A stretch of DNA of 64,000 nt from assembly GCF_900258045.1 (NCBI RefSeq), contig NZ_OGVD01000001.1:229001-293000 (forward strand). The letters are read 5' to 3'. Position 1 is the stretch's first letter. The number at the start of each line of letters is the position of its first letter. Below, piece by piece: positions 1-64,000 of the stretch. The notes beneath the pieces are model-generated. The model was not told the DNA's origin. It worked only from the letters and a program-made list of their open reading frames with translations, and did no database searches. A program made the translations under genes and the position numbers. Source of the stretch: Sphingorhabdus sp. EL138. GTDB lineage: Bacteria; Pseudomonadota; Alphaproteobacteria; Sphingomonadales; Sphingomonadaceae.

Positions 1-127
1 AGGTCACAAGCACCGAAAGCCTTTCCGGCATCTTCTGTGTTTCGGGTGCCGCCGAAACGGACCCAAAGGCCAGAATGTTCAAGGTCATGAAAAGGGCAAA
101 TCGTCTTGAAACCATGCTTCGAAACAT
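1..127 (-). CDS. Partial secreted protein (N-terminus only)
   Basis: The first 42 codons of a leftward gene that leaves the window. The translation begins MFRSMVSRRFALFMTLNILA and continues to an FGSVSAAPE stretch, a classic Sec signal peptide: positive n-region, hydrophobic core and an Ala-rich cleavage site. A GAGAAAGG ribosome site lies a few bases upstream of the ATG. An internal ATG four codons in is a possible alternative start. Too little is present to name a family. It is the gene downstream of the FAD monooxygenase, 147 bases away on the same strand, so it may or may not share that transcript. Confidence 0.6.
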   Translation of the reverse strand, partial: MFRSMVSRRFALFMTLNILAFGSVSAAPETQKMPERLSVLVT

Positions 128-274
128 TGCGTTGCCTTTCTCTAAACCGGGAAGGTTTTGGTTTACTTCACCAGTTGCTCTTCATGTGTTTGGCAGCACT
201 TTGCTGTCGGCCATCTGAACAAAATATCCAAATTCCCAAAGATCGGAGAAAAACGAAGTCTTACGTCGCCGTTT

Positions 275-1456
275 TCAGGCCACCGTCACATCATGCCCGT
301 AGAGCCACGCAAGCTTCTGGGCAGCCAAGTCGGGTTTGATCTTGTCTGCTACCCACATCGGGCCGTAGGTCGTCAGCTTTCCTCTAGTGGTGCGCTGATG
401 GAACAGGTCCATATTCGCCCGGGCAGCGGCCTGTACCCTTGCTGTGCGATCATGGCGCGCGTCAAAATAGGCTGTCAACGCCGCGACATAGCCATCATGT
501 TGAGCGAGATGGTGCGCGAGAACATAACCATCCTCAATCGCCTGTACCGCGCCCTGCGCCATGAAGGGCAGCATCGGATGGCAAGCATCTCCCAACAGGG
601 CAACCCGGCCATCAACCCACCGGTCCAGCGGTGCACGATCAAAGAGCGCCCAGCGATAATGATCTTCAGCTTGCTCAAGCAGGGTGGTGATAGTCGGGTG
701 CCAGCCCGCAAAATCAGCTAGGGCATCGGCGCGGCTGCCCTGCTCAGTCCAGCTTTCGTTGGTCCAGTCATCGCGCTCAACCACACCAACAAAATTGGCC
801 AGCTTGCCGCCGCGCAATAGATAGGTAACGGCATGCTTACCTTCACCGAACCATGCGCTGGACACTGGTAGCGGGGCATTGCGGCCCAGTTTTTCAACAG
901 GAACCACAGCGCGCCAAGCGACATTTCCTGTAAAATCGGGATCGTCCGGGCCAATCATCTGCGCCCGAATTGTCGATCGGATCCCGTCCGCGCCAATAAC
1001 GATATCGCCTGCAATCCTAGACCCATCTGTCAGCACGACCCAGGCCTCTTGCTCATCTTGCCCATAGCCCGCCACCGTAGCACCTGTCCTGACAGCTCCC
1101 GGCATGCGATCATCGACAGCCTCCTGCAACACACCAATCAGATCGGCCCGGTGGATGTGCAGATAGGGAGCCCCAAATGTTTCTTCATAGTCAGCCATCG
1201 AGGCCGTAAGAATCGGCTGACCAGACTGGCCCATACGAAACTGTGTCGCTCTTGGGCGAAAACCCGTAGCTTCGATCTGCTTGTCTACATCAAGAGCGCG
1301 CAACACCTTCATGCCGTTCGGGCTGATCTGGATGCCCGCACCAATTTCGCCAAGTGCAGGGGCTTGTTCACAAATTGTGACTTCCCAGCCAAACTTATGG
1401 AAGCACAGCGCGGCATTCAGTCCGCCGATCCCGCCCCCTGCAATCACCGCCCTCAT
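275..1456 (-). CDS. FAD-dependent aromatic-ring monooxygenase (class A flavoprotein hydroxylase)
   Basis: A 393-residue flavoprotein of the salicylate hydroxylase / 6-hydroxynicotinate 3-monooxygenase type. It has an N-terminal dinucleotide-binding GGGIGG at about 7-12, the central DG motif (VIGADGIRSTIR, about 153-164) and the FAD ribityl-binding GDACHPMLPF at about 289-298. Class A enzymes use NAD(P)H, FAD and O2 to hydroxylate aromatic or enolic substrates. Length is normal and no signal peptide is present. It starts four bases after the stop of the upstream isochorismatase-fold gene, so the two are co-transcribed and probably act in one catabolic route. The substrate cannot be read from the sequence. 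Confidence 0.85.
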   Translation of the reverse strand: MRAVIAGGGIGGLNAALCFHKFGWEVTICEQAPALGEIGAGIQISPNGMKVLRALDVDKQIEATGFRPRATQFRMGQSGQPILTASMADYEETFGAPYLHIHRADLIGVLQEAVDDRMPGAVRTGATVAGYGQDEQEAWVVLTDGSRIAGDIVIGADGIRSTIRAQMIGPDDPDFTGNVAWRAVVPVEKLGRNAPLPVSSAWFGEGKHAVTYLLRGGKLANFVGVVERDDWTNESWTEQGSRADALADFAGWHPTITTLLEQAEDHYRWALFDRAPLDRWVDGRVALLGDACHPMLPFMAQGAVQAIEDGYVLAHHLAQHDGYVAALTAYFDARHDRTARVQAAARANMDLFHQRTTRGKLTTYGPMWVADKIKPDLAAQKLAWLYGHDVTVA

Positions 1457-1460
1457 GTAC

Positions 1461-2099
1461 CTAGCCCCCGTGTGCGGACAGGGTCTGGAAGTAGCTTTCT
1501 ATTTCCGCGAGATTTTTGAGATCGGCATATTTTTGGCTGAGATCAAAAAGATTGGCAGACTGCACTTGCGGATCACGATCGCCGCATGCCTCTGTCGCCA
1601 CGATTGGACGAAATCCATATTGCAACGCATCCAGCGTCGAGGCGCGGACACATCCGGACGTCGAGAAACCCGCCAGCAGACATGTGTCCACTCGTAGCAT
1701 GTTAAGTGTCGAGGCCAGACTGGTGCCGAAGAAGGCGCTGGGATATTGTTTAGTGATAACAATATCACCCTGCTGCGGTTGCAACCGGTCATCAAATTCC
1801 GCCAGTCGCTCGCCTTTTTGGAACAGCGACAACGCTTTGACTTTCTGGTAAAACAGGCCGCCATCAGCCCCGCGGCGCATATATTCAACGCGCGTAAAAA
1901 TGATCGGAATCCCATGATCTCGCGCCATGTCCGTAAGTGAGATCATCGCCTGAAATGCATCCTCGGAGCCCACATAAAGCGGAGCATCCGGCTCTATATA
2001 TGCCTTTGCCGCGTCGATCAGGAGAATCGCTGGCTTCATCCCGAAACCTAGTTCTCCGCCGAAGCCAGCAGCGCTATAATCATCTTGAAGGTCAGACAC
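1461..2099 (-). CDS. Isochorismatase-fold (cysteine) amidohydrolase
   Basis: A 212-residue cysteine hydrolase of the isochorismatase / N-carbamoylsarcosine amidase / maleamate amidohydrolase superfamily. Catalytic triad candidates are Asp in AILLIDA, Lys in IVITKQYPSAFFGT and Cys in FSTSGCVRAS, the last in the family's usual setting. I chose the GTG at 2099 because GGGAGC sits six bases before it and the protein then starts SDLQDDYSAAG; an ATG at 2150 would add 17 residues without a comparable ribosome site. First gene of a two-gene operon with the FAD monooxygenase. Such pairs occur in heteroaromatic catabolism, where the hydrolase removes an amide made after ring opening, but no ring-cleavage gene is in this window. 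Confidence 0.8.
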   Translation of the reverse strand: MSDLQDDYSAAGFGGELGFGMKPAILLIDAAKAYIEPDAPLYVGSEDAFQAMISLTDMARDHGIPIIFTRVEYMRRGADGGLFYQKVKALSLFQKGERLAEFDDRLQPQQGDIVITKQYPSAFFGTSLASTLNMLRVDTCLLAGFSTSGCVRASTLDALQYGFRPIVATEACGDRDPQVQSANLFDLSQKYADLKNLAEIESYFQTLSAHGG

Positions 2100-2317
2100 T
2101 TTTTTGCTCCCTATTTGCGCCAGCTTAAGTGCAAGCTTGGTTCCCTGCAAATGGTCATTCCATTTTCATCGAGCTGGAACGCAGCCGCAAAAAAGCAGTT
2201 GTGGCGGGCGATGGTACTGCGAAATTTACATCTTTTCGTCGCTTAGTCGATTGCCAGCAACGCTCCGACTTTGCATAGAGTGACCGGGGCAGTTCAAATT
2301 TACGGGAGCATTTGGAT

Positions 2318-3121
2318 TTGAAAAACGACGATACTTTACTCACACGGCGGCAGATCATGGTCATCGCCACTCTTGCTGGCGGTATTAGCGCAACCGCGCC
2401 CTTGCACGCTCAGTTCAATCTGAAAAAAGGCCTGGGAGCGGCCGGCAAAGTTGCCAAAGCCGGCTCTTATAATGATGAGGAAATGGCGGTCTATTTTGAC
2501 CAGATGGCGGCCGATATGGATAGCCGTAATCCGGTTGCGAAGGCAAATGACCCATATGGCAAACGCATAGCCAATTTGTCGAAAGGTCTGAAAAATCATG
2601 ATGGGCTTGATCTTGATATAAAAGCCTATCTGGTCCGCGATGTGAACGCCTTTGCCATGGCCAATGGTACAATCCGCGTGTTTGCAGGGCTGATGGATGC
2701 ATTTACCGATGACGAGATCCGCTATGTCATTGGCCATGAGATCGGCCATGTCAAAGAAGGCCACACCAAGAAACGTATGCAGGGCGCATTGCAAAAAGAA
2801 GCGGCTTTCGGTGTTGCTGATGCAGCAGGCGGCAAGGTCGGCAAAATTGCCAATTCCAAGCTCGGCAAGCTGTTCGGAGATGTAATCAGTTCACAGCACT
2901 CGCAAAAGCATGAGAAAGAGGCTGATGATTACGCCATGGCCTTCATGAAGCAGAAAAAATATGATCCGATGGCCTGCGTGACCGCGCTCGACAAGCTTTC
3001 CGGTATGGGCGGCGGAGGCGGCGGTCTGCCCTGGTTGCAAACCCATCCAAGCCCGGAAGCCCGGTCCAAACGGATGCGCAAGCAACTCGCTCTTGCCATG
3101 CCGGATATGCAGCTCGGCTGA
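2318..3121 (+). CDS. Exported M48-family zinc metalloprotease
   Basis: About 267 residues. The zinc-binding HExxH is HEIGH inside VIGHEIGHVKEGH, and the third ligand is the Glu of EKEADDYAMAFM, both typical of M48 (Ste24/BepA/LoiP-like) peptidases. The N-terminus has a twin-arginine-like TRRQIMV followed by a hydrophobic stretch ending APLHAQ, so export is likely, perhaps by Tat. No ATG exists upstream of this signal; TTG codons at 2312 and 2318 are available, and the GGGAG at 2304-2308 favours 2318. The first ATG, at 2357, would remove the arginines. Probably a periplasmic protease in outer-membrane quality control. A Gly-rich loop precedes the C-terminal THPSPEARSKRM motif common in the family. 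Confidence 0.85.
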   Translation: MKNDDTLLTRRQIMVIATLAGGISATAPLHAQFNLKKGLGAAGKVAKAGSYNDEEMAVYFDQMAADMDSRNPVAKANDPYGKRIANLSKGLKNHDGLDLDIKAYLVRDVNAFAMANGTIRVFAGLMDAFTDDEIRYVIGHEIGHVKEGHTKKRMQGALQKEAAFGVADAAGGKVGKIANSKLGKLFGDVISSQHSQKHEKEADDYAMAFMKQKKYDPMACVTALDKLSGMGGGGGGLPWLQTHPSPEARSKRMRKQLALAMPDMQLG

Positions 3122-3129
3122 CGTTTTAA

Positions 3130-3176
3130 CTGACTGGATTATGTAACACCATATCATGCGTTCATAATCCAGTCAG
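3130..3176. repeat. 14-bp perfect inverted repeat (hairpin) between two genes
   Basis: CTGACTGGATTATG (3130-3143) and its exact reverse complement CATAATCCAGTCAG (3163-3176) are separated by 19 bases. The stem begins nine bases after the metalloprotease stop and ends about 50 bases before the next start. No T-run follows on either strand, so it is not a textbook intrinsic terminator. It could be an RNA stem that protects the 3' end, an attenuator or a protein-binding site. Confidence 0.7.
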
Positions 3177-3227
3177 CTTGCTCTTGGCACCTTCTGTCCC
3201 GGGTCGAACATGTGGGAAGAGGGTGAC

Positions 3228-4994
3228 ATGCGACGTTTTTCAAATATTTCCAAAACCTTATGTGGCTTTGCAGCACTTGGCCTGATCGGCACGCCGACCA
3301 CGGCACCGCTTGAAGCCCAGTCCAGGCAGGGCAAACGCCCTGATCTTGTGCAATTACCGCCGTCCCATCCCGTCAACTGCAGCATTTTTGGGTATCAGGA
3401 CCGTGAGCGCATATCGGTAAGAGTACCAAGGCGCGGGACAAAAGGTGTTTCGCCTCCGCCTCCCCCGCCTGTCGTCGCATCTTCGCCTGTCAGCAGATCT
3501 ATTTCCGGCGCTCCTGCAAAGAGTGTGAACCGCAGAGCTGCAGTTATCCGGCCATCCGGGCCGTACCCGTACCCCTATCCGCGTCCACCGCAAACACAGG
3601 ATCGCGAAAAATATGCCGGTGAAGCCGTAGCGAGCATAAAGCGGGTCGCCGATGAACCGGTATCCACTTTTGCCGTGGATGTTGACACCGGCAGTTATTC
3701 CAATGTCCGCCGTTTCCTGAACGACGGGAGAATGCCGCCGGAGGCCGCAGTGCGAACAGAGGAATTGATCAACTATTTCCGCTATGACTATCCTGCGCCG
3801 TCCAGCCGGGAAACCCCCTTCAGCGTGTCTACCGATCTTTCGACCACACCATGGAATGATTCCAGCCGCCTGCTGCGGATCGGCCTGCGCGGCTATGATG
3901 TGGATAGCAGCGAACGGCCTCGCGCCAATCTGGTTTTCCTGGTTGATGTATCCGGCTCGATGAATAGCAAAGACAAATTGCCATTGGTCAAATCAACACT
4001 GACCGCGCTTGCCGGCGAACTGCGAGACGATGACCGCGTATCCATTGTTGTCTATTCCGGCACGGTCGGTTTGCTGCTGGCGCCGACCTCGAACAAGGAT
4101 CATGTCAAAGAAGCGGTGGACTGCCTTTATGCCAGAGGATCAACGGCCGGTGGTGACGCGCTCAAACTCGCCTATTCCACAGCCCGCAAAAACTTTCTGA
4201 AGGACGGTATCAACCGCATCATCATGGCGACCGATGGTGATTTCAATGTCGGCACCTCCAATACCGACGAATTGAAAAAAATTGTTGCGAAAGAACGGGA
4301 GTCCGGCGTCAACTTGACGATGCTTGGTTATGGCACCGGTAATATCCGGGATGAGCTAATGGAAGGCATAGCCAATGTCGGCAATGGCAATTACGCCTAT
4401 ATAGACAGCGCGATGGAAGCCCAAAAAGTACTTGGCGAAGAACTCAGTTCCACTCTGTTCACTATCGCCAAGGACGTAAAAATACAGATCGAATTCAACC
4501 CCTTTCACGTGAAGGAATATCGCCTGATCGGCTATGAAAACCGGATTCTCGCGGAAGAAGATTTTGACAATGACAAAATTGATGCGGGCGACATTGGCGC
4601 CGGTCATCAGGTCACCGCTCTTTATGAAGTCATGCCGGCTCGATCATCTGGCTGGCTGCCAAAGCGACGTTATGCTGGCAATCGCGCCATCCAGCCACAG
4701 CAGGATCTTGACGGAGAAATGGCGCAGATAAAATTGCGCTATAAATTGCCTGGTGGAACAAAGTCCCGTCTCATCCAGCAACAAATTCCCGCAGATGGAT
4801 TGCAAACCGCATCCGCGCCGAGCGGGGATATGGCCTTTGCCGTGGCAGTAGCTGCTTTCGGTCAAAAGCTGCGCGGCGACAAATATCTTGGTGATTACGA
4901 GTTCCGGAACATTCAGCAGTTATCTGGCAACGGTGGTAACTTCTGGCGTCAGGAATTCCGCAAACTGAATGATTTAGCCCGCAGTCAGAGCTGA
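3228..4994 (+). CDS. VWA domain protein with DUF3520-like C-terminus (YfbK type), exported
   Basis: About 588 residues from the ATG at 3228, chosen because AAGAGGGTG sits just before it (an ATG at 3210 lacks a site). A signal peptide (MRRFSNISKTLCGFAALGLI, cleavage near PLEAQ) is followed by a Pro-rich linker. Next come the YfbK-type domain (STFAVDVDTGSYSNVRRFL) and a von Willebrand A domain whose MIDAS metal motif DVSGS is intact in VFLVDVSGSMNSKDKL. The C-terminal region (VKIQIEFNPFHVKEYRLIGYENR onward) resembles DUF3520. Such proteins are periplasmic or lipid-anchored and thought to scaffold protein complexes through the MIDAS metal; the function is not settled. It follows the metalloprotease gene on the same strand. 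Confidence 0.85.
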   Translation: MRRFSNISKTLCGFAALGLIGTPTTAPLEAQSRQGKRPDLVQLPPSHPVNCSIFGYQDRERISVRVPRRGTKGVSPPPPPPVVASSPVSRSISGAPAKSVNRRAAVIRPSGPYPYPYPRPPQTQDREKYAGEAVASIKRVADEPVSTFAVDVDTGSYSNVRRFLNDGRMPPEAAVRTEELINYFRYDYPAPSSRETPFSVSTDLSTTPWNDSSRLLRIGLRGYDVDSSERPRANLVFLVDVSGSMNSKDKLPLVKSTLTALAGELRDDDRVSIVVYSGTVGLLLAPTSNKDHVKEAVDCLYARGSTAGGDALKLAYSTARKNFLKDGINRIIMATDGDFNVGTSNTDELKKIVAKERESGVNLTMLGYGTGNIRDELMEGIANVGNGNYAYIDSAMEAQKVLGEELSSTLFTIAKDVKIQIEFNPFHVKEYRLIGYENRILAEEDFDNDKIDAGDIGAGHQVTALYEVMPARSSGWLPKRRYAGNRAIQPQQDLDGEMAQIKLRYKLPGGTKSRLIQQQIPADGLQTASAPSGDMAFAVAVAAFGQKLRGDKYLGDYEFRNIQQLSGNGGNFWRQEFRKLNDLARSQS

Positions 4995-5201
4995 TGATGA
5001 TTCGAACACCGCTGTGCTGTGGCACCAAGGCAGCAGACCATTAACCATCTTTGCTAAGCAATTGTCTCATATGGGGACAAATTCAGCCCGTCTCGTCGGA
5101 TATTTGGCATTTGCGCCCCACAGCGAAACTAGACTTGCCCCCAATTATCCTCCATTTTAGCTGATTAGTAACATGACATGCATTGAGTGAGGGGTTCCGT
5201 G

Positions 5202-5966
5202 ATGGAAGTTGGGGGTAAGATATTAACGGGTGCCGTTGCCACAGCATTACTGGCAGTCGTCGGGCACTATGCCACTAGTGATGGATATATCTCCGGTCTT
5301 GAAAAGGCCGCTCAAACAGAAATAACTGCGCAGGGGATGGAGGGTGTCGAGGTCGCATTTGGCCGCGATCCTTTGTCGCGCAAAGCCGTGCTGGATGGAG
5401 ATGTTTCCGACGATATGAAACAGAAAGCACTTAACGCCGTTGCTGCCATCCCCGGCGTATCTGACGCTGTCTGGGCCGGTAGCGATCTGGTCGGTGGAAC
5501 GGACGGCGGTGATGGATCTGAAACCAGCGGTGGCGGCGCAAATGCCGATCCAGCCATAACAAAATGCCAGACTGCGGTGGATCGGGCGATGGACGGAAAG
5601 AAACTCAGTTTCCGATCAGGAAGTGCCTATATCTCTCCCGCCTCAAACCAGATACTCGATGACGTAGCTGCGGCGCTGGAACCGTGTTCCGGTCTCGCGA
5701 TAGCTGTTGGTGGTCATACCGACGACAATGGCAATGCCGAAGTGAACAAAATCCTGTCACAGGAACGCGCCGACCGGGTTCGAGCGGGTCTGATCGAGCG
5801 CGGGATCGCTGAAAATATGGTTACGGCAACCGGCTTTGGGGCAGAACAACCGCTGGCGACCGAAACAGGTCCAGAAGCAGATGCACGAAACCGACGGATT
5901 GAATTCAAAGTACAGGCGGCAAATAAAAAAGCGACAAATGATGCGAATTCGCAACAGGGGGAATGA
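5202..5966 (+). CDS. BON-like plus OmpA-C domain membrane protein
   Basis: 254 residues from the ATG at 5202; GAGGGG seven bases upstream supports it over a GTG at 5187. The N-terminus (GGKILTGAVATALLAVVGHY) is a single membrane anchor or uncleaved signal. Residues about 30-100 look like a BON domain: a beta strand, then ALNAVAAIPGVSDAVW. After a Gly/Asp-rich linker, an OmpA-C peptidoglycan-binding domain follows, with GGHTDDNGNAEVN, LSQERADRVRAGL and ARNRRIEFKV. BON plus OmpA-C is the architecture of mycobacterial OmpATb/ArfA. The stop is three bases from a 33-codon membrane peptide gene, and a membrane-anchored helix-hairpin-helix protein follows. Confidence 0.85.
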   Translation: MEVGGKILTGAVATALLAVVGHYATSDGYISGLEKAAQTEITAQGMEGVEVAFGRDPLSRKAVLDGDVSDDMKQKALNAVAAIPGVSDAVWAGSDLVGGTDGGDGSETSGGGANADPAITKCQTAVDRAMDGKKLSFRSGSAYISPASNQILDDVAAALEPCSGLAIAVGGHTDDNGNAEVNKILSQERADRVRAGLIERGIAENMVTATGFGAEQPLATETGPEADARNRRIEFKVQAANKKATNDANSQQGE

Positions 5967-5969
5967 ACC

Positions 5970-6071
5970 ATGCCACTATTAATCGAAAATCTGTTGCTCC
6001 TGCTGGTGACTTTTGCAATTGGCCTCGGGATTGGATGGCTCATCTGGGGTCGCAATCGCGACGAGATTTAA
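5970..6071 (+). CDS. 33-residue single-pass membrane peptide
   Basis: A short gene that length cut-offs usually drop. It starts three bases after the BON-OmpA stop with an AGGGGGAAT ribosome site overlapping that gene's end. The translation is a short polar start (MPLLIEN), one hydrophobic span (LLLLLVTFAIGLGIGWLIWG) with a GxGxG-like packing face, and a basic-acidic tail (RNRDEI). Its coupling to the upstream gene and clean ribosome site argue that it is real. It probably sits in the inner membrane and partners the flanking membrane proteins. No family name can be given. Confidence 0.65.
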   Translation: MPLLIENLLLLLVTFAIGLGIGWLIWGRNRDEI

Positions 6072-6157
6072 TTGCAGTTTGGAATGGGACTGGCTTGCAG
6101 CGCAAATATATAGCCGCGCGGCCACCATATTTGGTTTGAATATAGGGGTTTGATATA

Positions 6158-6757
6158 ATGATATCGCTGATTTCTGAAAATTGGCTGTTTTTCCTGGTCG
6201 CTTTGCTGATCGGCGTAGCCACTGCATTTTGGGCTTGGGCCGTATCCGGACGCGAAAGTGCGGACGATCATTTTGACGCCGATGACGGTTTGCTGGAAAA
6301 AGCAGGCGATGCCGTGATTTCAGCGCCTGAACCCGTTGTACCTGCCCCTGCACCAAAGCCCGTTCCGGCACCGAAACCCGCCGCGGCACCGGTAGCCACA
6401 CCGGCGGCCAAGACCGTCAAACCAGCCCCCGCACCGCGTCCTCGCAAGCGTCCGGTGGCCACCGAAACACCGCCGCCGCCACCACCTGGCAAGCCGAAAA
6501 TCGCGCCAGCAAAGGGCGACCCCGACAATTTACGACTGATCAAAGGCGTCGGACCGAAGCTGAATAGTCTGCTCAACAATCTGGGCATTACCCGCTTTGA
6601 CCAGATTGCCGAATGGAAAGAGGCAGAGATCCAAGAGGTCGACCAGTATCTGGAGAGCTTCAGCGGCCGAATTACCCGCGATTCATGGATTGATCAGGCC
6701 AAATATCTTGCGAAAGACGATATTGCCGGCTTTGAAAAGAAATACGGCAAGCTTTAG
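6158..6757 (+). CDS. Membrane-anchored protein with C-terminal helix-hairpin-helix domain
   Basis: 199 residues. Residues about 8-26 (WLFFLVALLIGVATAFWAWA) form one membrane span, followed by an acidic patch and a long Pro/Ala/Lys linker (about 50-115, PAPKPVPAPKPAA-like). The C-terminal domain (NLRLIKGVGPKLNSLLNNLG, then ITRFDQIAEWKEAEI) matches the helix-hairpin-helix (H3TH-like) fold fused to NuoE-like and ribosomal proteins in many alphaproteobacteria. The IKGVGPK turn is the usual hairpin. It is third in line after the BON-OmpA gene and the 33-residue peptide, 86 bases downstream. Whether the domain binds nucleic acid or serves as a protein contact is unknown. Confidence 0.75.
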   Translation: MISLISENWLFFLVALLIGVATAFWAWAVSGRESADDHFDADDGLLEKAGDAVISAPEPVVPAPAPKPVPAPKPAAAPVATPAAKTVKPAPAPRPRKRPVATETPPPPPPGKPKIAPAKGDPDNLRLIKGVGPKLNSLLNNLGITRFDQIAEWKEAEIQEVDQYLESFSGRITRDSWIDQAKYLAKDDIAGFEKKYGKL

Positions 6758-6766
6758 CAGTTTGCA

Positions 6767-8845
6767 CTAACCGTTACTGACCTGATATTTTTTCAAACCG
6801 AAAAATTCCTGAACATCGCGACTGGAAATTGGCTCACTGATCAAGAATCCCTGTATGTGGTTACATCCCTTCTCTTTCAGAAAAGCCAACTGGCTTGAAT
6901 TCTCGACACCCTCCGCAACAGTTTGAAAATTTAGTGCAGCACCCAAACCGGTAACAGCACTGATTATCGGTGCTGCTCCCTCCAATTCACCGATCTGCGC
7001 AACAAAACTTCTGTCGATCTTCACGGTATCGAATGGAATAGCGCACAGATAACTCAAGGATGAAAATCCGGTTCCGAAATCATCCAGCGCAATTCTCACC
7101 CCGATGCTGCTCAATTTCTCCAGCATCGCCTTTGTCTGGTCAATATTCTCAATGAAAACGGACTCGGTGATTTCCAGTTCCAAACGGTTGGGGTCCATTT
7201 GGTACTTCGCAATGGTGCGCATTATTTTGGAGATGAAATCCGGATCAATCAACTGTGTAGCCGAGACATTCACAGAGACATTAATTTCATCCGGCCAGAG
7301 TGCTGCATGGCGGCAAGCCTCTGCAACGACCCAATCACCGAGTGACCCGATAGTCCCGGTTTCTTCCGCAATAGGTATGAGTTCGGCAGGAGAAACTTCA
7401 CCAAGATCAGGATGGTCCCACCGCAACAACGCTTCAAACGATTTGATCTGATTACTTTCGATATTCAATTGTGGCTGGAACAGGAGATACATCTCACCAT
7501 TGGCCAAAGCCGATTTCAGATCGCCTGCCAGTTTGGTGTACCGCTTATGTCTCAACCCGATGTCGTGGTTGAACATCACCGGGACTTTGGGATGAGTCTT
7601 TTTCGAGCAGTAAAGCGCAATATCGGCTTCTTTGGACAATATCTCTTCCGACTTTTTGCCGGCTTCGCCAGCTGTCCAGCCGATACTTGCAGAGCACTTT
7701 AGTTGCCGTGAACCAATTGTAAAAGCACGGGTAAAACAGGATTGGATTTCTTGTACTGTTTTATCGCAATTTAGGGTGTCACCCTCAACGCGCTTGACGA
7801 CAGCAAATTCATCACCACCAATCCTCGCCACAAGCTCGGTGCCGGCAACGGCTGATAGCCGATCGGCAACCTGTATCAACAGTTCGTCGCCAGCCGGATG
7901 GCCAAGATCATCGTTCACCCGTTTGAAATCATCAAGATCAATAAGCATCAATACAATGCCACCATCCCCATCCTTCGAGCGATCCTTTTGATTTGTCATC
8001 CGGTATATTGTTTCGACAAACATTTTTCGGTTTGCGATCCCCGTCAAATCATCAAGCTGGGCCGCCAAACGCAATTTTTCTTCCAGTTGAAACTTGTCGG
8101 TCACATCCTGACAAACACCGATAATCGATGTCAGTTTGCCATTTTCAAACTGGGGCTCCCCGATATTGCGAACCCTCTTCTGTTGATTATTGGCCGTCAC
8201 AAAGCCAGTTTCCAAATCAAATGCCGTCTGACTTTCTATAGATTGCCTGATTGTCTCGGACAGGCGTGATTTTTCATGGCCCGGATAAAATTCCAGCACT
8301 TTGCCCAAAGACGGGACCGGGCCTTCCGGAAGGTCATGAATTGCAAAAATCTGCTCAGACCAGAAAAGCTGATAGCTATGTACGTCGAGCCGCCATGTAC
8401 CAATTTGAGCAATCTGTTCTGCTTTTCGGAACAAGCGATTGGCATTGTCTATTTCGATCTGCATCGCCTTTTGTCTGCTCACATCGAAACACAAGCCGAC
8501 AAAACCCAATCGGGTATCATCTTCGTCTCCATAGGGGCTACTAAGAGCGGAAATCCAGACTGATTCACCATTTGGTTTCTGGAACCGGAACTCCAGATTA
8601 AACACCTGATCATTTTGAACCGCTCTGTGCCATTCCGCCAACACATGTTCCCTGTCGTCGGGATGAAGGGCATCTGCCCAACCATATTCATGAGCTTCTG
8701 AAGCGCTCAGCCCGGAAAGCGCCATCCAAGACTGATTGACATATGTACAACTGCCCGAACAATCTGTCAGAAAAATGCCGGCCGGAGAGATATCTGCCAG
8801 GCTCTTGAAACGCAGTCCGTCCCTTTGAATGTCAATATTGTCCAT
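6767..8845 (-). CDS. PAS-PAS-GGDEF-EAL cyclic-di-GMP enzyme
   Basis: 692 residues, no membrane span. Two PAS domains (about 10-125 and 140-250, the second ending IGVCQDVTD) lead into a diguanylate cyclase domain with intact RIGGDEFAVV and an EAL phosphodiesterase domain. All key EAL residues are visible: SFEALLRW, NVSATQL, LELEITES, DDFGTGFSS, KIDRSF, AEGVEN and QGF. Both catalytic motifs are therefore intact and the protein could synthesise or degrade c-di-GMP. No RxxD inhibitory site is present five residues before GGDEF, so product inhibition is unlikely. The PAS domains suggest control by a small ligand, redox state or partner. Its stop is nine bases from the converging helix-hairpin-helix gene. 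Confidence 0.9.
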   Translation of the reverse strand: MDNIDIQRDGLRFKSLADISPAGIFLTDCSGSCTYVNQSWMALSGLSASEAHEYGWADALHPDDREHVLAEWHRAVQNDQVFNLEFRFQKPNGESVWISALSSPYGDEDDTRLGFVGLCFDVSRQKAMQIEIDNANRLFRKAEQIAQIGTWRLDVHSYQLFWSEQIFAIHDLPEGPVPSLGKVLEFYPGHEKSRLSETIRQSIESQTAFDLETGFVTANNQQKRVRNIGEPQFENGKLTSIIGVCQDVTDKFQLEEKLRLAAQLDDLTGIANRKMFVETIYRMTNQKDRSKDGDGGIVLMLIDLDDFKRVNDDLGHPAGDELLIQVADRLSAVAGTELVARIGGDEFAVVKRVEGDTLNCDKTVQEIQSCFTRAFTIGSRQLKCSASIGWTAGEAGKKSEEILSKEADIALYCSKKTHPKVPVMFNHDIGLRHKRYTKLAGDLKSALANGEMYLLFQPQLNIESNQIKSFEALLRWDHPDLGEVSPAELIPIAEETGTIGSLGDWVVAEACRHAALWPDEINVSVNVSATQLIDPDFISKIMRTIAKYQMDPNRLELEITESVFIENIDQTKAMLEKLSSIGVRIALDDFGTGFSSLSYLCAIPFDTVKIDRSFVAQIGELEGAAPIISAVTGLGAALNFQTVAEGVENSSQLAFLKEKGCNHIQGFLISEPISSRDVQEFFGLKKYQVSNG

Positions 8846-8977
8846 ATAGCAATTGAACGGTTATTCCGCGCTTTGCTTAAGTATCTATGGCCAGCTTTTC
8901 ACTGCTCTCGCGAAGTCCGAATTTTCATTTGCGTGACATGGCTTCAAAGGGGCACCCAACCAAGTCAGAGCGATGCG

Positions 8978-9808
8978 TTAATGCCCCATCAGCAAAGGGA
9001 TTTTCGTATCATTGAGCAGATTTTTCGTCACACCGCCGAATAAGGTCTCCCGCAATCGGCTATGTCCATAGGCCCCCATTATGAGGGCAGCTGCATTCTG
9101 ACCCATGGCGAAACCCCCAATGATGTCAGAAGCTTCACTCCCTTTTCCCTTTAGCTCATGCAATGTGGTCGAAACACCATGTCTCGCCAAAAAAGTCGAA
9201 GCGGCAGTGTGCGGGAAGTCTACATCTTCATCGCCAACGGTGACGATATGGACATCGTTAGCCATTTTTAGCATCGGCAAGGCTAATCGCAAAGCCTTGG
9301 CGGCTTCAGCAGACCCGTTCCATGCCACCACTATCGGCCCCTGACAGTCGAAGGACATATTTTCAGTGGGAACAACCAAGACAGCACAATGAGCGTGCAC
9401 CGCGACATCGCCTGCTATCGGCAGAGGTTCATCACCGGCATTGCGTTTGCCATAGGATTGACTGAGGACCACCAGATCTGCAAGGCGGCTTCGTTCAGTG
9501 AGCAATGTTGCCGGATCGCCGAGACCGGTTTGCCAGTCCCAAGACACGTCCTCATCTTTCAGGCGTTTTTCTATCTTTTCCCGATGAGCGCGTTCTGCCG
9601 CATCCATATCTTCAAAATTGATGCCGGTGACAAAATCACCGCCCATCGGCCCAAATGACATTGGCGCAAATTGCGTCGTCGGCTGCACGCAGGTCAGATG
9701 ACCTTCATTACTGCGAGCGATGTCGAGCGCGACCTGCAAGCGCGATTCAAATCCGCTATCTTCAAACACATGCAATAATATCGTTTTCAAGGCTTCTCTC
9801 CCGGTCAT
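8978..9808 (-). CDS. Universal stress protein (tandem UspA domains)
   Basis: 276 residues with two UspA folds. The first starts KTILLHVFEDSGFESRLQVA. The second starts GPIVVAWNGSAEAAKALRLA and ends with MGAYGHSRLRETLFGGVTK, a match to the nucleotide-binding G-x2-G-x9-G(S/T) pattern. Tandem UspA proteins are cytosolic and respond to starvation, oxygen limitation or envelope stress. A TTG seven codons in (LKTILLH, behind GGGAGAG) is a plausible alternative start. Same strand as the L,D-transpeptidase gene upstream, 104 bases away. Confidence 0.85.
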   Translation of the reverse strand: MTGREALKTILLHVFEDSGFESRLQVALDIARSNEGHLTCVQPTTQFAPMSFGPMGGDFVTGINFEDMDAAERAHREKIEKRLKDEDVSWDWQTGLGDPATLLTERSRLADLVVLSQSYGKRNAGDEPLPIAGDVAVHAHCAVLVVPTENMSFDCQGPIVVAWNGSAEAAKALRLALPMLKMANDVHIVTVGDEDVDFPHTAASTFLARHGVSTTLHELKGKGSEASDIIGGFAMGQNAAALIMGAYGHSRLRETLFGGVTKNLLNDTKIPLLMGH

Positions 9809-9912
9809 TCCGTTGCAACGAAAAAAGCGATTATCGGCCTGTCATTTGGCGCAGCATTGATCTGGCGCAAAATATCCTGGGATTATTTGTCGGCTTTGAC
9901 CTAATCAGGCGT

Positions 9913-10419
9913 TCAGCTGATTTCCACTATATCATCCGGCATTAGCTGCGGCAACAAACGGTCCATATCCGTACGCGCAATTGCGACACAGCCTTCGGTT
10001 GGTTTGGCATCATTCCAGATATGGAGGAAAATTGCGCTGCCTTTGCCCGGGTCGGGCGGCGCATCGTTATGCCCCAAAGCAACAATCACATCATAAAGTG
10101 GATCATCGCGGACCAGGTTTTCCGCGCTAAAGCCATGAGGCAATCGCACCGGCCGATTATAAGATGGATCAGACGGATCATCGGACCAACCATCCTGCCC
10201 ACCGACCCAGCGCCAAGGCAATGTCACCGCCGCCGAAGGTAAGCTTCGACCGGGGCGAAAGAGAACGGTACGAATGGGCCATCGCCCCAGCGGCGTGCAA
10301 CCATCGCCTTCTTGTTTCTGTCCAGAATGGCAAGCTCCCGAACGTCCAATGGCGCAATCCATTATCTCATCATGGAATGTGAGCTTCCGTGACTGCGTAT
10401 CAACTTGCAGGACGTTCAA
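9913..10419 (-). CDS. L,D-transpeptidase (YkuD fold) family protein
   Basis: 168 residues. The C-terminal HIWNDAKPTEGCVAIARTDM carries the catalytic cysteine in the family's H...(S/E)GC(V/R) signature, and an upstream HNDAP stretch fits the fold. It starts MNVLQVDTQSRKLTFHDEIM with no obvious signal peptide, like the cytosolic-looking YkuD proteins of other alphaproteobacteria. Such enzymes form 3-3 peptidoglycan cross-links or attach proteins to the wall; this short form is uncharacterised. Its ATG overlaps the ribA stop (ATGA), giving an xthA-ribA-L,D-transpeptidase operon. Confidence 0.85.
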   Translation of the reverse strand: MNVLQVDTQSRKLTFHDEIMDCAIGRSGACHSGQKQEGDGCTPLGRWPIRTVLFRPGRSLPSAAVTLPWRWVGGQDGWSDDPSDPSYNRPVRLPHGFSAENLVRDDPLYDVIVALGHNDAPPDPGKGSAIFLHIWNDAKPTEGCVAIARTDMDRLLPQLMPDDIVEIS

Positions 10420-11492
10420 AGCTTATGACCTGTGCGATCCCTTTTGGTGTCGAGATAGAATTCGTTGTGCGGATTGGCGGTGATTTGCACCGGTAGGCGT
10501 TCATCAACAGCTATTCCGCAACCTTGCAGGCCTTCGACCTTTTCCGGATTATTGGTCAGTAGCTTTACCGTGGGAATATTGAGCAATTCCAACATCCGCG
10601 CCGCGATCGAGAAATCCCGGGCATCTATGGCAAAGCCAAGCCGCTGGTTGGCGTCAACCGTATCAAAACCTTGATCTTGCAAAGCATAGGCGCGCAACTT
10701 GTTGATCAAACCGATCCCGCGCCCTTCCTGGCGTAAATATAGCAGCACACCCCAGTTGGCTTCGCTCATCCGGGCCAGTGCAGTGTGGAGTTGAGGTCCG
10801 CAATCGCATTTCAGACTGCCCAGAACATCACCGGTCAGGCATTCGCTATGCAGCCGCACGATCGGCGTTGTATCATCGCGCTCGCCGACGACCAAGGCAA
10901 CATGATCGGTGGAATCAGCATCACTGCGAAAGCCGTAAATATGGGCCTTTGTATTGGCGGCAACGGGTAATTTGGCGTGAGCGCTGATGACCAGCGCGCT
11001 GGAATCGGCATAAGCGGCTGCATCTTCGATACGCAACCGGTCTTCCGCCGGTTCGTCAACCACTAAAAAGGCCGGCAGCAATCCACCATGCCGCGCCAGC
11101 TCCATAGCCGCTTTGGCCGCTTCAGGATGGTTTAGTTCTTCGCTACGGAAAGGGCCTTTCATCGGGTGCTGCATATCGAGCACCGGATCAACAATCGCGA
11201 TTATCTCTGCAGCACTGACCGGCCCCGGCAGGCTGATTTGAACCGGTAGTGCCGGATCGGCAGCAGCGCGCTGGTTCAGCAACTTCAGTGTATCAGCCCG
11301 GCTTGACGAGATCAGCAGCGTAATATTGGCCTGTGAAGATAGGTACTGATCAAGATCGGTGGTTTCGACAGGAAGCAGGTTCAGCATTCCGCCATCTATT
11401 TCAATGCCTATTGGCCAACCCCGGCGCAGCGCATCTATCGCTCTTGCAGCGCGCCTCGCGCCTGTTGAGTCAAAGGCAGCAGGGGACGTCAT
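10416..11492 (-). CDS. ribA: GTP cyclohydrolase II with degenerate N-terminal RibB-like region
   Basis: 358 residues. The C-terminal half is a complete GTP cyclohydrolase II, the first step of riboflavin synthesis: zinc cysteines in RLHSECLTGDVLG and SLKCDCG, and the catalytic EGRGIGLINKLRAYALQD. Residues about 1-170 are extra compared with stand-alone RibA. Their position and the start ALRRGWPIGIEIDGG recall the 3,4-DHBP synthase (RibB) half of RibBA. The acidic active-site loop of RibB is missing, however, so that half is probably inactive. It starts directly at the xthA stop and overlaps the next gene by four bases. Confidence 0.9.
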   Translation of the reverse strand: MTSPAAFDSTGARRAARAIDALRRGWPIGIEIDGGMLNLLPVETTDLDQYLSSQANITLLISSSRADTLKLLNQRAAADPALPVQISLPGPVSAAEIIAIVDPVLDMQHPMKGPFRSEELNHPEAAKAAMELARHGGLLPAFLVVDEPAEDRLRIEDAAAYADSSALVISAHAKLPVAANTKAHIYGFRSDADSTDHVALVVGERDDTTPIVRLHSECLTGDVLGSLKCDCGPQLHTALARMSEANWGVLLYLRQEGRGIGLINKLRAYALQDQGFDTVDANQRLGFAIDARDFSIAARMLELLNIPTVKLLTNNPEKVEGLQGCGIAVDERLPVQITANPHNEFYLDTKRDRTGHKL

Positions 11493-12287
11493 TCAAAACT
11501 TGAACTCCGTTATGAGAGGCGCGTGGTCCGACGGTTTGGTCCAGCCACGGGCATCTTCATGAACAATGTGGCTGGTTGCCTTGTCAGCCAGTTCCGGACT
11601 GACCCAGACATGATCCAACCGGCGTCCCTTATCCGACGCACGCCAGTCCCGCGCACGGTAACTCCACCATGTATAAAGACGCTCGGGATCCGGAATGAAT
11701 TTACGGCCGATATCAACCCAGTCATGGGCGGCCTGTAATTTGGCCATCACGTCAATTTCTATCTGCGTATGACTGACCACATTGATCAGCTGTTTGTGAC
11801 TCCAGACATCCGCTTCAAGCGGCGCCACGTTGAAATCACCCAGCAGAATCGTTGGCGTATCTAGATCTGCAGACCAGTCCGTCATCCGCTGGTAGAAATC
11901 CAGTTTTTGACCAAATTTCGGATTTTCATCGCGGTCGGGAATCTCACCGCCTGCCGGGATGTAAACATTTTCAATACGCACGCCATTTTCCAGACGCGCA
12001 CCGACGTGGCGAGCCTCGCCGTTGGCCTGCCAGTCAAAACGCTCATCTTTATGGAGCGGCACACGGCTGATCATCGCAACGCCATGGTGCATTGGCTGAC
12101 CATGTAATATCAGGTGATTATAGCCCAGCTGGCGAAAAGCGCCTTCAGGGAACTGATCATCACGGACCTTGGTTTCCTGCAGGCAAAGCACGTCGGGTGC
12201 TTCTTCCTTCAAGAATCGTTCAACAATTTCGATTCGGGCACGGACACTGTTAATGTTCCAGCTGACGACTTTCAGGGTATCACTCAT
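11493..12287 (-). CDS. xthA: Exodeoxyribonuclease III
   Basis: 264 residues from the ATG at 12287, placed eight bases after AGGG and giving the usual family start MSDTLKVVSWNINSVRARIE. The ExoIII/APE1 motifs are present: NINSVRAR, LCLQETKV (catalytic Glu), YIPAGGE, LLGDFNVAP (Asp-Asn) and the C-terminal RLDHVWVSPEL and SDHAPL (catalytic Asp-His). It cuts DNA at abasic sites in base-excision repair. A longer frame from 12347 only adds upstream sequence. First gene of the xthA-ribA-L,D-transpeptidase operon. Confidence 0.93.
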   Translation of the reverse strand: MSDTLKVVSWNINSVRARIEIVERFLKEEAPDVLCLQETKVRDDQFPEGAFRQLGYNHLILHGQPMHHGVAMISRVPLHKDERFDWQANGEARHVGARLENGVRIENVYIPAGGEIPDRDENPKFGQKLDFYQRMTDWSADLDTPTILLGDFNVAPLEADVWSHKQLINVVSHTQIEIDVMAKLQAAHDWVDIGRKFIPDPERLYTWWSYRARDWRASDKGRRLDHVWVSPELADKATSHIVHEDARGWTKPSDHAPLITEFKF

Positions 12288-12369
12288 CGCTAAATCCCTA
12301 GCCATGATAACCGGAAAACCCAAGCCAAAAGCCCGACCAATTCTCATATTTTTTGATAGGTTAAAGACG

Positions 12370-12407
12370 AAAAACCCTCACCTCCGGGGGCATTTAGGAG
12401 GTGAGGG
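12370..12407 (-). terminator. Rho-independent terminator of the lolA transcript
   Basis: Read leftwards, CCCTCACCTCC and GGAGGTGAGGG form a perfect 11-bp stem with an 11-base loop, followed directly by TTTTTCG. It lies about 170 bases beyond the lolA stop and before the xthA start, so it separates the ftsK/lolA transcript from the xthA operon. The bases between it and lolA contain no gene; a weaker 7-bp inverted repeat (ATCAGGT/ACCTGAT, 12452-12477) is also there. Confidence 0.85.
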
Positions 12408-12575
12408 CTAACTCGCGTTCGTCACGCATAGGATGGTCCGAAGTTTATATAATCAGGTAACAGGGGGAAAACCTGATCGCCTCATCTCATCCTGTAACCG
12501 TTATAGAACCGCGTTTCTGTCGCTTAGATGAACAAAAGCTGTCAGGGCTTCCGCTGGTCGAGGCCGCGCCTCCGT

Positions 12576-13205
12576 TCATCGCCTACCGCGTCTTTTTCGG
12601 CGCGGATCAGTCCATTTGAAAGCGTTGTTGGCTACTGGAACGTCGAATTTTTGATCCGAAAGCCGGATAGATGTCCGATTATTCTTCGAATCAAGAGATA
12701 CCCAGCCATCCAGGCGTAGACCAGCGGGCGCACCGGCGATCTTGGTAAAAACCATTGTAATCACGCCATATTCAGGCCGTTTCGGGTCGCGCACCTCAAC
12801 ACTCAACACATCTGGATTGCGAGTCGGGATGATTTTCCCATATTTGGATAAATCCCGTTCAGGATTGAGCAGCGCGCCCAGCGGACTATTCTTTATCGGC
12901 CAACGCTGAACCTGATTCACTTCATAATCTATCATCGTCAACGCCTTACCATCGCCGACAATCAGCAAATTCGCCTCCTTGCCATATTGGAAGCGTATTC
13001 GGCCCGGCTGCTTCAGCGTCAGTTTTCCGGGCAAGAGTCGCCCACTGCGGTCGGTTTGCGTGAAATTGGCGGTCATGGTGGTCATGGCGCGCAAATGAGC
13101 TGAAATCGCGTTGATATCATCGGCGGGGCTTTGCTGGGCTGTCGCTGGAACGCTGGCCGTCAGCGTCAAAGGCGCTGTGGCGAGCAGAAAAGCAAATCTC
13201 AACAT
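12576..13205 (-). CDS. lolA: LolA-family outer-membrane lipoprotein carrier
   Basis: 209 residues. A signal peptide (MLRFAFLLATAPLTLTASV, cleaved near ATAQQ) is followed by the LolA fold: SAHLRAMTTMTANFTQTDRS, GKLTLKQPGRIRFQY and LIVGDGKALTMIDYE are the usual conserved stretches. LolA shuttles lipoproteins across the periplasm to the outer membrane. The C-terminus is unusually basic (DPRRKRRGRR). It lies 71 bases downstream of ftsK on the same strand, an arrangement often seen in alphaproteobacteria. Confidence 0.88.
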   Translation of the reverse strand: MLRFAFLLATAPLTLTASVPATAQQSPADDINAISAHLRAMTTMTANFTQTDRSGRLLPGKLTLKQPGRIRFQYGKEANLLIVGDGKALTMIDYEVNQVQRWPIKNSPLGALLNPERDLSKYGKIIPTRNPDVLSVEVRDPKRPEYGVITMVFTKIAGAPAGLRLDGWVSLDSKNNRTSIRLSDQKFDVPVANNAFKWTDPRRKRRGRR

Positions 13206-13276
13206 ATTGAAAACTCCTGAAAAATCTTCGCAACGCTTAACAAGAAGCGATTGAACATCACCTGAATTGTGGTCTT

Positions 13277-15580
13277 TTAGATCACTTCACCATTTTGATC
13301 ACGCAGCACTTCCCGGCGACCAATATGGTTGGGAGGGCTGATAAACTGGTCATCTTCCATCCGGTCGATAATCCGCGCAGCGGTATTATAGCCTATTCTA
13401 AGCTGGCGTTGGAGCCAGCTGGTCGATACTTTCTGGCTTTCAAACACTATCTGGCAGGCCTGGGCATATTGCCGGTCTTCCTTACTGTCAGACAGATCTG
13501 CGCCATCCAGGGCATAACTGCCGTCTTCCGGCTCTTCGGTCACTGCCTGAATATATTCCGGCGATCCCTGCGCCCGCCAATGATCGGCGATCAGGCGAAC
13601 CTCATCATCCGAAACAAACGGTCCATGAACCCGGGTCAATTGCTTGCCACCAGGCATATAGAGCATGTCCCCCTTGCCGAGGAGCTGTTCTGCGCCCTGT
13701 TCGCCCAATATGGTGCGGGAATCGATCTTGGACGTCACATGAAAGCTGATCCGGGTCGGCAGGTTAGCCTTGATCACACCGGTAATAACATCAACCGATG
13801 GTCGCTGGGTTGCCATGATGAGATGGATACCGGCAGCACGTGCTTTCTGGGCAAGGCGCTGGATGAGGAATTCAACCTCTTTACCGGCAGTCATCATCAG
13901 ATCAGCAAGTTCATCGACGATGATCACTATTTGCGGCAGGACTTCATAATCCAGTTGCTCTTCTTCATAGATAGGCCGGGATGTTTCCGGATCATAGCCG
14001 GTCTGGACCTTGCGGCCCAATGGCTCACCCTTTGCTTTGGCAGCTTTGACCTTCTCATTATAGTTGGCGAGATTGCGCACCGAGATGGACGACATCATCC
14101 GGTACCGTTCCTCCATTTGCTCCACCGCCCATTTTAGTGCGCGGACAGCCTTGGCCGGTTCGGTTACAACCGGCGACAGCAAATGCGGGATATCGTCATA
14201 GGTGCTGAGTTCCAGCATCTTCGGATCGATCATGATCATTTTGCACTGATCCGGCGTCATCCGGTAAAGCAGCGATACGATCATGCAGTTAAGGCCAACG
14301 GATTTACCGGAACCCGTCGTACCCGCGATCAACAGATGCGGCATCGGCGCAAGATCGGCAATTACCGGGTCACCGGAGATATTCTTGCCGAGAATGATTG
14401 GAAGCTGCCCGGTCTGGTCCTGAAAACTGTCGCTGCCGATCATTTCATGCAGAACAACGGATTCACGCTGTGCGTTAGGCAGTTCAATACCCATGACGGT
14501 TCGGCCCGGTATCGCGGCCACACGGGCGGAAAGCGCGGACATATTTCGTGCAATATCTTCGGCAAGCTGGATCACGCGGCTTGCTTTGATGCCAGGAGCA
14601 GGCTCCAGTTCATACATAGTCACCACAGGCCCCGGCCGCACGGCGTTGATTGTGCCCTTCACATGAAAATCGTCGAGAACGGATTCAAGCAAACGCGCAT
14701 TGCGTTCCAGTCCGGCCTTGTCGATGACATTATTGGCTTCTTCGGGCCGCGGTGTCAGAAGATCGATTGATGGCAGCGAGTAGGGGCCAAAGAAATCGCC
14801 TTGTTTACCGCTCGATAGGCTCGCTTTTTTAGGAGGCAGCGCCCGGTCGCTAATTTCCGGCGGTGGCCGGTTATCCGGTTTGACTTCTTTGCGTGGAGCG
14901 GGCGCCTTTTTCGGTTTCGCAGGGGCAGCGCCCTCAGGCTCGATAACCAGGCCGCTATCTTCTTCAGCCGATTTGAAGCGCGGCAATTTGAGCTGAGGCA
15001 TGGACAACAGAGGCTTGTCGAGCCGCAAACTAAAATAACCAAGCACAAGACCGCCGGTTACAGTGATCGCTGTCAACACACCCGAAACAACGCCGCTCCA
15101 GCTCTCTGAAATGGCAGCCAAGCCAGCATTGATACCTTTGGCAGAAACCATGCCGGCAAGTCCGCCCCAGCCCGATGGCAAATCCGCCTGACTGTCAGGA
15201 AACCACAATGACAAACCCGTTCCGATCAGAAAGGCAGCAAGCAAACACCAAAGCAGTTGTTTTTTCCACTCAACCTGCGGAATATCGCGCCACAAGCGAT
15301 TGGCGAAAATCAATATCAGCGGCAGGAATAATATCACCGGAACACCTATCAGAGACAAAAGCAGGTCAGAACTGTAAGATCCGGCAATGCCCATCCAGTT
15401 ATGCTCGATGCTGCCAGCCGCGGTATTCAACGAAGGATCGCTGGGCGAATAGCTCACAAAAGCAAGAAACAGAAAAACGGCCACGAGGCTTAGGAAAACG
15501 GCACCGATCAGCGCGCCGCTGCGTAGCAGGCTAGCCCGCATCACTTCTCGCCAATTGGCTTCCTTTGCTTTTCCGGCCAT
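13277..15580 (-). CDS. ftsK: DNA translocase FtsK
   Basis: 767 residues. Four N-terminal membrane spans (about 18-190) are followed by a short Pro/Lys-rich linker and the RecA-like motor, with Walker A GTTGSGKS at about 420 and Walker B IVIIVDELADLMM. The gamma winged-helix domain closes the protein (VSTSWLQRQLRIGYNTAARI, MEDDQFISPPNH). It pumps chromosome ends through the septum and activates XerCD recombination. The start at 15580 has GGGAGTAG just upstream. The linker is much shorter than in E. coli FtsK, which is normal for alphaproteobacteria. Confidence 0.95.
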   Translation of the reverse strand: MAGKAKEANWREVMRASLLRSGALIGAVFLSLVAVFLFLAFVSYSPSDPSLNTAAGSIEHNWMGIAGSYSSDLLLSLIGVPVILFLPLILIFANRLWRDIPQVEWKKQLLWCLLAAFLIGTGLSLWFPDSQADLPSGWGGLAGMVSAKGINAGLAAISESWSGVVSGVLTAITVTGGLVLGYFSLRLDKPLLSMPQLKLPRFKSAEEDSGLVIEPEGAAPAKPKKAPAPRKEVKPDNRPPPEISDRALPPKKASLSSGKQGDFFGPYSLPSIDLLTPRPEEANNVIDKAGLERNARLLESVLDDFHVKGTINAVRPGPVVTMYELEPAPGIKASRVIQLAEDIARNMSALSARVAAIPGRTVMGIELPNAQRESVVLHEMIGSDSFQDQTGQLPIILGKNISGDPVIADLAPMPHLLIAGTTGSGKSVGLNCMIVSLLYRMTPDQCKMIMIDPKMLELSTYDDIPHLLSPVVTEPAKAVRALKWAVEQMEERYRMMSSISVRNLANYNEKVKAAKAKGEPLGRKVQTGYDPETSRPIYEEEQLDYEVLPQIVIIVDELADLMMTAGKEVEFLIQRLAQKARAAGIHLIMATQRPSVDVITGVIKANLPTRISFHVTSKIDSRTILGEQGAEQLLGKGDMLYMPGGKQLTRVHGPFVSDDEVRLIADHWRAQGSPEYIQAVTEEPEDGSYALDGADLSDSKEDRQYAQACQIVFESQKVSTSWLQRQLRIGYNTAARIIDRMEDDQFISPPNHIGRREVLRDQNGEVI

Positions 15581-15775
15581 TTTCTACTCCCGGGGTCTGT
15601 CCATCTTGGTACAAATGCCCAAACCCGTATTAACTATCGTTTCCTTTGCGCGAATCGGTGACTCCGCGTCAAGTTTTCCGGCAAGTTTGTTGATGATAAT
15701 TTACCCGAACAGCTTTCTTTTCGATCCGCTGGCGCTTATCCTGTGGACAGCGAACGACAAGATAGAGGCGCAAAT

Positions 15776-17008
15776 ATGACCGGTAGTGAAAAACAGAGCG
15801 ATGTGATCATATTGGGCGCCGGCCTGATTGGTTTGACCCAAGCTTTGACTCTTGCGGCTCATGGATTGCGCGTGGCTGTCATTGATCGCGCAGCGCCGGC
15901 CCATTTGATGGATCCGCAGAATGACGGCCGAGTTTCATCAATCAACAGCGCCAGCTGGAACATATTTGCAGCGATCGGTCTGTCAGAGAAGCTGGCCCCA
16001 CATGGCTGCAATATTGACAGAATTCTGATCAACGATGGTCTAAAACCCGGGAAGCTTGACTTTACACCTGATGAAAATGACGGCCCGCTTGGCGTAATGA
16101 TTGAAAATAGGGTTTTGCAAAGAACATTGTTTAAAGCTGCACAGGCACATGACCAGATTGATCTATATCTTGCAACACAGGTGCAACAAAGCGACCGTGG
16201 TGGTCATCATGTTTCCGTCACCCTGGAAAGTGGGGAGCAATTGGCCGCTCCATTACTGATCGCTGCCGATGGCCGTGGAAGCGCGATACGCGACGACGCC
16301 GGTATTGTCATGGCAAAATGGCAATATGACCATAGCGCTATCGTCTGCACAATAACGCATGAGCAGCCCCACGAGAATACTGCTTATGAGATTTTCTATC
16401 CCTCTGGACCATTCGCCGTTTTACCAATGCGGGACGATGAGGATGGAAGCCATCGCTCCGCCATTGTCTGGACGGTTGCGCGCAAAGATGGACCGGCTTT
16501 GGCCAAGATTAACAACCGGGCCTTTCAAGCGGAATTGATGAAGAAAACGGGTGGGTTTTTGGGTGAAATGACCTTGCAGTCCGAACGCGCAACCTATCCG
16601 CTCGGTTTTCACCACAGCGCTGAACTTGTTGCCCAGCGTCTTGCCCTGGTTGGTGATGCGGGCCATGGGATCCACCCGATTGCCGGTCAGGGACTCAATC
16701 TGGGTCTGCGCGATGTGGCAGCATTAACCGAGTGCATTGTCGATGGCGCCCGTACAGGCCTTGATCTGGGGGATGCTCAGATATTGGCTCGATATGACCG
16801 CTGGCGCGGGCTGGACAATCTTATGATGTCGGCCGCTACAGACGTCCTCACGCGGCTTTTTGGATTGCCCGGCGATACATCTTCAGCGATCCGCCGCTTT
16901 GGCATTGGCATAGTGCAACGCATCCCACCCCTCAAAGACCAGTTCATGGCGGAAGCGCGCGGCGAAAGTGGTGATTTGCCGCAATTGCTTATGGGTGATT
17001 TAATCTAG
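15776..17008 (+). CDS. UbiH/COQ6-family ubiquinone-biosynthesis monooxygenase
   Basis: 410 residues from the ATG at 15776, with GAGGCG upstream. The FAD-binding VIILGAGLIGLTQALTLAAHG, the DG motif (LIAADGRGSAIRDDAGI) and the family signature ALVGDAGHGIHPIAGQGLNLG are all present. Family members hydroxylate the ubiquinone ring at C5, C6 or C1; which position applies here cannot be told. Transcribed divergently from ftsK. Its stop is four bases from that of the converging SDR gene. Confidence 0.88.
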   Translation: MTGSEKQSDVIILGAGLIGLTQALTLAAHGLRVAVIDRAAPAHLMDPQNDGRVSSINSASWNIFAAIGLSEKLAPHGCNIDRILINDGLKPGKLDFTPDENDGPLGVMIENRVLQRTLFKAAQAHDQIDLYLATQVQQSDRGGHHVSVTLESGEQLAAPLLIAADGRGSAIRDDAGIVMAKWQYDHSAIVCTITHEQPHENTAYEIFYPSGPFAVLPMRDDEDGSHRSAIVWTVARKDGPALAKINNRAFQAELMKKTGGFLGEMTLQSERATYPLGFHHSAELVAQRLALVGDAGHGIHPIAGQGLNLGLRDVAALTECIVDGARTGLDLGDAQILARYDRWRGLDNLMMSAATDVLTRLFGLPGDTSSAIRRFGIGIVQRIPPLKDQFMAEARGESGDLPQLLMGDLI

Positions 17009-17012
17009 CTAT

Positions 17013-17780
17013 CTATCGTGGCCCTTGACCGTCATCGACCTTGATGATGGTACCGGTTACGCATTCTGATGCCGGCGATAACAGATAAAGCAATGTGCTA
17101 TCCATCTGATCCGGCTGGCATATACGTTTGCGGGGAAAATGCTCGTAAAAATTACCCATTCGACTGGTCATACCATCCGACATATCAGTTGCAAAAAGCC
17201 CTGGTGCAACCGCGTTGACGTTGATGAAAAATTTGGACCATTCAACAGCCAGAGCCTCTGTGATTCGGGATATTCCAGCCTTGGTGGTCGAATAAAGTGC
17301 AGCGCCATGACCATCATAATGTGTGCCGGCTATGGAAGAGATATTAACAATCCGCCCGGGCATCTCCTGTTCGATCAAAGGTCGCGCAAACTCACAAGAC
17401 AATATGTAGGCGGCGCGCATATTGGTATCTAGAACATCATCGATCAATTCCGTGGACATCTTCACAGCACGAGCAGCGTCCACAATTCCAGCATTGTTGA
17501 CCAGTATGTCGGGTTGCCCCAGCGTGTCGGCGACGGACGGAATAATTGCCTTCAGTTGCTCCGCATCCCGGACATCCAGATCGAAAGCTTTTGCATTTCC
17601 GCCATCTTGGGTGATTTCGTCTACCAGTTCATCCAGCTTTTCCCTGCGCCGGGCCGTACAAGCAACCTTTGCTCCACAAGCCGCCAAGATGTTCGCGAAA
17701 CGGCGCCCGAGGCCAGCCGACGCCCCGGTAACAATGGCTGTACGTCCAGTCAGGTCGATGGAAAAATTTGGGGTGGTCAT
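17013..17780 (-). CDS. Short-chain dehydrogenase/reductase (SDR)
   Basis: 255 residues, classical SDR: cofactor site TGASAGLGRRFA at about 18-29, NNAG, catalytic Ser in VNISSIAG, and Tyr/Lys in LYSTTKAG. The substrate is unknown. Basic residues after the glycine motif (CTARRREKL) suggest NADP(H). The region just upstream of its ATG carries a 15-bp inverted repeat with tandem repeats inside (separate entry). Confidence 0.88.
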   Translation of the reverse strand: MTTPNFSIDLTGRTAIVTGASAGLGRRFANILAACGAKVACTARRREKLDELVDEITQDGGNAKAFDLDVRDAEQLKAIIPSVADTLGQPDILVNNAGIVDAARAVKMSTELIDDVLDTNMRAAYILSCEFARPLIEQEMPGRIVNISSIAGTHYDGHGAALYSTTKAGISRITEALAVEWSKFFINVNAVAPGLFATDMSDGMTSRMGNFYEHFPRKRICQPDQMDSTLLYLLSPASECVTGTIIKVDDGQGPR

Positions 17781-17853
17781 ATTAGGGCATCCCTTAAACT
17801 ATTGGCCTATAACTATTTGGCTTATCCTGTTTTCAGGAAAGGGATGCCCTAAT
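17781..17853. repeat. 15-bp perfect inverted repeat enclosing tandem repeats, upstream of the SDR gene
   Basis: ATTAGGGCATCCCTT (17781-17795) abuts the SDR start codon, and its exact reverse complement lies at 17839-17853. The 43-base interval contains two near-identical copies, AACTATTGGCCTAT and AACTATTTGGCTTAT, side by side. As RNA from the leftward strand, the stem would cover the AGGGA ribosome site of the SDR gene. As DNA, it could bind a regulator. The upstream OmpA lipoprotein gene ends 34 bases beyond. Confidence 0.75.
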
Positions 17854-17887
17854 GATTGTCGTCATGGCAAGCGGATAGTGCGCTGCT

Positions 17888-18562
17888 CTAGAGGCCTTGC
17901 TCCCGGATCGGTACGATTTTCAGCTCGACCCGGCGGTTTGCAGAGCGCCCCTCCTCGGTGCTGTTGGTCGCGATCGGCTGGCTTTCCCCAAATCCGCGGG
18001 TTTCAACTCGTGCACGCTGAACGCCGCTATTGCTCAAGAAGTTGGCGACCGACAAAGCGCGCCGTTCGGACAGCGATTGGTTGTACTGATCCGTGCCGGT
18101 GCTGTCGGTATGACCATAAACGTCGATATAGCTCTTCTCATATTGTGACAGCGTATTGGCAACATCGCCCAAAGTCTGTTGAAACTCAGGTTCAATGGCC
18201 GCGCTGTTTACCGGAAAAGTAACATTGGACGGCATATTCAAGATCAGATTGTCACCATCACGGGTCACATCGACACCGCTACCAGCGGTTTGCTGACGCA
18301 GTTTCTTTTCCTGCTCATCCATATAATAGCCCACGCCCGCACCGGCGAGGCCGCCAAGGCCAGCACCTATGATCTTTTCTGTACGATCATTACGACCGCC
18401 GATAATATCGCCCAGCAGATAACCGCCCAGTGCGCCGCCAATACCACCAATGGCTGCTTTGGACAGAACCCGGTTCCCGGTTTCTGGGTTGGTTGTACAG
18501 CCGCTCGCAAAGGCGAGTGCGCTTAACGAAAGTGCCGCAATAAATGCTTGTTTGCTACGCAT
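17888..18562 (-). CDS. OmpA-family outer-membrane lipoprotein with glycine zipper
   Basis: 224 residues. A lipoprotein signal ends with lipobox ASGC. A glycine-rich stretch (AAIGGIGGALGGYLLGDIIG and GAGLGGLAGAGVGYY) looks like a glycine-zipper membrane segment. The OmpA-C peptidoglycan-binding domain follows (VYGHTDSTGTDQYNQSLSER, VETRGFGESQPIATN, SANRRVELKI). It likely ties the outer membrane to the cell wall, like Pal or YiaD. A TTAACCATAGAT motif lies 65 bases upstream of the start. Confidence 0.9.
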   Translation of the reverse strand: MRSKQAFIAALSLSALAFASGCTTNPETGNRVLSKAAIGGIGGALGGYLLGDIIGGRNDRTEKIIGAGLGGLAGAGVGYYMDEQEKKLRQQTAGSGVDVTRDGDNLILNMPSNVTFPVNSAAIEPEFQQTLGDVANTLSQYEKSYIDVYGHTDSTGTDQYNQSLSERRALSVANFLSNSGVQRARVETRGFGESQPIATNSTEEGRSANRRVELKIVPIREQGL

Positions 18563-18626
18563 ATTTTTAGTCCCTCATAGAAGCGCCGTTGGGATATACT
18601 TCCCCTTCCCGGCGCGATAGCCGTAA

Positions 18627-18638
18627 TTAACCATAGAT
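18627..18638. promoter_or_regulatory. TTAACCAT motif upstream of OmpA lipoprotein (CtrA half-site-like)
   Basis: TTAACCATAGAT lies about 65 bases upstream of the lipoprotein start. TTAACCAT resembles the half-site bound by CtrA-type response regulators in alphaproteobacteria. The same 12 bases recur upstream of cpoB, and TTAACCAT also occurs upstream of the BON-OmpA gene (5041-5048). Assignment rests on motif likeness only. Confidence 0.3.
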
Positions 18639-18744
18639 AAGATGAACCCAAAATTATCAGGGCGGCATCAAAGCATATTTGATATTTTGTAAAACATATG
18701 GCTATAGGGTTTCTTTCGGGCTTATTCCCTTTCTATTGGACAAT

Positions 18745-20052
18745 ATGACAGCTTTTCCTTGGTTTGATGTTGCGATCATTGTCGTACTAGTGCTGATTAA
18801 TGGCGTTTTCGCTATGTCGGAACTAGCCATTGTTTCCGCGCGTAAGGCATATCTCCATTCTGCAGCAGATCAAGGGAGCCGAGGCGCGAGAATTGCTCTA
18901 CGTTTGGCCGGCGATCCCGGTAAGTTTTTGTCCACGGTACAAATCGGAATCACATTGATTGGCATTGTCGCCGGCGCCTTTTCCGGAGCCAGCCTCGGCG
19001 GACCGGTCGCGGAGCGTTTGCAAGCTCTGGGTATGGGCCAAGAACTGTCTGTCAGTATCGGTTTCGCTTTGGTCATCGGGCTGACGACTTTTGCTTCGCT
19101 GGTTATTGGCGAACTCGTGCCCAAACAATTTGCGCTCCGTTCAGCCGAAAAAATTGCCGTCGTCATGGCACCGCCAATGGACTTACTCGCCAGAGTAGCC
19201 GCACCATTGGTGTGGCTGCTTGATGGCACAAGTGCATTAATCTTTCGGGTACTCGGCCTCAAACGCGACCAGGCCAATCACGTGACCGCAGATGAGTTAC
19301 AGATGGTTTTTGCTGAAGCCACGCGGTCGGGTGTTATCGAAGAACATGAGCGAGCCGTTATCGCGGGCGTCGTGCGCATGGCCGACCGGCCAATCCGAGA
19401 AGTGATGACACCGCGGACAGAGGTCGATTGGTTGGATATCAGCGCGACCACCGAAGAAATTCATGCAATGTTGATTGAATCGCAACATAGCCGTTGGCCG
19501 GTGGCTGAGGATTCAGTGGATGAGATTAAGGGCGTTGTTGTAGCGCGCGATATAGTCGCCGCACAATTTAGCGGACAGACGCTCGATTTGCATAAATTGA
19601 TGCGCCCGCTTGAAAAAGTTCCGGATCAGCTCGATGCATTGGATGCGCTCGATATCCTCAGGGAAGCTGACGTACCGATGGTCTTGGTTCATGACGAATA
19701 TGGTCATTTTGAAGGGATTGTAACTCCCAATGACCTGCTTCGTTCGATCGCAGGTGAATTTGTCTCCGATCAAGACGAAAAGACTCAGCGCAGCCTGATT
19801 GAACGCGCAGATGGCAGTTTTCTGGTGTCAGGCGCGATGTCGATGGATGCGCTCGCGGACCGGCTTGGTATCAAATTGCCCGATGATCGGGACTACGCCA
19901 CGGTTGCCGGGCACGCTTTGAATCAATTGCGGCGCCTGCCAAAAGAAGGAGAGAATTTTGAGGATCAGAGCTGGGTTTTTGAGATAATCGACATGGATGG
20001 TCGCAAAATCGACAAGTTGATTGTTCGGTCATCTAAACCAGATGTCGATTAA
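18745..20052 (+). CDS. CorC/TlyC-type protein (DUF21, CBS pair, CorC_HlyC)
   Basis: 435 residues from the ATG at 18745, which gives MTAFPWFDVAIIVVLVLING; an upstream ATG at 18679 would put 22 polar residues before the first span. The N-terminal half is the DUF21/CNNM membrane domain (AMSELAIVSARKAYL, STVQIGITLIGI, LVIGELVPKQFALR). Two CBS domains follow (REVMTPRTEVDWLD and VPMVLVHDEYGHFEGIVTPN), then a CorC_HlyC domain (DRLGIKLPDDRDYATVAG). Relatives act in Mg2+/Co2+ efflux or are annotated as hemolysins; a transport role is more likely than haemolysis. Confidence 0.88.
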   Translation: MTAFPWFDVAIIVVLVLINGVFAMSELAIVSARKAYLHSAADQGSRGARIALRLAGDPGKFLSTVQIGITLIGIVAGAFSGASLGGPVAERLQALGMGQELSVSIGFALVIGLTTFASLVIGELVPKQFALRSAEKIAVVMAPPMDLLARVAAPLVWLLDGTSALIFRVLGLKRDQANHVTADELQMVFAEATRSGVIEEHERAVIAGVVRMADRPIREVMTPRTEVDWLDISATTEEIHAMLIESQHSRWPVAEDSVDEIKGVVVARDIVAAQFSGQTLDLHKLMRPLEKVPDQLDALDALDILREADVPMVLVHDEYGHFEGIVTPNDLLRSIAGEFVSDQDEKTQRSLIERADGSFLVSGAMSMDALADRLGIKLPDDRDYATVAGHALNQLRRLPKEGENFEDQSWVFEIIDMDGRKIDKLIVRSSKPDVD

Positions 20053-20091
20053 ACCAGACGTCGGCTGGTGACGCACGAAACTCTCGAAATG

Positions 20092-20127
20092 AAAAAAGGC
20101 CTCCTTCAAGTCTGAGGGAGGCCTTTT
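20092..20127. terminator. Bidirectional Rho-independent terminator
   Basis: AAAAGGCCTCC (20094-20104) and GGAGGCCTTTT (20117-20127) form an 11-bp stem with a 12-base loop and A/T tracts on both sides. It sits between the converging CorC/TlyC gene and ftsH, so it can end both transcripts. A short TATC triplication follows at about 20129-20140. Confidence 0.9.
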
Positions 20128-20179
20128 GTATCTATCTATCTGAGTATCAGGTGAGTTATCTAGCTAATATAGTAGCAGC

Positions 20180-22132
20180 TTAAACACCCTGCGGTTTCGG
20201 ATCGCCAAATGGACCTTTCCGCTTCTTACCCGCTTTCGGTATAGATGTACCAATTGTTGGTACCGAAGATGGCTTCACAACATCGCCATCGGGTCGCTCA
20301 AATTTGCCATTCTCGACCAGCGAGTCAATCTCGTCACCCGACAAGGTTTCATATTCAAGCAGCGCATTTGCCAGCAAATGCAGCTGATCTTCGTGTTTGG
20401 TCAATACATCCTTGGCGCGGTCATAGCCGGCATCAACGATACCGCGAATTTCGCTATCGATTTTCTTGGCCGTTTCGTCCGACATATGGACACGCTGGGA
20501 TTGCGAATAGCCGAGGAAGGTCTCGCCTTGCTCCTCTTCATATTGCAACGGACCCATTTCGTCGGACATACCCCATTGTGTGACCATGTCGCGCGCAAGC
20601 TTCGTCGCATATTGAATGTCGCCTGATGCGCCGGAAGACACCTTGTCATAGCCAAAGATGATTTCTTCCGCGACACGGCCGCCCATCGACACAGCCATAT
20701 TGGCGTGCATCTTGTCACGGTGATAGCTGTAGCTGTCCCGCTCCGGCAAGCGCATAACCATGCCAAGCGCACGGCCGCGCGGAATGATCGTGGCTTTATG
20801 GATCGGGTCAGAGGCAGGCTCATGCACCGCCACAATCGCGTGACCGGCTTCATGATAAGCGGTCATTTTCTTCTCATCCTCGGTCATCACCATGGATTTA
20901 CGTTCGGTGCCCATCATGACCTTGTCTTTAGCGGTCTCAAACTCGTCCATAGCCACGAGGCGCTTCCCGCGCCGGGCAGCCATCAAGGCGGCTTCGTTGA
21001 CGAGGTTCGCGAGGTCAGCACCGGAGAAACCGGGCGTACCGCGTGCAATCGTGCGTGCATTCACATCGGGTGCCAGTGGTACTTTCTTCATGTGTACTTC
21101 GAGGATCTTTTCACGACCTTCAATATCTGGACGCGGCACGACGACCTGGCGATCAAAGCGGCCCGGACGCAACAATGCGGGGTCGAGAACGTCAGGACGG
21201 TTGGTCGCGGCGATGATGATGATACCTTCATTCGCTTCAAAACCATCCATTTCGACCAAGAGCTGGTTCAGCGTCTGTTCGCGCTCGTCATTGCCATTGC
21301 CAAGGCCGGCACCACGATGACGACCAACGGCATCAATCTCATCAATGAAGACGATACAAGGCGCGTTTTTCTTGGCCTGTTCAAACATGTCACGGACACG
21401 GCTCGCACCAACGCCGACAAACATTTCCACAAAATCTGAACCGGAAATGGTGAAAAAAGGCACCCCAGCTTCACCAGCAATTGCGCGGGCCAGCAGAGTT
21501 TTACCGGTACCCGGTGAACCTACCAGCAATGCGCCTTTTGGAATTTGCCCACCCAGTTTTGCAAAGCGACCTGGATTTTTCAGGAATTCAACGATTTCTT
21601 CCAGTTCTTCGCGCGCTTCATCGATGCCGGCGACATCTTCAAAGGTAACCTTGCCTTGCTTTTCGGTCAGCATTTTGGCCTTGGATTTGCCAAAGCCCAT
21701 TGCTCCAGAACCGCTACCTTTTTGCATTTGGCGCAACACGAAAAACGCTATGCCGAGAATAAGCAGGAACGGTAGCGACTGAATCAAAAGATACTGCCAG
21801 ATACTTGGGCTTTCTTCGGCTTGGCCACTATACTCTACACCTTTTTCATCAAGCAATTTGACCAGGCTGGGATCATTGCCAACCGGCGTTGTGGCGAACT
21901 TGTCTCCGTTGGTCAGCTCACCAGTAATCTTGTCCGGGGCAATTGCAACGCTTTGGACGCTGCCCTCAGCAACTTTCGCACGGAACGAGGAATAGCTGAT
22001 TGCCTCACCAGAATCAGCACCGGCACCGGCACCAAACATAGAGACAGTGAGCAACAGGGCGACAATCACGCCTGCCCAGATGAGCATACTTTTCATCCAG
22101 GGGTTTTCCTTGGGATCCTGTTCGTCATTCAT
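20180..22132 (-). CDS. ftsH: ATP-dependent zinc metalloprotease FtsH
   Basis: 650 residues. Two membrane spans (about 15-33 and 113-133) flank a periplasmic domain. The AAA ATPase has Walker A GSPGTGKT (205-212), Walker [13 protein letters not shown] and the second region of homology [20 protein letters not shown]. The protease zinc site is HEAGH at about 424-428. FtsH is the essential membrane-anchored protease that degrades membrane proteins and regulators. It lies downstream of tilS and cpoB on the same strand, the usual order in sphingomonads. Confidence 0.96.
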
Positions 22133-22289
22133 GATAATTGCTGTCCTGTCTTGGTATCGTCAGCGGTTATTCCAACCGAATCTGTCCCTTAAAGATAGGA
22201 GTTTTGCCTAGGATGACAATATAAGGCCGAATGTTTTTGCTGATCAGTCTGATCGTAAATGGTGATTTTCCGCTAAAATACTGAAATAT

Positions 22290-23237
22290 TTATCTATTAT
22301 TGCGTTCCGGTGCAGCGGAGAAGGTCCAGACCTTTCCGCCCTTGCACAATATGTTTCCAATAGTCTGGGTTTCACCTTGTTCCAGCCCCTTGATCAACGG
22401 TTCCAACTGGCTGCCGCGCGGCGACAATGCCGGGTCGCAGACATGCAAGCATTTCAGGAGCAATCGCCGAACAATTTCATGGGGGAAGTCATGATTGTCG
22501 AGTGTGCAGCCATCTTCGTTTTTCTGGATATAGGTTGCCGCCAGTTTGTCGACCATCCAATGTATCGCGGTCCGCGCATCATCCAGCGCAGCGGCGCTTT
22601 GGTTAGCAAGGCTTACATCAAAACCTGACAACCGCGACAATGCATCCCTTACCCGGACACGGTCAAAGCTCTGATCTTTGTTGGAAGGATCATCAACCGG
22701 TGTAATTCCTTGAGCCGTCACAAACTCGGCCAGCATATTTTTTGGGAAGCTAAGTAACGGGCGAATGATGGGACCCCGTTTGGCACGGATTGCAGACATG
22801 CCGTCAACACCGCTACCGCGCATTATCCGCATAACAAGTGTTTCAAGCTGGTCGTCTGCATGGTGGGCAGTAGCGAGCCATGCCATACCTCGACCCTCTA
22901 TCCAGGCGTTGAGCAAGGCATAGCGCGCTTTGCGAGCTTCTGCCTGAATACTGCCCCGAATGGGAAAAGATGGCTTTAATATCTGATGCGGAATCGCCCG
23001 GTCAGCACATATGCTGGCGACAAACTCGCATTCCGCATGGGCCTCCGGTCGCAGCCCATGGTCGACACTTGCGGCAGCAATCCGTCCCGGGAAGCAGCTA
23101 TTGGCGAGCAGCAACAAGGCAAGGCTATCAGGTCCACCCGAAACGGCGAGACCCAACTTGTCATCACTATTTTCGAAGTCAGGCACAAGCATCGTCACCG
23201 CTTCACGGAAGCGATCAACAAGAGCCTGCTCCATCAT
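22290..23237 (-). CDS. tilS: tRNA(Ile)-lysidine synthase
   Basis: 315 residues. The PP-loop ATP site is LAVSGGPDSLALLL, and the substrate motifs (VDHGLRPEAHAEC, TAHHADDQLETLVMRIMRGSG) are typical. TilS changes C34 of the CAU-anticodon isoleucine tRNA to lysidine so that it reads AUA, an essential step. The open frame runs on to 23651, but that N-terminal part lies opposite cpoB's frame and looks random, so I start at the first of two ATGs (23237, 23234), 25 bases after the cpoB stop. No strong ribosome site is visible, which may point to coupling with cpoB. Confidence 0.92.
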   Translation of the reverse strand: MMEQALVDRFREAVTMLVPDFENSDDKLGLAVSGGPDSLALLLLANSCFPGRIAAASVDHGLRPEAHAECEFVASICADRAIPHQILKPSFPIRGSIQAEARKARYALLNAWIEGRGMAWLATAHHADDQLETLVMRIMRGSGVDGMSAIRAKRGPIIRPLLSFPKNMLAEFVTAQGITPVDDPSNKDQSFDRVRVRDALSRLSGFDVSLANQSAAALDDARTAIHWMVDKLAATYIQKNEDGCTLDNHDFPHEIVRRLLLKCLHVCDPALSPRGSQLEPLIKGLEQGETQTIGNILCKGGKVWTFSAAPERNNR

Positions 23238-23262
23238 GGGGTGCGCTGAAAGAGGTGCATTA

Positions 23263-24138
23263 TTAGCTGCAATCCGCCGCTGTCCTGCCCCGTGCAACCC
23301 GCGCACTGAGGCGACCGGATGCTGCGCTGGGATAAACTTCCTGTAGTTCGGAAAGCACGCGGCAAGCGTCGGCTTTTTTGTCCAGTTGGACCAAGGCTGT
23401 GCTGAGAAAGTAGAGACTGTCAGGTGCCCGTTCACCGCGAGGCAGTTCCTGATAATTTTCATAAAGGGCAACAGAGGCCAAGGCCGGTTTGCCATCGTCG
23501 AGATAAGCACGGCCCAGCAGATTTTTGGCGAAACTGGCACGGCGGTGCTTGGGATGATCGGCAGCCGCTTTCTTGAGCTGCGTCTGGGCCTCAGGATAAT
23601 ATTTCGCTTCCCAGAGCCGGTAGCCATAAATATAGGCGTCTTCGCCGACATCGCCGGTATCAGGCATCACAATGGATGCAACGCCGCTTACGCGTTCGGG
23701 ATCGGGGCTGGCGCTTCCCGTATCTTCCGTAACAGATCCGCCCGATGGCGTCGTCGATAGTGCGCCGGGATTGGTGCTGACCGGCGGCACCGCAGCGGCC
23801 ATTTTATCCTCTATCTGTCTGATACGAAAATCATTCTGCTCAACCTGACCAGTCAGGTTTGCGAGACTGCGTTCGAGCGTATCAACTCGGGCGATGAGGT
23901 CAGAAACGGCAGTTGTTGTTGTCGATGGAGTCGTCGGGGTATCAGCATCAGGTCTGATTTCGGGTTCGAAAAACCGAGAGGAACCACCAGGAAAAACCTT
24001 ACGCTGAACCGCCCGCATTTCCTGTTCCAACCGGTCGACACGCTTGTCGACATTGTTATTTTGCGCAGCAGCAGGAGCCGCAATCAAAAGGCTGGCCGAT
24101 AGCGCGGCGAATAACGTCGATAACAGGACGGGTTTCAT
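23263..24138 (-). CDS. cpoB: CpoB/YbgF, Tol-Pal-associated periplasmic protein
   Basis: 291 residues. The signal peptide MKPVLLSTLFAALSASLLIA is cleaved near APAAAQ. A short coiled coil (VDKRVDRLEQEMRAVQRKVF) and a second (LIARVDTLERSLANLTGQVE) follow, then a Ser/Thr/Pro-rich linker and a TPR domain (DAYIYGYRLWEAKYYPEAQT onward). CpoB links outer-membrane constriction by Tol-Pal to septal wall synthesis. TTAACCATAGAT lies 40 bases upstream. The pal and tol genes are not in the window. Confidence 0.9.
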   Translation of the reverse strand: MKPVLLSTLFAALSASLLIAAPAAAQNNNVDKRVDRLEQEMRAVQRKVFPGGSSRFFEPEIRPDADTPTTPSTTTTAVSDLIARVDTLERSLANLTGQVEQNDFRIRQIEDKMAAAVPPVSTNPGALSTTPSGGSVTEDTGSASPDPERVSGVASIVMPDTGDVGEDAYIYGYRLWEAKYYPEAQTQLKKAAADHPKHRRASFAKNLLGRAYLDDGKPALASVALYENYQELPRGERAPDSLYFLSTALVQLDKKADACRVLSELQEVYPSAASGRLSARVARGRTAADCS

Positions 24139-24177
24139 AAGGAGCCTCCAAACATATGGCCAAAGATTTGTTTTACG

Positions 24178-24189
24178 TTAACCATAGAT
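24178..24189. promoter_or_regulatory. TTAACCAT motif upstream of cpoB (CtrA half-site-like)
   Basis: TTAACCATAGAT, identical over 12 bases to the motif upstream of the OmpA lipoprotein gene at 18627, lies 40 bases before the cpoB start in the same relative orientation. It is similar to a CtrA half-site; no binding evidence. Confidence 0.3.
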
Positions 24190-24251
24190 GCCGTGGAAAA
24201 GTAAATAGATTTACGTTGAGTGAGATTGATGTTTCACGGCCATATGACCCG

Positions 24252-25121
24252 CTATTGCGTGGTATCCAGTTCACTTGCGGATTCGCCGTTCGTGGTTGAT
24301 CCACCGGGATCGGTTCGTGCGAGCAGCGCGGCCGCGCTAATACCGACGTCCTTAATCGTACGATCTGCTGTGCCGAGTGGTGCAACTACGGCGCCATCAA
24401 TAGTGACGGTCAAGGCATCAGGTCGTCCCGTCAGAATTTGGGGGCCTTTGGCATCAGCGGGAACCGAATATTGTTCACCGGCTGACATTTCCTTTTCAAA
24501 CAGGCGCTCGCCATCTTCGTCGTATATCTTGAGCCAGACAGTCTCGGTTGCAGTCAAAGTGACCGTACCTGTGTCAGACGGTGTTGGGCCAACTGGATCA
24601 ATCGTACCGTCCAGCGTGCCATCTATGGTCTCGCTCTCGGTAAATTCAGCTTCGGGTCCTTCATCTATGAAATCGGCAGGTTCCAAAAACAAAGTTCGCC
24701 AAACCAAAAAACCGATCAACAAGACTGCAGCGATGCCACCAGCCGTCCACGCGAGATATTTGGGAGGAATATTACTCGGATTAGCCGGCGCGTAACCGCT
24801 GGTTTCCGGTTCATAGGCACTATGGCCCTGATCATCCATCTCTTCGCGTAATTGACTACCGATTGTCACTTCACTGAGGCCCACGGTTCGGGCGTAGGAC
24901 TTGGCAAAACCAATCGCATAGGTGCGGCCAGGCAGAGCAGCGAAATCTCCAGTTTCAATGGACTCTAGGTGCCGCTGCGGAATCCGCGTTGTCTTGGCAA
25001 TATCTTCAATATTCAGATTTTTTTGCTCTCGCGCATGACGCAACATGTCACCCACGCTGTGCAAGTTTAACTCGGCATTTTCCTGCTCTATTTCTTCTGC
25101 GTCATTTTCTTCGGCCATCAT
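24252..25121 (-). CDS. RodZ-like helix-turn-helix membrane protein (DUF4115)
   Basis: 289 residues. An N-terminal Cro/C1-type HTH (VGDMLRHAREQKNLNIEDIA, TRIPQRHLESIETGDFAALP) of the RodZ type is followed by one membrane span (YLAWTAGGIAAVLLIGFLVW, about 130-150). The periplasmic part carries a DUF4115-like C-terminal domain (TATETVWLKIYDEDGERLFE, then GEQYSVPADAKGPQIL). RodZ couples MreB to the wall-elongation machinery. It is shorter than E. coli RodZ but domain order is preserved. The first two codons are both ATG, with GGAG just upstream. Confidence 0.85.
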   Translation of the reverse strand: MMAEENDAEEIEQENAELNLHSVGDMLRHAREQKNLNIEDIAKTTRIPQRHLESIETGDFAALPGRTYAIGFAKSYARTVGLSEVTIGSQLREEMDDQGHSAYEPETSGYAPANPSNIPPKYLAWTAGGIAAVLLIGFLVWRTLFLEPADFIDEGPEAEFTESETIDGTLDGTIDPVGPTPSDTGTVTLTATETVWLKIYDEDGERLFEKEMSAGEQYSVPADAKGPQILTGRPDALTVTIDGAVVAPLGTADRTIKDVGISAAALLARTDPGGSTTNGESASELDTTQ

Positions 25122-25298
25122 ACTCTCCTTTGGCCGGTTCGCGGTGCGACCCCGATTTTCACTGATGATTCAGAAAAAGCCACTGGAGCGATGAAAAGTC
25201 AATGATTATCAATATTTCCAGCCTGATGATATCGCCATTATGACGATATCTCCGGGCTTTCAAGAAAACCGTCGATACCAATTGTTACATATGAACAG

Positions 25299-27581
25299 TC
25301 AACCGATGTCCACCTGATGCTCAAGGGCCCATTCTTGCAATGTGGTTCGGGGGTCGCTTGGCGGACCTGATAGCATCGCATTAAGCTGTTCCTGTGCTGC
25401 GCCCAGATCAAGCGAGCGAACCATAGCCTTGATCGGGCCAACAGATGCAGGTGTAATTGACAGACGCTTTATGCCAAGCCCCAACAGCGCTAGCGCATCC
25501 ATCGGCCGTCCGCCCATTTCACCGCAAACGCCCAGCTCAATGTCCAGTTCATCGGCTTGCTTGGAAACACGGCCAATGAAGCGCAGTATGGCCGGACTCA
25601 ACCAGTCGAACCGCTCGGCCAATTTCGGGTTGCTGCGATCGGCGGCAAAGAGAAATTGTGTAAGATCATTGGTACCAATTGACAAAAAATCGAGCCGCGG
25701 TGCCATCTGGTCCAGGCACTCCGCCAAAGCCGGAACTTCAAGCATAGCGCCGTAACGGATGGAAAGTGGTAACTGTTTCTTGCGGCTGCGCAAAAATTCC
25801 AGCTGTTTTTCAAACACAGTCTTGGCTTCGTCGAATTCCCATGGCTCAGCAATCATCGGAAACATCACGTTGAGTTTCCGTCCGGCGGCAGCCTCAATGA
25901 GTGCGCGCGCTTGCACTTTCATCAAGGCGTCCCGCTCCAGGCCAATGCGTAACGCGCGCCAGCCCATGGCCGGATTTTCTTCCTTGACTTCACTCGTTTG
26001 GAAATAAGGCAAAGGCTTATCCCCGCCGATATCGACGGTGCGGAAAATAACCTGCTTGTCACCAGCCGCATCCAGCACATCGCGATAGAAGCGCAATTGT
26101 CCAGCGCGGCCTGGCATCGTAGCAGCAACAAGAAACTGGAACTCTGTCCGAAACAACCCAATGCCATCGGCGCCCGTGAGATTCAGCATCCCCATATCGT
26201 CACGCAAGCCCGCGTTGATATTCAACGTGATCCGCTTGCCATCCTTGGTAATTGGCTCTTCATCTTTAAGCGCGGTATAAGCCGCCCGCTTTTTCTGGGT
26301 CAGTTCAACCTGTGCTTCAAACGCATCCTGCATCGATTGGCCTGGCCGCACAAACAGCGCATTGTCATCGACATTCAGCAGCAAATAATCATTTTCGCGA
26401 ACAATCTGGCGGATATTCTTAACCTGTCCCAATATCGGGATGTCCATTGCCCGCGCTATGATGGTGACATGGGCGGTCAGTGATCCTTCTTCCAGCACCA
26501 CACCCTTCAAACGCCGACGATCATATTCGAGCAATTCCGCAGGTCCGAGATTGCGGGCAATCAATATTGTATCCTGCCGCAGACCCATGGTTGCCGCCGT
26601 GCCCATTTGACCGGAGACTATTCTCAGCAAACGATTTGCGAGATCTTCCAGATCATGCATCCGTTCGGCCAAAAGCGGGTCATCTATCTGCCGCATCCGC
26701 ATACGGGTATGTTGCTGCACACGCTCAATGGCAGCCTCGGCGGTCAGGCCGCTGTCAATCGCCTCGTTGATCCGGCGGCTCCAACCTTCGTCATAAGCAA
26801 ACATCTTATAGGTTTGCAGCACCTCTTCATGTTCGCCGCCAACGCCAAATTCAGCCTGATTGGTCATATGGTCAATCTGGCTACGCATCTTGTCAAAGGC
26901 GGAATAGACCCGGTGTCTTTCGGCTTCGATATCTTCGGCGACGGTATGTTCGATTTTTACCCGCGGCTGGTGAAAAACCGCGAAACCACTCGCCTTACCC
27001 TTGACCAATTGCAATCCGCTGAGCCTGTCCGCACCGTTGTTACGGGCTTCCGGGGCATCCACCGACTCCACATCGATCAGTTCTGCATTGGCAATCAGTT
27101 CAGAAAGCACCATCGCAGCCGTTTGAAAAGACTCAATCTCTTCTTCGGAATATTTGCGCGGTTCCATATGCTGGGCACATAACACGCCGACGGCCTGCTG
27201 GTTCCGGATAATCGGCACGCCGGCAAAACTGTGGAATTTCTCTTCACCTGTTTCCGGGCGATACTGAAAATCCGGATGGCTGGCCGCTTCATCAAGATTC
27301 AGGGTTTCGACATTTTTGGCAATATAGCCCGTTAGTCCCTCACCAAATGCCAGCTTCGTGACATGTACCGCTTCCTGATTAAGCCCGCGCGTGGCGTATA
27401 GTTCCAGTACGCCTTCGCGGCGCAAATATATCGAACAGACCTCACTGCTCACCGCCTCCGCAATGGTTTCGACGACATGATTCAGTTTTGTTTGCGCATT
27501 GCCCGGCGAGGCCATAATCGACCTGAGCCCGGTCAATATGTTACGGGCTGTTACAGGACTGGACGTATGTTTGGTGGCCAT
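25299..27581 (-). CDS. ptsP: Nitrogen-PTS phosphoenolpyruvate phosphotransferase (EI-Ntr)
   Basis: 760 residues. An N-terminal GAF domain (about 20-165, VCSIYLRREGVLELYATRGL) precedes enzyme I: the HPr-binding part, the swivelling domain with the phosphorylated His in SLTAHVTIIARAMDIP, and the PEP-binding barrel (TDIGGDKPLPYFQ, GTNDLTQF, GVCGEMGGRP). The GAF domain marks it as PtsP rather than sugar PTS EI. In alphaproteobacteria it senses glutamine and feeds NPr and EIIA-Ntr, which are not in this window. Confidence 0.95.
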   Translation of the reverse strand: MATKHTSSPVTARNILTGLRSIMASPGNAQTKLNHVVETIAEAVSSEVCSIYLRREGVLELYATRGLNQEAVHVTKLAFGEGLTGYIAKNVETLNLDEAASHPDFQYRPETGEEKFHSFAGVPIIRNQQAVGVLCAQHMEPRKYSEEEIESFQTAAMVLSELIANAELIDVESVDAPEARNNGADRLSGLQLVKGKASGFAVFHQPRVKIEHTVAEDIEAERHRVYSAFDKMRSQIDHMTNQAEFGVGGEHEEVLQTYKMFAYDEGWSRRINEAIDSGLTAEAAIERVQQHTRMRMRQIDDPLLAERMHDLEDLANRLLRIVSGQMGTAATMGLRQDTILIARNLGPAELLEYDRRRLKGVVLEEGSLTAHVTIIARAMDIPILGQVKNIRQIVRENDYLLLNVDDNALFVRPGQSMQDAFEAQVELTQKKRAAYTALKDEEPITKDGKRITLNINAGLRDDMGMLNLTGADGIGLFRTEFQFLVAATMPGRAGQLRFYRDVLDAAGDKQVIFRTVDIGGDKPLPYFQTSEVKEENPAMGWRALRIGLERDALMKVQARALIEAAAGRKLNVMFPMIAEPWEFDEAKTVFEKQLEFLRSRKKQLPLSIRYGAMLEVPALAECLDQMAPRLDFLSIGTNDLTQFLFAADRSNPKLAERFDWLSPAILRFIGRVSKQADELDIELGVCGEMGGRPMDALALLGLGIKRLSITPASVGPIKAMVRSLDLGAAQEQLNAMLSGPPSDPRTTLQEWALEHQVDIG

Positions 27582-27685
27582 AGGAATGACCTAGCAGAAA
27601 CCTCCCGAAGGCGCGACATGCAAAACGGTCAAAAGGCCAAAAAATGCATGTCATCCCATGACTTGTGGTTAACCACTAACTCGGT

Positions 27686-28705
27686 TTAGTCTAGTTCCGG
27701 ACCCACTTGTACAGCAAGCTTGCCCAAATTGGCGCCCGTGAACAACCGGTCGAGAGAAGCGGGTGCGTTTTCAAGGCCCTGCACCACATCTGTTTCGAAT
27801 TTCAGACGTCCTTCCATCAGCCATCCGGCCATCGCCTGTGCGCCTTCAGGAAAACGGTCAAAATAATCCAGGATAATGAATCCGCGTAACGTGGTTCGCC
27901 GCATTAACAGATTGGCAAAATTGGATGGACCGGGAGATCCGTCTGTATCATTGTAGGTGGATATCAGTCCACAGAGCGGCATGCGTGAAAAATCATTCAG
28001 GCGCGCGATCACCGCATCCATGATTTCACCACCGACACTTTCAAAGTTAATATCAATCCCGTTCGGACAATGCTTGTCCAATGCGGCACCGACGTCTTCG
28101 GTCTTGTAGTTGATCGCAGCGTCAAATCCCGCTTCTTCCGTAAGCCATTGGCACTTATCATCAGATCCTGCGATACCAACGACATGGCAGCCGTGAATTT
28201 TACCGATTTGCCCTACCATAGAACCAACCGCGCCTGCGGCAGCAGAAACAACCAGCGCTTCGCCTTCCTTTGGTTTGCCGATATCCATCAGACCAAAATA
28301 GGCGGTCATGCCGGTTGCACCCAATGGCCCCATGTAAGCGGTCAGTGGCACGCCGGGAATCGCGGGTAGCATGCTCGCCATGCCGCCGGGAATGTCATTA
28401 TACATAGCCCAGGTAGACAGGCCTGTGTTGATCAGTGCGCCGACCGGTATGGCGTCGAAGTTGCTTTCTTCCACAACACCAATGCCGCCACCGCGCATAG
28501 GATCATCAATCGGGACCGGAGGCAAATAGCCATCCATATCACTCATCCAAATACGGTTGGTGGGATCAAGGGACAGGTAAACAGTGCGCACCCGAACCAT
28601 ATCCGGTCCCAGCGGGCCCATTTCTTCCGTGACCAGTTCAAGATCTCCGTCGGCAATCTTGCCGACGGGGCGTTTGCGCAAATACCAAACCTGATTTGTA
28701 GTCAT
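27686..28705 (-). CDS. NADP-dependent medium-chain oxidoreductase (CurA/LTB4-dehydrogenase type)
   Basis: 339 residues. The N-terminal GroES-like domain (VWYLRKRPVGKIADGDLELV, YLSLDPTNRIWMSDMDGYLP) and the Rossmann motif VSAAAGAVGSMVGQIGKIHG identify the zinc-free MDR subgroup that reduces alkenals, curcumin-like enones and prostaglandin-like substrates. No zinc ligands are visible. Leftward, downstream of a 180-base region with no recognisable gene. Confidence 0.87.
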   Translation of the reverse strand: MTTNQVWYLRKRPVGKIADGDLELVTEEMGPLGPDMVRVRTVYLSLDPTNRIWMSDMDGYLPPVPIDDPMRGGGIGVVEESNFDAIPVGALINTGLSTWAMYNDIPGGMASMLPAIPGVPLTAYMGPLGATGMTAYFGLMDIGKPKEGEALVVSAAAGAVGSMVGQIGKIHGCHVVGIAGSDDKCQWLTEEAGFDAAINYKTEDVGAALDKHCPNGIDINFESVGGEIMDAVIARLNDFSRMPLCGLISTYNDTDGSPGPSNFANLLMRRTTLRGFIILDYFDRFPEGAQAMAGWLMEGRLKFETDVVQGLENAPASLDRLFTGANLGKLAVQVGPELD

Positions 28706-28887
28706 GGGACTTATCCTCTCATTATCGATCTCCCAAACCTTGGGGAAACCGGGGAGTAAGTCAATGAGTTGAATGTTTTAACCGGATAGCTTGATGTGAT
28801 TCAGACGGGTTTGCGGGTGCCAGGGGCATATCGAAAATATGGTCTGATGAATCAGACTGAAACACAAAAACTGATCATAAATTTGGA

Positions 28888-29046
28888 TCAGGCATCCGTG
28901 AGCAACTCTTCTTTCAACCGCAGCTTTTGTTTCTTCAGGTCATGAAGTCGAATCGTATCTGGAACCGGGCGGGCCTCTTCTTCGCTAATTTGGCGATCCA
29001 GGGCCTCGTGTTTTCCGCGTAGGGCTGACAGATGATTCTGATCCAT
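28888..29046 (-). CDS. DUF465 (YdcH-like) small coiled-coil protein
   Basis: 52 residues from the ATG at 29046, with AGGAGAATATT directly upstream. The protein is a single predicted helical hairpin: HLSALRGKHEALDRQISEEE, then a turn (ARPVPD), then a basic helix (RLHDLKKQKLRLKEELL). This is the DUF465 pattern. Function unknown in the family. A second DUF465 gene is transcribed divergently 191 bases away. Confidence 0.82.
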   Translation of the reverse strand: MDQNHLSALRGKHEALDRQISEEEARPVPDTIRLHDLKKQKLRLKEELLTDA

Positions 29047-29237
29047 AATATTCTCCTGATTTTTTATAGTGTTGCTAGGTTGAAAATGGCTGCGGGTGTC
29101 CCTTTCCATTTGTTCTGCGCTTGTCATCAAGCGGAGACGATGACCATGGATATTAATGTCTTGGTTTCGACATGAACCATGAATAGGGTGAAGATTACAA
29201 ATTTGTTGCAGGCATGCAAGGGGCGAATGGATCCATT

Positions 29238-29441
29238 ATGGCGATAAGCGATCAGGAGTTGCGGCAGCGGCTTGAACTACTGAGACAGGAGCACCGTGAT
29301 CTGGACGATGCTATCACGGCTCTCATGGAATCAGGCAGTCATGATCAATTGCGCGCCGCACGTCTCAAGAAGCGTAAATTGCACCTGCGGGACCGCATCA
29401 TCCAGATCGAGAATCAGCTGATACCGGATATTATTGCCTGA
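29238..29441 (+). CDS. DUF465 (YdcH-like) small coiled-coil protein
   Basis: 67 residues from the ATG at 29238; an in-frame ATG at 29214 would add eight residues, and AAGGGGCG between them could serve the later start with a long spacer. The layout matches the divergent neighbour: RQRLELLRQEHRDLDDAITA, a short turn, then RLKKRKLHLRDRIIQIENQL. The RLKK(R/Q)KL core is shared by both proteins. A short hairpin (GGCGCA-TAAT-TGCGCC) begins four bases after the stop. Confidence 0.78.
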   Translation: MAISDQELRQRLELLRQEHRDLDDAITALMESGSHDQLRAARLKKRKLHLRDRIIQIENQLIPDIIA

Positions 29442-29444
29442 TCA

Positions 29445-29460
29445 GGCGCATAATTGCGCC
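29445..29460 (+). terminator. Possible hairpin terminator after DUF465 gene
   Basis: GGCGCA TAAT TGCGCC is a perfect 6-bp stem with a tetraloop directly after the stop codon. No T-run follows (GGTTCGG), so termination may be weak or Rho-assisted. The following 140 bases contain no recognisable gene. Confidence 0.35.
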
Positions 29461-29602
29461 GGTTCGGCCATGTTAACTGTTTCTGTCTACCCATTAACCC
29501 GCGGGCGGCCCGCGTGTCACATTGAAACATCTTGCAAATTAACCCTTTGACCAGCAAATTTTAACTGTCCCTGCTCACAAAATATTTGCTACACCATCGG
29601 GC

Positions 29603-30058
29603 ATGGCTGACAGCGAAGCATTAATAACGCCCAAATTACTGGATGCGCTCTATACCGAGTCTATGGTACTTGCTGACGAAGCGCGGTCCTATTTTGAATC
29701 CGGCCGCTTTAATGACCAGTGCGAAGACAAAGCAGCGCTGTCTGTATCTTTTTCCTGCGAGTCTTTAAAAGTCACAACGCGTTTGATGCATTGCATCGCG
29801 TGGCTGCTGAACCAACGAGCGTTGCATGGCGAAGATATGACGGATGGCGAGGCATGGAACCATAACCGCGAACTGGGCTATGCCGCAGCCAGTGATGGTC
29901 CAATGGTGGCGCTGTTTCCTGACGAGGCACGTGAAATAATTGATGCCAGTGAAGAGCTGTTTCAGCGCCTGCAACGTCTTTCGGCACGGCTTGGGTATGA
30001 GGATATCTCGGAGCCGCCGGTCCATGATATGTTCCGACGGCTCAAAAGCTCCTTCTGA
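29603..30058 (+). CDS. RcdA-like DUF1465 protein (CtrA-degradation adaptor family)
   Basis: 151 residues, predicted all-helical: LLDALYTESMVLADEARSYF, ESLKVTTRLMHCIAWLLNQR and EAREIIDASEELFQRLQRLS. These features match DUF1465, the family of Caulobacter RcdA, an adaptor that helps ClpXP destroy the cell-cycle regulator CtrA. In other alphaproteobacteria the role is inferred, not shown. Preceded by two small DUF465 genes and converging with the old-yellow-enzyme gene, stops 18 bases apart. Confidence 0.78.
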   Translation: MADSEALITPKLLDALYTESMVLADEARSYFESGRFNDQCEDKAALSVSFSCESLKVTTRLMHCIAWLLNQRALHGEDMTDGEAWNHNRELGYAAASDGPMVALFPDEAREIIDASEELFQRLQRLSARLGYEDISEPPVHDMFRRLKSSF

Positions 30059-30076
30059 TTTCGTAAACTGTTCTGG

Positions 30077-31180
30077 TCAGGCCGTCGCTTTGGCCTGTTC
30101 CATTGTTGGATAATCCACATAACCTTCTGCGCCCTGACTATACCATGTCGGCGTGAAATCGATCGGATTGAGTTCTGCACCAGTGCGGAAACGCTCGGGC
30201 AAATCGGGATTGGTCATGAAAGTCCGGCCAAAGCTGATCGCATCGGCTTTGTCATTTGCCAAAGCCTCTGTCGCATTATCATAAAAATAATCGCTGTTAA
30301 GAACCAACGGCTTGCTGAATACCGGACGGATATCGGGGCTAACTGCTGGCACATCAGTATTGCCATAAGTGCCATGTGCAGGTGGTTCGCGCAATTCAAG
30401 AAACGCGATACCAATGCCGTCGAGTAATTTGGCAGCAGCGGTAAAGGTCTCGACCGGTGTCGCATCGTCCGCGCCCTGTGAATCGCCATTGGGAGAGAGC
30501 CTTACGGAAACCCGGTCGCTGCCCCAGGCGTCAACCAGACGCTGAGTCACTTCACCCAGCAAGCGGATCCGGTTTTCGATCGAACCGCCATATTCGTCGG
30601 TCCGGAAATTAGTACCAGAGCGGATAAACTGATCAATCAGATAACCATTGGCACTGTGCAGTTGCACACCATCAAAACCCGCCTTTTTCGCATTCTCAGC
30701 AGCGTTGGTGTAATCGTCCAACAAGCTAGGAATTTCATGCAGTTCCAGTGGACGCGCTTCCACATAGTCGCGCTTGCCCTGATAGGTACGGACGCTTCCC
30801 GGTGCGGTGGTCGCGGAGGAAGAAACGGGCTTTTCACCGCCAAGGAAATCAGGGTGTACAATCCTGCCCATATGCCAAAGCTGGCAGATGATCCGACCGC
30901 CCGCCTGATGCACCTGCTCGACAATCGGCTTCCATGCTTCAGTTTGCTCGTCGTTCCAGATACCAGGGGCAAAGGGGGTCCCCAGGCCTTGCTGACTGAT
31001 ACCTGTGGCCTCGGATATGATCAGCCCGGCACCAGCACGCTGGGAATAATATTCACCCATGATCGGAGTAGGCACATGCTCCATCGTCGAGCGACAGCGC
31101 GTCAAGGGCGCCATTAGCATCCGGTTGGGGGCTTCGATCGCGCCAAGGGTAATGGGATCAAATAATGTGCTCATATCCAT
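30077..31180 (-). CDS. Old-yellow-enzyme family alkene reductase
   Basis: 367 residues. FMN-barrel motifs are present: PNRMLMAPLTRCRS, the substrate His-Asn in GFDGVQLHSANGYLIDQF, the RNRIR-like SIENRIRLLGEV, and ISFGRTFMTNPDLPERF for phosphate binding. Enzymes of the NemA/xenobiotic reductase group reduce activated alkenes, nitro compounds or nitrate esters with NAD(P)H. The start may be at either of two ATGs (codons 1 and 3). Leftward and alone; the divergent COQ9 gene starts 160 bases away. Confidence 0.9.
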   Translation of the reverse strand: MDMSTLFDPITLGAIEAPNRMLMAPLTRCRSTMEHVPTPIMGEYYSQRAGAGLIISEATGISQQGLGTPFAPGIWNDEQTEAWKPIVEQVHQAGGRIICQLWHMGRIVHPDFLGGEKPVSSSATTAPGSVRTYQGKRDYVEARPLELHEIPSLLDDYTNAAENAKKAGFDGVQLHSANGYLIDQFIRSGTNFRTDEYGGSIENRIRLLGEVTQRLVDAWGSDRVSVRLSPNGDSQGADDATPVETFTAAAKLLDGIGIAFLELREPPAHGTYGNTDVPAVSPDIRPVFSKPLVLNSDYFYDNATEALANDKADAISFGRTFMTNPDLPERFRTGAELNPIDFTPTWYSQGAEGYVDYPTMEQAKATA

Positions 31181-31340
31181 GTTCTTTCGCTATTTTTAAT
31201 TGCTTGATGAATAGCTAGTCAGGCCAGTGGCGCTTTGCAATGCAATGCTTTAAAAACTTTTCTTTCAGCCTATATCGGATTTATTGGTCTCCGGACGCGC
31301 CCTCACTCATATGAGGAATCACGTACAAGGAATTCAGGAC

Positions 31341-32018
31341 ATGCACCCGAAACAACCCAAACCGCTCAGAGATGATCCCACGCTCGATGAAGTGCGCGCT
31401 TATCTCGCGCCACTTCTGGCATCGCAAGCGGCTTTTGACGGGTGGAACGAAGACGCAGTGGCAGCAGCGGCCAAGCAAGCCGGAGTTGATGGCGATATGG
31501 CACGACTGGCGTTTAACGACGGTCCGGTGGATATGATCGATGCATGGTTTCAATCCGTCGATGAAACCATGGTGGCAAAATATTCCGAAGAAGAGCTTGG
31601 CGCCATGAAGATTCGCGAGCGAATCACGGCGCTCGTGATTGCACGGCTGGAGATACTGGAGCCAGACCGGGAAGGGTTGCGCCGGGCGCGGGCGATACTC
31701 GCAGCGCCTCCCAATATCAGGTCCGCTGCCAAGCTTGGTTGGCGGGCAGCAGATAAAATGTGGCGGCTCGCCGGCGATACAGCAACCGACTATAATCATT
31801 ATACAAAGCGGACACTTTTGTCGGCTGTGTATGGCAGTACAATCAGCATTTTTCTTGATCATGAAAGCGATGGCCATACCGACACCAAAGCGTTTCTCGA
31901 TCGGCGGATCGAAAATGTGATGCAGTTCGAGAAGGTCAAAGCCAAATTGACAAAGCCGGGTGGCGATCGGTTCAGCATGGCACGCTTTATAGGACGGCTG
32001 CGCTATCGTGGAGCCTGA
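31341..32018 (+). CDS. COQ9 family ubiquinone-biosynthesis protein
   Basis: 225 residues from the ATG at 31341, with AAGGAATTCAGGAC upstream; an earlier ATG at 31284 adds 19 residues with no site. The helical COQ9 fold is recognisable in WNEDAVAAAAKQAGVDGDMA, IRERITALVIARLEILEPDR and WRAADKMWRLAGDTATDYNHYTKR. COQ9 binds lipids and presents quinone intermediates to the hydroxylase COQ7 in mitochondria and alphaproteobacteria. With the UbiH-type gene at 15776 this is the second ubiquinone gene in the window, not linked to it. Confidence 0.88.
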   Translation: MHPKQPKPLRDDPTLDEVRAYLAPLLASQAAFDGWNEDAVAAAAKQAGVDGDMARLAFNDGPVDMIDAWFQSVDETMVAKYSEEELGAMKIRERITALVIARLEILEPDREGLRRARAILAAPPNIRSAAKLGWRAADKMWRLAGDTATDYNHYTKRTLLSAVYGSTISIFLDHESDGHTDTKAFLDRRIENVMQFEKVKAKLTKPGGDRFSMARFIGRLRYRGA

Positions 32019-32092
32019 GCGCTAGTTTCTAGCAAATTATTGCCAAAGCTGCGTACACCCTGACAAAAAGACTCGCCACACTTAATTAATAT

Positions 32093-32107
32093 TGATAATC
32101 AGTCGCA
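32093..32107. promoter_or_regulatory. Fur-like box upstream of feoAB
   Basis: On the minus strand the site reads TGCGACTGATTATCA. It fits the 7-1-7 Fur pattern TGANAATNATTNTCA at 10 of the 12 fixed positions. It ends 23 bases before the feoA start, where a bound iron repressor would block transcription. The surrounding bases are AT-rich (cttaattaatatt). Confidence 0.5.
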
Positions 32108-32130
32108 ATTACTATCTAACGAGTTTATCT

Positions 32131-32397
32131 ATGAACGCACCGGTTACATTAGCGCTCACGCTGGATCGCCTCGCCATGCGTCAGCGCGCCGAAATTTCTT
32201 CGATCGACTGGGATGCTATGTCAGAAAATGAAGGGGCGCGTCTTCGCGCCTTAGGCCTTGATGCAGGTGTTACCGTAGAAAAACTTCACAAAGGCATGTT
32301 CGGCTTCAATGATCCAATTGCTCTGAAGGTTGGCCGGATGATGATTGCAATTCGCAAATCTCACGCGGCAACCATATCGGTGGTTCTTCCAGCCTAA
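32131..32397 (+). CDS. feoA: Ferrous iron transport protein A
   Basis: 88 residues from the ATG at 32131 (an upstream frame from 32092 overlaps the Fur-like box). The SH3-like FeoA fold is visible in MSENEGARLRALGLDAGVTV, FNDPIALKVGRMMIAIRKSH and the end AATISVVLP. FeoA is a small cytosolic partner of FeoB. The feoB ATG follows three bases after the stop. No feoC is present. Confidence 0.88.
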   Translation: MNAPVTLALTLDRLAMRQRAEISSIDWDAMSENEGARLRALGLDAGVTVEKLHKGMFGFNDPIALKVGRMMIAIRKSHAATISVVLPA

Positions 32398-32400
32398 ATC

Positions 32401-34260
32401 ATGAGCGAAACAGCCCCACTTATTGCCCTCGCTGGTAATCCCAATGCGGGCAAAAGCGCCTTGTTCAATGCGCTTACCGGAGCACGACAGAAAATTGCAA
32501 ACTATCCTGGCGTTACTGTGGAACGCAAATCCGGTCATTTTCAGCTAGCCAATGGTCGCCCGGTCGAACTTGTGGATTTACCGGGCAGCTACAGTCTCGA
32601 CCCAACCAGCCCGGATGAAGCGGTCACACGCAGCGTGATCATGGGAGAACAGAAAGGCGAGCGACAGCCAGATGCAATTGTTATTGTACTGGATGCTGCC
32701 AATCTCGACAATCATTTGCGCTTCGCACTGGAAGTAATCGCACTTGGCAGCCCTGTTCTGATTGCGCTTAACATGATGGATCTTGCCGAGCGCGATGGCT
32801 TGACGCTGGATCCGGCCAAGCTGGAAGCAGAGTTGGGCGTACCGGTTATTCCAACTGTTGCCGTTCGCAATCGCGGTCTTGAGCTCTTGTCCGCCTCTAT
32901 TGAAACACGTCTTTCCGAGAAAAACGAGCAACCGACTACCATTGTCCCCAAAGAACGCGGCCACGGCCTGCGCAAGCAGGCAAAGGAAATTGCCAATTTG
33001 GCGGTTATTGCTGAAACCGCAGGTCGCCGGTGGTCAGAACGCGCGGATGCTGTGTTCCTGCATCCTTTTGCCGGACCGATCATCCTCCTTGCGATTATGT
33101 TTGTGATGTTTCAGGCGGTCTTTGCGTGGTCTGAAGCGCCAATAGGCTGGATCGAAGGCGCAGGTGAATGGGCCGCAGCTGCGGTAGAGGCCAATTTGGG
33201 TGAAGGCTTCTTGCGCGATTTTTTAATTGAGGGCGCAATTGGCGGTGTCGGATCAGTTGTTGTCTTCCTCCCGCAAATTCTGATCTTGTTTCTGTTCATC
33301 CTCTTGCTCGAAGCTAGTGGTTATATGACCCGCGCGGCCTTTATCATGGATAGGTTGATGGCCAGTGTTGGTCTGTCCGGACGCAGTTTCATTCCATTGC
33401 TGTCTTCATTCGCCTGCGCCATTCCCGGCATCATGGCGACGCGCAGTATAGCGGACCCGAAAGACAGGCTGACCACGATATTAGTCGCGCCGCTTATGAC
33501 CTGCGCAGCGCGTCTGCCGGTATATGCAATCATCATTGGCGCCTTCATTCCTGCCCGCGACGTAGGCGGAGGTATCGGCCTTCAAGGCCTGGTTCTGTTC
33601 GGTCTTTATATCTTCGGCATTCTCGGCGCGATGATTGTTGCACTGGTCTTGCGCAGCACCGTCACCAAAGGCCCGAATAGCGGCTTCCTGATGGAAATGC
33701 CCAAATATCAGATGCCGCGTATTCGTGATATATTGCTGGGTCTCTGGCAACGGGCTTGGATATTTTTGCGCCGCGCCGGAACAATCATCTTCGTCGCTAC
33801 CGTAGTGCTTTGGCTCATGTTGACCTATCCCAAAGTGCCGGATGATAGCCCGGTAAGCCAAGTGGATTATTCTGCCGCTGGCCGAATAGCCAACGTCATC
33901 GAACCGGTGGTTGCGCCGATTGGTTTCAATCGCGATATGGCGCTGGCTTTGATCCCTGCCATGGCGGCCCGCGAGGTGGCGGTAGCGGCGCTGGCAACAA
34001 CCTATGCGATTGATGCACCGGATGAGGAAGCAGAAGCGAAATCATTAACCGAACGCCTCCAAAGCCGCTGGTCCTTGCCAACCGCCTTGGCGTTTCTGGC
34101 CTGGTTTGTTTTTGCACCCCAATGCATCTCTACCATTGCCGTGACACGCCGCGAAACCAATGGCTGGAAATGGCCAATGTTTATGTTGGGGTATCTTTTC
34201 GCGCTGGCTTATGTGGCGGCCGGGATTACATATTGGAGTGCTGTCGCCCTCGGTCTATAG
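32401..34260 (+). CDS. feoB: Ferrous iron transporter B
   Basis: 619 residues. The G domain has G1 [13 protein letters not shown]3 DLPGSYSL and G4 NMMD. The membrane part includes the two Gate regions ([19 protein letters not shown]-like stretch and [14 protein letters not shown]) and about eight spans. It imports Fe2+ across the inner membrane, driven or gated by GTP. Slightly shorter than E. coli FeoB, usual for alphaproteobacteria. Shares the feoA promoter and its Fur-like box. Confidence 0.94.
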
Positions 34261-34310
34261 AGCCTCCAGAGAATCGAAAAACATCACATATATTCCAAGG
34301 GGAAATGCAA

Positions 34311-34838
34311 ATGGCTGGCGGCATCAATAAAGTAATTATCGTAGGAAATCTGGGTGCCAACCCTGAAGTGCGCACATTCAACAATGGCGGCAAAGTCTGC
34401 AATCTGCGCATCGCGACATCCGAAAGCTGGAAAGACCGAAACACCGGTGAGCGCAAGGAAAAGACCGAGTGGCATAGCGTTGCTATCTTCTCCGAAGGCC
34501 TGGCTGGCGTCGCGGAAAAGTATCTTCGCAAGGGCAGCAAAGTTTATATCGAGGGAAAACTACAGACCCGCAAATGGCAAGACCAGTCCGGCAATGACCG
34601 TTATTCAACCGAGATTGTCTTGCAGGGTTTTGATGGCAAATTGGAAATGCTCGATTCCCGTCAAGGTGGCGGTATGGGCGGCCAGGGCGGCGGCAATGAC
34701 GGCTGGAGCGGCGGTGGTTCCGGTGGCGGCTCTGGCGGTGGTTCCAATGACGGGTGGGGCAATACCGGTGGCGGATCTTCCGGTGGTCAAGGCGGCGGCG
34801 CATTTGACAGCGACCTCGATGACGACGTACCTTTCTAG
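34311..34838 (+). CDS. ssb: Single-stranded DNA-binding protein
   Basis: 175 residues from the ATG at 34311, seven bases after AAGGGGA; an ATG at 34305 sits too close to that site. The OB fold ([55 protein letters not shown]) is followed by a Gly/Ser-rich flexible linker (about 120-165). The acidic tip is DDDVPF, the docking site for partner proteins. The open frame extends upstream into feoB, but that part is not SSB-like. Confidence 0.95.
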
Positions 34839-34852
34839 AAGCTAGAGCGTAG

Positions 34853-34875
34853 CTTACACCCGCGAGGGTGTGAAG
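34853..34875 (+). terminator. Short hairpin after ssb, possible terminator
   Basis: ACACCC-GCGA-GGGTGT forms a 6-bp stem closed by a GNRA tetraloop, 17 bases after the ssb stop. There is no T-run, so it may be a weak terminator or an mRNA-end protector. Confidence 0.35.
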
Positions 34876-34952
34876 TTGCTTGACAGTATCGGCCCATATA
34901 ATCGGGGACAGGCCGGGCTATTGCCCTGACACTCGACGAGGTTTACTGATCC

Positions 34953-35663
34953 ATGATGAACAATTGCGAACAATGTGTTGTCAAAAACAAGGCCATTTGT
35001 TCGGCATTGGACCCGGACGAACTGATCGCAATCAATCGGCTCTCCCGCAAAGTCTCCATCAAGGCGGGGCAGGCTTTGATATGGGAGGGTGACGATAGCC
35101 TGATCGTGGCCAATGTTGTGGAAGGGGCGTTTAAACTGACCTCGTCTCTGGAAGACGGCCGCGAGCAAATTATCGGCTTGCTCTACCCGTCCGATTTTGT
35201 CGGGCGCCCGTTCGGTGACAGGAATGAATATACGGTAACCGCTCTTGCAGATTCGAAAGTCTGTGTTTTCTCGCGCTCCGATTTCGACCAGTTTGTTCGT
35301 GAACATCCTGACCTCGAACATAAATTACTGCAGCGCACGTTAGTTGAACTCGACCGCGTTCGACGGTCTATGTTGATGTTGGGACGGAAAACAGCTCCAG
35401 AGCGCGTGGCGTCTTTCCTGCTGGAAATGTCGGATCGGCTGGCGGATGCCAGTTGCAGCGTCGTCGGCGGCAGTCTTCAACAATTCGCGCTGCCTTTCGG
35501 CCGTCAGCAGGTAGCGGATATATTGGGCCTGACCATTGAAACGGTGAGCCGTCAAATGACCCAATTGAAAAAGAATGAAGTGATCGCACTCCCCGATCAC
35601 CGCAATGTCCAGATACTGGATGCGAACCGCTTGCATGATATTGCCGATGCTGGATCAAGCTAG
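34953..35663 (+). CDS. FNR-type oxygen-sensing regulator (Crp/Fnr family)
   Basis: 236 residues. The N-terminal cysteines C5-x2-C8-x7-C16 plus a fourth at about 104 (DSKVCVFS) match the [4Fe-4S] ligands of FnrL, so it should be active only without oxygen. A cyclic-nucleotide-binding fold and dimer helix lead to the HTH GRQQVADILGLTIETVSRQM, whose ETVSR recognises TTGAT half-sites. The first two codons are both ATG. The gene sits directly before the cbb3 oxidase operon, which carries a perfect FNR box. Confidence 0.9.
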   Translation: MMNNCEQCVVKNKAICSALDPDELIAINRLSRKVSIKAGQALIWEGDDSLIVANVVEGAFKLTSSLEDGREQIIGLLYPSDFVGRPFGDRNEYTVTALADSKVCVFSRSDFDQFVREHPDLEHKLLQRTLVELDRVRRSMLMLGRKTAPERVASFLLEMSDRLADASCSVVGGSLQQFALPFGRQQVADILGLTIETVSRQMTQLKKNEVIALPDHRNVQILDANRLHDIADAGSS

Positions 35664-35744
35664 GTCGGGCAGATCGATAAATGAAGCTGCATCCTTGCGG
35701 GAACGTTGTTTCAACAAAAACGATTTGGCAAAGAGTTTGTTGCG

Positions 35745-35758
35745 TTGATCTAGATCAA
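35745..35758. promoter_or_regulatory. Perfect FNR box upstream of ccoN
   Basis: TTGATCTAGATCAA is a full palindrome and an exact match to the FNR consensus TTGAT-N4-ATCAA. It lies 78 bases before the ccoN ATG and 82 bases after the end of the FNR-type gene. The regulator's ETVSR recognition helix fits this site. It predicts induction of the oxidase at low oxygen. Confidence 0.88.
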
Positions 35759-35836
35759 TGTGAATGACTGTCTGGCCTGCCATGCCGCTTCCTGTTGAAG
35801 ACGATTTTTTGAATCGTCCATACAGGGAAGGACATC

Positions 35837-37507
35837 ATGGATACGCTCTTATTAAAGGCTGGCGGCTGGCTGGCTATCGTGTTTTTTGCGTTTATTGCAA
35901 TGGTTCTGGCGGCAGATGCCGGATTTGCCGTGCATATGGCAATTATCGCTTTGGCTGCCGGGATCACTCTTTGGGTGACCATCAACAAGGCAGACTATGC
36001 TGCCATTGGACGCGGTATATTAAAAGCCCCCGCCGATCCCGGTATTTATGATGACGATCCGATCCGCTGGGGCGTGATCGCGACTATTTTCTGGGGTATT
36101 GCCGGTTTCTTGGTTGGGCTTATCATTGCCCTGCAACTTGCGTTTCCGGTGCTTAATCTGAATTTTGAATATACCACATTTGGTCGTTTGCGGCCCCTCC
36201 ATACATCTGCCGTTATTTTCGCTTTTGGAGGCAATGCGCTGATCGCGACAAGCTATTATGTCGTACAGCGTACATGCCGGGCGAGGTTGGCCTTCCCTGG
36301 CCTCGCCCGTTTTGTTTTCTGGGGTTACCAGCTGTTCATCGTGCTGGCGGCCACAGGTTATCTGATGGGAGTTACCCAGTCCAAGGAATATGCCGAACCC
36401 GAATGGTATGTCGATCTTTGGTTGACCATCGTCTGGTTGTGTTATGCAGCAGTCTTCATTGGTACAATCGTACGTCGGTCCGAGCCGCATATCTATGTCG
36501 CCAACTGGTTCTATCTGTCATTCATCCTGACCATTGCCATGCTGCATGTCGTGAACGGCTTGTCCATGCCGGTCAGCCTGCTGGGTTCGAAAAGCTATGC
36601 CGCTTTTGCTGGCGTGCAGGATGCGCTGACCCAATGGTGGTATGGCCATAACGCGGTTGGGTTCTTCCTGACGGCAGGCTTCTTGGCAATGATGTACTAT
36701 TTCGTGCCGAAACAGGCAGAGAGACCGGTTTATAGCTACCGACTGTCGATCATCCACTTCTGGTCCTTGATCTTCCTCTATATCTGGGCAGGACCACATC
36801 ATCTTCATTACACGGCGCTGCCCGACTGGGCACAGACGCTCGGCATGGTCTTCTCGGTCGTGCTGTGGATGCCGAGTTGGGGTGGAATGATCAACGGCCT
36901 GATGACCCTGAACGGGGCATGGGACAAAATCCGTACTGATCCCATCATTCGGATGATGGTCCTTGCACTCGCCTTCTATGGCATGAGCACGTTTGAAGGT
37001 CCGATGATGTCAATCAAAGCCGTGAACAGCCTGTCGCATTACACCGACTGGACAATTGGCCATGTGCATAGCGGTGCACTGGGCTGGAACGGCATGATCA
37101 CCTTCGCATGCCTTTACTATCTCGTCCCGCGCCTGTGGGGCAAAGAGCGGCTTTATTCGCTGCGCATGGTGAACTGGCACTTCTGGCTCGCGACGCTGGG
37201 TATCGTTCTCTACGCCGCGTCAATGTGGGTAGCCGGTATCATGCAGGGTCTGATGTGGCGCGAATATGGTGATGATGGCTATCTGGTTTACGCTTTCTCC
37301 GAAGTCGTATCCGCGATGCTGCCCATGTATCTGATCCGTGCGGCGGGCGGGCTGCTCTATCTCGCTGGTGCCATCGTGCTGGTCTACAATGTCTGGATGA
37401 CGATTGCAGGCAAGCAGCGCGAAGAAAAACCCATGACCGAAACGCCTTATGACGAGGCCGCGGATAAGCCGATTGTAGGAAAACCTGCAATTGAGCCAGC
37501 AGAATAA
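35837..37507 (+). CDS. ccoN: cbb3-type cytochrome c oxidase subunit I
   Basis: 556 residues, about 12-13 membrane spans. The heme-copper ligands are present: low-spin heme His in [18 protein letters not shown], CuB histidines in [15 protein letters not shown], and heme ligands in [30 protein letters not shown] precedes the ATG. Catalytic core of the high-affinity proton-pumping oxidase used at low oxygen. A short cytosolic tail ([20 protein letters not shown]) follows the last span. First gene of a tight cluster. Confidence 0.96.
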
Positions 37508-37520
37508 GGGAGGCGAGAAC

Positions 37521-38255
37521 ATGTCCGGTTTTGCTAAACATCACAAGAAACTCGAACGCAACGTCACCCTGCTGGGTCTGGCCGCCTTTGTCACTGTAGC
37601 GATTGGCGGGATCGTCGAGATCGCACCGCTCTTCTGGATCGATAACACGATTGAGAAAGTCGAAGGCGTACGGCCCTATACCCCGCTCGAACTGGCAGGG
37701 CGCAACATCTACATACGAGAAGGCTGCTACAGTTGTCACAGCCAGATGGTAAGACCTTTCCGCGATGAGGTGGAGCGCTATGGTCACTACAGTCTGGCGG
37801 CGGAAAGCATGTATGACCATCCTTTCCAGTGGGGTTCCAAACGAACCGGCCCCGATCTGGCCAGGGTTGGTGGACGATATTCGGATGAATGGCATGTCCA
37901 GCATCTGATTGATCCCCGCTCGGTGGTGCCGGAATCGATCATGCCGCCTTACGCGTTTCTGGCTGAGAAAGATCTGAAAGCTGGTGATATGGTCAAGCAT
38001 CTGACGGCTCAGCGTCGTGTCGGCGTTCCCTATACTGACGAAGCGATTGCGGCGGCCAACGATGATTTGATGGCGCAGGCCGATCCAACAGCATCAACTA
38101 CCGATTTGGAGAAACGCTACCCTAAAGCGCAAGTTCGCGATTTTGACGGCGACCCTGACCGGTTGACAGAGATGGATGCGCTCGTGGCCTATTTGCAGAT
38201 GATCGGCACGCTTGTCGATTTTGAAGCAGGCGAGGCACAGGAGCAACCGCGATGA
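37521..38255 (+). CDS. ccoO: cbb3-type cytochrome c oxidase subunit II (monoheme)
   Basis: 244 residues from the ATG at 37521, with AGGGAGGCGAG just before it. One N-terminal span ([20 protein letters not shown]) and one heme-c site CYSCH inside [20 protein letters not shown]. The distal Met is likely in [11 protein letters not shown]. CcoO passes electrons from CcoP to CcoN. It starts 13 bases after ccoN and overlaps ccoQ by four bases. Confidence 0.95.
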
Positions 38256-38413
38256 GTTATGAGGCACTCAGGCATTTTGCGGATAGTTGGGGGTTGCTGT
38301 TTCTGGGCATTATTTTCCTGACCATGATCGGCTGGACCTTCCGGCCTGGATCGGGACGAAAACACGAAGAAGCGGCGCATATGATCTTTGAAGAGGATCA
38401 CGAAGATGGTTGA
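38252..38413 (+). CDS. ccoQ: cbb3 oxidase small subunit CcoQ
   Basis: 53 residues, below usual length cut-offs. Its ATG overlaps the ccoO stop (ATGA), and its end overlaps ccoP by eight bases. A single membrane span ([18 protein letters not shown]) is followed by a basic then acidic tail ([14 protein letters not shown], then FEEDHEDG), the standard CcoQ layout. CcoQ stabilises the core complex or relays signals from it. Position and sequence together make this secure. Confidence 0.88.
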
Positions 38414-39359
38414 TAAACAGAGAATTGACGAAGCAACGGGCACCCAGACGGTTGGCCATGAATGGGATGGTATTGAGGAACTCGATACCCCCATGCCGCG
38501 CTGGTGGCTGTGGACTCTATATGCGACAATTATCTGGGGTCTCGTCTATGTTGTGCTTTATCCGGCATGGCCAATGGTCAACAGCGCAACCGAAGGCGTA
38601 CTCGGCTGGTCCAGTCGCGGCGACTATCAAAAGGCATTGGCAGCTCGTGAAGCCGAGTTGGAACCGATCCGGCAAGCTCTGGTAAAAACAGACATCCATG
38701 ACTTGCCCAACAATCCAGAACTGCTCAATGAAGCAGTACAGGGCGGCCGTTCCGCTTTTAAAGTCCACTGTGTGCAATGCCATGGCTCAGGCGCTGCGGG
38801 TTCCAAGGGCTATCCCAATCTGAATGACGACGAATGGCTTTGGGGCGGGGATATGGAAGCGATTGAATATACGCTGGTCCACGGCATCCGTAATCCCGAC
38901 CATGATGAAACGCGTTTTTCCCAGATGCCCGCTTTTGGCCGGGACGGGATATTGCAATCGAATGAAATTCAGGATCTGGTTTCCTATGTCCGGGTGCTCA
39001 GTGATCGCGAACAACAAAGCGCATCGTCAAACCGGGGTGCGGCACTGTTTGAGATCAATTGCACGGTATGTCATGGCAATGATGCCAAAGGCGACCGAAC
39101 GCAGGGCGCACCCAACCTGACCGACGCCATCAATCTTTATGGTCTGGATCGTGCCTCGCTGACTGACACGATCACTAATAGTCGTTATGGTGTAATGCCA
39201 CGCTGGGGCCATCGGTTGGATGCAGCGACTATCAGGATGCTGACGGCCTACGTACATTCACTGGGTGGCGGCGAAGCTGCGCCGGTATCAGAGGATACTG
39301 CGACTGAGCAAGCGGCAATAGCCACTGAGGCGGAGACTCCGGTAGATGAGCAATCCTAA
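38406..39359 (+). CDS. ccoP: cbb3-type cytochrome c oxidase subunit III (diheme)
   Basis: 317 residues from the ATG at 38406, with GAGGA eight bases upstream. An N-terminal signature (HEWDGIEELDTPMPRWWLWT) and one span precede two heme-c domains: CVQCH at about 124 and CTVCH at about 217. It accepts electrons from soluble cytochrome c. The C-terminal tail is acidic (EDTATEQAAIATEAETPVDE), unlike many homologues, and its last codons overlap ccoG by 14 bases. Confidence 0.95.
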   Translation: MVDKQRIDEATGTQTVGHEWDGIEELDTPMPRWWLWTLYATIIWGLVYVVLYPAWPMVNSATEGVLGWSSRGDYQKALAAREAELEPIRQALVKTDIHDLPNNPELLNEAVQGGRSAFKVHCVQCHGSGAAGSKGYPNLNDDEWLWGGDMEAIEYTLVHGIRNPDHDETRFSQMPAFGRDGILQSNEIQDLVSYVRVLSDREQQSASSNRGAALFEINCTVCHGNDAKGDRTQGAPNLTDAINLYGLDRASLTDTITNSRYGVMPRWGHRLDAATIRMLTAYVHSLGGGEAAPVSEDTATEQAAIATEAETPVDEQS

Positions 39360-40803
39360 CGAAATTCTTGATCCGCAACTGCAGCTTTATGAAAAGCGCA
39401 AGGGCGTTTATCCCAAGGCAGTAGATGGTACGTTCCGACGGCTGAAATGGGCGATCATGGCGGTGACGTTGGCGATCTACTACATCACCCCTTGGATTCG
39501 TTGGGATCGCGGTCCTTACGCGCCGGATCAGGCGGTATTGGTCGATTTGGCGAACCGCCGCTTTTTCATGTTCGGGATCGAAATCTGGCCGCATGAATTT
39601 TACTATGTGGCTGGCATGCTGGTCATGGCGGGCATTGGCCTGTTTCTGGTCACTTCTGCAGTGGGCCGGGCGTGGTGTGGCTATTCATGCCCGCAGACGG
39701 TCTGGACAGATCTGTTCCAGCATATCGAGCGTGCGATTGACGGCGACCGCAATGCTCAATTTCGTTTGCAGGACGCCCCCTGGGGACCAAAGAAAATATT
39801 CAAACGGTTGAGCAAGTGGACAATATGGTTGCTGGTTGCATTGGCCACTGGCGGTGCGTGGATATTCTATTTTGCCGACGCCCCGACCCTGGCAGGGGAC
39901 TTCTTTTCGGGCGAAGCGGCCTTTGTCGCTTATGCCACCGTCGGCGTTTTGACAGCGACGACATTTATTTTTGGCGGTTTCATGCGTGAACAAGTGTGCG
40001 TCTACATGTGTCCCTGGCCGCGGATTCAAGCCGCAATGATGGACGAAAAGTCACTGACGGTGACTTACAAGGACTGGCGCGGCGAGCCTCGTGGCAGTGT
40101 CAAAAAAGCCGAAGCACAGCCCGGCAGCTTTGGTGACTGTATCGACTGCAATCAATGCGTTGCAGTCTGCCCGACTGGAATTGATATACGCGAAGGACCG
40201 CAAATTGGCTGCATAACGTGTGCTCTGTGCATTGATGCCTGTGACAAGGTAATGGATCAAGTGGGTCGTCCACGCGGATTGATTGACTATGTCACAGAAG
40301 AAGATGCCGAGTTGGAAAAGGCCGGCCAATCCCATACCCCGGTCCTGAAAACACTCTTTCGTCCGCGTACTCTCCTCTATTTCTCTGTCTGGGGTGCAAT
40401 TGGTCTCGCAATGCTCTTTGCCGTCGGCAACCGCACGCGTATTGATATCAGTGCCAATCATGATCGCAATCCGCTCTATGTACAGCTCGCTGACGGCGCT
40501 GTCCGCAACGCCTATACCGCCAATTTGCGAAATATGGAGAACCGGCCACGCACGATGGAAATTTCCATGTCAGGCCTCGGACAGGCTGTGCTATGGTCAG
40601 GTGAAGGATCGCGGGAGACAGCTGGCCAGACCGTAACGGTCGAGGTCCCGGCTGACAGCGTCGGCAGGGTTAGGCTATTTGTTGCGGCACCTGGTGTCGG
40701 GCCTGAACGGGAAGAATTTGTACTGACCGTCGAGGCCGCAGATGACCGGACAGCGCAGGATAGCCACAACGTCTTTTTTGAACGCCCGGAGAGTGCTGAA
40801 TGA
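39346..40803 (+). CDS. ccoG: Oxidase assembly protein CcoG (FixG/RdxA), polyferredoxin
   Basis: 485 residues. Membrane spans flank two cysteine clusters of 4Fe-4S type: CIDCNQCVAVCPTGIDIR and CITCALCIDACDK. There is also a membrane-embedded Cys pair (RAWCGYSCPQTVWTD) and QVCVYMCPWPRIQ. The C-terminal domain is Ig-like. CcoG is a cupric reductase that supplies Cu(I) for cbb3 assembly. It overlaps ccoP (14 bases) and ccoH (four bases). Confidence 0.95.
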   Translation: MSNPNEILDPQLQLYEKRKGVYPKAVDGTFRRLKWAIMAVTLAIYYITPWIRWDRGPYAPDQAVLVDLANRRFFMFGIEIWPHEFYYVAGMLVMAGIGLFLVTSAVGRAWCGYSCPQTVWTDLFQHIERAIDGDRNAQFRLQDAPWGPKKIFKRLSKWTIWLLVALATGGAWIFYFADAPTLAGDFFSGEAAFVAYATVGVLTATTFIFGGFMREQVCVYMCPWPRIQAAMMDEKSLTVTYKDWRGEPRGSVKKAEAQPGSFGDCIDCNQCVAVCPTGIDIREGPQIGCITCALCIDACDKVMDQVGRPRGLIDYVTEEDAELEKAGQSHTPVLKTLFRPRTLLYFSVWGAIGLAMLFAVGNRTRIDISANHDRNPLYVQLADGAVRNAYTANLRNMENRPRTMEISMSGLGQAVLWSGEGSRETAGQTVTVEVPADSVGRVRLFVAAPGVGPEREEFVLTVEAADDRTAQDSHNVFFERPESAE

Positions 40804-41276
40804 CCCCCGAACCCATCAAACCTAAGAATTTTACTGGCTATCATGCCACGGCCATGATCGTTGCCTTTTTCGTAGTGGTTGTCGCGGTGAACATGGTCAT
40901 GGCGCGCTTCGCTGTCTCGACTTTTAGCGGCACTTTGGTCGACAACACTTATGTTGCCAGCCAGAAGTACAACACCTGGCTAGAGGAAGCCCGCAAACAA
41001 CAGGCTCATGGTTGGACTAGCTCGAAGGTCATCCGTCTTCAGGAAAAAGTAGCCATGACTGTCCTGAAGGCCGACAATACACAGCTAGAGGATGCACAGA
41101 TCATAGCGGTTGCGGAACATCCGGTTGGGCGAACCGACCCGATCACCCTGCATTTTAAGCAAGACCAGACCGGAACATATATCAGCCGTGGCGTCTTGCC
41201 GGAAGGACGCTGGAAATTGCGGATCACAATCCTGCATCGCGGCAATAAAATGGCGCTGGCACAGGAAATATTTTGA
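40800..41276 (+). CDS. ccoH: FixH/CcoH family oxidase assembly protein
   Basis: 158 residues. One N-terminal span (HATAMIVAFFVVVVAVNMVM) and the FixH domain (TFSGTLVDNTYVASQKYNTW, a frequent family stretch). Needed for stable assembly of cbb3 oxidase. ATGA overlap with ccoG, and the ccoI TTG start overlaps its stop, so all three are translationally coupled. Confidence 0.88.
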   Translation: MTPEPIKPKNFTGYHATAMIVAFFVVVVAVNMVMARFAVSTFSGTLVDNTYVASQKYNTWLEEARKQQAHGWTSSKVIRLQEKVAMTVLKADNTQLEDAQIIAVAEHPVGRTDPITLHFKQDQTGTYISRGVLPEGRWKLRITILHRGNKMALAQEIF

Positions 41277-43405
41277 ACGCCGTCACCGATCTTGATGCCG
41301 CAAAGGCCGATAGCGTGGACAATATTGTCTCGCGTTTTGCCGTGCCCGCCATCCGCTGTGCCGGGTGCATCTCGAAGATCGAAAACGGCTTGGCCGGCGA
41401 GGATGACATATTGTCGGCCCGGGTCAATTTTTCGACCAAACAGGTTGCGGTCTCCCATCTGCCCGGCCTTCGCGAAGATGCTATCAAGCAAAAAATTGAG
41501 CGGCTGGGCTTTGATGCGCAGATATTGGCGGACAATCCTCTCGCAGAAGAAAAAGGCGGCACGGACAAGCTGATCCGCGCACTCGCCGTGGCCGGGTTTG
41601 GCATGATGAACATCATGTTATTGTCGGTCAGTGTCTGGTCTGGTGCGATGGGAACCACCCGAGATATGTTCCACTGGATATCGGCGTTGATCGCAATACC
41701 AGTGATCCTCTATTCCGGACGGCCCTTTTTCAGTTCCGCCTTCATGGCACTGCGTTACGGTCGCACCAATATGGATGTACCGATAACGATTGGTATCATC
41801 CTCGCCACTGGCCTCAGCCTTTTCGAAACCATGACCAGCGGCGCGCATGCCTATTTTGAAAGTGTGGTAATGTTGATCTTTTTCCTGCTCGCTGGACGGG
41901 TGCTCGACGGCATGATGCGAGACCGCGCGCGTGAGGGCATATCGGCACTGCTGAAACAGACCGCACCGGGCGCGATGGTGTTAAACGGCGATGGCACGAC
42001 CCGCTGGATCACGTCCAAGGAGCTGCGCCCGGATATGCGTATGGTGGTCGCGGCGGGCGATAATCTTGCTGCCGACGGCGTGATTGAACAAGGCAGTAGT
42101 AATTTTGACTTTGCCCTGATGACCGGTGAGAGCGAGCCGCAACATAAGGTATCAGGTGATCTGGTGCTTGCCGGAACGCTGAACCTGACCGCGCCGGTGA
42201 CTGTGCGGATTACAGCGGCGGGCGAGGATACCAGCCTGTCCGACATTGCGCGGTTAATGGATGAAGCCGGACAACAGCGCTCCTTTTATGTACGGGTCGC
42301 GGACAAGGCGGCGCGCTATTATGCGCCGGCCGTGCACAGCCTGGCGTTACTGGCTTTTATATTCTGGATGTTTGCCGGGGTCGGCTGGCACCAGTCTTTG
42401 CTGATTTCCGTGGCGGTGCTGATCATCACCTGCCCCTGCGCCTTGGGACTGGCAGTTCCCGCGGCGCAAGTGGTCGCATCCGGTGCGCTGTTGCGCAAGG
42501 GGGTTATGATCAAGGATGGTAGCGCCCTGGAACGACTGGCTGAGGCTGACCGTGTGCTGTTTGACAAGACCGGAACGCTGACCCTCGGCCGCCCAGTGCC
42601 GCTGAATCTCGATCATCTCTCTCCCCCCCAGAAACAGGTTGCGCTGGCGCTCGCTCAGGCCAGCAATCACCCTGTCAGCAAGGGGATCCGCAATGCGCTG
42701 CGGGCTGGAGACATCACCCCTGCCAATCTGGATGCGGTTGAAGAAGTGCCGGGCGAGGGTATGTCGGCGTCTTGGAGCGGCGCCCACGTTGCGCTTGGGA
42801 AACCGGTTAAGGTAGAAGATCATCTTTCCTGCCAATTGACGATTGGCGACGAGCATTTTGCCATAGAATTGCAGGATGATGTTCGTCCCGATGCTGTCAG
42901 CACGATTGACCGGCTGAACCAGCTTGGTCTGCCCGGGACCATTATATCCGGCGATAATGCTGCCTCGGTTGCGAAAATTTCTCGCGCCGTCGGCCTGACG
43001 GCTCAGGCAAGCGCCAGTCCCCAGGACAAGTTGCATTTGATTTCGAAGCTCAGTGCCAGCGGTTACAAGGTGTTGATGGTTGGCGATGGCCTGAACGACG
43101 GTCCGGCCCTTGCCGCTGCCCATGTCTCGATTGCGCCGGGTTCCGCCAGCGATGTCGGGCAACAAGCGGCGGACGCCGTTTTTACAAGCGATTCCTTTTT
43201 CCCGGTGGCGCTGGCGGTACAAACTGCTCAGCGCACGATGCAGATTGTCCGACAGAATTTTGTTCTTGCCATTGGCTATAACATATTGGCGGTTCCGCTA
43301 GCCTTGACCGGCATGGTCACACCTTTGATCGCGGCTATTGCCATGTCACTTTCATCGCTGATCGTAGTTGGTAATGCATTGCGATTGAACGGAGCTGCAA
43401 AATGA
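41273..43405 (+). CDS. ccoI: Copper-transporting P1B-type ATPase CcoI (FixI)
   Basis: 710 residues, starting with TTG at 41273 (AGGAAATATT upstream); the TTGA overlaps the ccoH stop. The N-terminal metal-binding domain has CAGC in AIRCAGCISKIENGL. The transmembrane metal site is ITCPCALGLAVP, the phosphorylation site FDKTGTLTLG, and the hinge MVGDGLNDGPALAAA. It delivers copper to the periplasmic side for the CuB centre. TTG starts are used elsewhere in this window too (the metalloprotease gene), so it is not suspicious. Confidence 0.94.
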   Translation: MNAVTDLDAAKADSVDNIVSRFAVPAIRCAGCISKIENGLAGEDDILSARVNFSTKQVAVSHLPGLREDAIKQKIERLGFDAQILADNPLAEEKGGTDKLIRALAVAGFGMMNIMLLSVSVWSGAMGTTRDMFHWISALIAIPVILYSGRPFFSSAFMALRYGRTNMDVPITIGIILATGLSLFETMTSGAHAYFESVVMLIFFLLAGRVLDGMMRDRAREGISALLKQTAPGAMVLNGDGTTRWITSKELRPDMRMVVAAGDNLAADGVIEQGSSNFDFALMTGESEPQHKVSGDLVLAGTLNLTAPVTVRITAAGEDTSLSDIARLMDEAGQQRSFYVRVADKAARYYAPAVHSLALLAFIFWMFAGVGWHQSLLISVAVLIITCPCALGLAVPAAQVVASGALLRKGVMIKDGSALERLAEADRVLFDKTGTLTLGRPVPLNLDHLSPPQKQVALALAQASNHPVSKGIRNALRAGDITPANLDAVEEVPGEGMSASWSGAHVALGKPVKVEDHLSCQLTIGDEHFAIELQDDVRPDAVSTIDRLNQLGLPGTIISGDNAASVAKISRAVGLTAQASASPQDKLHLISKLSASGYKVLMVGDGLNDGPALAAAHVSIAPGSASDVGQQAADAVFTSDSFFPVALAVQTAQRTMQIVRQNFVLAIGYNILAVPLALTGMVTPLIAAIAMSLSSLIVVGNALRLNGAAK

Positions 43406-43599
43406 GTGGCTTGGCCATCCTGATCCCCGTTGCTCTGTTGATGGGTCTTTCGGGCCTCGCCTTTTTCTTCTGGGCCATGCGCAACGGCCAGTTTGAGGAC
43501 CTTGATGGAGCAGCACAGCGCGTGTTGATTGATGATGAAGCGCAAGCGGCCGCCGCACAGGATGATGACAAGATGGATGAGAAACATGACAAAGCATAA
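43402..43599 (+). CDS. ccoS: cbb3-type oxidase assembly protein CcoS
   Basis: 65 residues; ATGA overlap with ccoI. One span (LAILIPVALLMGLSGLAFFF) followed by the family's WAMRNGQFEDLDGAAQRVL, then an acidic tail rich in Asp and Ala that reaches into the next frame. CcoS is required to insert heme and copper into CcoN. Confidence 0.92.
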   Translation: MSGLAILIPVALLMGLSGLAFFFWAMRNGQFEDLDGAAQRVLIDDEAQAAAAQDDDKMDEKHDKA

Positions 43600-43834
43600 A
43601 CAGCATAGCGCAACCGCGCTTTCAGGGGTCGCGATAGCGATGCTGGCTGTTGCCCCGCTGGCGCCGGCCAGCGGCATGATGAGCCTGTCAATATGCGGCG
43701 CAGATGGGGTTACCAGAACTGTCTCCGTCCCAATGGACCCGGAAGGGCAGGACGGTGATGATTGTGCGCAGGCTTGTCACGGCTTTTGTTCGCGCAAGCA
43801 GTCTCCGGAAGACAGTGACGAGACGGGCGATTGA
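43586..43834 (+). CDS. Small secreted Cys/His-rich protein at the end of the cco cluster
   Basis: 82 residues from the ATG at 43586, overlapping ccoS by 14 bases. An N-terminal signal peptide (MTKHKQHSATALSGVAIAML, cleavage near APASG) leaves a mature part of about 50 residues. The mature part has one Cys in LSICGADG and a cluster C-x3-CH-x2-C in DDCAQACHGFCSRKQ, then a polar, acidic tail. The cluster could hold a metal or form disulfides. Small CxxxCH-type secreted proteins near oxidase genes recur in sphingomonads as far as I recall, but I know of no assigned function. A copper-handling role is only suggested by position. Confidence 0.7.
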   Translation: MTKHKQHSATALSGVAIAMLAVAPLAPASGMMSLSICGADGVTRTVSVPMDPEGQDGDDCAQACHGFCSRKQSPEDSDETGD

Positions 43835-43936
43835 CCTGAACAATTTTGGCAATGGATCGGACATCAGCCGGATATGATGTTTGGATGTTTACAGGCACCG
43901 CCTTGCGCTCTTTTGTGTTAACTGCAACAAAAGCAT

Positions 43937-44800
43937 ATGCTCTTTGTCGAACAACATGAAGCGGTCATCAGGTTAACCGCCTTTGCCGGCATATTCCTGA
44001 TCATGGCCCTGCTTGAAATTGCAATGCCGCGCAAAACGCGCGTCGCGGCAAAAGGCATGCGCTGGTTCACCAACATATCGCTGGTCGTTATCAATACGTT
44101 TGCCCTGCGTCTCATCATGCCGATATTGGCGGTCGGGATGGCTCACTATGCCGACGCGCGCGGTTGGGGACTACTCGCCATAGCCGATCTACCTGTCTGG
44201 ATTGAGATTATCATCGCCTTCCTGCTGCTCGACATGCTCATCTATGCCCAGCATGTCGCATTCCACAAAGTCCCGATCTTTTGGCGCGTTCACAAAGTTC
44301 ATCATGCTGACCGCGACCTTGATGTAACCAGTGGCGCACGGTTTCATCCTGTAGAAGCCGTCTTGTCCATGGCCTATAAACTACTCTGTATTGCGTTGAT
44401 CGGGCCAGCTGCTTTCGCCGTATTCCTGTTCGAGGTCGTGCTGAACGCCGCCTCCATGTTCAATCATGCCAATGTAAGATTGCCGCTTGGCTTTGACCGG
44501 TTGCTGCGACTGTTCATCGTGACCCCGGACATGCACCGCGTGCATCATTCGGTCATAGAGCGGGAGACCAACAGCAATTATGGTTTCTTCCTGACCATCT
44601 GGGACCGCATGTTCGGAACCTATATTGCGCAGCCGGAAAAGGGGCACGATGATATGACCATTGGCCTGTCCGAATATCAGGACAGCAAGCCAGACAAGCT
44701 CATCTGGAGCCTTCTGATACCGTTTTCGCGGAACAAGGATGCCAAAAAAACAGGCGGCAACTCCGTCGAAGAGCGCCGCCCGGTTTTTAAGTCAGACTAA
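43937..44800 (+). CDS. Sterol desaturase / fatty acid hydroxylase family protein
   Basis: 287 residues, four or more membrane spans. The di-iron histidine boxes are HVAFH (HAFH-type), HKVHHADRDLDVT and HRVHHSVIERETNSNYG. These membrane oxygenases hydroxylate or desaturate lipids, for example sphingolipid acyl chains, carotenoids or hopanoids. The substrate is not readable here, though sphingolipid or carotenoid modification would fit a sphingomonad. It converges with rpoZ, stops eight bases apart. Confidence 0.88.
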   Translation: MLFVEQHEAVIRLTAFAGIFLIMALLEIAMPRKTRVAAKGMRWFTNISLVVINTFALRLIMPILAVGMAHYADARGWGLLAIADLPVWIEIIIAFLLLDMLIYAQHVAFHKVPIFWRVHKVHHADRDLDVTSGARFHPVEAVLSMAYKLLCIALIGPAAFAVFLFEVVLNAASMFNHANVRLPLGFDRLLRLFIVTPDMHRVHHSVIERETNSNYGFFLTIWDRMFGTYIAQPEKGHDDMTIGLSEYQDSKPDKLIWSLLIPFSRNKDAKKTGGNSVEERRPVFKSD

Positions 44801-44808
44801 TATGGCTA

Positions 44809-45156
44809 TCAGCGACGGCCATAGTCATTTGATACGCCAGCGCTCCGCGGTGGGGCAGCAGCAGTAAGGCGCAACGCCTCGGCTGACTGGCTGATCGAAC
44901 CAATCTCATCCGGCGTGTCGTCATCATCAATCTGCACCTTTTGCAGCGACTGAACAAGGCTTTCTTCCAGATCCTTTGGCTTGATCGTTTCCTCTGCAAT
45001 TTCACGCAGCGAAACAACCGGATTTTTATCACGGTCGCGATCGATCGTCAGTTCAGCACCGCCGGAAATCTCACGTGCACGCTGCGCTGCAAATAGGACC
45101 AAATCAAACCGATTGGTGACTTTATCAACGCAATCTTCAACGGTAACGCGAGCCAT
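44809..45156 (-). CDS. rpoZ: RNA polymerase omega subunit
   Basis: 115 residues. The conserved core [34 protein letters not shown] and [15 protein letters not shown] is intact. The C-terminal tail is acidic ([13 protein letters not shown]) and longer than in E. coli, as in other alphaproteobacteria. GGAGCGCC-type site upstream. No spoT/relA neighbour, unlike many proteobacteria. Confidence 0.94.
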
Positions 45157-45302
45157 AAGGCGCTCCTGATTCTCTAAAATTCATGAAAAGAGCCACGCAT
45201 CTAGGGTTTGTGCCCGCTTTTGTCAACAAATTGGATCGGCTGACCGGTGCGCTGCGGGGTTAAGCAATTGTCGGTTCAGGGCGAATAATCTATGCGCAAA
45301 TC

Positions 45303-46529
45303 ATGGATACCCCTGCAACCCATCCAGTCTCGGACAATAGTGCTGCGCGTATTTTTGATGATAGTGAATGGTTTGACGTCGGCGGCAACAGGTTAAAGCC
45401 GGTTTATCTTCCAGAAGATCGTTTGCAGGCGGTGATCAGACTTATCAAAAAGGCAAGCCAAAAGCTGAAGCTATTTTTCTATATGTTCGAGGGCGATGAT
45501 GTCGGCAAGATCATTCTCAATGGCCTTGTCGATGCCTGCAATCGCGGTGTCAAAGTGGAGTTGATGGTCGACAGTTTTGGTTCCAACGGCGCGCCCAGGG
45601 GGTTTTTCGATCCGTTTGAGCAAGCAGGTGGAAATTTTGCGATTTTCAGTCCGCGATTTTCGACCAGCTACTTTGTTCGCAATCATCAGAAAATACTGAT
45701 CGCTGATGACCGCCTCGCGCTGGTTGGCGGCTTCAACATTGCCAATCAATATTTCGATCAGCATCCAGCCGACGAAGATAAAGAGCATGACGACACAAGC
45801 TGGGTTGATCTTGGCATCATCATTGATGGTCCGGAAGTCGTCAAGCTGGCGGACTATTACAACCTGCTGTCAGATTGGGTGCATAACAATAACGGCAATA
45901 TCCGGTTGCTGCAAAAAATGGTTCGCCAGTGGGATGCGGGTGATGGCAATTTTCGCTGGCTGCTCGGCGGCCCAAGCAATCGTCTCAGCCGCTGGGCGCG
46001 GGCGATAAAGAAGGATCTCGAGCGCGGCCAGCGACTTGATCTGATCAGCGCATATTTTTCGCCTGGCCAAGGGTTGCTGCGACGGATTGCCCGCCTTTCC
46101 AAGCGCGGCGGCGAGGATCGTCTCATTCTACCCGGAAAAACCGACAATGCTGCGACAATCGGGGCGAGCCGCCTGCTCTATGGCTACTTGCTGAAAAGAG
46201 GCGTACGGATTTTCGAATATCAGCCCAAAAGGCTTCATGTGAAGTTGGTGATCATCGATAATGCAGTCTATATCGGTTCTGCCAATTTTGACCTTCGCAG
46301 CCTCTTCATCAATGTCGAACTGATGGTTCGGATCGAGGATCAGGCCTTTGCCAACCACATGCGCTTACTGGTTGATCAGATGTGTACCGACGCCTTGCCG
46401 ATTTCCACCAAATTGCACAAAGCCCGCAAGGGGATACTCAATCGGTTGCGCTGGACCTTGTCGTACTTTGTAGTGAACATATTGGATTACACTGTAACCC
46501 GGCGTTTGAATTTCGGGGTCAAGAAGTAA
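45303..46529 (+). CDS. Phospholipase-D superfamily protein, cardiolipin-synthase-like
   Basis: 408 residues with two HKD catalytic motifs: HQKILIADDRLALVGGFN and HVKLVIIDNAVYIGSANFD. Two motifs and a membrane-associating basic C-terminus (ARKGILNRLRWTLSYFVVNI) fit bacterial cardiolipin synthases of the ClsB/ClsC type, which lack the two N-terminal spans of ClsA. Other phosphatidyltransferases are possible. Confidence 0.85.
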   Translation: MDTPATHPVSDNSAARIFDDSEWFDVGGNRLKPVYLPEDRLQAVIRLIKKASQKLKLFFYMFEGDDVGKIILNGLVDACNRGVKVELMVDSFGSNGAPRGFFDPFEQAGGNFAIFSPRFSTSYFVRNHQKILIADDRLALVGGFNIANQYFDQHPADEDKEHDDTSWVDLGIIIDGPEVVKLADYYNLLSDWVHNNNGNIRLLQKMVRQWDAGDGNFRWLLGGPSNRLSRWARAIKKDLERGQRLDLISAYFSPGQGLLRRIARLSKRGGEDRLILPGKTDNAATIGASRLLYGYLLKRGVRIFEYQPKRLHVKLVIIDNAVYIGSANFDLRSLFINVELMVRIEDQAFANHMRLLVDQMCTDALPISTKLHKARKGILNRLRWTLSYFVVNILDYTVTRRLNFGVKK

Positions 46530-46685
46530 TATCTGCAGTTGGTCGCACGTCCAGAATCGTTCATCGCAAAGGTCGGTTTTGCCTCTGTTCAGGGAATAAT
46601 GCTTACGTAGTAACTATAGTTTGCATTCGATAGCAGCATCCTGTGTTTGATTGCTGTCATTCGAAACAGGGAATGATTTATTTGT

Positions 46686-47783
46686 ATGATTTATTTTCGC
46701 ACGCTGATCGTAGTAATTTGTGTCAGTATCCTGACAGCATGCGTCGCCCCATCTCAGGGCCGACCGGTAACACCCAATCAACGCGCGGAAAATCCTTCCC
46801 CGCGTTATAATCCTCCGCCACCCCAGCGGAAAAAAACGACGCCCTCACGTAACCGGCCCAGTCCAGCACTGGAACGGCAAATAGCTGAATTATGGCGCAC
46901 TTTTCCCGGTAAAACGGGGATTGCAATTAAAAGCATTGATGGCGGTTGGAGCATCGGCCACCGGGCAGATCAGAATTTCCCTCAGCAAAGCGTTTCGAAA
47001 CTTTGGGTCGCGATGACCCTACTCGACAAAGTTGATCAGGGCCGAATCTCGTTGTCCGATTCTATCCGTATCGGTCCGGACGACCTGACATTATTCTACC
47101 AGCCACTTGCTGCCGAGGTGAAGCGCGAGGGCGCTGTTGTCAAAAGCGTTTACACTCTGTTGGAAAGGGCTTTGGCCTATAGTGACAATACTGCAAATGA
47201 TGCATTGCTGCGCCATGCCGGTGGTCCAGAGGCTGTGAACGATTTCATTCGCCGTAGCCGGCTTGGTAAGATCAAATTCGGTCCCGGCGAACGATTAATG
47301 CAAAGCCAAATCGCTGGCCTCAAATGGGATCAAAGTCTGTCTCAAGGCCGTAAATTTTATACGGCTCGGGCAAATCTGCCGATAGAAACACGCAGACGAG
47401 CTCTGGCAGACTATCTTGCCGATCCTATTGATGGCGCCAGCCCGGATGCGATCGTTAATGCCTTGGATCAGCTCGCACGTGGAAAATTACTGTCAGCAAA
47501 CTCAACACAATTGCTGCAATCCATATTGAAACGCACACGCAGTGGCCCAAAACGCCTGAAGGCCGGTGTTCCATCCGATTGGGAATTTCTCCACAAAACT
47601 GGTACCGGTCAAGTTTTGGGTGGTACTTCAACAGGTTACAACGACGTAGGCATTATGACCGCGCCCGATGGCAGCCGCTATGCAGTCGCCGTGATGTTGG
47701 GCGACACCACTGCTCCTATTCCTGAACGTATGCGGATGATGCAAGCTGTGACCCGGGCCGTTGCCAGCTATCACAGGCGATAG
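46686..47783 (+). CDS. Class A beta-lactamase-like serine hydrolase lipoprotein
   Basis: 365 residues. Lipoprotein signal with lipobox LTAC, then a Pro/Arg/Asn-rich linker of about 60 residues. The penicillin-recognising motifs are SVSK (S-x-x-K), YSDN (S-D-N) and HKTGTG (K-T-G). The deacylating Glu of class A enzymes normally lies in an E-x-x-L-N after SDN. No such motif is visible in the expected stretch (GERLMQSQIAGLKWDQ), so true beta-lactamase activity is doubtful. It may be a wall-active hydrolase or inactive relative. Confidence 0.82.
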   Translation: MIYFRTLIVVICVSILTACVAPSQGRPVTPNQRAENPSPRYNPPPPQRKKTTPSRNRPSPALERQIAELWRTFPGKTGIAIKSIDGGWSIGHRADQNFPQQSVSKLWVAMTLLDKVDQGRISLSDSIRIGPDDLTLFYQPLAAEVKREGAVVKSVYTLLERALAYSDNTANDALLRHAGGPEAVNDFIRRSRLGKIKFGPGERLMQSQIAGLKWDQSLSQGRKFYTARANLPIETRRRALADYLADPIDGASPDAIVNALDQLARGKLLSANSTQLLQSILKRTRSGPKRLKAGVPSDWEFLHKTGTGQVLGGTSTGYNDVGIMTAPDGSRYAVAVMLGDTTAPIPERMRMMQAVTRAVASYHRR

Positions 47784-47799
47784 AAGGCAAATTCCAGTA

Positions 47800-47991
47800 T
47801 TATTGGGCTGTTTCGGCAGCTCCTGATTCGTCTTCAGAGGACATATTTCGTTCATCGAGCATTTCAGCAGCGGCATCCAATGCTTCTGCTTCCCCCACCG
47901 TTACTCCGCCAGGACCCGGATCATTCTGGGCGGGTCCGCATGACGCCAAAAGCAGGAAACCTAAAAATCCGCAATATCGAGTCTTCATCAT
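47800..47991 (-). CDS. Small lipoprotein, unknown
   Basis: 63 residues (or 62 from the second ATG), with AGGAACCGT before the tandem ATGs. A lipoprotein signal with lipobox LASC is followed by a short acidic mature part (VTVGEAEALDAAAEMLDERN onward). No recognised family. Converges with the serine-hydrolase gene, stops 16 bases apart. The upstream terminator at 48057 isolates it from the Ala-rich lipoprotein gene. Confidence 0.65.
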   Translation of the reverse strand: MMKTRYCGFLGFLLLASCGPAQNDPGPGGVTVGEAEALDAAAEMLDERNMSSEDESGAAETAQ

Positions 47992-48056
47992 ACGGTTCCT
48001 TTTTTCTCTATGAGGTATCTGCAAACCGGGCAACCAAGATATCGCCGTTTTAGCCC

Positions 48057-48089
48057 AAAAAAAGGGCCGCCCAAAAGGCAGCCCTTTTT
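48057..48089 (-). terminator. Rho-independent terminator of the Ala-rich lipoprotein gene
   Basis: Read leftwards, AAAAAGGGCTGCC pairs with GGCGGCCCTTTTTTT (one internal mismatch), giving a GC stem with a tetraloop and a long T-tract. It starts 20 bases past the lipoprotein gene's stop. Confidence 0.85.
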
Positions 48090-48109
48090 CAATTCATGCC
48101 AAAAGCGGC

Positions 48110-48469
48110 TTATTCGACTGCTTTTTTCGCAGCGTCAGCACCTTTGTCGATCATCTTGCCTGCAGCATCTTTAGCAGCGTCGGCAGCCTTATCGGCAACG
48201 CCAGCAGCTTCGTCAGCGGCGTCCGTAGCTTCTTCAGCAGCACCTTCAGCGGCATCGCCAGCTTCTTCGGTCGCTTCAGCAGCAGCTTCGCCCATGGCGT
48301 CTGCAGAACCTTCAGCAGCATCCATTGCGTCATCAGCAGCTTCTTCAGCAGTTGCTTCTGTGCCTTCTACGGCTTCTTCAGCACCAGCTTCTGCATTGTC
48401 AGCAGCGCCGGAACATGCAGCCAGGCTAAACGCAGCAGCAAGTGCGATTGATGTTGTAACTTTTTTCAT
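48110..48469 (-). CDS. Low-complexity Ala/Glu/Asp-rich lipoprotein
   Basis: 119 residues. Lipoprotein signal MKKVTTSIALAAAFSLAACS (lipobox LAAC). The mature part is almost only Ala, Glu, Asp, Gly and Thr, with recurring AEEA, DAAEGA and ATEEAG units (about 25-95), ending in a Lys-containing segment (KDAAGKMIDKGADAAKKAVE). It should form long amphipathic helix like LEA or histone-H1-like proteins. The opposite strand has an open frame only because of this bias. Function unknown; an envelope spacer or stress protectant is conceivable. Confidence 0.75.
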   Translation of the reverse strand: MKKVTTSIALAAAFSLAACSGAADNAEAGAEEAVEGTEATAEEAADDAMDAAEGSADAMGEAAAEATEEAGDAAEGAAEEATDAADEAAGVADKAADAAKDAAGKMIDKGADAAKKAVE

Positions 48470-48670
48470 TGGGTAAACCCTTTACTTTTTCCTCAAAAAA
48501 CCACGCAAGCAGATGAAATACTCCCTTGATCTGCTTACGAAGCGCCTCATTAACGGGTTGAAAAAGGGATAGCAATAATGAACATCCTTAGCCTCTCTTC
48601 TCGCAGGTTTTTTTTCCCGGCAAATCAGGAAATTGTGAATCAAGGCCTGAGAAATCTATTAGATTGACTA

Positions 48671-48692
48671 CATATAAAGAATTCTTTATATG
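48671..48692. promoter_or_regulatory. 22-bp perfect palindrome, operator of the metF operon
   Basis: CATATAAAGAA followed by its exact reverse complement TTCTTTATATG. TTGACT at 48664-48669 lies 17 bases before TATATG at 48687-48692, so the palindrome falls between and over a plausible -35/-10 pair. The downstream gene encodes an ArsR-family HTH fused to a methyltransferase, suggesting autoregulation. ArsR-family regulators of the SAH-responsive SahR type control methionine-cycle genes in proteobacteria. Confidence 0.75.
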
Positions 48693-48701
48693 ACATCCCC
48701 A

Positions 48702-49718
48702 ATGAATGAGATTCTGACCATATTTAGAGCATTGGCTGACCCTACGCGGATTCGAATCATGCTGTTATTGCTCAAGATGGAGCTTGCAGTTGGGGAGCTC
48801 GCGCAAATCCTGGAGCAAAGCCAGCCTCGCATTTCTCGCCATATCCGGATTTTGGATGAAGCAGGCCTGGCAGAACGCCGAAAGGAAGGAAGCTGGGTTT
48901 TTCTTCGGCCTGGACAGGCCCCCGAGCTCGACGTCCTGCGCCGCCTTTTTCGCGCGAAAAATGTCGTAACGTCAGAACAGGCCCTTAGTGATCAAGCGCA
49001 ACTATCCCTCGTCCGCAAAGCGCGAGCTGAAATGGCGGAACGCTATTTTGAGGCTCATGCTGAGGAATGGGATGCCATCCGATCACTGCACTTGCCAGAA
49101 GATGATGTGGAGCAGGCCATGCTCGCCTTGCTCAAAGACATTAATCTGGGACATATGCTCGACATCGGTACAGGTACAGGAAGGATGGTTGAGCTTTTCG
49201 GACCAAATTCCGAAAAAGTCACAGCTCTCGACAAAAGCCCTGAAATGTTGCGGCTGGCGCGGGCGAAGATACTGGGTGATAAAGCCGATCAGGCGGAACT
49301 GACCAGCAAAACTGAACTGAAAATTGGCGATTTTAACAACCTGCCGATTGAAGACAATCAGGTGGACAGCGTCCTATTGCATCAAGTTCTACATTATGCA
49401 CAGCATCCAGAAGCCGCTCTGGCAGAAGTATCGAGAGTGCTGCGCCATGGAGGAACAGTCATGATCGCGGATTTTGCACCGCATGACCGTGAAGAGCTGC
49501 GGTCCGCCCATGCACATGCACGGCTTGGTTTTTCCGACGACAGTATGAAACGCTGGTTCGCAGATTCTCAGATTGATATGGTGCAAAGCAGAACGCTTGA
49601 TGGCGGCGAACTGACTGTCAAAATATGGGTGGGGCGCAAATCCGGCCTTTCACAAATTCATACCGGTACTCGCACTGCATCTTCCACAAATATAAAACAA
49701 AAAAGAGCGACCTTATGA
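48702..49718 (+). CDS. ArsR-family HTH regulator fused to SAM-dependent methyltransferase domain
   Basis: 338 residues from the ATG at 48702. An ATG at 48690 lies inside the palindrome and predicted -10 box, so it is less likely. The N-terminal winged helix (ALADPTRIRIMLLLLKMELA, ILEQSQPRISRHIRILDEAG) is ArsR type. The C-terminal half has the methyltransferase motifs LDIGTGTGRMVELF, VTALDKSPEMLRLA and LHQVLHYAQHP. Heading the metF-metH operon, it probably senses SAM or SAH through that domain. ATGA overlap with metF. No Shine-Dalgarno site is visible, so the message may be near-leaderless. Confidence 0.88.
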   Translation: MNEILTIFRALADPTRIRIMLLLLKMELAVGELAQILEQSQPRISRHIRILDEAGLAERRKEGSWVFLRPGQAPELDVLRRLFRAKNVVTSEQALSDQAQLSLVRKARAEMAERYFEAHAEEWDAIRSLHLPEDDVEQAMLALLKDINLGHMLDIGTGTGRMVELFGPNSEKVTALDKSPEMLRLARAKILGDKADQAELTSKTELKIGDFNNLPIEDNQVDSVLLHQVLHYAQHPEAALAEVSRVLRHGGTVMIADFAPHDREELRSAHAHARLGFSDDSMKRWFADSQIDMVQSRTLDGGELTVKIWVGRKSGLSQIHTGTRTASSTNIKQKRATL

Positions 49719-50671
49719 CGGAACATACCAGACCTTTGGGCTTGAACGAACTGGAGGAAGCGAAACGGGCACTGGACGTTCCACTATTTGCCGGATTGAG
49801 CGGTGATGCAGATGTTTCCTTTGAGTTTTTTCCACCGAAATCGGAGAAAATGGAACAGACATTGTGGGACAGTGTTGTGACCTTGGAACCACTCAATCCC
49901 CGGTTTGTATCAGTAACCTATGGGGCTGGCGGATCAACACGCGAACGAACCCATGCTACAGTAGCACGGATTGCCAAAGAAACACGCATTCCGGCGGCGG
50001 CACATCTGACCTGTGTCGGGGCCAGTAAGGCGGAAATTGCCGAAGTCGCGCAGTCTTATTGGGAAGCCGGTGTGCGCCATATAGTTGCCCTGCGCGGAGA
50101 CCCGCCAGCCGAAGGCCAGGCCTTCGAACCGCATCCTGAAGGATATAATAGTGCCGCGGAATTGGTTGCAGGGCTTAAGGACATTGCGCCTTTTGAGATT
50201 TCGGTGGCGGCCTATCCGGAAACGCATCCGGAGGCCAATTGTCCGCAGAGCGATCTCGACAATCTCAAGCGCAAGCTGGATGCCGGTGCAAGCCGTGCAA
50301 TTACGCAGTTTTTCTTTACCGCTGAGGCGTTTTTCCGGTTCCAGGATGCAGCGGGCGCGGCAGGCATTGATGCCGAATTGGTACCGGGTATATTACCCGT
50401 TTCGAACGTCGCCCAAACGCGGAAGTTTGCGGGTATGTGCGGTGCCGAAATTCCGGTGTGGATGAATGATTTGTTCGAAGGTCTGGATGACCATCCGTCC
50501 GCCCGCCAGCTGATCGCGGCAACGGTCGCGGCGGAACTGTGCCGCAAACTTTACGCCGGCGGCGTCCGGCAGTTCCATTTCTACACGCTCAACCGTGCGG
50601 AGCTGAGCTACGCGATCTGCCATCTACTCGGCAAACGCCCATCCGGCGCAGCGCAGGAGAAAGCGGCATGA
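49715..50671 (+). CDS. metF: 5,10-methylenetetrahydrofolate reductase
   Basis: 318 residues from the ATG at 49715 (ATGA overlap with the regulator gene). The flavin-barrel motifs are clear: VSFEFFPPKSEKMEQTLWDS, FVSVTYGAGGSTRERT, HLTCVG, HIVALRGDPP, and ITQFFFTAEAFFRF. It makes 5-methyl-THF for methionine synthase, whose two halves follow. Its stop overlaps the start of metH part 1. Confidence 0.95.
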   Translation: MTEHTRPLGLNELEEAKRALDVPLFAGLSGDADVSFEFFPPKSEKMEQTLWDSVVTLEPLNPRFVSVTYGAGGSTRERTHATVARIAKETRIPAAAHLTCVGASKAEIAEVAQSYWEAGVRHIVALRGDPPAEGQAFEPHPEGYNSAAELVAGLKDIAPFEISVAAYPETHPEANCPQSDLDNLKRKLDAGASRAITQFFFTAEAFFRFQDAAGAAGIDAELVPGILPVSNVAQTRKFAGMCGAEIPVWMNDLFEGLDDHPSARQLIAATVAAELCRKLYAGGVRQFHFYTLNRAELSYAICHLLGKRPSGAAQEKAA

Positions 50672-51717
50672 CAAATCCCGGTGATCAGCTTCGCACCTTA
50701 GCGGCGGAACGCATTCTGGTATTTGACGGCGGATACGGCACCGCAATCCAGAATCACGGCCTTGGCGAGCGTGACTATCGCGGCACACTGGAACTGACCG
50801 ACGACCAGAAAGGCAATAATGACCTGCTCAGCCTGACCCGGCCGGATATTATCGAGAGCATTCATACCGCCTATCTGGAAGCGGGCGCGGATATTGTCGA
50901 AACCAACACGTTCAGCTCGACCGAGATCAGTCAGGCCGATTATGGCTGCGAACATCTGGTCAAGGATATCAACATCAAATCCGCCGAAATCGCACGCCGG
51001 GCCTGTGACAAGGCCGAGGCGAAAGACGGCAAAAAACGCTTTGTTGCCGGTTCCATCGGCCCGACCAACAAGACGCTGTCTCTGTCTCCTGACGTCAACG
51101 ATCCCGGTTTTCGCGAGATTGATTTTGACTATCTGAAAGGCGTCTATCGCGAGCAATGCGATGCCCTCATAGAAGGCGGCGTCGATTTTCTGTTGATCGA
51201 GACAATCTTCGATACCCTCAACGCGAAATGCGCAGGCATGGCAGCGCAAGAAGCCGCCGAGGCTTGTGATCGCGATGTGCCGCTGATGATCTCGATGACG
51301 CTGACGGACCTGTCGGGCCGCAATCTCTCCGGTCATACGGTCGAGGCTTTCTGGCACGCGGTGCGCCACCTGAGACCGCTGACCATTGGTCTCAACTGTT
51401 CCTTTGGCGCGGATCAATTGCGCCCGCATCTCGCGATGTTGGCGAAGGAGGCCGATACGCTCATCATGGCCTATCCCAATGCCGGTCTGCCCAACGAGCT
51501 GGGCGAATATGATGAATTGCCGGATCAAACCGCCGCACTAATTGGCGAGTGGCTGGATGACGGTCTGGTCAATATCGTCGGTGGTTGCTGCGGTACAACG
51601 CCGGAACATATCGACGCCATTGCCAAGGTGGTCGAGAACGCCAAGCCCCGCGCTACGGTTTCGCCAGCGGTGCAAACACGTCTGTCTGGCTTGGAGCCAT
51701 TCACCATGGCGGCGTGA
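50668..51717 (+). CDS. metH: Methionine synthase part 1 (homocysteine S-methyltransferase domain)
   Basis: 349 residues, ATGA overlap with metF. Only the homocysteine-binding barrel of MetH is present: ILVFDGGYGTAIQNHGLGER, ADIVETNTFSSTEISQADYG, and the zinc cysteines in LNCSFGADQ and VGGCCGTTPEH. It ends where the folate domain would begin in one-piece MetH. The rest is encoded by the gene at 52238. This two-polypeptide MetH is known in alphaproteobacteria. The gene's TGA overlaps the start of an unrelated membrane protein (TGATG). Confidence 0.93.
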   Translation: MTNPGDQLRTLAAERILVFDGGYGTAIQNHGLGERDYRGTLELTDDQKGNNDLLSLTRPDIIESIHTAYLEAGADIVETNTFSSTEISQADYGCEHLVKDINIKSAEIARRACDKAEAKDGKKRFVAGSIGPTNKTLSLSPDVNDPGFREIDFDYLKGVYREQCDALIEGGVDFLLIETIFDTLNAKCAGMAAQEAAEACDRDVPLMISMTLTDLSGRNLSGHTVEAFWHAVRHLRPLTIGLNCSFGADQLRPHLAMLAKEADTLIMAYPNAGLPNELGEYDELPDQTAALIGEWLDDGLVNIVGGCCGTTPEHIDAIAKVVENAKPRATVSPAVQTRLSGLEPFTMAA

Positions 51718-52241
51718 TGAAGCTTTCAGACCGCCACAGACGCGCAGTTAAATTGAGTATTCTAGTGATTCCCATTTTTTTGACCGTTGCAGGATCATTG
51801 CTCACCAGTATGGCCGAATGCGACCATAGAATGAGCACGATATATACTGAAAACAAATGTAGTGATACCGAAGCTCAGCTTAGCCTGTTGGGGGGACAGC
51901 TGGCGGGATGGGGTCAATTTTTGGCTATAACGACCTGGCCGGCGGCATTGATTATCGTTGGATTCCGGAAACTGAATGACCCCGACATGCGGCTATTGTT
52001 GATCGGTTATTTGTTGGTCATGGCTTCGCCAATAATACTGCCATTTGCTAGCTCTGCCATTGGATCAATTTCAGGGTGCAATCCCTACACCGCTAGTGCC
52101 AAATCTCCTTGTATTTTACTTGGAACGGATTTGACAGGACTACTATCCGGAGCCGTATTTTTCGGCTGGTACGCAATTTTCATCTGGCCTGTAGCAACGG
52201 TATTGGCCGGACTTTTTGCTTTTGGAATATATAACAAATGA
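51717..52241 (+). CDS. Predicted membrane protein inserted between the two metH genes
   Basis: 174 residues. Start at 51717 overlaps the metH part 1 stop by one base, and its TGA overlaps the metH part 2 ATG. About four spans: [56 protein letters not shown] and [20 protein letters not shown]. Two non-membrane loops each carry a Cys pair ([18 protein letters not shown] and [14 protein letters not shown]), which could form disulfides outside the cell. Its base composition is clearly more AT-rich than the flanking metH genes. No family recognised; no obvious link to methionine metabolism. Confidence 0.75.
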
Positions 52242-54868
52242 CCACACCCCCCTCTTCCGCGCAATTCGTCAATATCGGCGAACGCACCAATGTTACCGGG
52301 TCCGCGCGGTTCAAAAAGCTCATTCTCAATGACGACTATGAAGCCGCCGTGGAAGTCGCACGCCAGCAGGTTGAAAATGGCGCGCAGATTATCGACGTGA
52401 ACATGGATGAAGGCCTGCTCGACGCGGAAAATGCGATGACGACCTTCCTCAAGCTGATCGCGGCAGAACCCGATATTGCCCGCGTACCGGTGATGATCGA
52501 CAGCTCCAAATGGTCGGTCATCGAAGCGGGTCTGAAATGCGTATCAGGCAAGCCGATTGTCAATTCCATCTCAATGAAGGAAGGCGAAGCCGAATTCCTC
52601 GCCCATGCCCGCAAATGCATGGCCTACGGTGCTGCGGTCGTCGTCATGGCCTTTGATGAAACCGGGCAGGCGGATACGAAAGAGCGCAAGGTCGAGATTT
52701 GCGAGCGGGCCTATAAGCTGCTCACCGACATCGGATTTCCGCCAGAAGATATTATTTTCGATCCCAATGTGTTCGCGGTGGCGACCGGGATAGACGAGCA
52801 TCGCCGCTACGGACTGGATTTCATCGAAGCGGTTGCCGAAATCAAGGCGCGCTGCCCGCATGTGCATTTTTCAGGCGGACTGTCCAACCTGTCTTTCAGC
52901 TTTCGCGGCAACGAACCGGTGCGCCGGGCGATGCACAGCGTCTTTCTCTATCACGCCATACCCGCCGGGCTCGATATGGCGATTGTCAATGCTGGCCAGC
53001 TGGATATTTATGATGATATCGATCCCGTCCTACGTGAGCATTGTGAAGATGTGATACTGGACCGCGAACCCAAAGAGGGCGGCGATGCCACCGACCGGCT
53101 GATTACACTGGCCGAGACATTCCGTGGTACAGACAAGGCAGCCGAAAAAGCCGCTGCCGAATGGCGTGGTTATGATGTCGTCAAACGGCTCGAACATGCG
53201 CTGGTCAAAGGCATTGATGCCCATATCATCGAAGACACCGAAGAGATGCGGGTTTCGGTCAAGGACGCCGGCGGGCGGCCGATCGAAGTCATCGAAGGCC
53301 CTTTGATGGACGGCATGAACGTCGTCGGTGACCTGTTCGGATCCGGAAAAATGTTCCTGCCGCAAGTGGTCAAGTCCGCACGCGTCATGAAGAAGGCCGT
53401 CGCCCATCTCTTCCCCTTTATCGAAGAGGAAAAAGAAGAAGGCGCCAAGGGCAAGGGCAAGATCATCATGGCGACCGTCAAGGGCGACGTGCATGATATC
53501 GGCAAGAATATCGTCGGCGTCGTGCTGCAGTGCAATGGCTTTGAAGTGATTGATCTCGGCGTGATGGTCCCGTGGACCGATATATTGAAAGCGGCCAATG
53601 AAAACGATGCGGACATGATTGGGCTGTCCGGCCTGATCACACCGTCGCTCGATGAAATGGTCACGGTTTCGGAAGAGATGGAACGCGCCAAGATGACCAT
53701 GCCGCTGCTGATCGGTGGCGCGACGACGTCCAAGACTCACACGGCTTTAAGAATCGAACCCGCCTATTCCGGCCCGACTGTCTATGTGCTCGACGCCAGT
53801 CGCGCCGTGGGGGTCGCCTCGCAGCTGGTCAGCGAAACGCAGGCCGAAGATTTTATCGCCAGCACCCGCGAGGATTATGAACAAGTGCGTCAGGCACGTG
53901 CTGGCAAAACGGCCAAGAAACTGGCAACTCTGGACGAGGCCCGCGCCAATGGCGCTGCCATTGATATGGAGCAGAAAGCACCTGCCCCGAAAAAGCCGGG
54001 TCTGCATATCTATGAAGATTGGGATCTGGCGGAGCTGCGCGACTATATCGACTGGACTCCGTTTTTCCGCGCATGGGAGCTGGCCGGAACCTTCCCGGCG
54101 ATCCTGACCGACGAAGTGGTCGGGGAAAGCGCCAGTGATCTTTACAAAGACGCACAGGCAATGCTGGACCGGATCATCGACGAAAAATGGCTGACCGCCA
54201 AAGGCGTCGCTGGCCTGTGGCGCGCACGGCGGGATGGCGATGATATCATGGTATCGCCGGAAAATGAGGAAATCGCCCTCCCCATGCTGCGCCAGCAGGT
54301 CAGCAAGCGATCAGGCAAATCAAATAACTGCCTCGCCGATTTTATCGATACATCCGATGACTGGATGGGCGGCTTTGCGGTGACCGCTGGGCACGGCATT
54401 GACGAGCATGTCGCGCGCTTCGAAGCGGACAAGGATGATTATAACAGCATCCTGTTGAAGGCGCTGGCCGACCGACTAGCCGAAGCCTTTGCCGAGCGTA
54501 TGCACGAGCATGTGCGCAAGGATCTGTGGGGCTATGCAGCTGACGAGGATCTGGACAACAAGGCGCTGATTAAGGAACAATATCAGGGCATCCGCCCTGC
54601 CCCCGGCTACCCTGCCTGTCCGGACCACAGCCTGAAGCCGATATTGTTCGATATGCTGAGCGCGACCGAACATACAGGTATTGAGCTGACAACCAGTTTT
54701 GCGATGACGCCCACGGCCGCCGTCTCCGGATTCTATTTTGCACATCCGCAAGCCGACTATTTCGGCGTGGCGCGCATAAGTGAAGATCAGGTCGAGGATT
54801 ATGCGCAGCGGCGCGGCGTCTCGGTTGATCGGGCGCGGCAATGGCTACGGCCCAATCTGAATGAATAA
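52238..54868 (+). CDS. metH: Methionine synthase part 2 (folate, cobalamin and reactivation domains)
   Basis: 876 residues. Domains in order: methyltetrahydrofolate-binding barrel (about 5-270, [27 protein letters not shown]), cobalamin cap and Rossmann domain with the cobalt-ligand [11 protein letters not shown] at about 417, and the SAM-dependent reactivation domain ending with [16 protein letters not shown] at about 785. With part 1 this makes a complete B12-dependent methionine synthase. ATGA overlap with the preceding membrane protein gene couples its translation to that gene. Confidence 0.95.
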
Positions 54869-55015
54869 AGATCGGGTTGAGGCCATATTCGGGCCGTTAA
54901 CTTATTGCCGCTGCGATGACGCACTCTGGGACAGCGTGATCCCTGATATTGTTTTGAAAAGTACTCCGCTTTATGGAAAAACTGAAATAACCCGCGTTTT
55001 TCAGGAGCTTCGTAC

Positions 55016-55960
55016 GTGAGATTTTCGGTCCCAACTCTTCTTGCAGGCCTTTTGGCTGTCGCCAACAGCGCGGCAGCGCACGCACAGGATAGCACACCGT
55101 TTACGGTCGCGGAAAACGGACAGGGCTTTTACAGCCTGTCAGAGGCGGTCGAAGCCATTGGCGCGCGCCGCGGCACTATTGTCATCGCACCGGGTGCCTA
55201 TGGTGATTGCGCAGTCCAGACCGAAGGACAGATTACCTATCGCGCCGAGATTGCCGGGCAAGCCATATTTGATGGCGGGATTTGCGAAGGCAAGGCATCA
55301 CTGGTGCTGCGCGGGCGCGCGGCCATGGTGGACGGCATCATCTTTCAGAACCAGCGCGTGCCCGATGGCAATGGCGCGGGCATAAGGCTGGAACGTGGCA
55401 ATCTGACCATCACCAATGCGCTGTTTCGCAACGCCGAACAGGGTTTGCTGACCGCCGATGATGCCAGTGGCAGCATTGTCATTGACCGCTCCACTTTCCA
55501 GCGGCTGGGCCGCTGTGACCGCGGACTTTCTTGTGCGCACAGCATCTATATTGGCGATTATGGCTCGCTGCGCGTCACCAACAGCCGTTTTGAAAAAGGC
55601 AGCGGCGGTCATTATGTGAAAAGCCGCGCACCCCGGATCACCGTCACCAACAGCAGTTTTGACGATACCCAGGGGCGCACTACCAACTATATGATCGACC
55701 TCCCGGCCGGTGCCTCTGGCGTGATCAGCGGCAACGTGTTCGTGCAGGGCGAGAACAAGGAAAACTGGAGCGCCTTTATCGCTGTCGCTGCCGAGGGCAA
55801 AAAACACAGCGCTGCCGGTCTCAACATCCATTCAAACAGCGCATCTCTCGCCAAAGGCGTTGAGCGCAACACATGGTTTGTTGCCGACTGGAGCGGTGAC
55901 CAGATGCGCATCGCGAATAACCGGCTGGGCCGGGGCCTGACCCGCTACGAACGGCGGTAA
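55016..55960 (+). CDS. Secreted right-handed beta-helix protein
   Basis: 314 residues from a GTG at 55016 with AGGAG nine bases upstream. Signal peptide to AAAHAQ. The body is a parallel beta-helix built of short coils (IRLERGNLTITNALFRNAEQ, IVIDRSTFQRLGRC, LRVTNSRFEKGSGGH, ITVTNSSFDDTQG, VISGNVFVQG). Such folds are found in polysaccharide lyases, epimerases and adhesins. The Cys residues (DRGLSCAHS, GRCDRG) may pair. No catalytic signature is visible, so the substrate is unknown. It follows metH by 147 bases with no clear terminator between. Confidence 0.75.
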   Translation: MRFSVPTLLAGLLAVANSAAAHAQDSTPFTVAENGQGFYSLSEAVEAIGARRGTIVIAPGAYGDCAVQTEGQITYRAEIAGQAIFDGGICEGKASLVLRGRAAMVDGIIFQNQRVPDGNGAGIRLERGNLTITNALFRNAEQGLLTADDASGSIVIDRSTFQRLGRCDRGLSCAHSIYIGDYGSLRVTNSRFEKGSGGHYVKSRAPRITVTNSSFDDTQGRTTNYMIDLPAGASGVISGNVFVQGENKENWSAFIAVAAEGKKHSAAGLNIHSNSASLAKGVERNTWFVADWSGDQMRIANNRLGRGLTRYERR

Positions 55961-55973
55961 GTTTGAAGCTATT

Positions 55974-56050
55974 GTGCTCCGCACTCGATGCGGAGCCTAG
56001 AGTAGATCGTAAGAACAGCCATCCCGGGCTCCGCATCAAGTGCGGAGCAC
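55974..56050. repeat. Inverted pair of REP-like elements (BIME)
   Basis: Two 24-base arms, 55974-55997 and 56027-56050, are reverse complements with one mismatch, 29 bases apart. Each arm is itself a hairpin with core CTCCGCA and TGCGGAG around a five-base loop. The layout (imperfect palindromes, opposed, between the 3' ends of converging genes) is that of REP/BIME elements, which in other bacteria are moved by RAYT transposases. It could end both transcripts. Confidence 0.7.
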
Positions 56051-56065
56051 ATCGCTCTATAAAAA

Positions 56066-57739
56066 CTACCGACAGCTATCCCCCGGACCGCCGTCAATAT
56101 CCAGACAGCGGCCGTCAAATTCGCCTTCAGGAACATCAAGGCCGATGATCGCGGCCAGGGTCGGGGCGATATCGACCGTCTGTACCGCCAGTGGCTGTTC
56201 AAAATGGCTCATGCCCTTGCGCCAGAACAGGATCGGTACACGCCGGTCATATTCCCACGGGCTGCCATGGGTCGCGACATAGCCGCGCATGGCTGTGGCA
56301 ATCGGCGTAACCGATTTTTTCAAAAGCACGATGAAATCACCGGACCGGTCCGGATGAAAAGAAGCGCGCGCTCTTTCCTCCATAGTCCATTCCTGAACCG
56401 GTCCCTGCGGCATCGGCATGGCGGCGAGATCCGCCCCATCAAACACCGCATGGACCTGGGGGTTATTACGCATCTGTTTGATTGCCTCGGCCTTCACTTT
56501 GGCTCTGGTATCGGCATCCAGTGCCAAACTGACATAATAGTCGCCGAACGGACTGTCGGCATAAAGCACCGGATCTTCAACGGTCAGCGACAGCGCCTGT
56601 TTGACCTGTGCGCCAATATCTTTTGCATTGAGCCCCGCATCAACCCGCTGGGCCTTTGGCGCGCCTTGCTGTTTCAAACGTTCCGGCAAGTCATGGCCGC
56701 CATGGTCCGCCGTAAGAACGACCAGATAGTCGCGCTCCATCTCGTCCAGCGCATCGAAAAACTGTCCCAGATTCTTATCCAGCTCGGACAGGTTGATGCA
56801 CATTTCCACCCCGCCGGTGCCAAAGGCGTGACCGACATAATCCGTTGCAGAGAGCCCGATATTCAGGACATCGGTAAATTCAAACGTGCCGAGCCGTTCA
56901 TCCTGAACCATTTTTGCCGCCAGCGCCAATATCGCGGCATCAAAATCGGGGGACGCGCGGAAAATCGATCCGCCATTTTCAGGGCGCTGGAACCGGTAGG
57001 TGCCCACTGCACGGTCTGCGTCAACCGAAATCGCCCGGTTGCGGGTCTCGCAATGGGCCGGGACCGCCATGGGCGCACGCGGGCGGGCGAGCATCGTCTT
57101 GAGATCCGCGTTGAATTTGGCAAGCGCGGGCAGCATCAGGCCGCCTTGCTTGGTTTCAAATCCTTCGCCCCGCCACCAGAATATCATGTCCGGCGCGTTG
57201 CCGCCCATCATCAAGGCCGAACGGTCTTTGCCTGCCACCGCCATATTGCGGGAATCAGGTGACAATGTCTTTAACCGCTCGCCCAATGTCGGCACCAGCA
57301 GGTGCCATGCCGAGGCCACATAGTCGCCCTGCGTCGCAGCCGTGATGCTGCCAAAGCTCGTACCCTCAATCCGTTCATCTTCTGCGCAATAAATGGTTTT
57401 GTCCTCGCGCTTCACGCCCAGATCAATCCAGTTATTGGCGATAATGCCAGCGCGCCCGGGATGAACGCCGGTCATGATGGTTGCATGCCCCGGACAGGTT
57501 TCGGTCGCGGCATGCCCCTGATAGCCCGATGGGAAGACCGCGCCGCTTGCTAGACGTTTCAGGCCACCGGTAAAGGTACTGCGATATTCGCTGAACAGAT
57601 CGGACGAAAACTGGTCCACCGATATGGCTATGACCAGTTTCGGCCTGCCGGCCTGTTCTTCGCTGTGATCTTGGGCATTGGCCGCGGCGGAAATTGCGAT
57701 AAAAGCTATGAAACCTGTAACATATTTTATGACGCGCAC
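56066..57739 (-). CDS. Alkaline phosphatase, PafA/SPAP-like (phosphodiesterase fold)
   Basis: 557 residues from a GTG at 57739, with GGGGATTATTC upstream; an open frame to 57808 adds an unlikely leader. Signal peptide VIKYVTGFIAFIAISAAANA. The nucleophile Thr is in ATETCPGHATIMTG; metal ligands are in AISVDQFSSD, GLSATDYVGHAFG, VLTADHGGHDLPE and ATHGSPWEY. This arrangement matches the Thr-nucleophile phosphatases of the alkaline-phosphatase superfamily (PafA and the Sphingomonas enzyme SPAP). Periplasmic phosphate release from organic esters. No Pho box recognised. Confidence 0.88.
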   Translation of the reverse strand: MRVIKYVTGFIAFIAISAAANAQDHSEEQAGRPKLVIAISVDQFSSDLFSEYRSTFTGGLKRLASGAVFPSGYQGHAATETCPGHATIMTGVHPGRAGIIANNWIDLGVKREDKTIYCAEDERIEGTSFGSITAATQGDYVASAWHLLVPTLGERLKTLSPDSRNMAVAGKDRSALMMGGNAPDMIFWWRGEGFETKQGGLMLPALAKFNADLKTMLARPRAPMAVPAHCETRNRAISVDADRAVGTYRFQRPENGGSIFRASPDFDAAILALAAKMVQDERLGTFEFTDVLNIGLSATDYVGHAFGTGGVEMCINLSELDKNLGQFFDALDEMERDYLVVLTADHGGHDLPERLKQQGAPKAQRVDAGLNAKDIGAQVKQALSLTVEDPVLYADSPFGDYYVSLALDADTRAKVKAEAIKQMRNNPQVHAVFDGADLAAMPMPQGPVQEWTMEERARASFHPDRSGDFIVLLKKSVTPIATAMRGYVATHGSPWEYDRRVPILFWRKGMSHFEQPLAVQTVDIAPTLAAIIGLDVPEGEFDGRCLDIDGGPGDSCR

Positions 57740-57822
57740 GAATAATCCCCATGGTATAAAGCGGCTATGGCAAGAGAGCCCCGGATAGCCTAACAGCGTT
57801 AAAGACAAAATGGTGAGTTTTT

Positions 57823-59967
57823 ATGACATCTAACAGCTCTTTGCCGACCATCCGGTCAGCTCAGAATATCCGGACAATGTTCCACATCTTATTGGCAACG
57901 ATCTTGCTCGCTGCTTTTATGAGTATCATCCCGGCTGAGGCTCAGGTCGATCTCAACAAGCGCGAGCTTAACGTACCCGCCACGCTGGTTGCTGAATCGC
58001 GGCAGGTGCAAGCAGGACAAAGCGTAACCCTAGCCTTTGTCATGACCCCCAAGCCAACCTGGCACGGCTATTGGGAAAACCCGGGCGACGCCGGTATCGG
58101 CATGAGCTTTGACTGGAACCTGCCCGACGGTGTGACAGCAGGAAAAGCACAATATCCAGTTCCGGATACGCTGCTGATTTCCGGAATCATGAACTATATT
58201 TACAAGGGCGACTACGCCGTCCTCGTCAATCTGGTCGTGTCGGAAAGGGTCAAGCCGGGACCGCTGCCAATCTCTGTCAAATCGGAATGGCTAGCCTGTA
58301 CCGACGAGATTTGTGTGCCCGAACAAGACGAGCTTTCCATCAATCTGCAAGTCGTCGGGCCGGATGCCGCTGTATCGCTGGATAATGCGTTTAACGGCTA
58401 TCGTGAAGCGCTGCCACGCCAGCTTGGAAGCGCCGCGACCTTCATGGTCAAGGATGACCTGTTCCGCCTGTCAGTTCCCTTTCCGGCCGATATTGACGTT
58501 GACACACCCTATTTCTTTATCAAGGAAGACGGGATTGTTGACTATGCTGCACCGCAAAAAGTCAATCGCGATGGCGATAGCCTGATCATCGAAACCGGCG
58601 CCCGCGGTGATGGCCTGCATAATATCTCTGGCGTTCTGAAAATCGGCCCAAGCACCGGGTTTTCCCTGAAAGCCGCCAGCGGCGATGTCGAAATGTCCGG
58701 CGCACCTCTGGTCAGTAGCGGAGATAGCGGAAATTTTCTCAGTGGTGGCGACCAGTCTAACGCGTCTTTGCTGTTGATAGCTTTGGGCGGAGCTATTGTT
58801 GGCGGATTGCTGCTCAACCTGATGCCCTGTGTTTTCCCGATCCTTAGCCTGAAAGCAATCAGCCTTGCCAAAGCGGGCGGCGATGAAGGCGTAGTTCGCC
58901 GCGATGCACTGGCTTACACGGCCGGGGTCGTCGTTGTCGCGACGGCATTGGGCGCCTTGTTGCTGGCCTTGCGTGCCAGCGGCGCTGCTGTTGGTTGGGC
59001 CTTTCAGCTGCAGGACCCTAGGATTATCTTCGTGCTGCTGGCTCTTGTAACCGCGATCGGGTTTAACCTCGCCGGACTGTTTGAACTGCCAAATGTCAAT
59101 TTCGGCAACAAGCTGGCCGACAAGGATGGGCCCGCTGGCTCTTTCTGGACAGGCGCGCTCGCTGCCTTTGTTGCGACCCCATGCACCGGTCCGTTCATGG
59201 CGGCGGCCCTGGGTGCTACTATCGTTCTGCCCCCTATTGCAGCTTTGGTCATTTTTGCCGGACTGGGGGTAGGATTGGCTTTACCCTTCCTGCTTATCGC
59301 TTTCGTCCCGGCTATCCGCAACCGTTTGCCCAAACCGGGCGCCTGGCTGGACAGCTTCCGCAAGGCGATGGCCATTCCAATGTTCCTCACCTCCATTGGT
59401 TTGATCTGGTTACTCGGAAGGCAGATTGGCGAGGACGGGCTGGCGCTATCGCTGATCTTCCTGTTGTTCGTCGCTTTGATCCTCTGGTGGTTTGGCGGCG
59501 GTCAGATGAAAGGGTTATCGCGCGGCATGGCGACCACAGGCGCACTAACCGCTGCGATTATCGGCGGCATAATGTTCTTGCCCAATGAAGAAGCGATGGA
59601 CAACCAGCGGTTGGCAACAGCCTCCTCCGCCACTTTGCCCAGCGAACCGTTTAGTGAAGCGCGATTGGCAGAATTGCGTGCTACTGATCAACCGATTTTC
59701 GCTTATTTCACGGCCGATTGGTGCATAACCTGCAAAGCCAATGAAGCCGCAGCCGTTCAGCGTCAGGAAACCGCCGACGCTTTTGCCGCGGCCAATGTTG
59801 CGGTGTTGATGGGCGACTGGACCCGCCCTGATCCAGCAATCAGCAGATTTCTGGAAAAGCACGGACGTGCGGGTGTTCCACTGTATCTCTATTATGCACC
59901 GGGCGAGGAGCCTGTTATATTGCCGCAGATTTTGACCGTCGGGACACTCACCGATTTGGTCACATAA
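57823..59967 (+). CDS. DsbD-family thiol-disulfide interchange protein
   Basis: 714 residues. Three redox Cys pairs appear in order: the periplasmic N-domain (SEWLACTDEICVPEQDEL), the eight-span core (NLMPCVFPILSLKA and ATPCTGPFMAAALG) and a C-terminal thioredoxin domain (FAYFTADWCITCKANEAAAV, CITC). It carries electrons from cytosolic thioredoxin to periplasmic acceptors. The large N-terminal domain resembles ScsB more than E. coli DsbD. GGTGAG upstream of the ATG. Followed 42 bases later by a thioredoxin-like exported protein, a likely acceptor. Confidence 0.87.
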   Translation: MTSNSSLPTIRSAQNIRTMFHILLATILLAAFMSIIPAEAQVDLNKRELNVPATLVAESRQVQAGQSVTLAFVMTPKPTWHGYWENPGDAGIGMSFDWNLPDGVTAGKAQYPVPDTLLISGIMNYIYKGDYAVLVNLVVSERVKPGPLPISVKSEWLACTDEICVPEQDELSINLQVVGPDAAVSLDNAFNGYREALPRQLGSAATFMVKDDLFRLSVPFPADIDVDTPYFFIKEDGIVDYAAPQKVNRDGDSLIIETGARGDGLHNISGVLKIGPSTGFSLKAASGDVEMSGAPLVSSGDSGNFLSGGDQSNASLLLIALGGAIVGGLLLNLMPCVFPILSLKAISLAKAGGDEGVVRRDALAYTAGVVVVATALGALLLALRASGAAVGWAFQLQDPRIIFVLLALVTAIGFNLAGLFELPNVNFGNKLADKDGPAGSFWTGALAAFVATPCTGPFMAAALGATIVLPPIAALVIFAGLGVGLALPFLLIAFVPAIRNRLPKPGAWLDSFRKAMAIPMFLTSIGLIWLLGRQIGEDGLALSLIFLLFVALILWWFGGGQMKGLSRGMATTGALTAAIIGGIMFLPNEEAMDNQRLATASSATLPSEPFSEARLAELRATDQPIFAYFTADWCITCKANEAAAVQRQETADAFAAANVAVLMGDWTRPDPAISRFLEKHGRAGVPLYLYYAPGEEPVILPQILTVGTLTDLVT

Positions 59968-60009
59968 TTGGAAACCCCAGATCTGGATCATATGATAAGG
60001 AGAGCCCCC

Positions 60010-60627
60010 ATGTTTTATAAGACCGCCCTCACATCCATTGCCGCTGTTGCCGCGATCAGCGTCGCGATGCCGCTCGCCGCTGCGCAGAAAAACGGAGCCG
60101 TCGCTCAAGACTTCAAACTGACCGACATGTATGGAAAAACTGTCCAGCTTTCCGATTTTCGCGGCAAGACCGTAGTGATGGAATGGCACAATCCGGGATG
60201 CCCATTTGTCGTCAAACATTATGATAGCGGCAATATGCAGGCGACCCAAGCTGCGGCACGCAAACAAGGAGCCGTCTGGCTGACCATAAACAGTGGCGCA
60301 CAAGGAAAACAGGGTTACATGAAAGGCCCAGAGGCGCAGAAACTGACCAAGGAGCAGGGCATGAATTCAGACCATTATCTGCTCGATGTCAAAGGCGTGG
60401 TCGGCAAGGCCTATGCCGCCAAGACAACACCGCATATGTATATTATCGATGGCTCCGGGAAGCTGGTTTATCAAGGTGGTATCGATGACAAACCAACTGC
60501 AAATAAGGCCGATATCAAGGGCGCTCGCAATCATGTCACCGCGGCTCTGACGGAACTGAATGCTGGCAAGAGCGTTAGCGTCGCACAATCGCGGCCCTAT
60601 GGCTGTTCTGTCAAATATGCGAGCTAA
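60010..60627 (+). CDS. Exported thioredoxin-like / AhpC-TSA-family protein
   Basis: 205 residues from the ATG at 60010, six bases after AAGGAG. Signal peptide to PLAAAQ. The redoxin fold is clear (AVAQDFKLTDMYGKTVQLSD, FRGKTVVMEWHNPGCPFVVK). The active-site Cys is in GCPFVVKHY, a single Cys instead of CxxC; a second Cys is near the end (PYGCSVKYAS). This looks peroxiredoxin-like rather than an oxidoreductase with CxxC. It probably takes electrons from the DsbD-like protein just upstream. Confidence 0.82.
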   Translation: MFYKTALTSIAAVAAISVAMPLAAAQKNGAVAQDFKLTDMYGKTVQLSDFRGKTVVMEWHNPGCPFVVKHYDSGNMQATQAAARKQGAVWLTINSGAQGKQGYMKGPEAQKLTKEQGMNSDHYLLDVKGVVGKAYAAKTTPHMYIIDGSGKLVYQGGIDDKPTANKADIKGARNHVTAALTELNAGKSVSVAQSRPYGCSVKYAS

Positions 60628-60652
60628 GGTGGGTTTTTGAAATAGGAAGAAA

Positions 60653-60696
60653 AGTAGGGCCGTCGCGCGATACACAACCAGCGCGCCAGCCCTACT
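60653..60696 (-). terminator. Hairpin, possible terminator for the leftward hypothetical gene
   Basis: AGTAGGGC and GCCCTACT (8 bp) with an inner GCGC/GCGC pairing form a stem-loop. Read leftwards, it is followed by TTTTCTTCC, a weak T-tract. It sits 26 bases after the thioredoxin-like gene's stop. The rest of the region to 60882 holds nothing I recognise. Confidence 0.4.
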
Positions 60697-60882
60697 CCCC
60701 CAAAAGCCCGGCGGCTTGCAAACCCCCTGAAAGCCCCCGTAAACACGGATTGCCGGACCTAAACTGTAAGCAACAATGCCTGTTACTGATCAAAGGATCG
60801 GAGGACGGGTTTAATACACAACACAAACCTGCCCCCCGCCTTTGTTCCGACGGCAAGCGACCCTAAGCCGCCGCCGGTCAAA

Positions 60883-61269
60883 CTAGTGACCCGTCAGGTT
60901 AAACTTCTTGGTGCCGTTGGCGCCAACAAGTTCAATGCCCTTTGTACCTGACAGGCCAGAGAGCGGCATTGATTTCTCATAACGTTCGACCCCCATCGAA
61001 ACATTATGGTCATTTGCCGCGTGCGCTTCCCACGCTAACTCAATCTTCCGATATTCGGGCTCAGGATCGCCCAGTACCGGTAATAATCGTACATTCGCAC
61101 CGGACTTTGGTGCTGGCCCTGACACAATCAGGTACAGCCCCTGGCCTAAAGTTGGGCCAGCCCGCAGTTCGGCAGAGTCGAAATCAGCAGCGTTCACACG
61201 ACCGGATTTCCCGGGCGCGGCCATCATGCCGGCTTTCATCTGTTCGTCATTGTTCACAACAAGCTCCAT
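60883..61269 (-). CDS. Hypothetical protein, unknown family
   Basis: 128 residues from the ATG at 61269, with GAGAGGTTCTT upstream. No signal peptide, membrane span or known motif. The sequence is mixed and looks globular (GLYLIVSGPAPKSGANVRLL, YRKIELAWEAHAANDHNVSM). The ribosome site and normal codon use make it a likely gene. It stands alone between two terminator-like hairpins. Confidence 0.65.
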   Translation of the reverse strand: MELVVNNDEQMKAGMMAAPGKSGRVNAADFDSAELRAGPTLGQGLYLIVSGPAPKSGANVRLLPVLGDPEPEYRKIELAWEAHAANDHNVSMGVERYEKSMPLSGLSGTKGIELVGANGTKKFNLTGH

Positions 61270-61505
61270 AAGAACCTCTCTGTCCAAAACCGAGATGCTG
61301 ACCGCGGCTCATCCTTGTGGCCGGTGTTTCACTATTCGTGTCAGCTCGTAACTACGCAACTTATGTAGGACTCTTTAGCCCAACCGGGCCTGAACCGTCT
61401 TGTAAACTGTTGTAACTATCCGTAAATCGTTGAAAGTATATTACAATTATGTAGAATTTTTACGGCAAAAGCCGATTGCCCGCTCCAATATATGCTGCAC
61501 TGCAC

Positions 61506-61545
61506 AAAAAATCAGGGCGAATCGATTCGCCCTGACTGTCTTTTT
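61506..61545. terminator. Strong bidirectional Rho-independent terminator
   Basis: A perfect palindrome at 61512-61535 (TCAGGGCGAA, TCGA, TTCGCCCTGA) has six A to its left and TGTCTTTTT to its right. Leftward, it lies just past the stop of the exported methyltransferase. The remaining 235 bases to 61270 are gene-free and AT-rich, and likely hold the promoter of the hypothetical gene. Confidence 0.9.
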
Positions 61546-61583
61546 CGATGTGATTCGCCGCTGTGGGCTAATGACAGCTATGT

Positions 61584-62384
61584 TCAAGCGGGCTTGCGAA
61601 ATTTCATCACAAAGCGGTTGGTTTTTCCGCGTACCGATGGATCGAAGACATTTTTCTCCAGATCATCATCCGGATTGACGAACATGTCGCTTTCCGCCTC
61701 CAGTACAAAACCTGCTTTTTCAAAATCAGCTTTGGCGGTGGCAGGATCAATCCGATGGGTTTTCTCCACGACGGCTCTGGTGTCTCCAGCATTGCCGACA
61801 TGATCGACAACGGCAACGATGCCACCGGGCTTCATACCGGCATAAAGCTTCATCAAAAACGCCGCGGGATCCATGCGCGGAACTTTAAACTTTTCACTTT
61901 CCCAATAGAGATCGTGGTAGATGAGGTGCATCATCGCAAAGTCAAAGCTGTTCGCTTCCGGCGAATAATCACCTAATTGTGACGGCACCAGGGACACGCC
62001 GGTTTGCCGGTTGGTAATCCCTGCCCACTTCGCCTTCGCGGCATCGCTCGACACAAATTGTGGCGGGTTAACGGCGACGACCGATCCTTGCGGACCTACG
62101 GCTGCACCCATTATTTCACTATAATAGCCGCCACCGGCAAATATATCGAGTACGGCATCGCCGGTCTTCAGTCCCATAAAAGCGAGTATTGCAGCTGGCT
62201 CACGACTGGCATCGAGTTTCACATCAGCTTCGGAACGGCCGGGAGACGCAACAGCAGCAGTATAATCAGGTCCGGTCTGTGCTGCGCCTTCCTGCGCAAC
62301 GGCAGCTGTTTGATTGCCATCATAGGCTGCAGCGCCCAGTGCCAGTGCCGAGCACGCCAAGGCGGTAAAAACTTTCGATTGCAT
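61584..62384 (-). CDS. Exported class I SAM-dependent methyltransferase-like protein
   Basis: 266 residues from the second of two ATGs (62384; the first is 62387), downstream of GGGGAGAG. It begins with a signal peptide (MQSKVFTALACSALALGAAA) and then a methyltransferase core (AVLDIFAGGGYYSEIMGAAV, FDFAMMHLIYHDLYWES, MKPGGIVAVVDHVGN). Methyltransferases need SAM, which is not known in the periplasm, so an exported one is puzzling. The family (COG4798-like) is widespread in proteobacteria with this signal. Function unknown. Confidence 0.82.
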   Translation of the reverse strand: MQSKVFTALACSALALGAAAYDGNQTAAVAQEGAAQTGPDYTAAVASPGRSEADVKLDASREPAAILAFMGLKTGDAVLDIFAGGGYYSEIMGAAVGPQGSVVAVNPPQFVSSDAAKAKWAGITNRQTGVSLVPSQLGDYSPEANSFDFAMMHLIYHDLYWESEKFKVPRMDPAAFLMKLYAGMKPGGIVAVVDHVGNAGDTRAVVEKTHRIDPATAKADFEKAGFVLEAESDMFVNPDDDLEKNVFDPSVRGKTNRFVMKFRKPA

Positions 62385-62499
62385 CATCTCTCTCCCCATT
62401 TCGTTATCGCCGCAGCATGAACCTGGCTCTCTTCGAGTTCAACCGGGGCCTCTGTCGTTTGTCTACCGGAGCATGTGGTTAGTCGAGAAAAACCGCCGT

Positions 62500-64000
62500 T
62501 CAGAATTTTCGCTGCGTCTTGCCATAGCGCATCTTGCGCGTACCTGGTTTGCCTTCTGTCGCGCGGCCTTTGGGTTTTGCCAGTTGCAAGTCCGCCGGCA
62601 GCCCCAATTCGTCTGCCTCCAGCTTACGGATCTCATCGCGCAATCGCCCTGCTTCCTCGAACTCAAGATCAGCCGCCGCATCGCGCATACGTTTTTCGAG
62701 GCTTTCGATATGGCTGCGCAGATTGTGGCCAACAAGATGATCGGTATCGTCATCAATCGGAACGGTGACCTGATCCTTGCTCGCGACATGGGCGACAATA
62801 TCACCGATATTTTTCTTGATCGTCGTCGGTGTGATCCCGTGCAGCTTGTTATAGGCCTCCTGCTTTTCCCGCCGCCGTCCCGTTTCATTCAGCGCCCGTT
62901 CCATCGAGCCTGTAATCCGATCCGCATAGAGGATCACCCGGCCCTCGACGTTACGCGCCGCGCGGCCGATCGTCTGGATCAGCGATGTTTCGGAGCGCAG
63001 GAAACCTTCCTTGTCCGCATCCAGTATCGCCACCAGTCCGCATTCGGGAATGTCCAAACCTTCGCGGAGCAGGTTGATCCCGACCAACACGTCATAAACG
63101 CCAAGGCGCAAATCCCGGATTAACTCGATCCGCTCCAGCGTTTCGACATCGCTGTGCATATAGCGAACTTTCAGGCCCGCCTCGTGCATGAATTCGGTCA
63201 GGTCCTCCGCCATGCGCTTCGTCAGTGTTGTGACCAGGGTACGATAACCTTGCTGCGCCACTTTCTTGCACTCATTGATCAGATCATCGACCTGATCCTC
63301 AACCGGCTTGATTTCCACCGGCGGGTCAATCAGTCCGGTCGGACGGATCACCTGTTCGGCAAACACGCCGCCGGTCTGCTCCATCTCCCAAGGCCCCGGC
63401 GTTGCCGATACGCTGACCGTCTGTGGCCGCATCGCGTCCCACTCGTTGAAACGCAGCGGACGATTGTCGATACAGCTCGGCAGCCGGAAGCCATATTCGG
63501 CCAGCGTGATCTTGCGGCGGTGATCGCCCTTTGACATCGCGCCAATTTGCGGCACCGTCTGGTGGCTCTCATCGACAAACAGCAAGGCATTGTCGGGCAG
63601 ATATTCAAACAATGTCGGCGGTGGCTCGCCGGGCAAACGGCCGGTGAGGAAGCGGGAGTAATTCTCGATACCTGCACAGCTACCGGTTGCCGCGATCATC
63701 TCCAGATCGAAATTTGTGCGCTGTTCAAGCCGCTGATGCTCCAGCAGCTTGCCCTCGGCCTCCAGCTCTTTGAGACGCACGCCGAGCTCCAGCTTGATCG
63801 CATCCATCGCCTGCTTCATCGTCGGGCCGGGCGTCACATAGTGAGAGTTGGCGAAAATCCGAACCTGATTGAGACTCGCACCCTTCTTGCCGGTCAGCGG
63901 ATCAAATTCGACAATCTCCTCAATCTCGTCGCCAAAAAAGGAAATTCGCCACGCCATATCTTCATAATGCGAAGGAAAAATTTCAAGATTGTCACCGCGC
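62500..64000 (-). CDS. uvrB: Excinuclease ABC subunit B (3' part)
   Basis: The frame stays open to the window edge, where [20 protein letters not shown] reads as UvrB, so the first part is outside. About 500 residues are visible: the linker and helicase motifs ([74 protein letters not shown]) and the C-terminal UVR domain that binds UvrC ([20 protein letters not shown]). It works with UvrA and UvrC in nucleotide-excision repair. The C-terminal tail is basic. Confidence 0.96.

What the first reader, a model, noticed from the sequence alone, without database searches (positions are those of the whole stretch)
5202..6757. BON-OmpA, 33-residue peptide and membrane-anchored protein: an arfABC-like set in a sphingomonad
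A BON plus OmpA-C protein is followed by a tiny membrane peptide gene and a single-span membrane protein. This is the same order and size pattern as mycobacterial ompATb-Rv0900-Rv0901 (arfABC), implicated in acid adaptation and ammonia release. The BON-OmpA match is in the sequence; that the two followers are functional analogues is inference from layout. I do not claim homology of the third protein, which ends in a helix-hairpin-helix domain.
Basis: partly seen in the sequence, partly recalled or inferred. Interest (0 to 1): 0.72.

Follow-up and report, generated by a model that had tools for sequence, protein, structure and literature searches.

The report
Three-gene envelope module resembling arfABC
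Three adjacent genes, one only 33 codons long, encode membrane proteins built like an acid-adaptation gene set of mycobacteria but with a different tail on the third, and in related bacteria the first of them is almost always found directly before the third.

Summary
P1 (5202-5966: membrane anchor, BON-like region, OmpA domain), P2 (5970-6071: 33 residues) and P3 (6158-6757: membrane anchor, linker, helix-hairpin-helix tail) form a conserved module. Of 62 printed long P1 matches in 149 genomes of the family, 61 have P3 just downstream; the exception sits at a contig end. The micropeptide lies between P1 and P3 in 67 of 71 loci and is fused to the BON region in two others. P1 shares with mycobacterial ArfA a cysteine pair that 0 of 77 other OmpA proteins have. 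The anchors of P2 and P3 resemble those of ArfB and ArfC beyond shuffled and natural controls, but genome-wide searches for this are not significant. P3 lacks ArfC's sunset tail; its own tail is one that NCBIfam also places on ribosomal proteins L21 and S2, as it places sunset on others. Likely function (inferred): a wall-tethered inner-membrane complex showing a nucleic-acid- or ribosome-type domain to the cytoplasm. Acid or ammonia function is untested; the curated Arf models are not met.

The parts
5202..5966 (+). P1: membrane anchor, BON-like region, OmpA peptidoglycan-binding-type domain (254 aa)
5223..5276 (+). P1 N-terminal hydrophobic segment (about residues 8-25), probable uncleaved anchor
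   Evidence: sequence; invariant G10 and nearly invariant A18 in A1, 40 sequences
5289..5501 (+). P1 BON-like region (about residues 30-100)
   Evidence: hhalign with the N-terminus of another family's OmpA proteins, 0 of 200 shuffles; 2 of 40 relatives hit Pfam BON at E<=0.01; low-confidence strand-helix-strand model
5610..5894 (+). P1 OmpA domain (residues 137-231)
   Evidence: PF00691 E 3.1e-20; best PDB profile match 2lbt, Rv0899 C domain, E 3.1e-25
5565..5567 (+). Cys122 codon, first of the conserved cysteine pair
   Evidence: invariant in 40 of 40 in A1; pair in 66 of 67 OmpA-bearing P1; same place in ArfA
5685..5687 (+). Cys162 codon, second of the conserved cysteine pair
   Evidence: invariant in 40 of 40 in A1; pair in 66 of 67 OmpA-bearing P1; same place in ArfA
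5970..6071 (+). P2: 33-residue single-span membrane micropeptide, GxxxGW motif then WGR
   Evidence: 67 of 71 loci
6158..6757 (+). P3: single-span membrane protein with C-terminal helix-hairpin-helix tail (199 aa)
6179..6238 (+). P3 membrane anchor, similar to P2 and to ArfB/ArfC anchors
6524..6754 (+). P3 helix-hairpin-helix tail (residues 123-199)

Best explanation
The three genes encode one inner-membrane complex of the arfABC type. P1 is held in the inner membrane by its N-terminal helix and reaches into the periplasm with a BON-like region and an OmpA domain, probably braced by a disulfide, that grips peptidoglycan. The micropeptide P2 and the anchor of P3 are sister helices with a small-residue packing motif; they lie in the membrane with their C-termini in the cytoplasm, bundle with P1 and stabilise it. 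P3 presents, on a flexible linker, a helix-hairpin-helix domain to the cytoplasm, of the type that other bacteria also attach to ribosomal proteins and to NuoE. The complex thus ties cell wall, membrane and a cytoplasmic nucleic-acid- or ribosome-type binding domain together. Shown: gene linkage, OmpA domain and tail, cysteine pair, anchor similarity, gene fusion of BON region and micropeptide. Inferred: topology, disulfide, complex formation, peptidoglycan binding, the ligand of the tail. Unknown: any acid or ammonia role.
For: P3 just downstream of 61 of 62 long P1 matches. Micropeptide at the same place in 67 of 71 loci. In loci L104 and L114 (two genomes of one genus, G053 and G129) the micropeptide is fused in frame to the BON region, OmpA domain gone. 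The trio stays whole while the upstream gene changes (30, 16 and 5 of 71 loci fall in three different upstream clusters). In other families of the class, 10 of 13 OmpA proteins with the cysteine pair have a motif-bearing anchor protein directly downstream, against 1 of 15 without the pair (that one is an OmpA fragment cut by its contig end) and 0 of 77 OmpA loci from elsewhere by the same rule (3 of the 77 have under 300 bases downstream). P2, P3, ArfB and ArfC anchors score 15.2-43.2 with each other; the anchors of P1 and ArfA score 7.5-14.1 with all. A protein with membrane helices, linker and this same tail is a seen subunit of a photosynthetic complex.
Against: No physical interaction was tested. 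No P1 was found near the P3-like gene in 61 of 132 loci (at least one of these, L055, starts at a contig end), so P3 has a life of its own. Genome-wide searches with the anchor profiles do not find ArfB significantly, and other proteins score better. The weakest anchor score, P2 with ArfC (15.2), is barely above the natural controls. P1's BON-like part does not align with ArfA's BON part directly (65 of 200 shuffles score as high). No second copy of the tail was found in the window's genome, so docking on other tailed proteins cannot be the mechanism here. The P1 model is of low confidence (mean pLDDT 58).
Confidence: 0.55

Rival explanations
1. P2 is chiefly a regulator of P1 made from the same message: it controls P1 synthesis, stability or insertion, and P3 is an independent neighbour.
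For: Rv0900, the 50-residue counterpart, is reported to regulate OmpATb post-transcriptionally (PMC3618439, introduction passage). P3-like genes stand without P1 in 61 of 132 fetched loci.
Against: P3 is next to 61 of 62 P1 matches, and the anchors of P2 and P3 are similar, which suggests a shared partner. In L104 and L114 P2 is a part of the BON protein itself.
Confidence: 0.2
2. The set is a true functional counterpart of arfABC that speeds ammonia release and growth in acid.
For: Layout, OmpA domain with cysteine pair and anchors match arfABC. OmpATb is reported to be involved in rapid ammonia secretion (review PMC3816664, passages).
Against: No nitrogen or acid gene was recognised by eye next to the module in the window. 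The curated Arf models do not hit. The cytoplasmic tail differs.
Confidence: 0.12
3. The likeness to arfABC is convergence: a common OmpA protein that happened to be followed by small membrane proteins in two phyla; short hydrophobic segments look alike by chance.
For: Anchors are short; genome-wide searches are not significant; BON parts do not align directly; ArfB against ArfC, the within-operon comparison, only just exceeds its shuffles (20.6 against a best of 19.7).
Against: Cysteine pair 0 of 77 in other OmpA proteins; column shuffles reach the anchor score in 0 of 300 (A6 against ArfB), 1 of 300 (P2 against ArfB), 0 of 200 (P3 against ArfC), 0 of 200 (P3 against ArfB) and 1 of 200 (P2 against ArfC); natural membrane segments score 7.5-14.1.
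Confidence: 0.13

Closest known systems
arfABC (ompATb-Rv0900-Rv0901) of mycobacteria; NCBIfam NF051434, NF051435, NF051433
   Same: Order, sizes, anchor-BON-OmpA first protein with the cysteine pair, small single-span second protein, single-span third protein with a C-terminal domain; similar anchors.
   Different: P1 has one BON-like region against a BON_like plus a BON hit in ArfA. P3 ends in a helix-hairpin-helix tail, not the sunset domain. No curated Arf model hits.
Rv0899-like protein family (Marassi 2011, seen only as a cited reference and a sentence in PMC3816664)
   Same: Rv0899-like proteins are reported outside mycobacteria, mainly in bacteria with nitrogen-fixation functions.
   Different: I could not read the paper (not held), so whether it covers these proteins or describes partner genes is unknown to me.
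Protein-O of the Dinoroseobacter shibae photosynthetic core complex (PDB 8yy9 chain O, PMC12079452)
   Same: N-terminal membrane part, long flexible linker, same C-terminal tail (E 1.4e-35; passages).
   Different: Two membrane helices; its gene lies between those of NuoE and NuoF; no OmpA partner in the passages I saw.
C-terminal tailed variants of NuoE, L21, S2 and PhaH (NCBIfam PRK12373, PRK12278, PRK12311, NF045508)
   Same: Same tail at the C-terminus.
   Different: Carrier proteins named as ribosomal, respiratory or phasin proteins instead of a small membrane anchor; P3 is far below each model's whole-protein cut-off, as expected for a shared tail only.

Membership tests
ArfA (NCBIfam NF051434) | hit to the curated N-terminal model | tested here: not met
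   P1 residues 1-133: 0 families at E<=10; the mycobacterial protein of L186 hits at 1.2e-46
ArfA (NCBIfam NF051434) | anchor, then BON, then OmpA domain | tested here: inconclusive
   anchor and OmpA clear; BON part only through relatives and below Pfam cut-off
ArfA (NCBIfam NF051434) | cysteine pair framing the first OmpA helices (a feature I noticed here, not one taken from the model) | tested here: met
   40 of 40 in A1; 66 of 67 OmpA-bearing P1 loci; 5 of 5 mycobacterial proteins by reading; 0 of 77 other OmpA loci
ArfB (NCBIfam NF051435) | hit to the curated model | tested here: not met
   P2: 0 families at E<=10; mycobacterial ArfB of L186 hits at 7.8e-19
ArfB (NCBIfam NF051435) | small single-span peptide directly after the OmpA gene, anchor similar | tested here: inconclusive
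   place met in 67 of 71 loci; profile score reached by 1 of 300 shuffles; genome-wide anchor search finds ArfB at E 0.108 and 5.3 in 2 of 8 genomes only
ArfC (NCBIfam NF051433, sunset NF051437) | C-terminal sunset domain | tested here: not met
   P3 hits no sunset or ArfC model among its 14 families at E<=1
ArfC (NCBIfam NF051433, sunset NF051437) | N-terminal anchor like ArfC | tested here: inconclusive
   0 of 200 shuffles reach the profile score; P3 N-terminus gives no hit to NF051455 at E<=10
arfABC operon | acid adaptation and ammonia release | not testable with these tools
   needs mutants
BON (PF04972) | score over the curated cut-off | tested here: not met
   no hit in P1 at E<=1; 2 of 40 relatives at E<=0.01, the one whose score was shown is below cut-off
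OmpA (PF00691) | score over the curated cut-off | tested here: met
   72.8 bits against 27.2
helix-hairpin-helix tail of tailed NuoE, L21, S2, PhaH | alignment with the C-terminal extension of those models | tested here: met
   PRK12373 256-397 of 400, PRK12278 117-215 of 216, PRK12311 260-331 of 334, NF045508 96-233 of 234

The most novel reading that the evidence does not exclude
The arf-type module is a general envelope tether whose third protein carries whatever tail domain the lineage also hangs on its ribosomal proteins: sunset in mycobacteria (NCBIfam lists it on L17, L4, S2 and L20), helix-hairpin-helix here (listed on L21 and S2). The module would bring ribosomes, their messages or nucleic acid to the inner membrane under a cell-wall anchor, and the acid phenotype in mycobacteria would be one outcome of that tethering.
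Probability: 0.15. Interest if true: 0.85.

Novelty: new variant of a known kind. Interest (0 to 1): 0.6.

Why it matters
What the mycobacterial arf operon does is unsettled: a review calls even the porin role of its first protein controversial (PMC3816664, passages). A conserved counterpart in other bacteria gives a place to study the design: an OmpA-type wall anchor, a 33-residue helper and a third subunit whose cytoplasmic tail differs between lineages. It also puts a micropeptide family with dozens of relatives on the map, and links two tail domains of obscure function to the same kind of membrane protein.

Tried and rejected
Chance micropeptide: rejected, 67 of 71 loci. Codon test against the one same-genus relative in the sample was uninformative (7 synonymous and 6 non-synonymous codons of 33).

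Docking on other tailed proteins in this genome: rejected, only one tail copy found at E<=1e-4. Plasmid-borne module: no match for a relative of P1 (L062) in the plasmid collection at E<=1e-20. Micropeptide outside the family: 11 of 287 other class genomes give weaker matches (E 3e-6 to 0.0098); those I looked at (L142-L146) are anchors of larger proteins next to OmpA genes. Direct alignment of P1's BON part with ArfA's BON part: not better than shuffles. Recovery of ArfB from mycobacterial genomes by anchor profiles: not significant. Structure of P1: low confidence; the fold search saw the OmpA domain, with Rv0899 entries at ranks 8, 12, 15 and 19. I left one structure job unused. Loci were not fetched for the best P3 places of G145, G099, G027, G031, G056, G005, G084, G114, G049, G085, G124, G012, G091, G072, G097, G003, nor for matches that one search did not print.

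Full report
WHAT IS THERE. Three + strand genes follow one another: P1 5202-5966, P2 5970-6071, P3 6158-6757. Three bases separate P1's stop codon from P2's start codon, and 86 bases separate P2 from P3. No terminator-like site was found on the + strand in 4900-7000. P1 carries an OmpA domain over the curated cut-off. P3's tail matches the C-terminal extensions of tailed NuoE, L21, PhaH and S2 in NCBIfam.

CONSERVATION IN THE FAMILY. 149 genomes were searched with P3 (147 of 149 have a match) and with P1 (148 of 149, mostly through the OmpA domain only). One search printed a capped list; 62 of its matches start within the first 30 residues of P1, in 59 genomes. Of these 62, 61 have a P3 match downstream on the same strand within 1.6 kb, and the remaining one, in G148, lies at a contig end. 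Four further, partial P1 matches are adjacent too. I fetched or received 138 loci of these genomes; six are second copies of the same place and were dropped. Of the 132 left, 71 have a P1-like gene before P3 and 61 show none in the fetched stretch; L055 among these 61 starts at a contig end. Among the 71, a hydropathy filter finds the micropeptide in 65 (a 66th candidate, in L113, I rejected), and reading the frames adds L068 and L093: 67 of 71. A second rule gives the same total: 58 with the motif G-x3-[GA]-[WFY] and 9 that depart from it (L018, L033, L034, L046, L059, L060, L063, L086, L137). Of the other four, L027 and L113 have none, and in L104 and L114 it is fused to the BON protein, which has lost its OmpA domain. 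L133 and L134 also match only the BON half of P1 but keep the micropeptide and P3. Of 67 P1 proteins that reach the end of the OmpA domain, 66 have the cysteine pair.

The gene upstream falls into three clusters. By my reading these are a VWA/YfbK protein (30 of 71, as in the window, where Pfam names it), a flippase-like membrane protein (16 of 71) and PurD (5 of 71); the other 20 of 71 are in none of them. In the 61 loci without P1, 30 have the PurD-type gene upstream, 9 the flippase-like and 4 the VWA type. So the trio is the unit that stays together, and P3-like genes also live alone.

THE WIDER CLASS. Of 289 class genomes, 58 have a P1-profile match at E<=1e-20. Of the 30 loci returned I left out the window's own and G014's and examined 28, L158-L185. 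13 proteins have the cysteine pair, and 10 of them have, within 250 bases downstream, a protein starting with a hydrophobic anchor with G-x3-[GA]-[WFY]; of 15 without the pair, one does, L172, an OmpA fragment cut by its contig end. Of the three with the pair but without the motif (L160, L162, L163), two are followed by another single-span protein. The partner proteins whose ends I saw carry a helix-hairpin-helix tail or a coiled-coil-like stretch. As a control, 77 OmpA loci from other bacteria that best match the OmpA domain of Rv0899 show the cysteine pair in 0 of 77 and the anchor in 0 of 77, by the rule and by the rule.

COMPARISON WITH arfABC. The single genome-contig scan kept 80 loci, three of them mycobacterial: L186 (M. 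ostraviense), L187 (Mycobacterium sp.) and L188 (M. palustre). Each has an ArfA, a 49-51-residue ArfB and an ArfC-like ORF. NCBIfam confirms the three names for L186. ArfA was found in 8 of 150 genomes of that order at E<=1e-25. P1 profile against ArfA plus three relatives: probability 99.9, E 7.5e-33. The best PDB match of the P1 profile is the Rv0899 C domain, closely followed by YiaD, so that rank alone decides nothing; the cysteine pair does more.

THE ANCHORS. A profile of 23 anchors against five ArfB sequences scores 25.6, and none of 300 column shuffles reaches it (best 16.5); micropeptides alone score 20.8, reached by 1 of 300. P3 anchor against ArfC: 0 of 200; P3 against ArfB: 0 of 200; P2 against ArfC: 1 of 200; P2 against P3: 0 of 200; ArfC against ArfB: 0 of 200, but only just (20.6 against 19.7). 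Among natural anchors, those of P1 and ArfA score 7.5-14.1 with every other set, while P2, P3, ArfB and ArfC score 15.2-43.2 with each other. Against 252 natural hydrophobic N-termini, the five ArfB sequences rank 1, 2, 3, 4 and 6, the five ArfC 7, 11, 14, 18 and 41; they are each one family, so the ranks are not independent. Against this: whole-genome searches of three mycobacteria with the micropeptide profile did not list ArfB, and of eight with the anchor profile listed it in two, at E 0.108 (second in its genome) and 5.3, while unrelated frames reached E 0.0147. A related anchor from another family (L142) touches the ArfB model at E 0.0015, below its cut-off. I read the anchors as probably related, not proven.

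THE TAIL PARALLEL. ArfC ends in the sunset domain, which NCBIfam also lists on L17, L4, S2 and L20. P3 ends in a tail that NCBIfam lists on L21, S2, NuoE and PhaH. Neither tail hits the other's models in these scans. A held-library search for 'sunset domain' found one paper, on librarianship, and the paper on protein-O calls the function of this tail obscure (PMC12079452, passages). Only one copy of the tail was found in the window's genome, so the tail's partner here is not another tail.

MECHANISM. The most likely picture is a bundle of three membrane helices with a wall-binding domain outside and a flexible tail inside. The fusion in L104 and L114 fits a P2 whose start faces the periplasm and whose end faces the cytoplasm. 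Rv0900 is reported to regulate OmpATb post-transcriptionally (PMC3618439, passage), which fits a P2 that stabilises P1. No data here bear on acid or ammonia.

LITERATURE. Seen as passages: PMC3618439, PMC3816664, PMC6151718, PMC12079452. PMC7806268 was opened for two terms and neither was in its main text. Not held: PMC3172613 and PMC3091969. Searches that might have shown this module in print; as far as their listings show, none describes it in this family.

Noticed in passing
L104 and L114 (genomes G053 and G129): BON region and micropeptide fused in one protein; OmpA domain absent; P3-like gene follows directly.
   Followed up: partly
L011, L020, L030 and others: P3-like genes without P1 or P2 in the fetched stretch, many next to a PurD-type gene (30 of 61 such loci); others, such as L007 and L026, after the VWA protein.
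   Followed up: partly
G217:C79:1170-1676 and G335:C8:388328-388861: Two helix-hairpin-helix tails in tandem close to an OmpA match.
   Followed up: no
window 2312-4994: M48 protease (LoiP-like, below the family cut-off) and a VWA/YfbK protein directly upstream of the trio; the VWA cluster is upstream in 30 of 71 trio loci.
   Followed up: partly
window 32401-43405: By reading only: FeoB-like, CRP/FNR-like, then what looks like a cbb3-type oxidase and copper-ATPase gene cluster.
   Followed up: no
L059 (genome G076): Trio with a P1 whose BON-like part is shortened or hard to recognise while the OmpA domain is kept.
   Followed up: no
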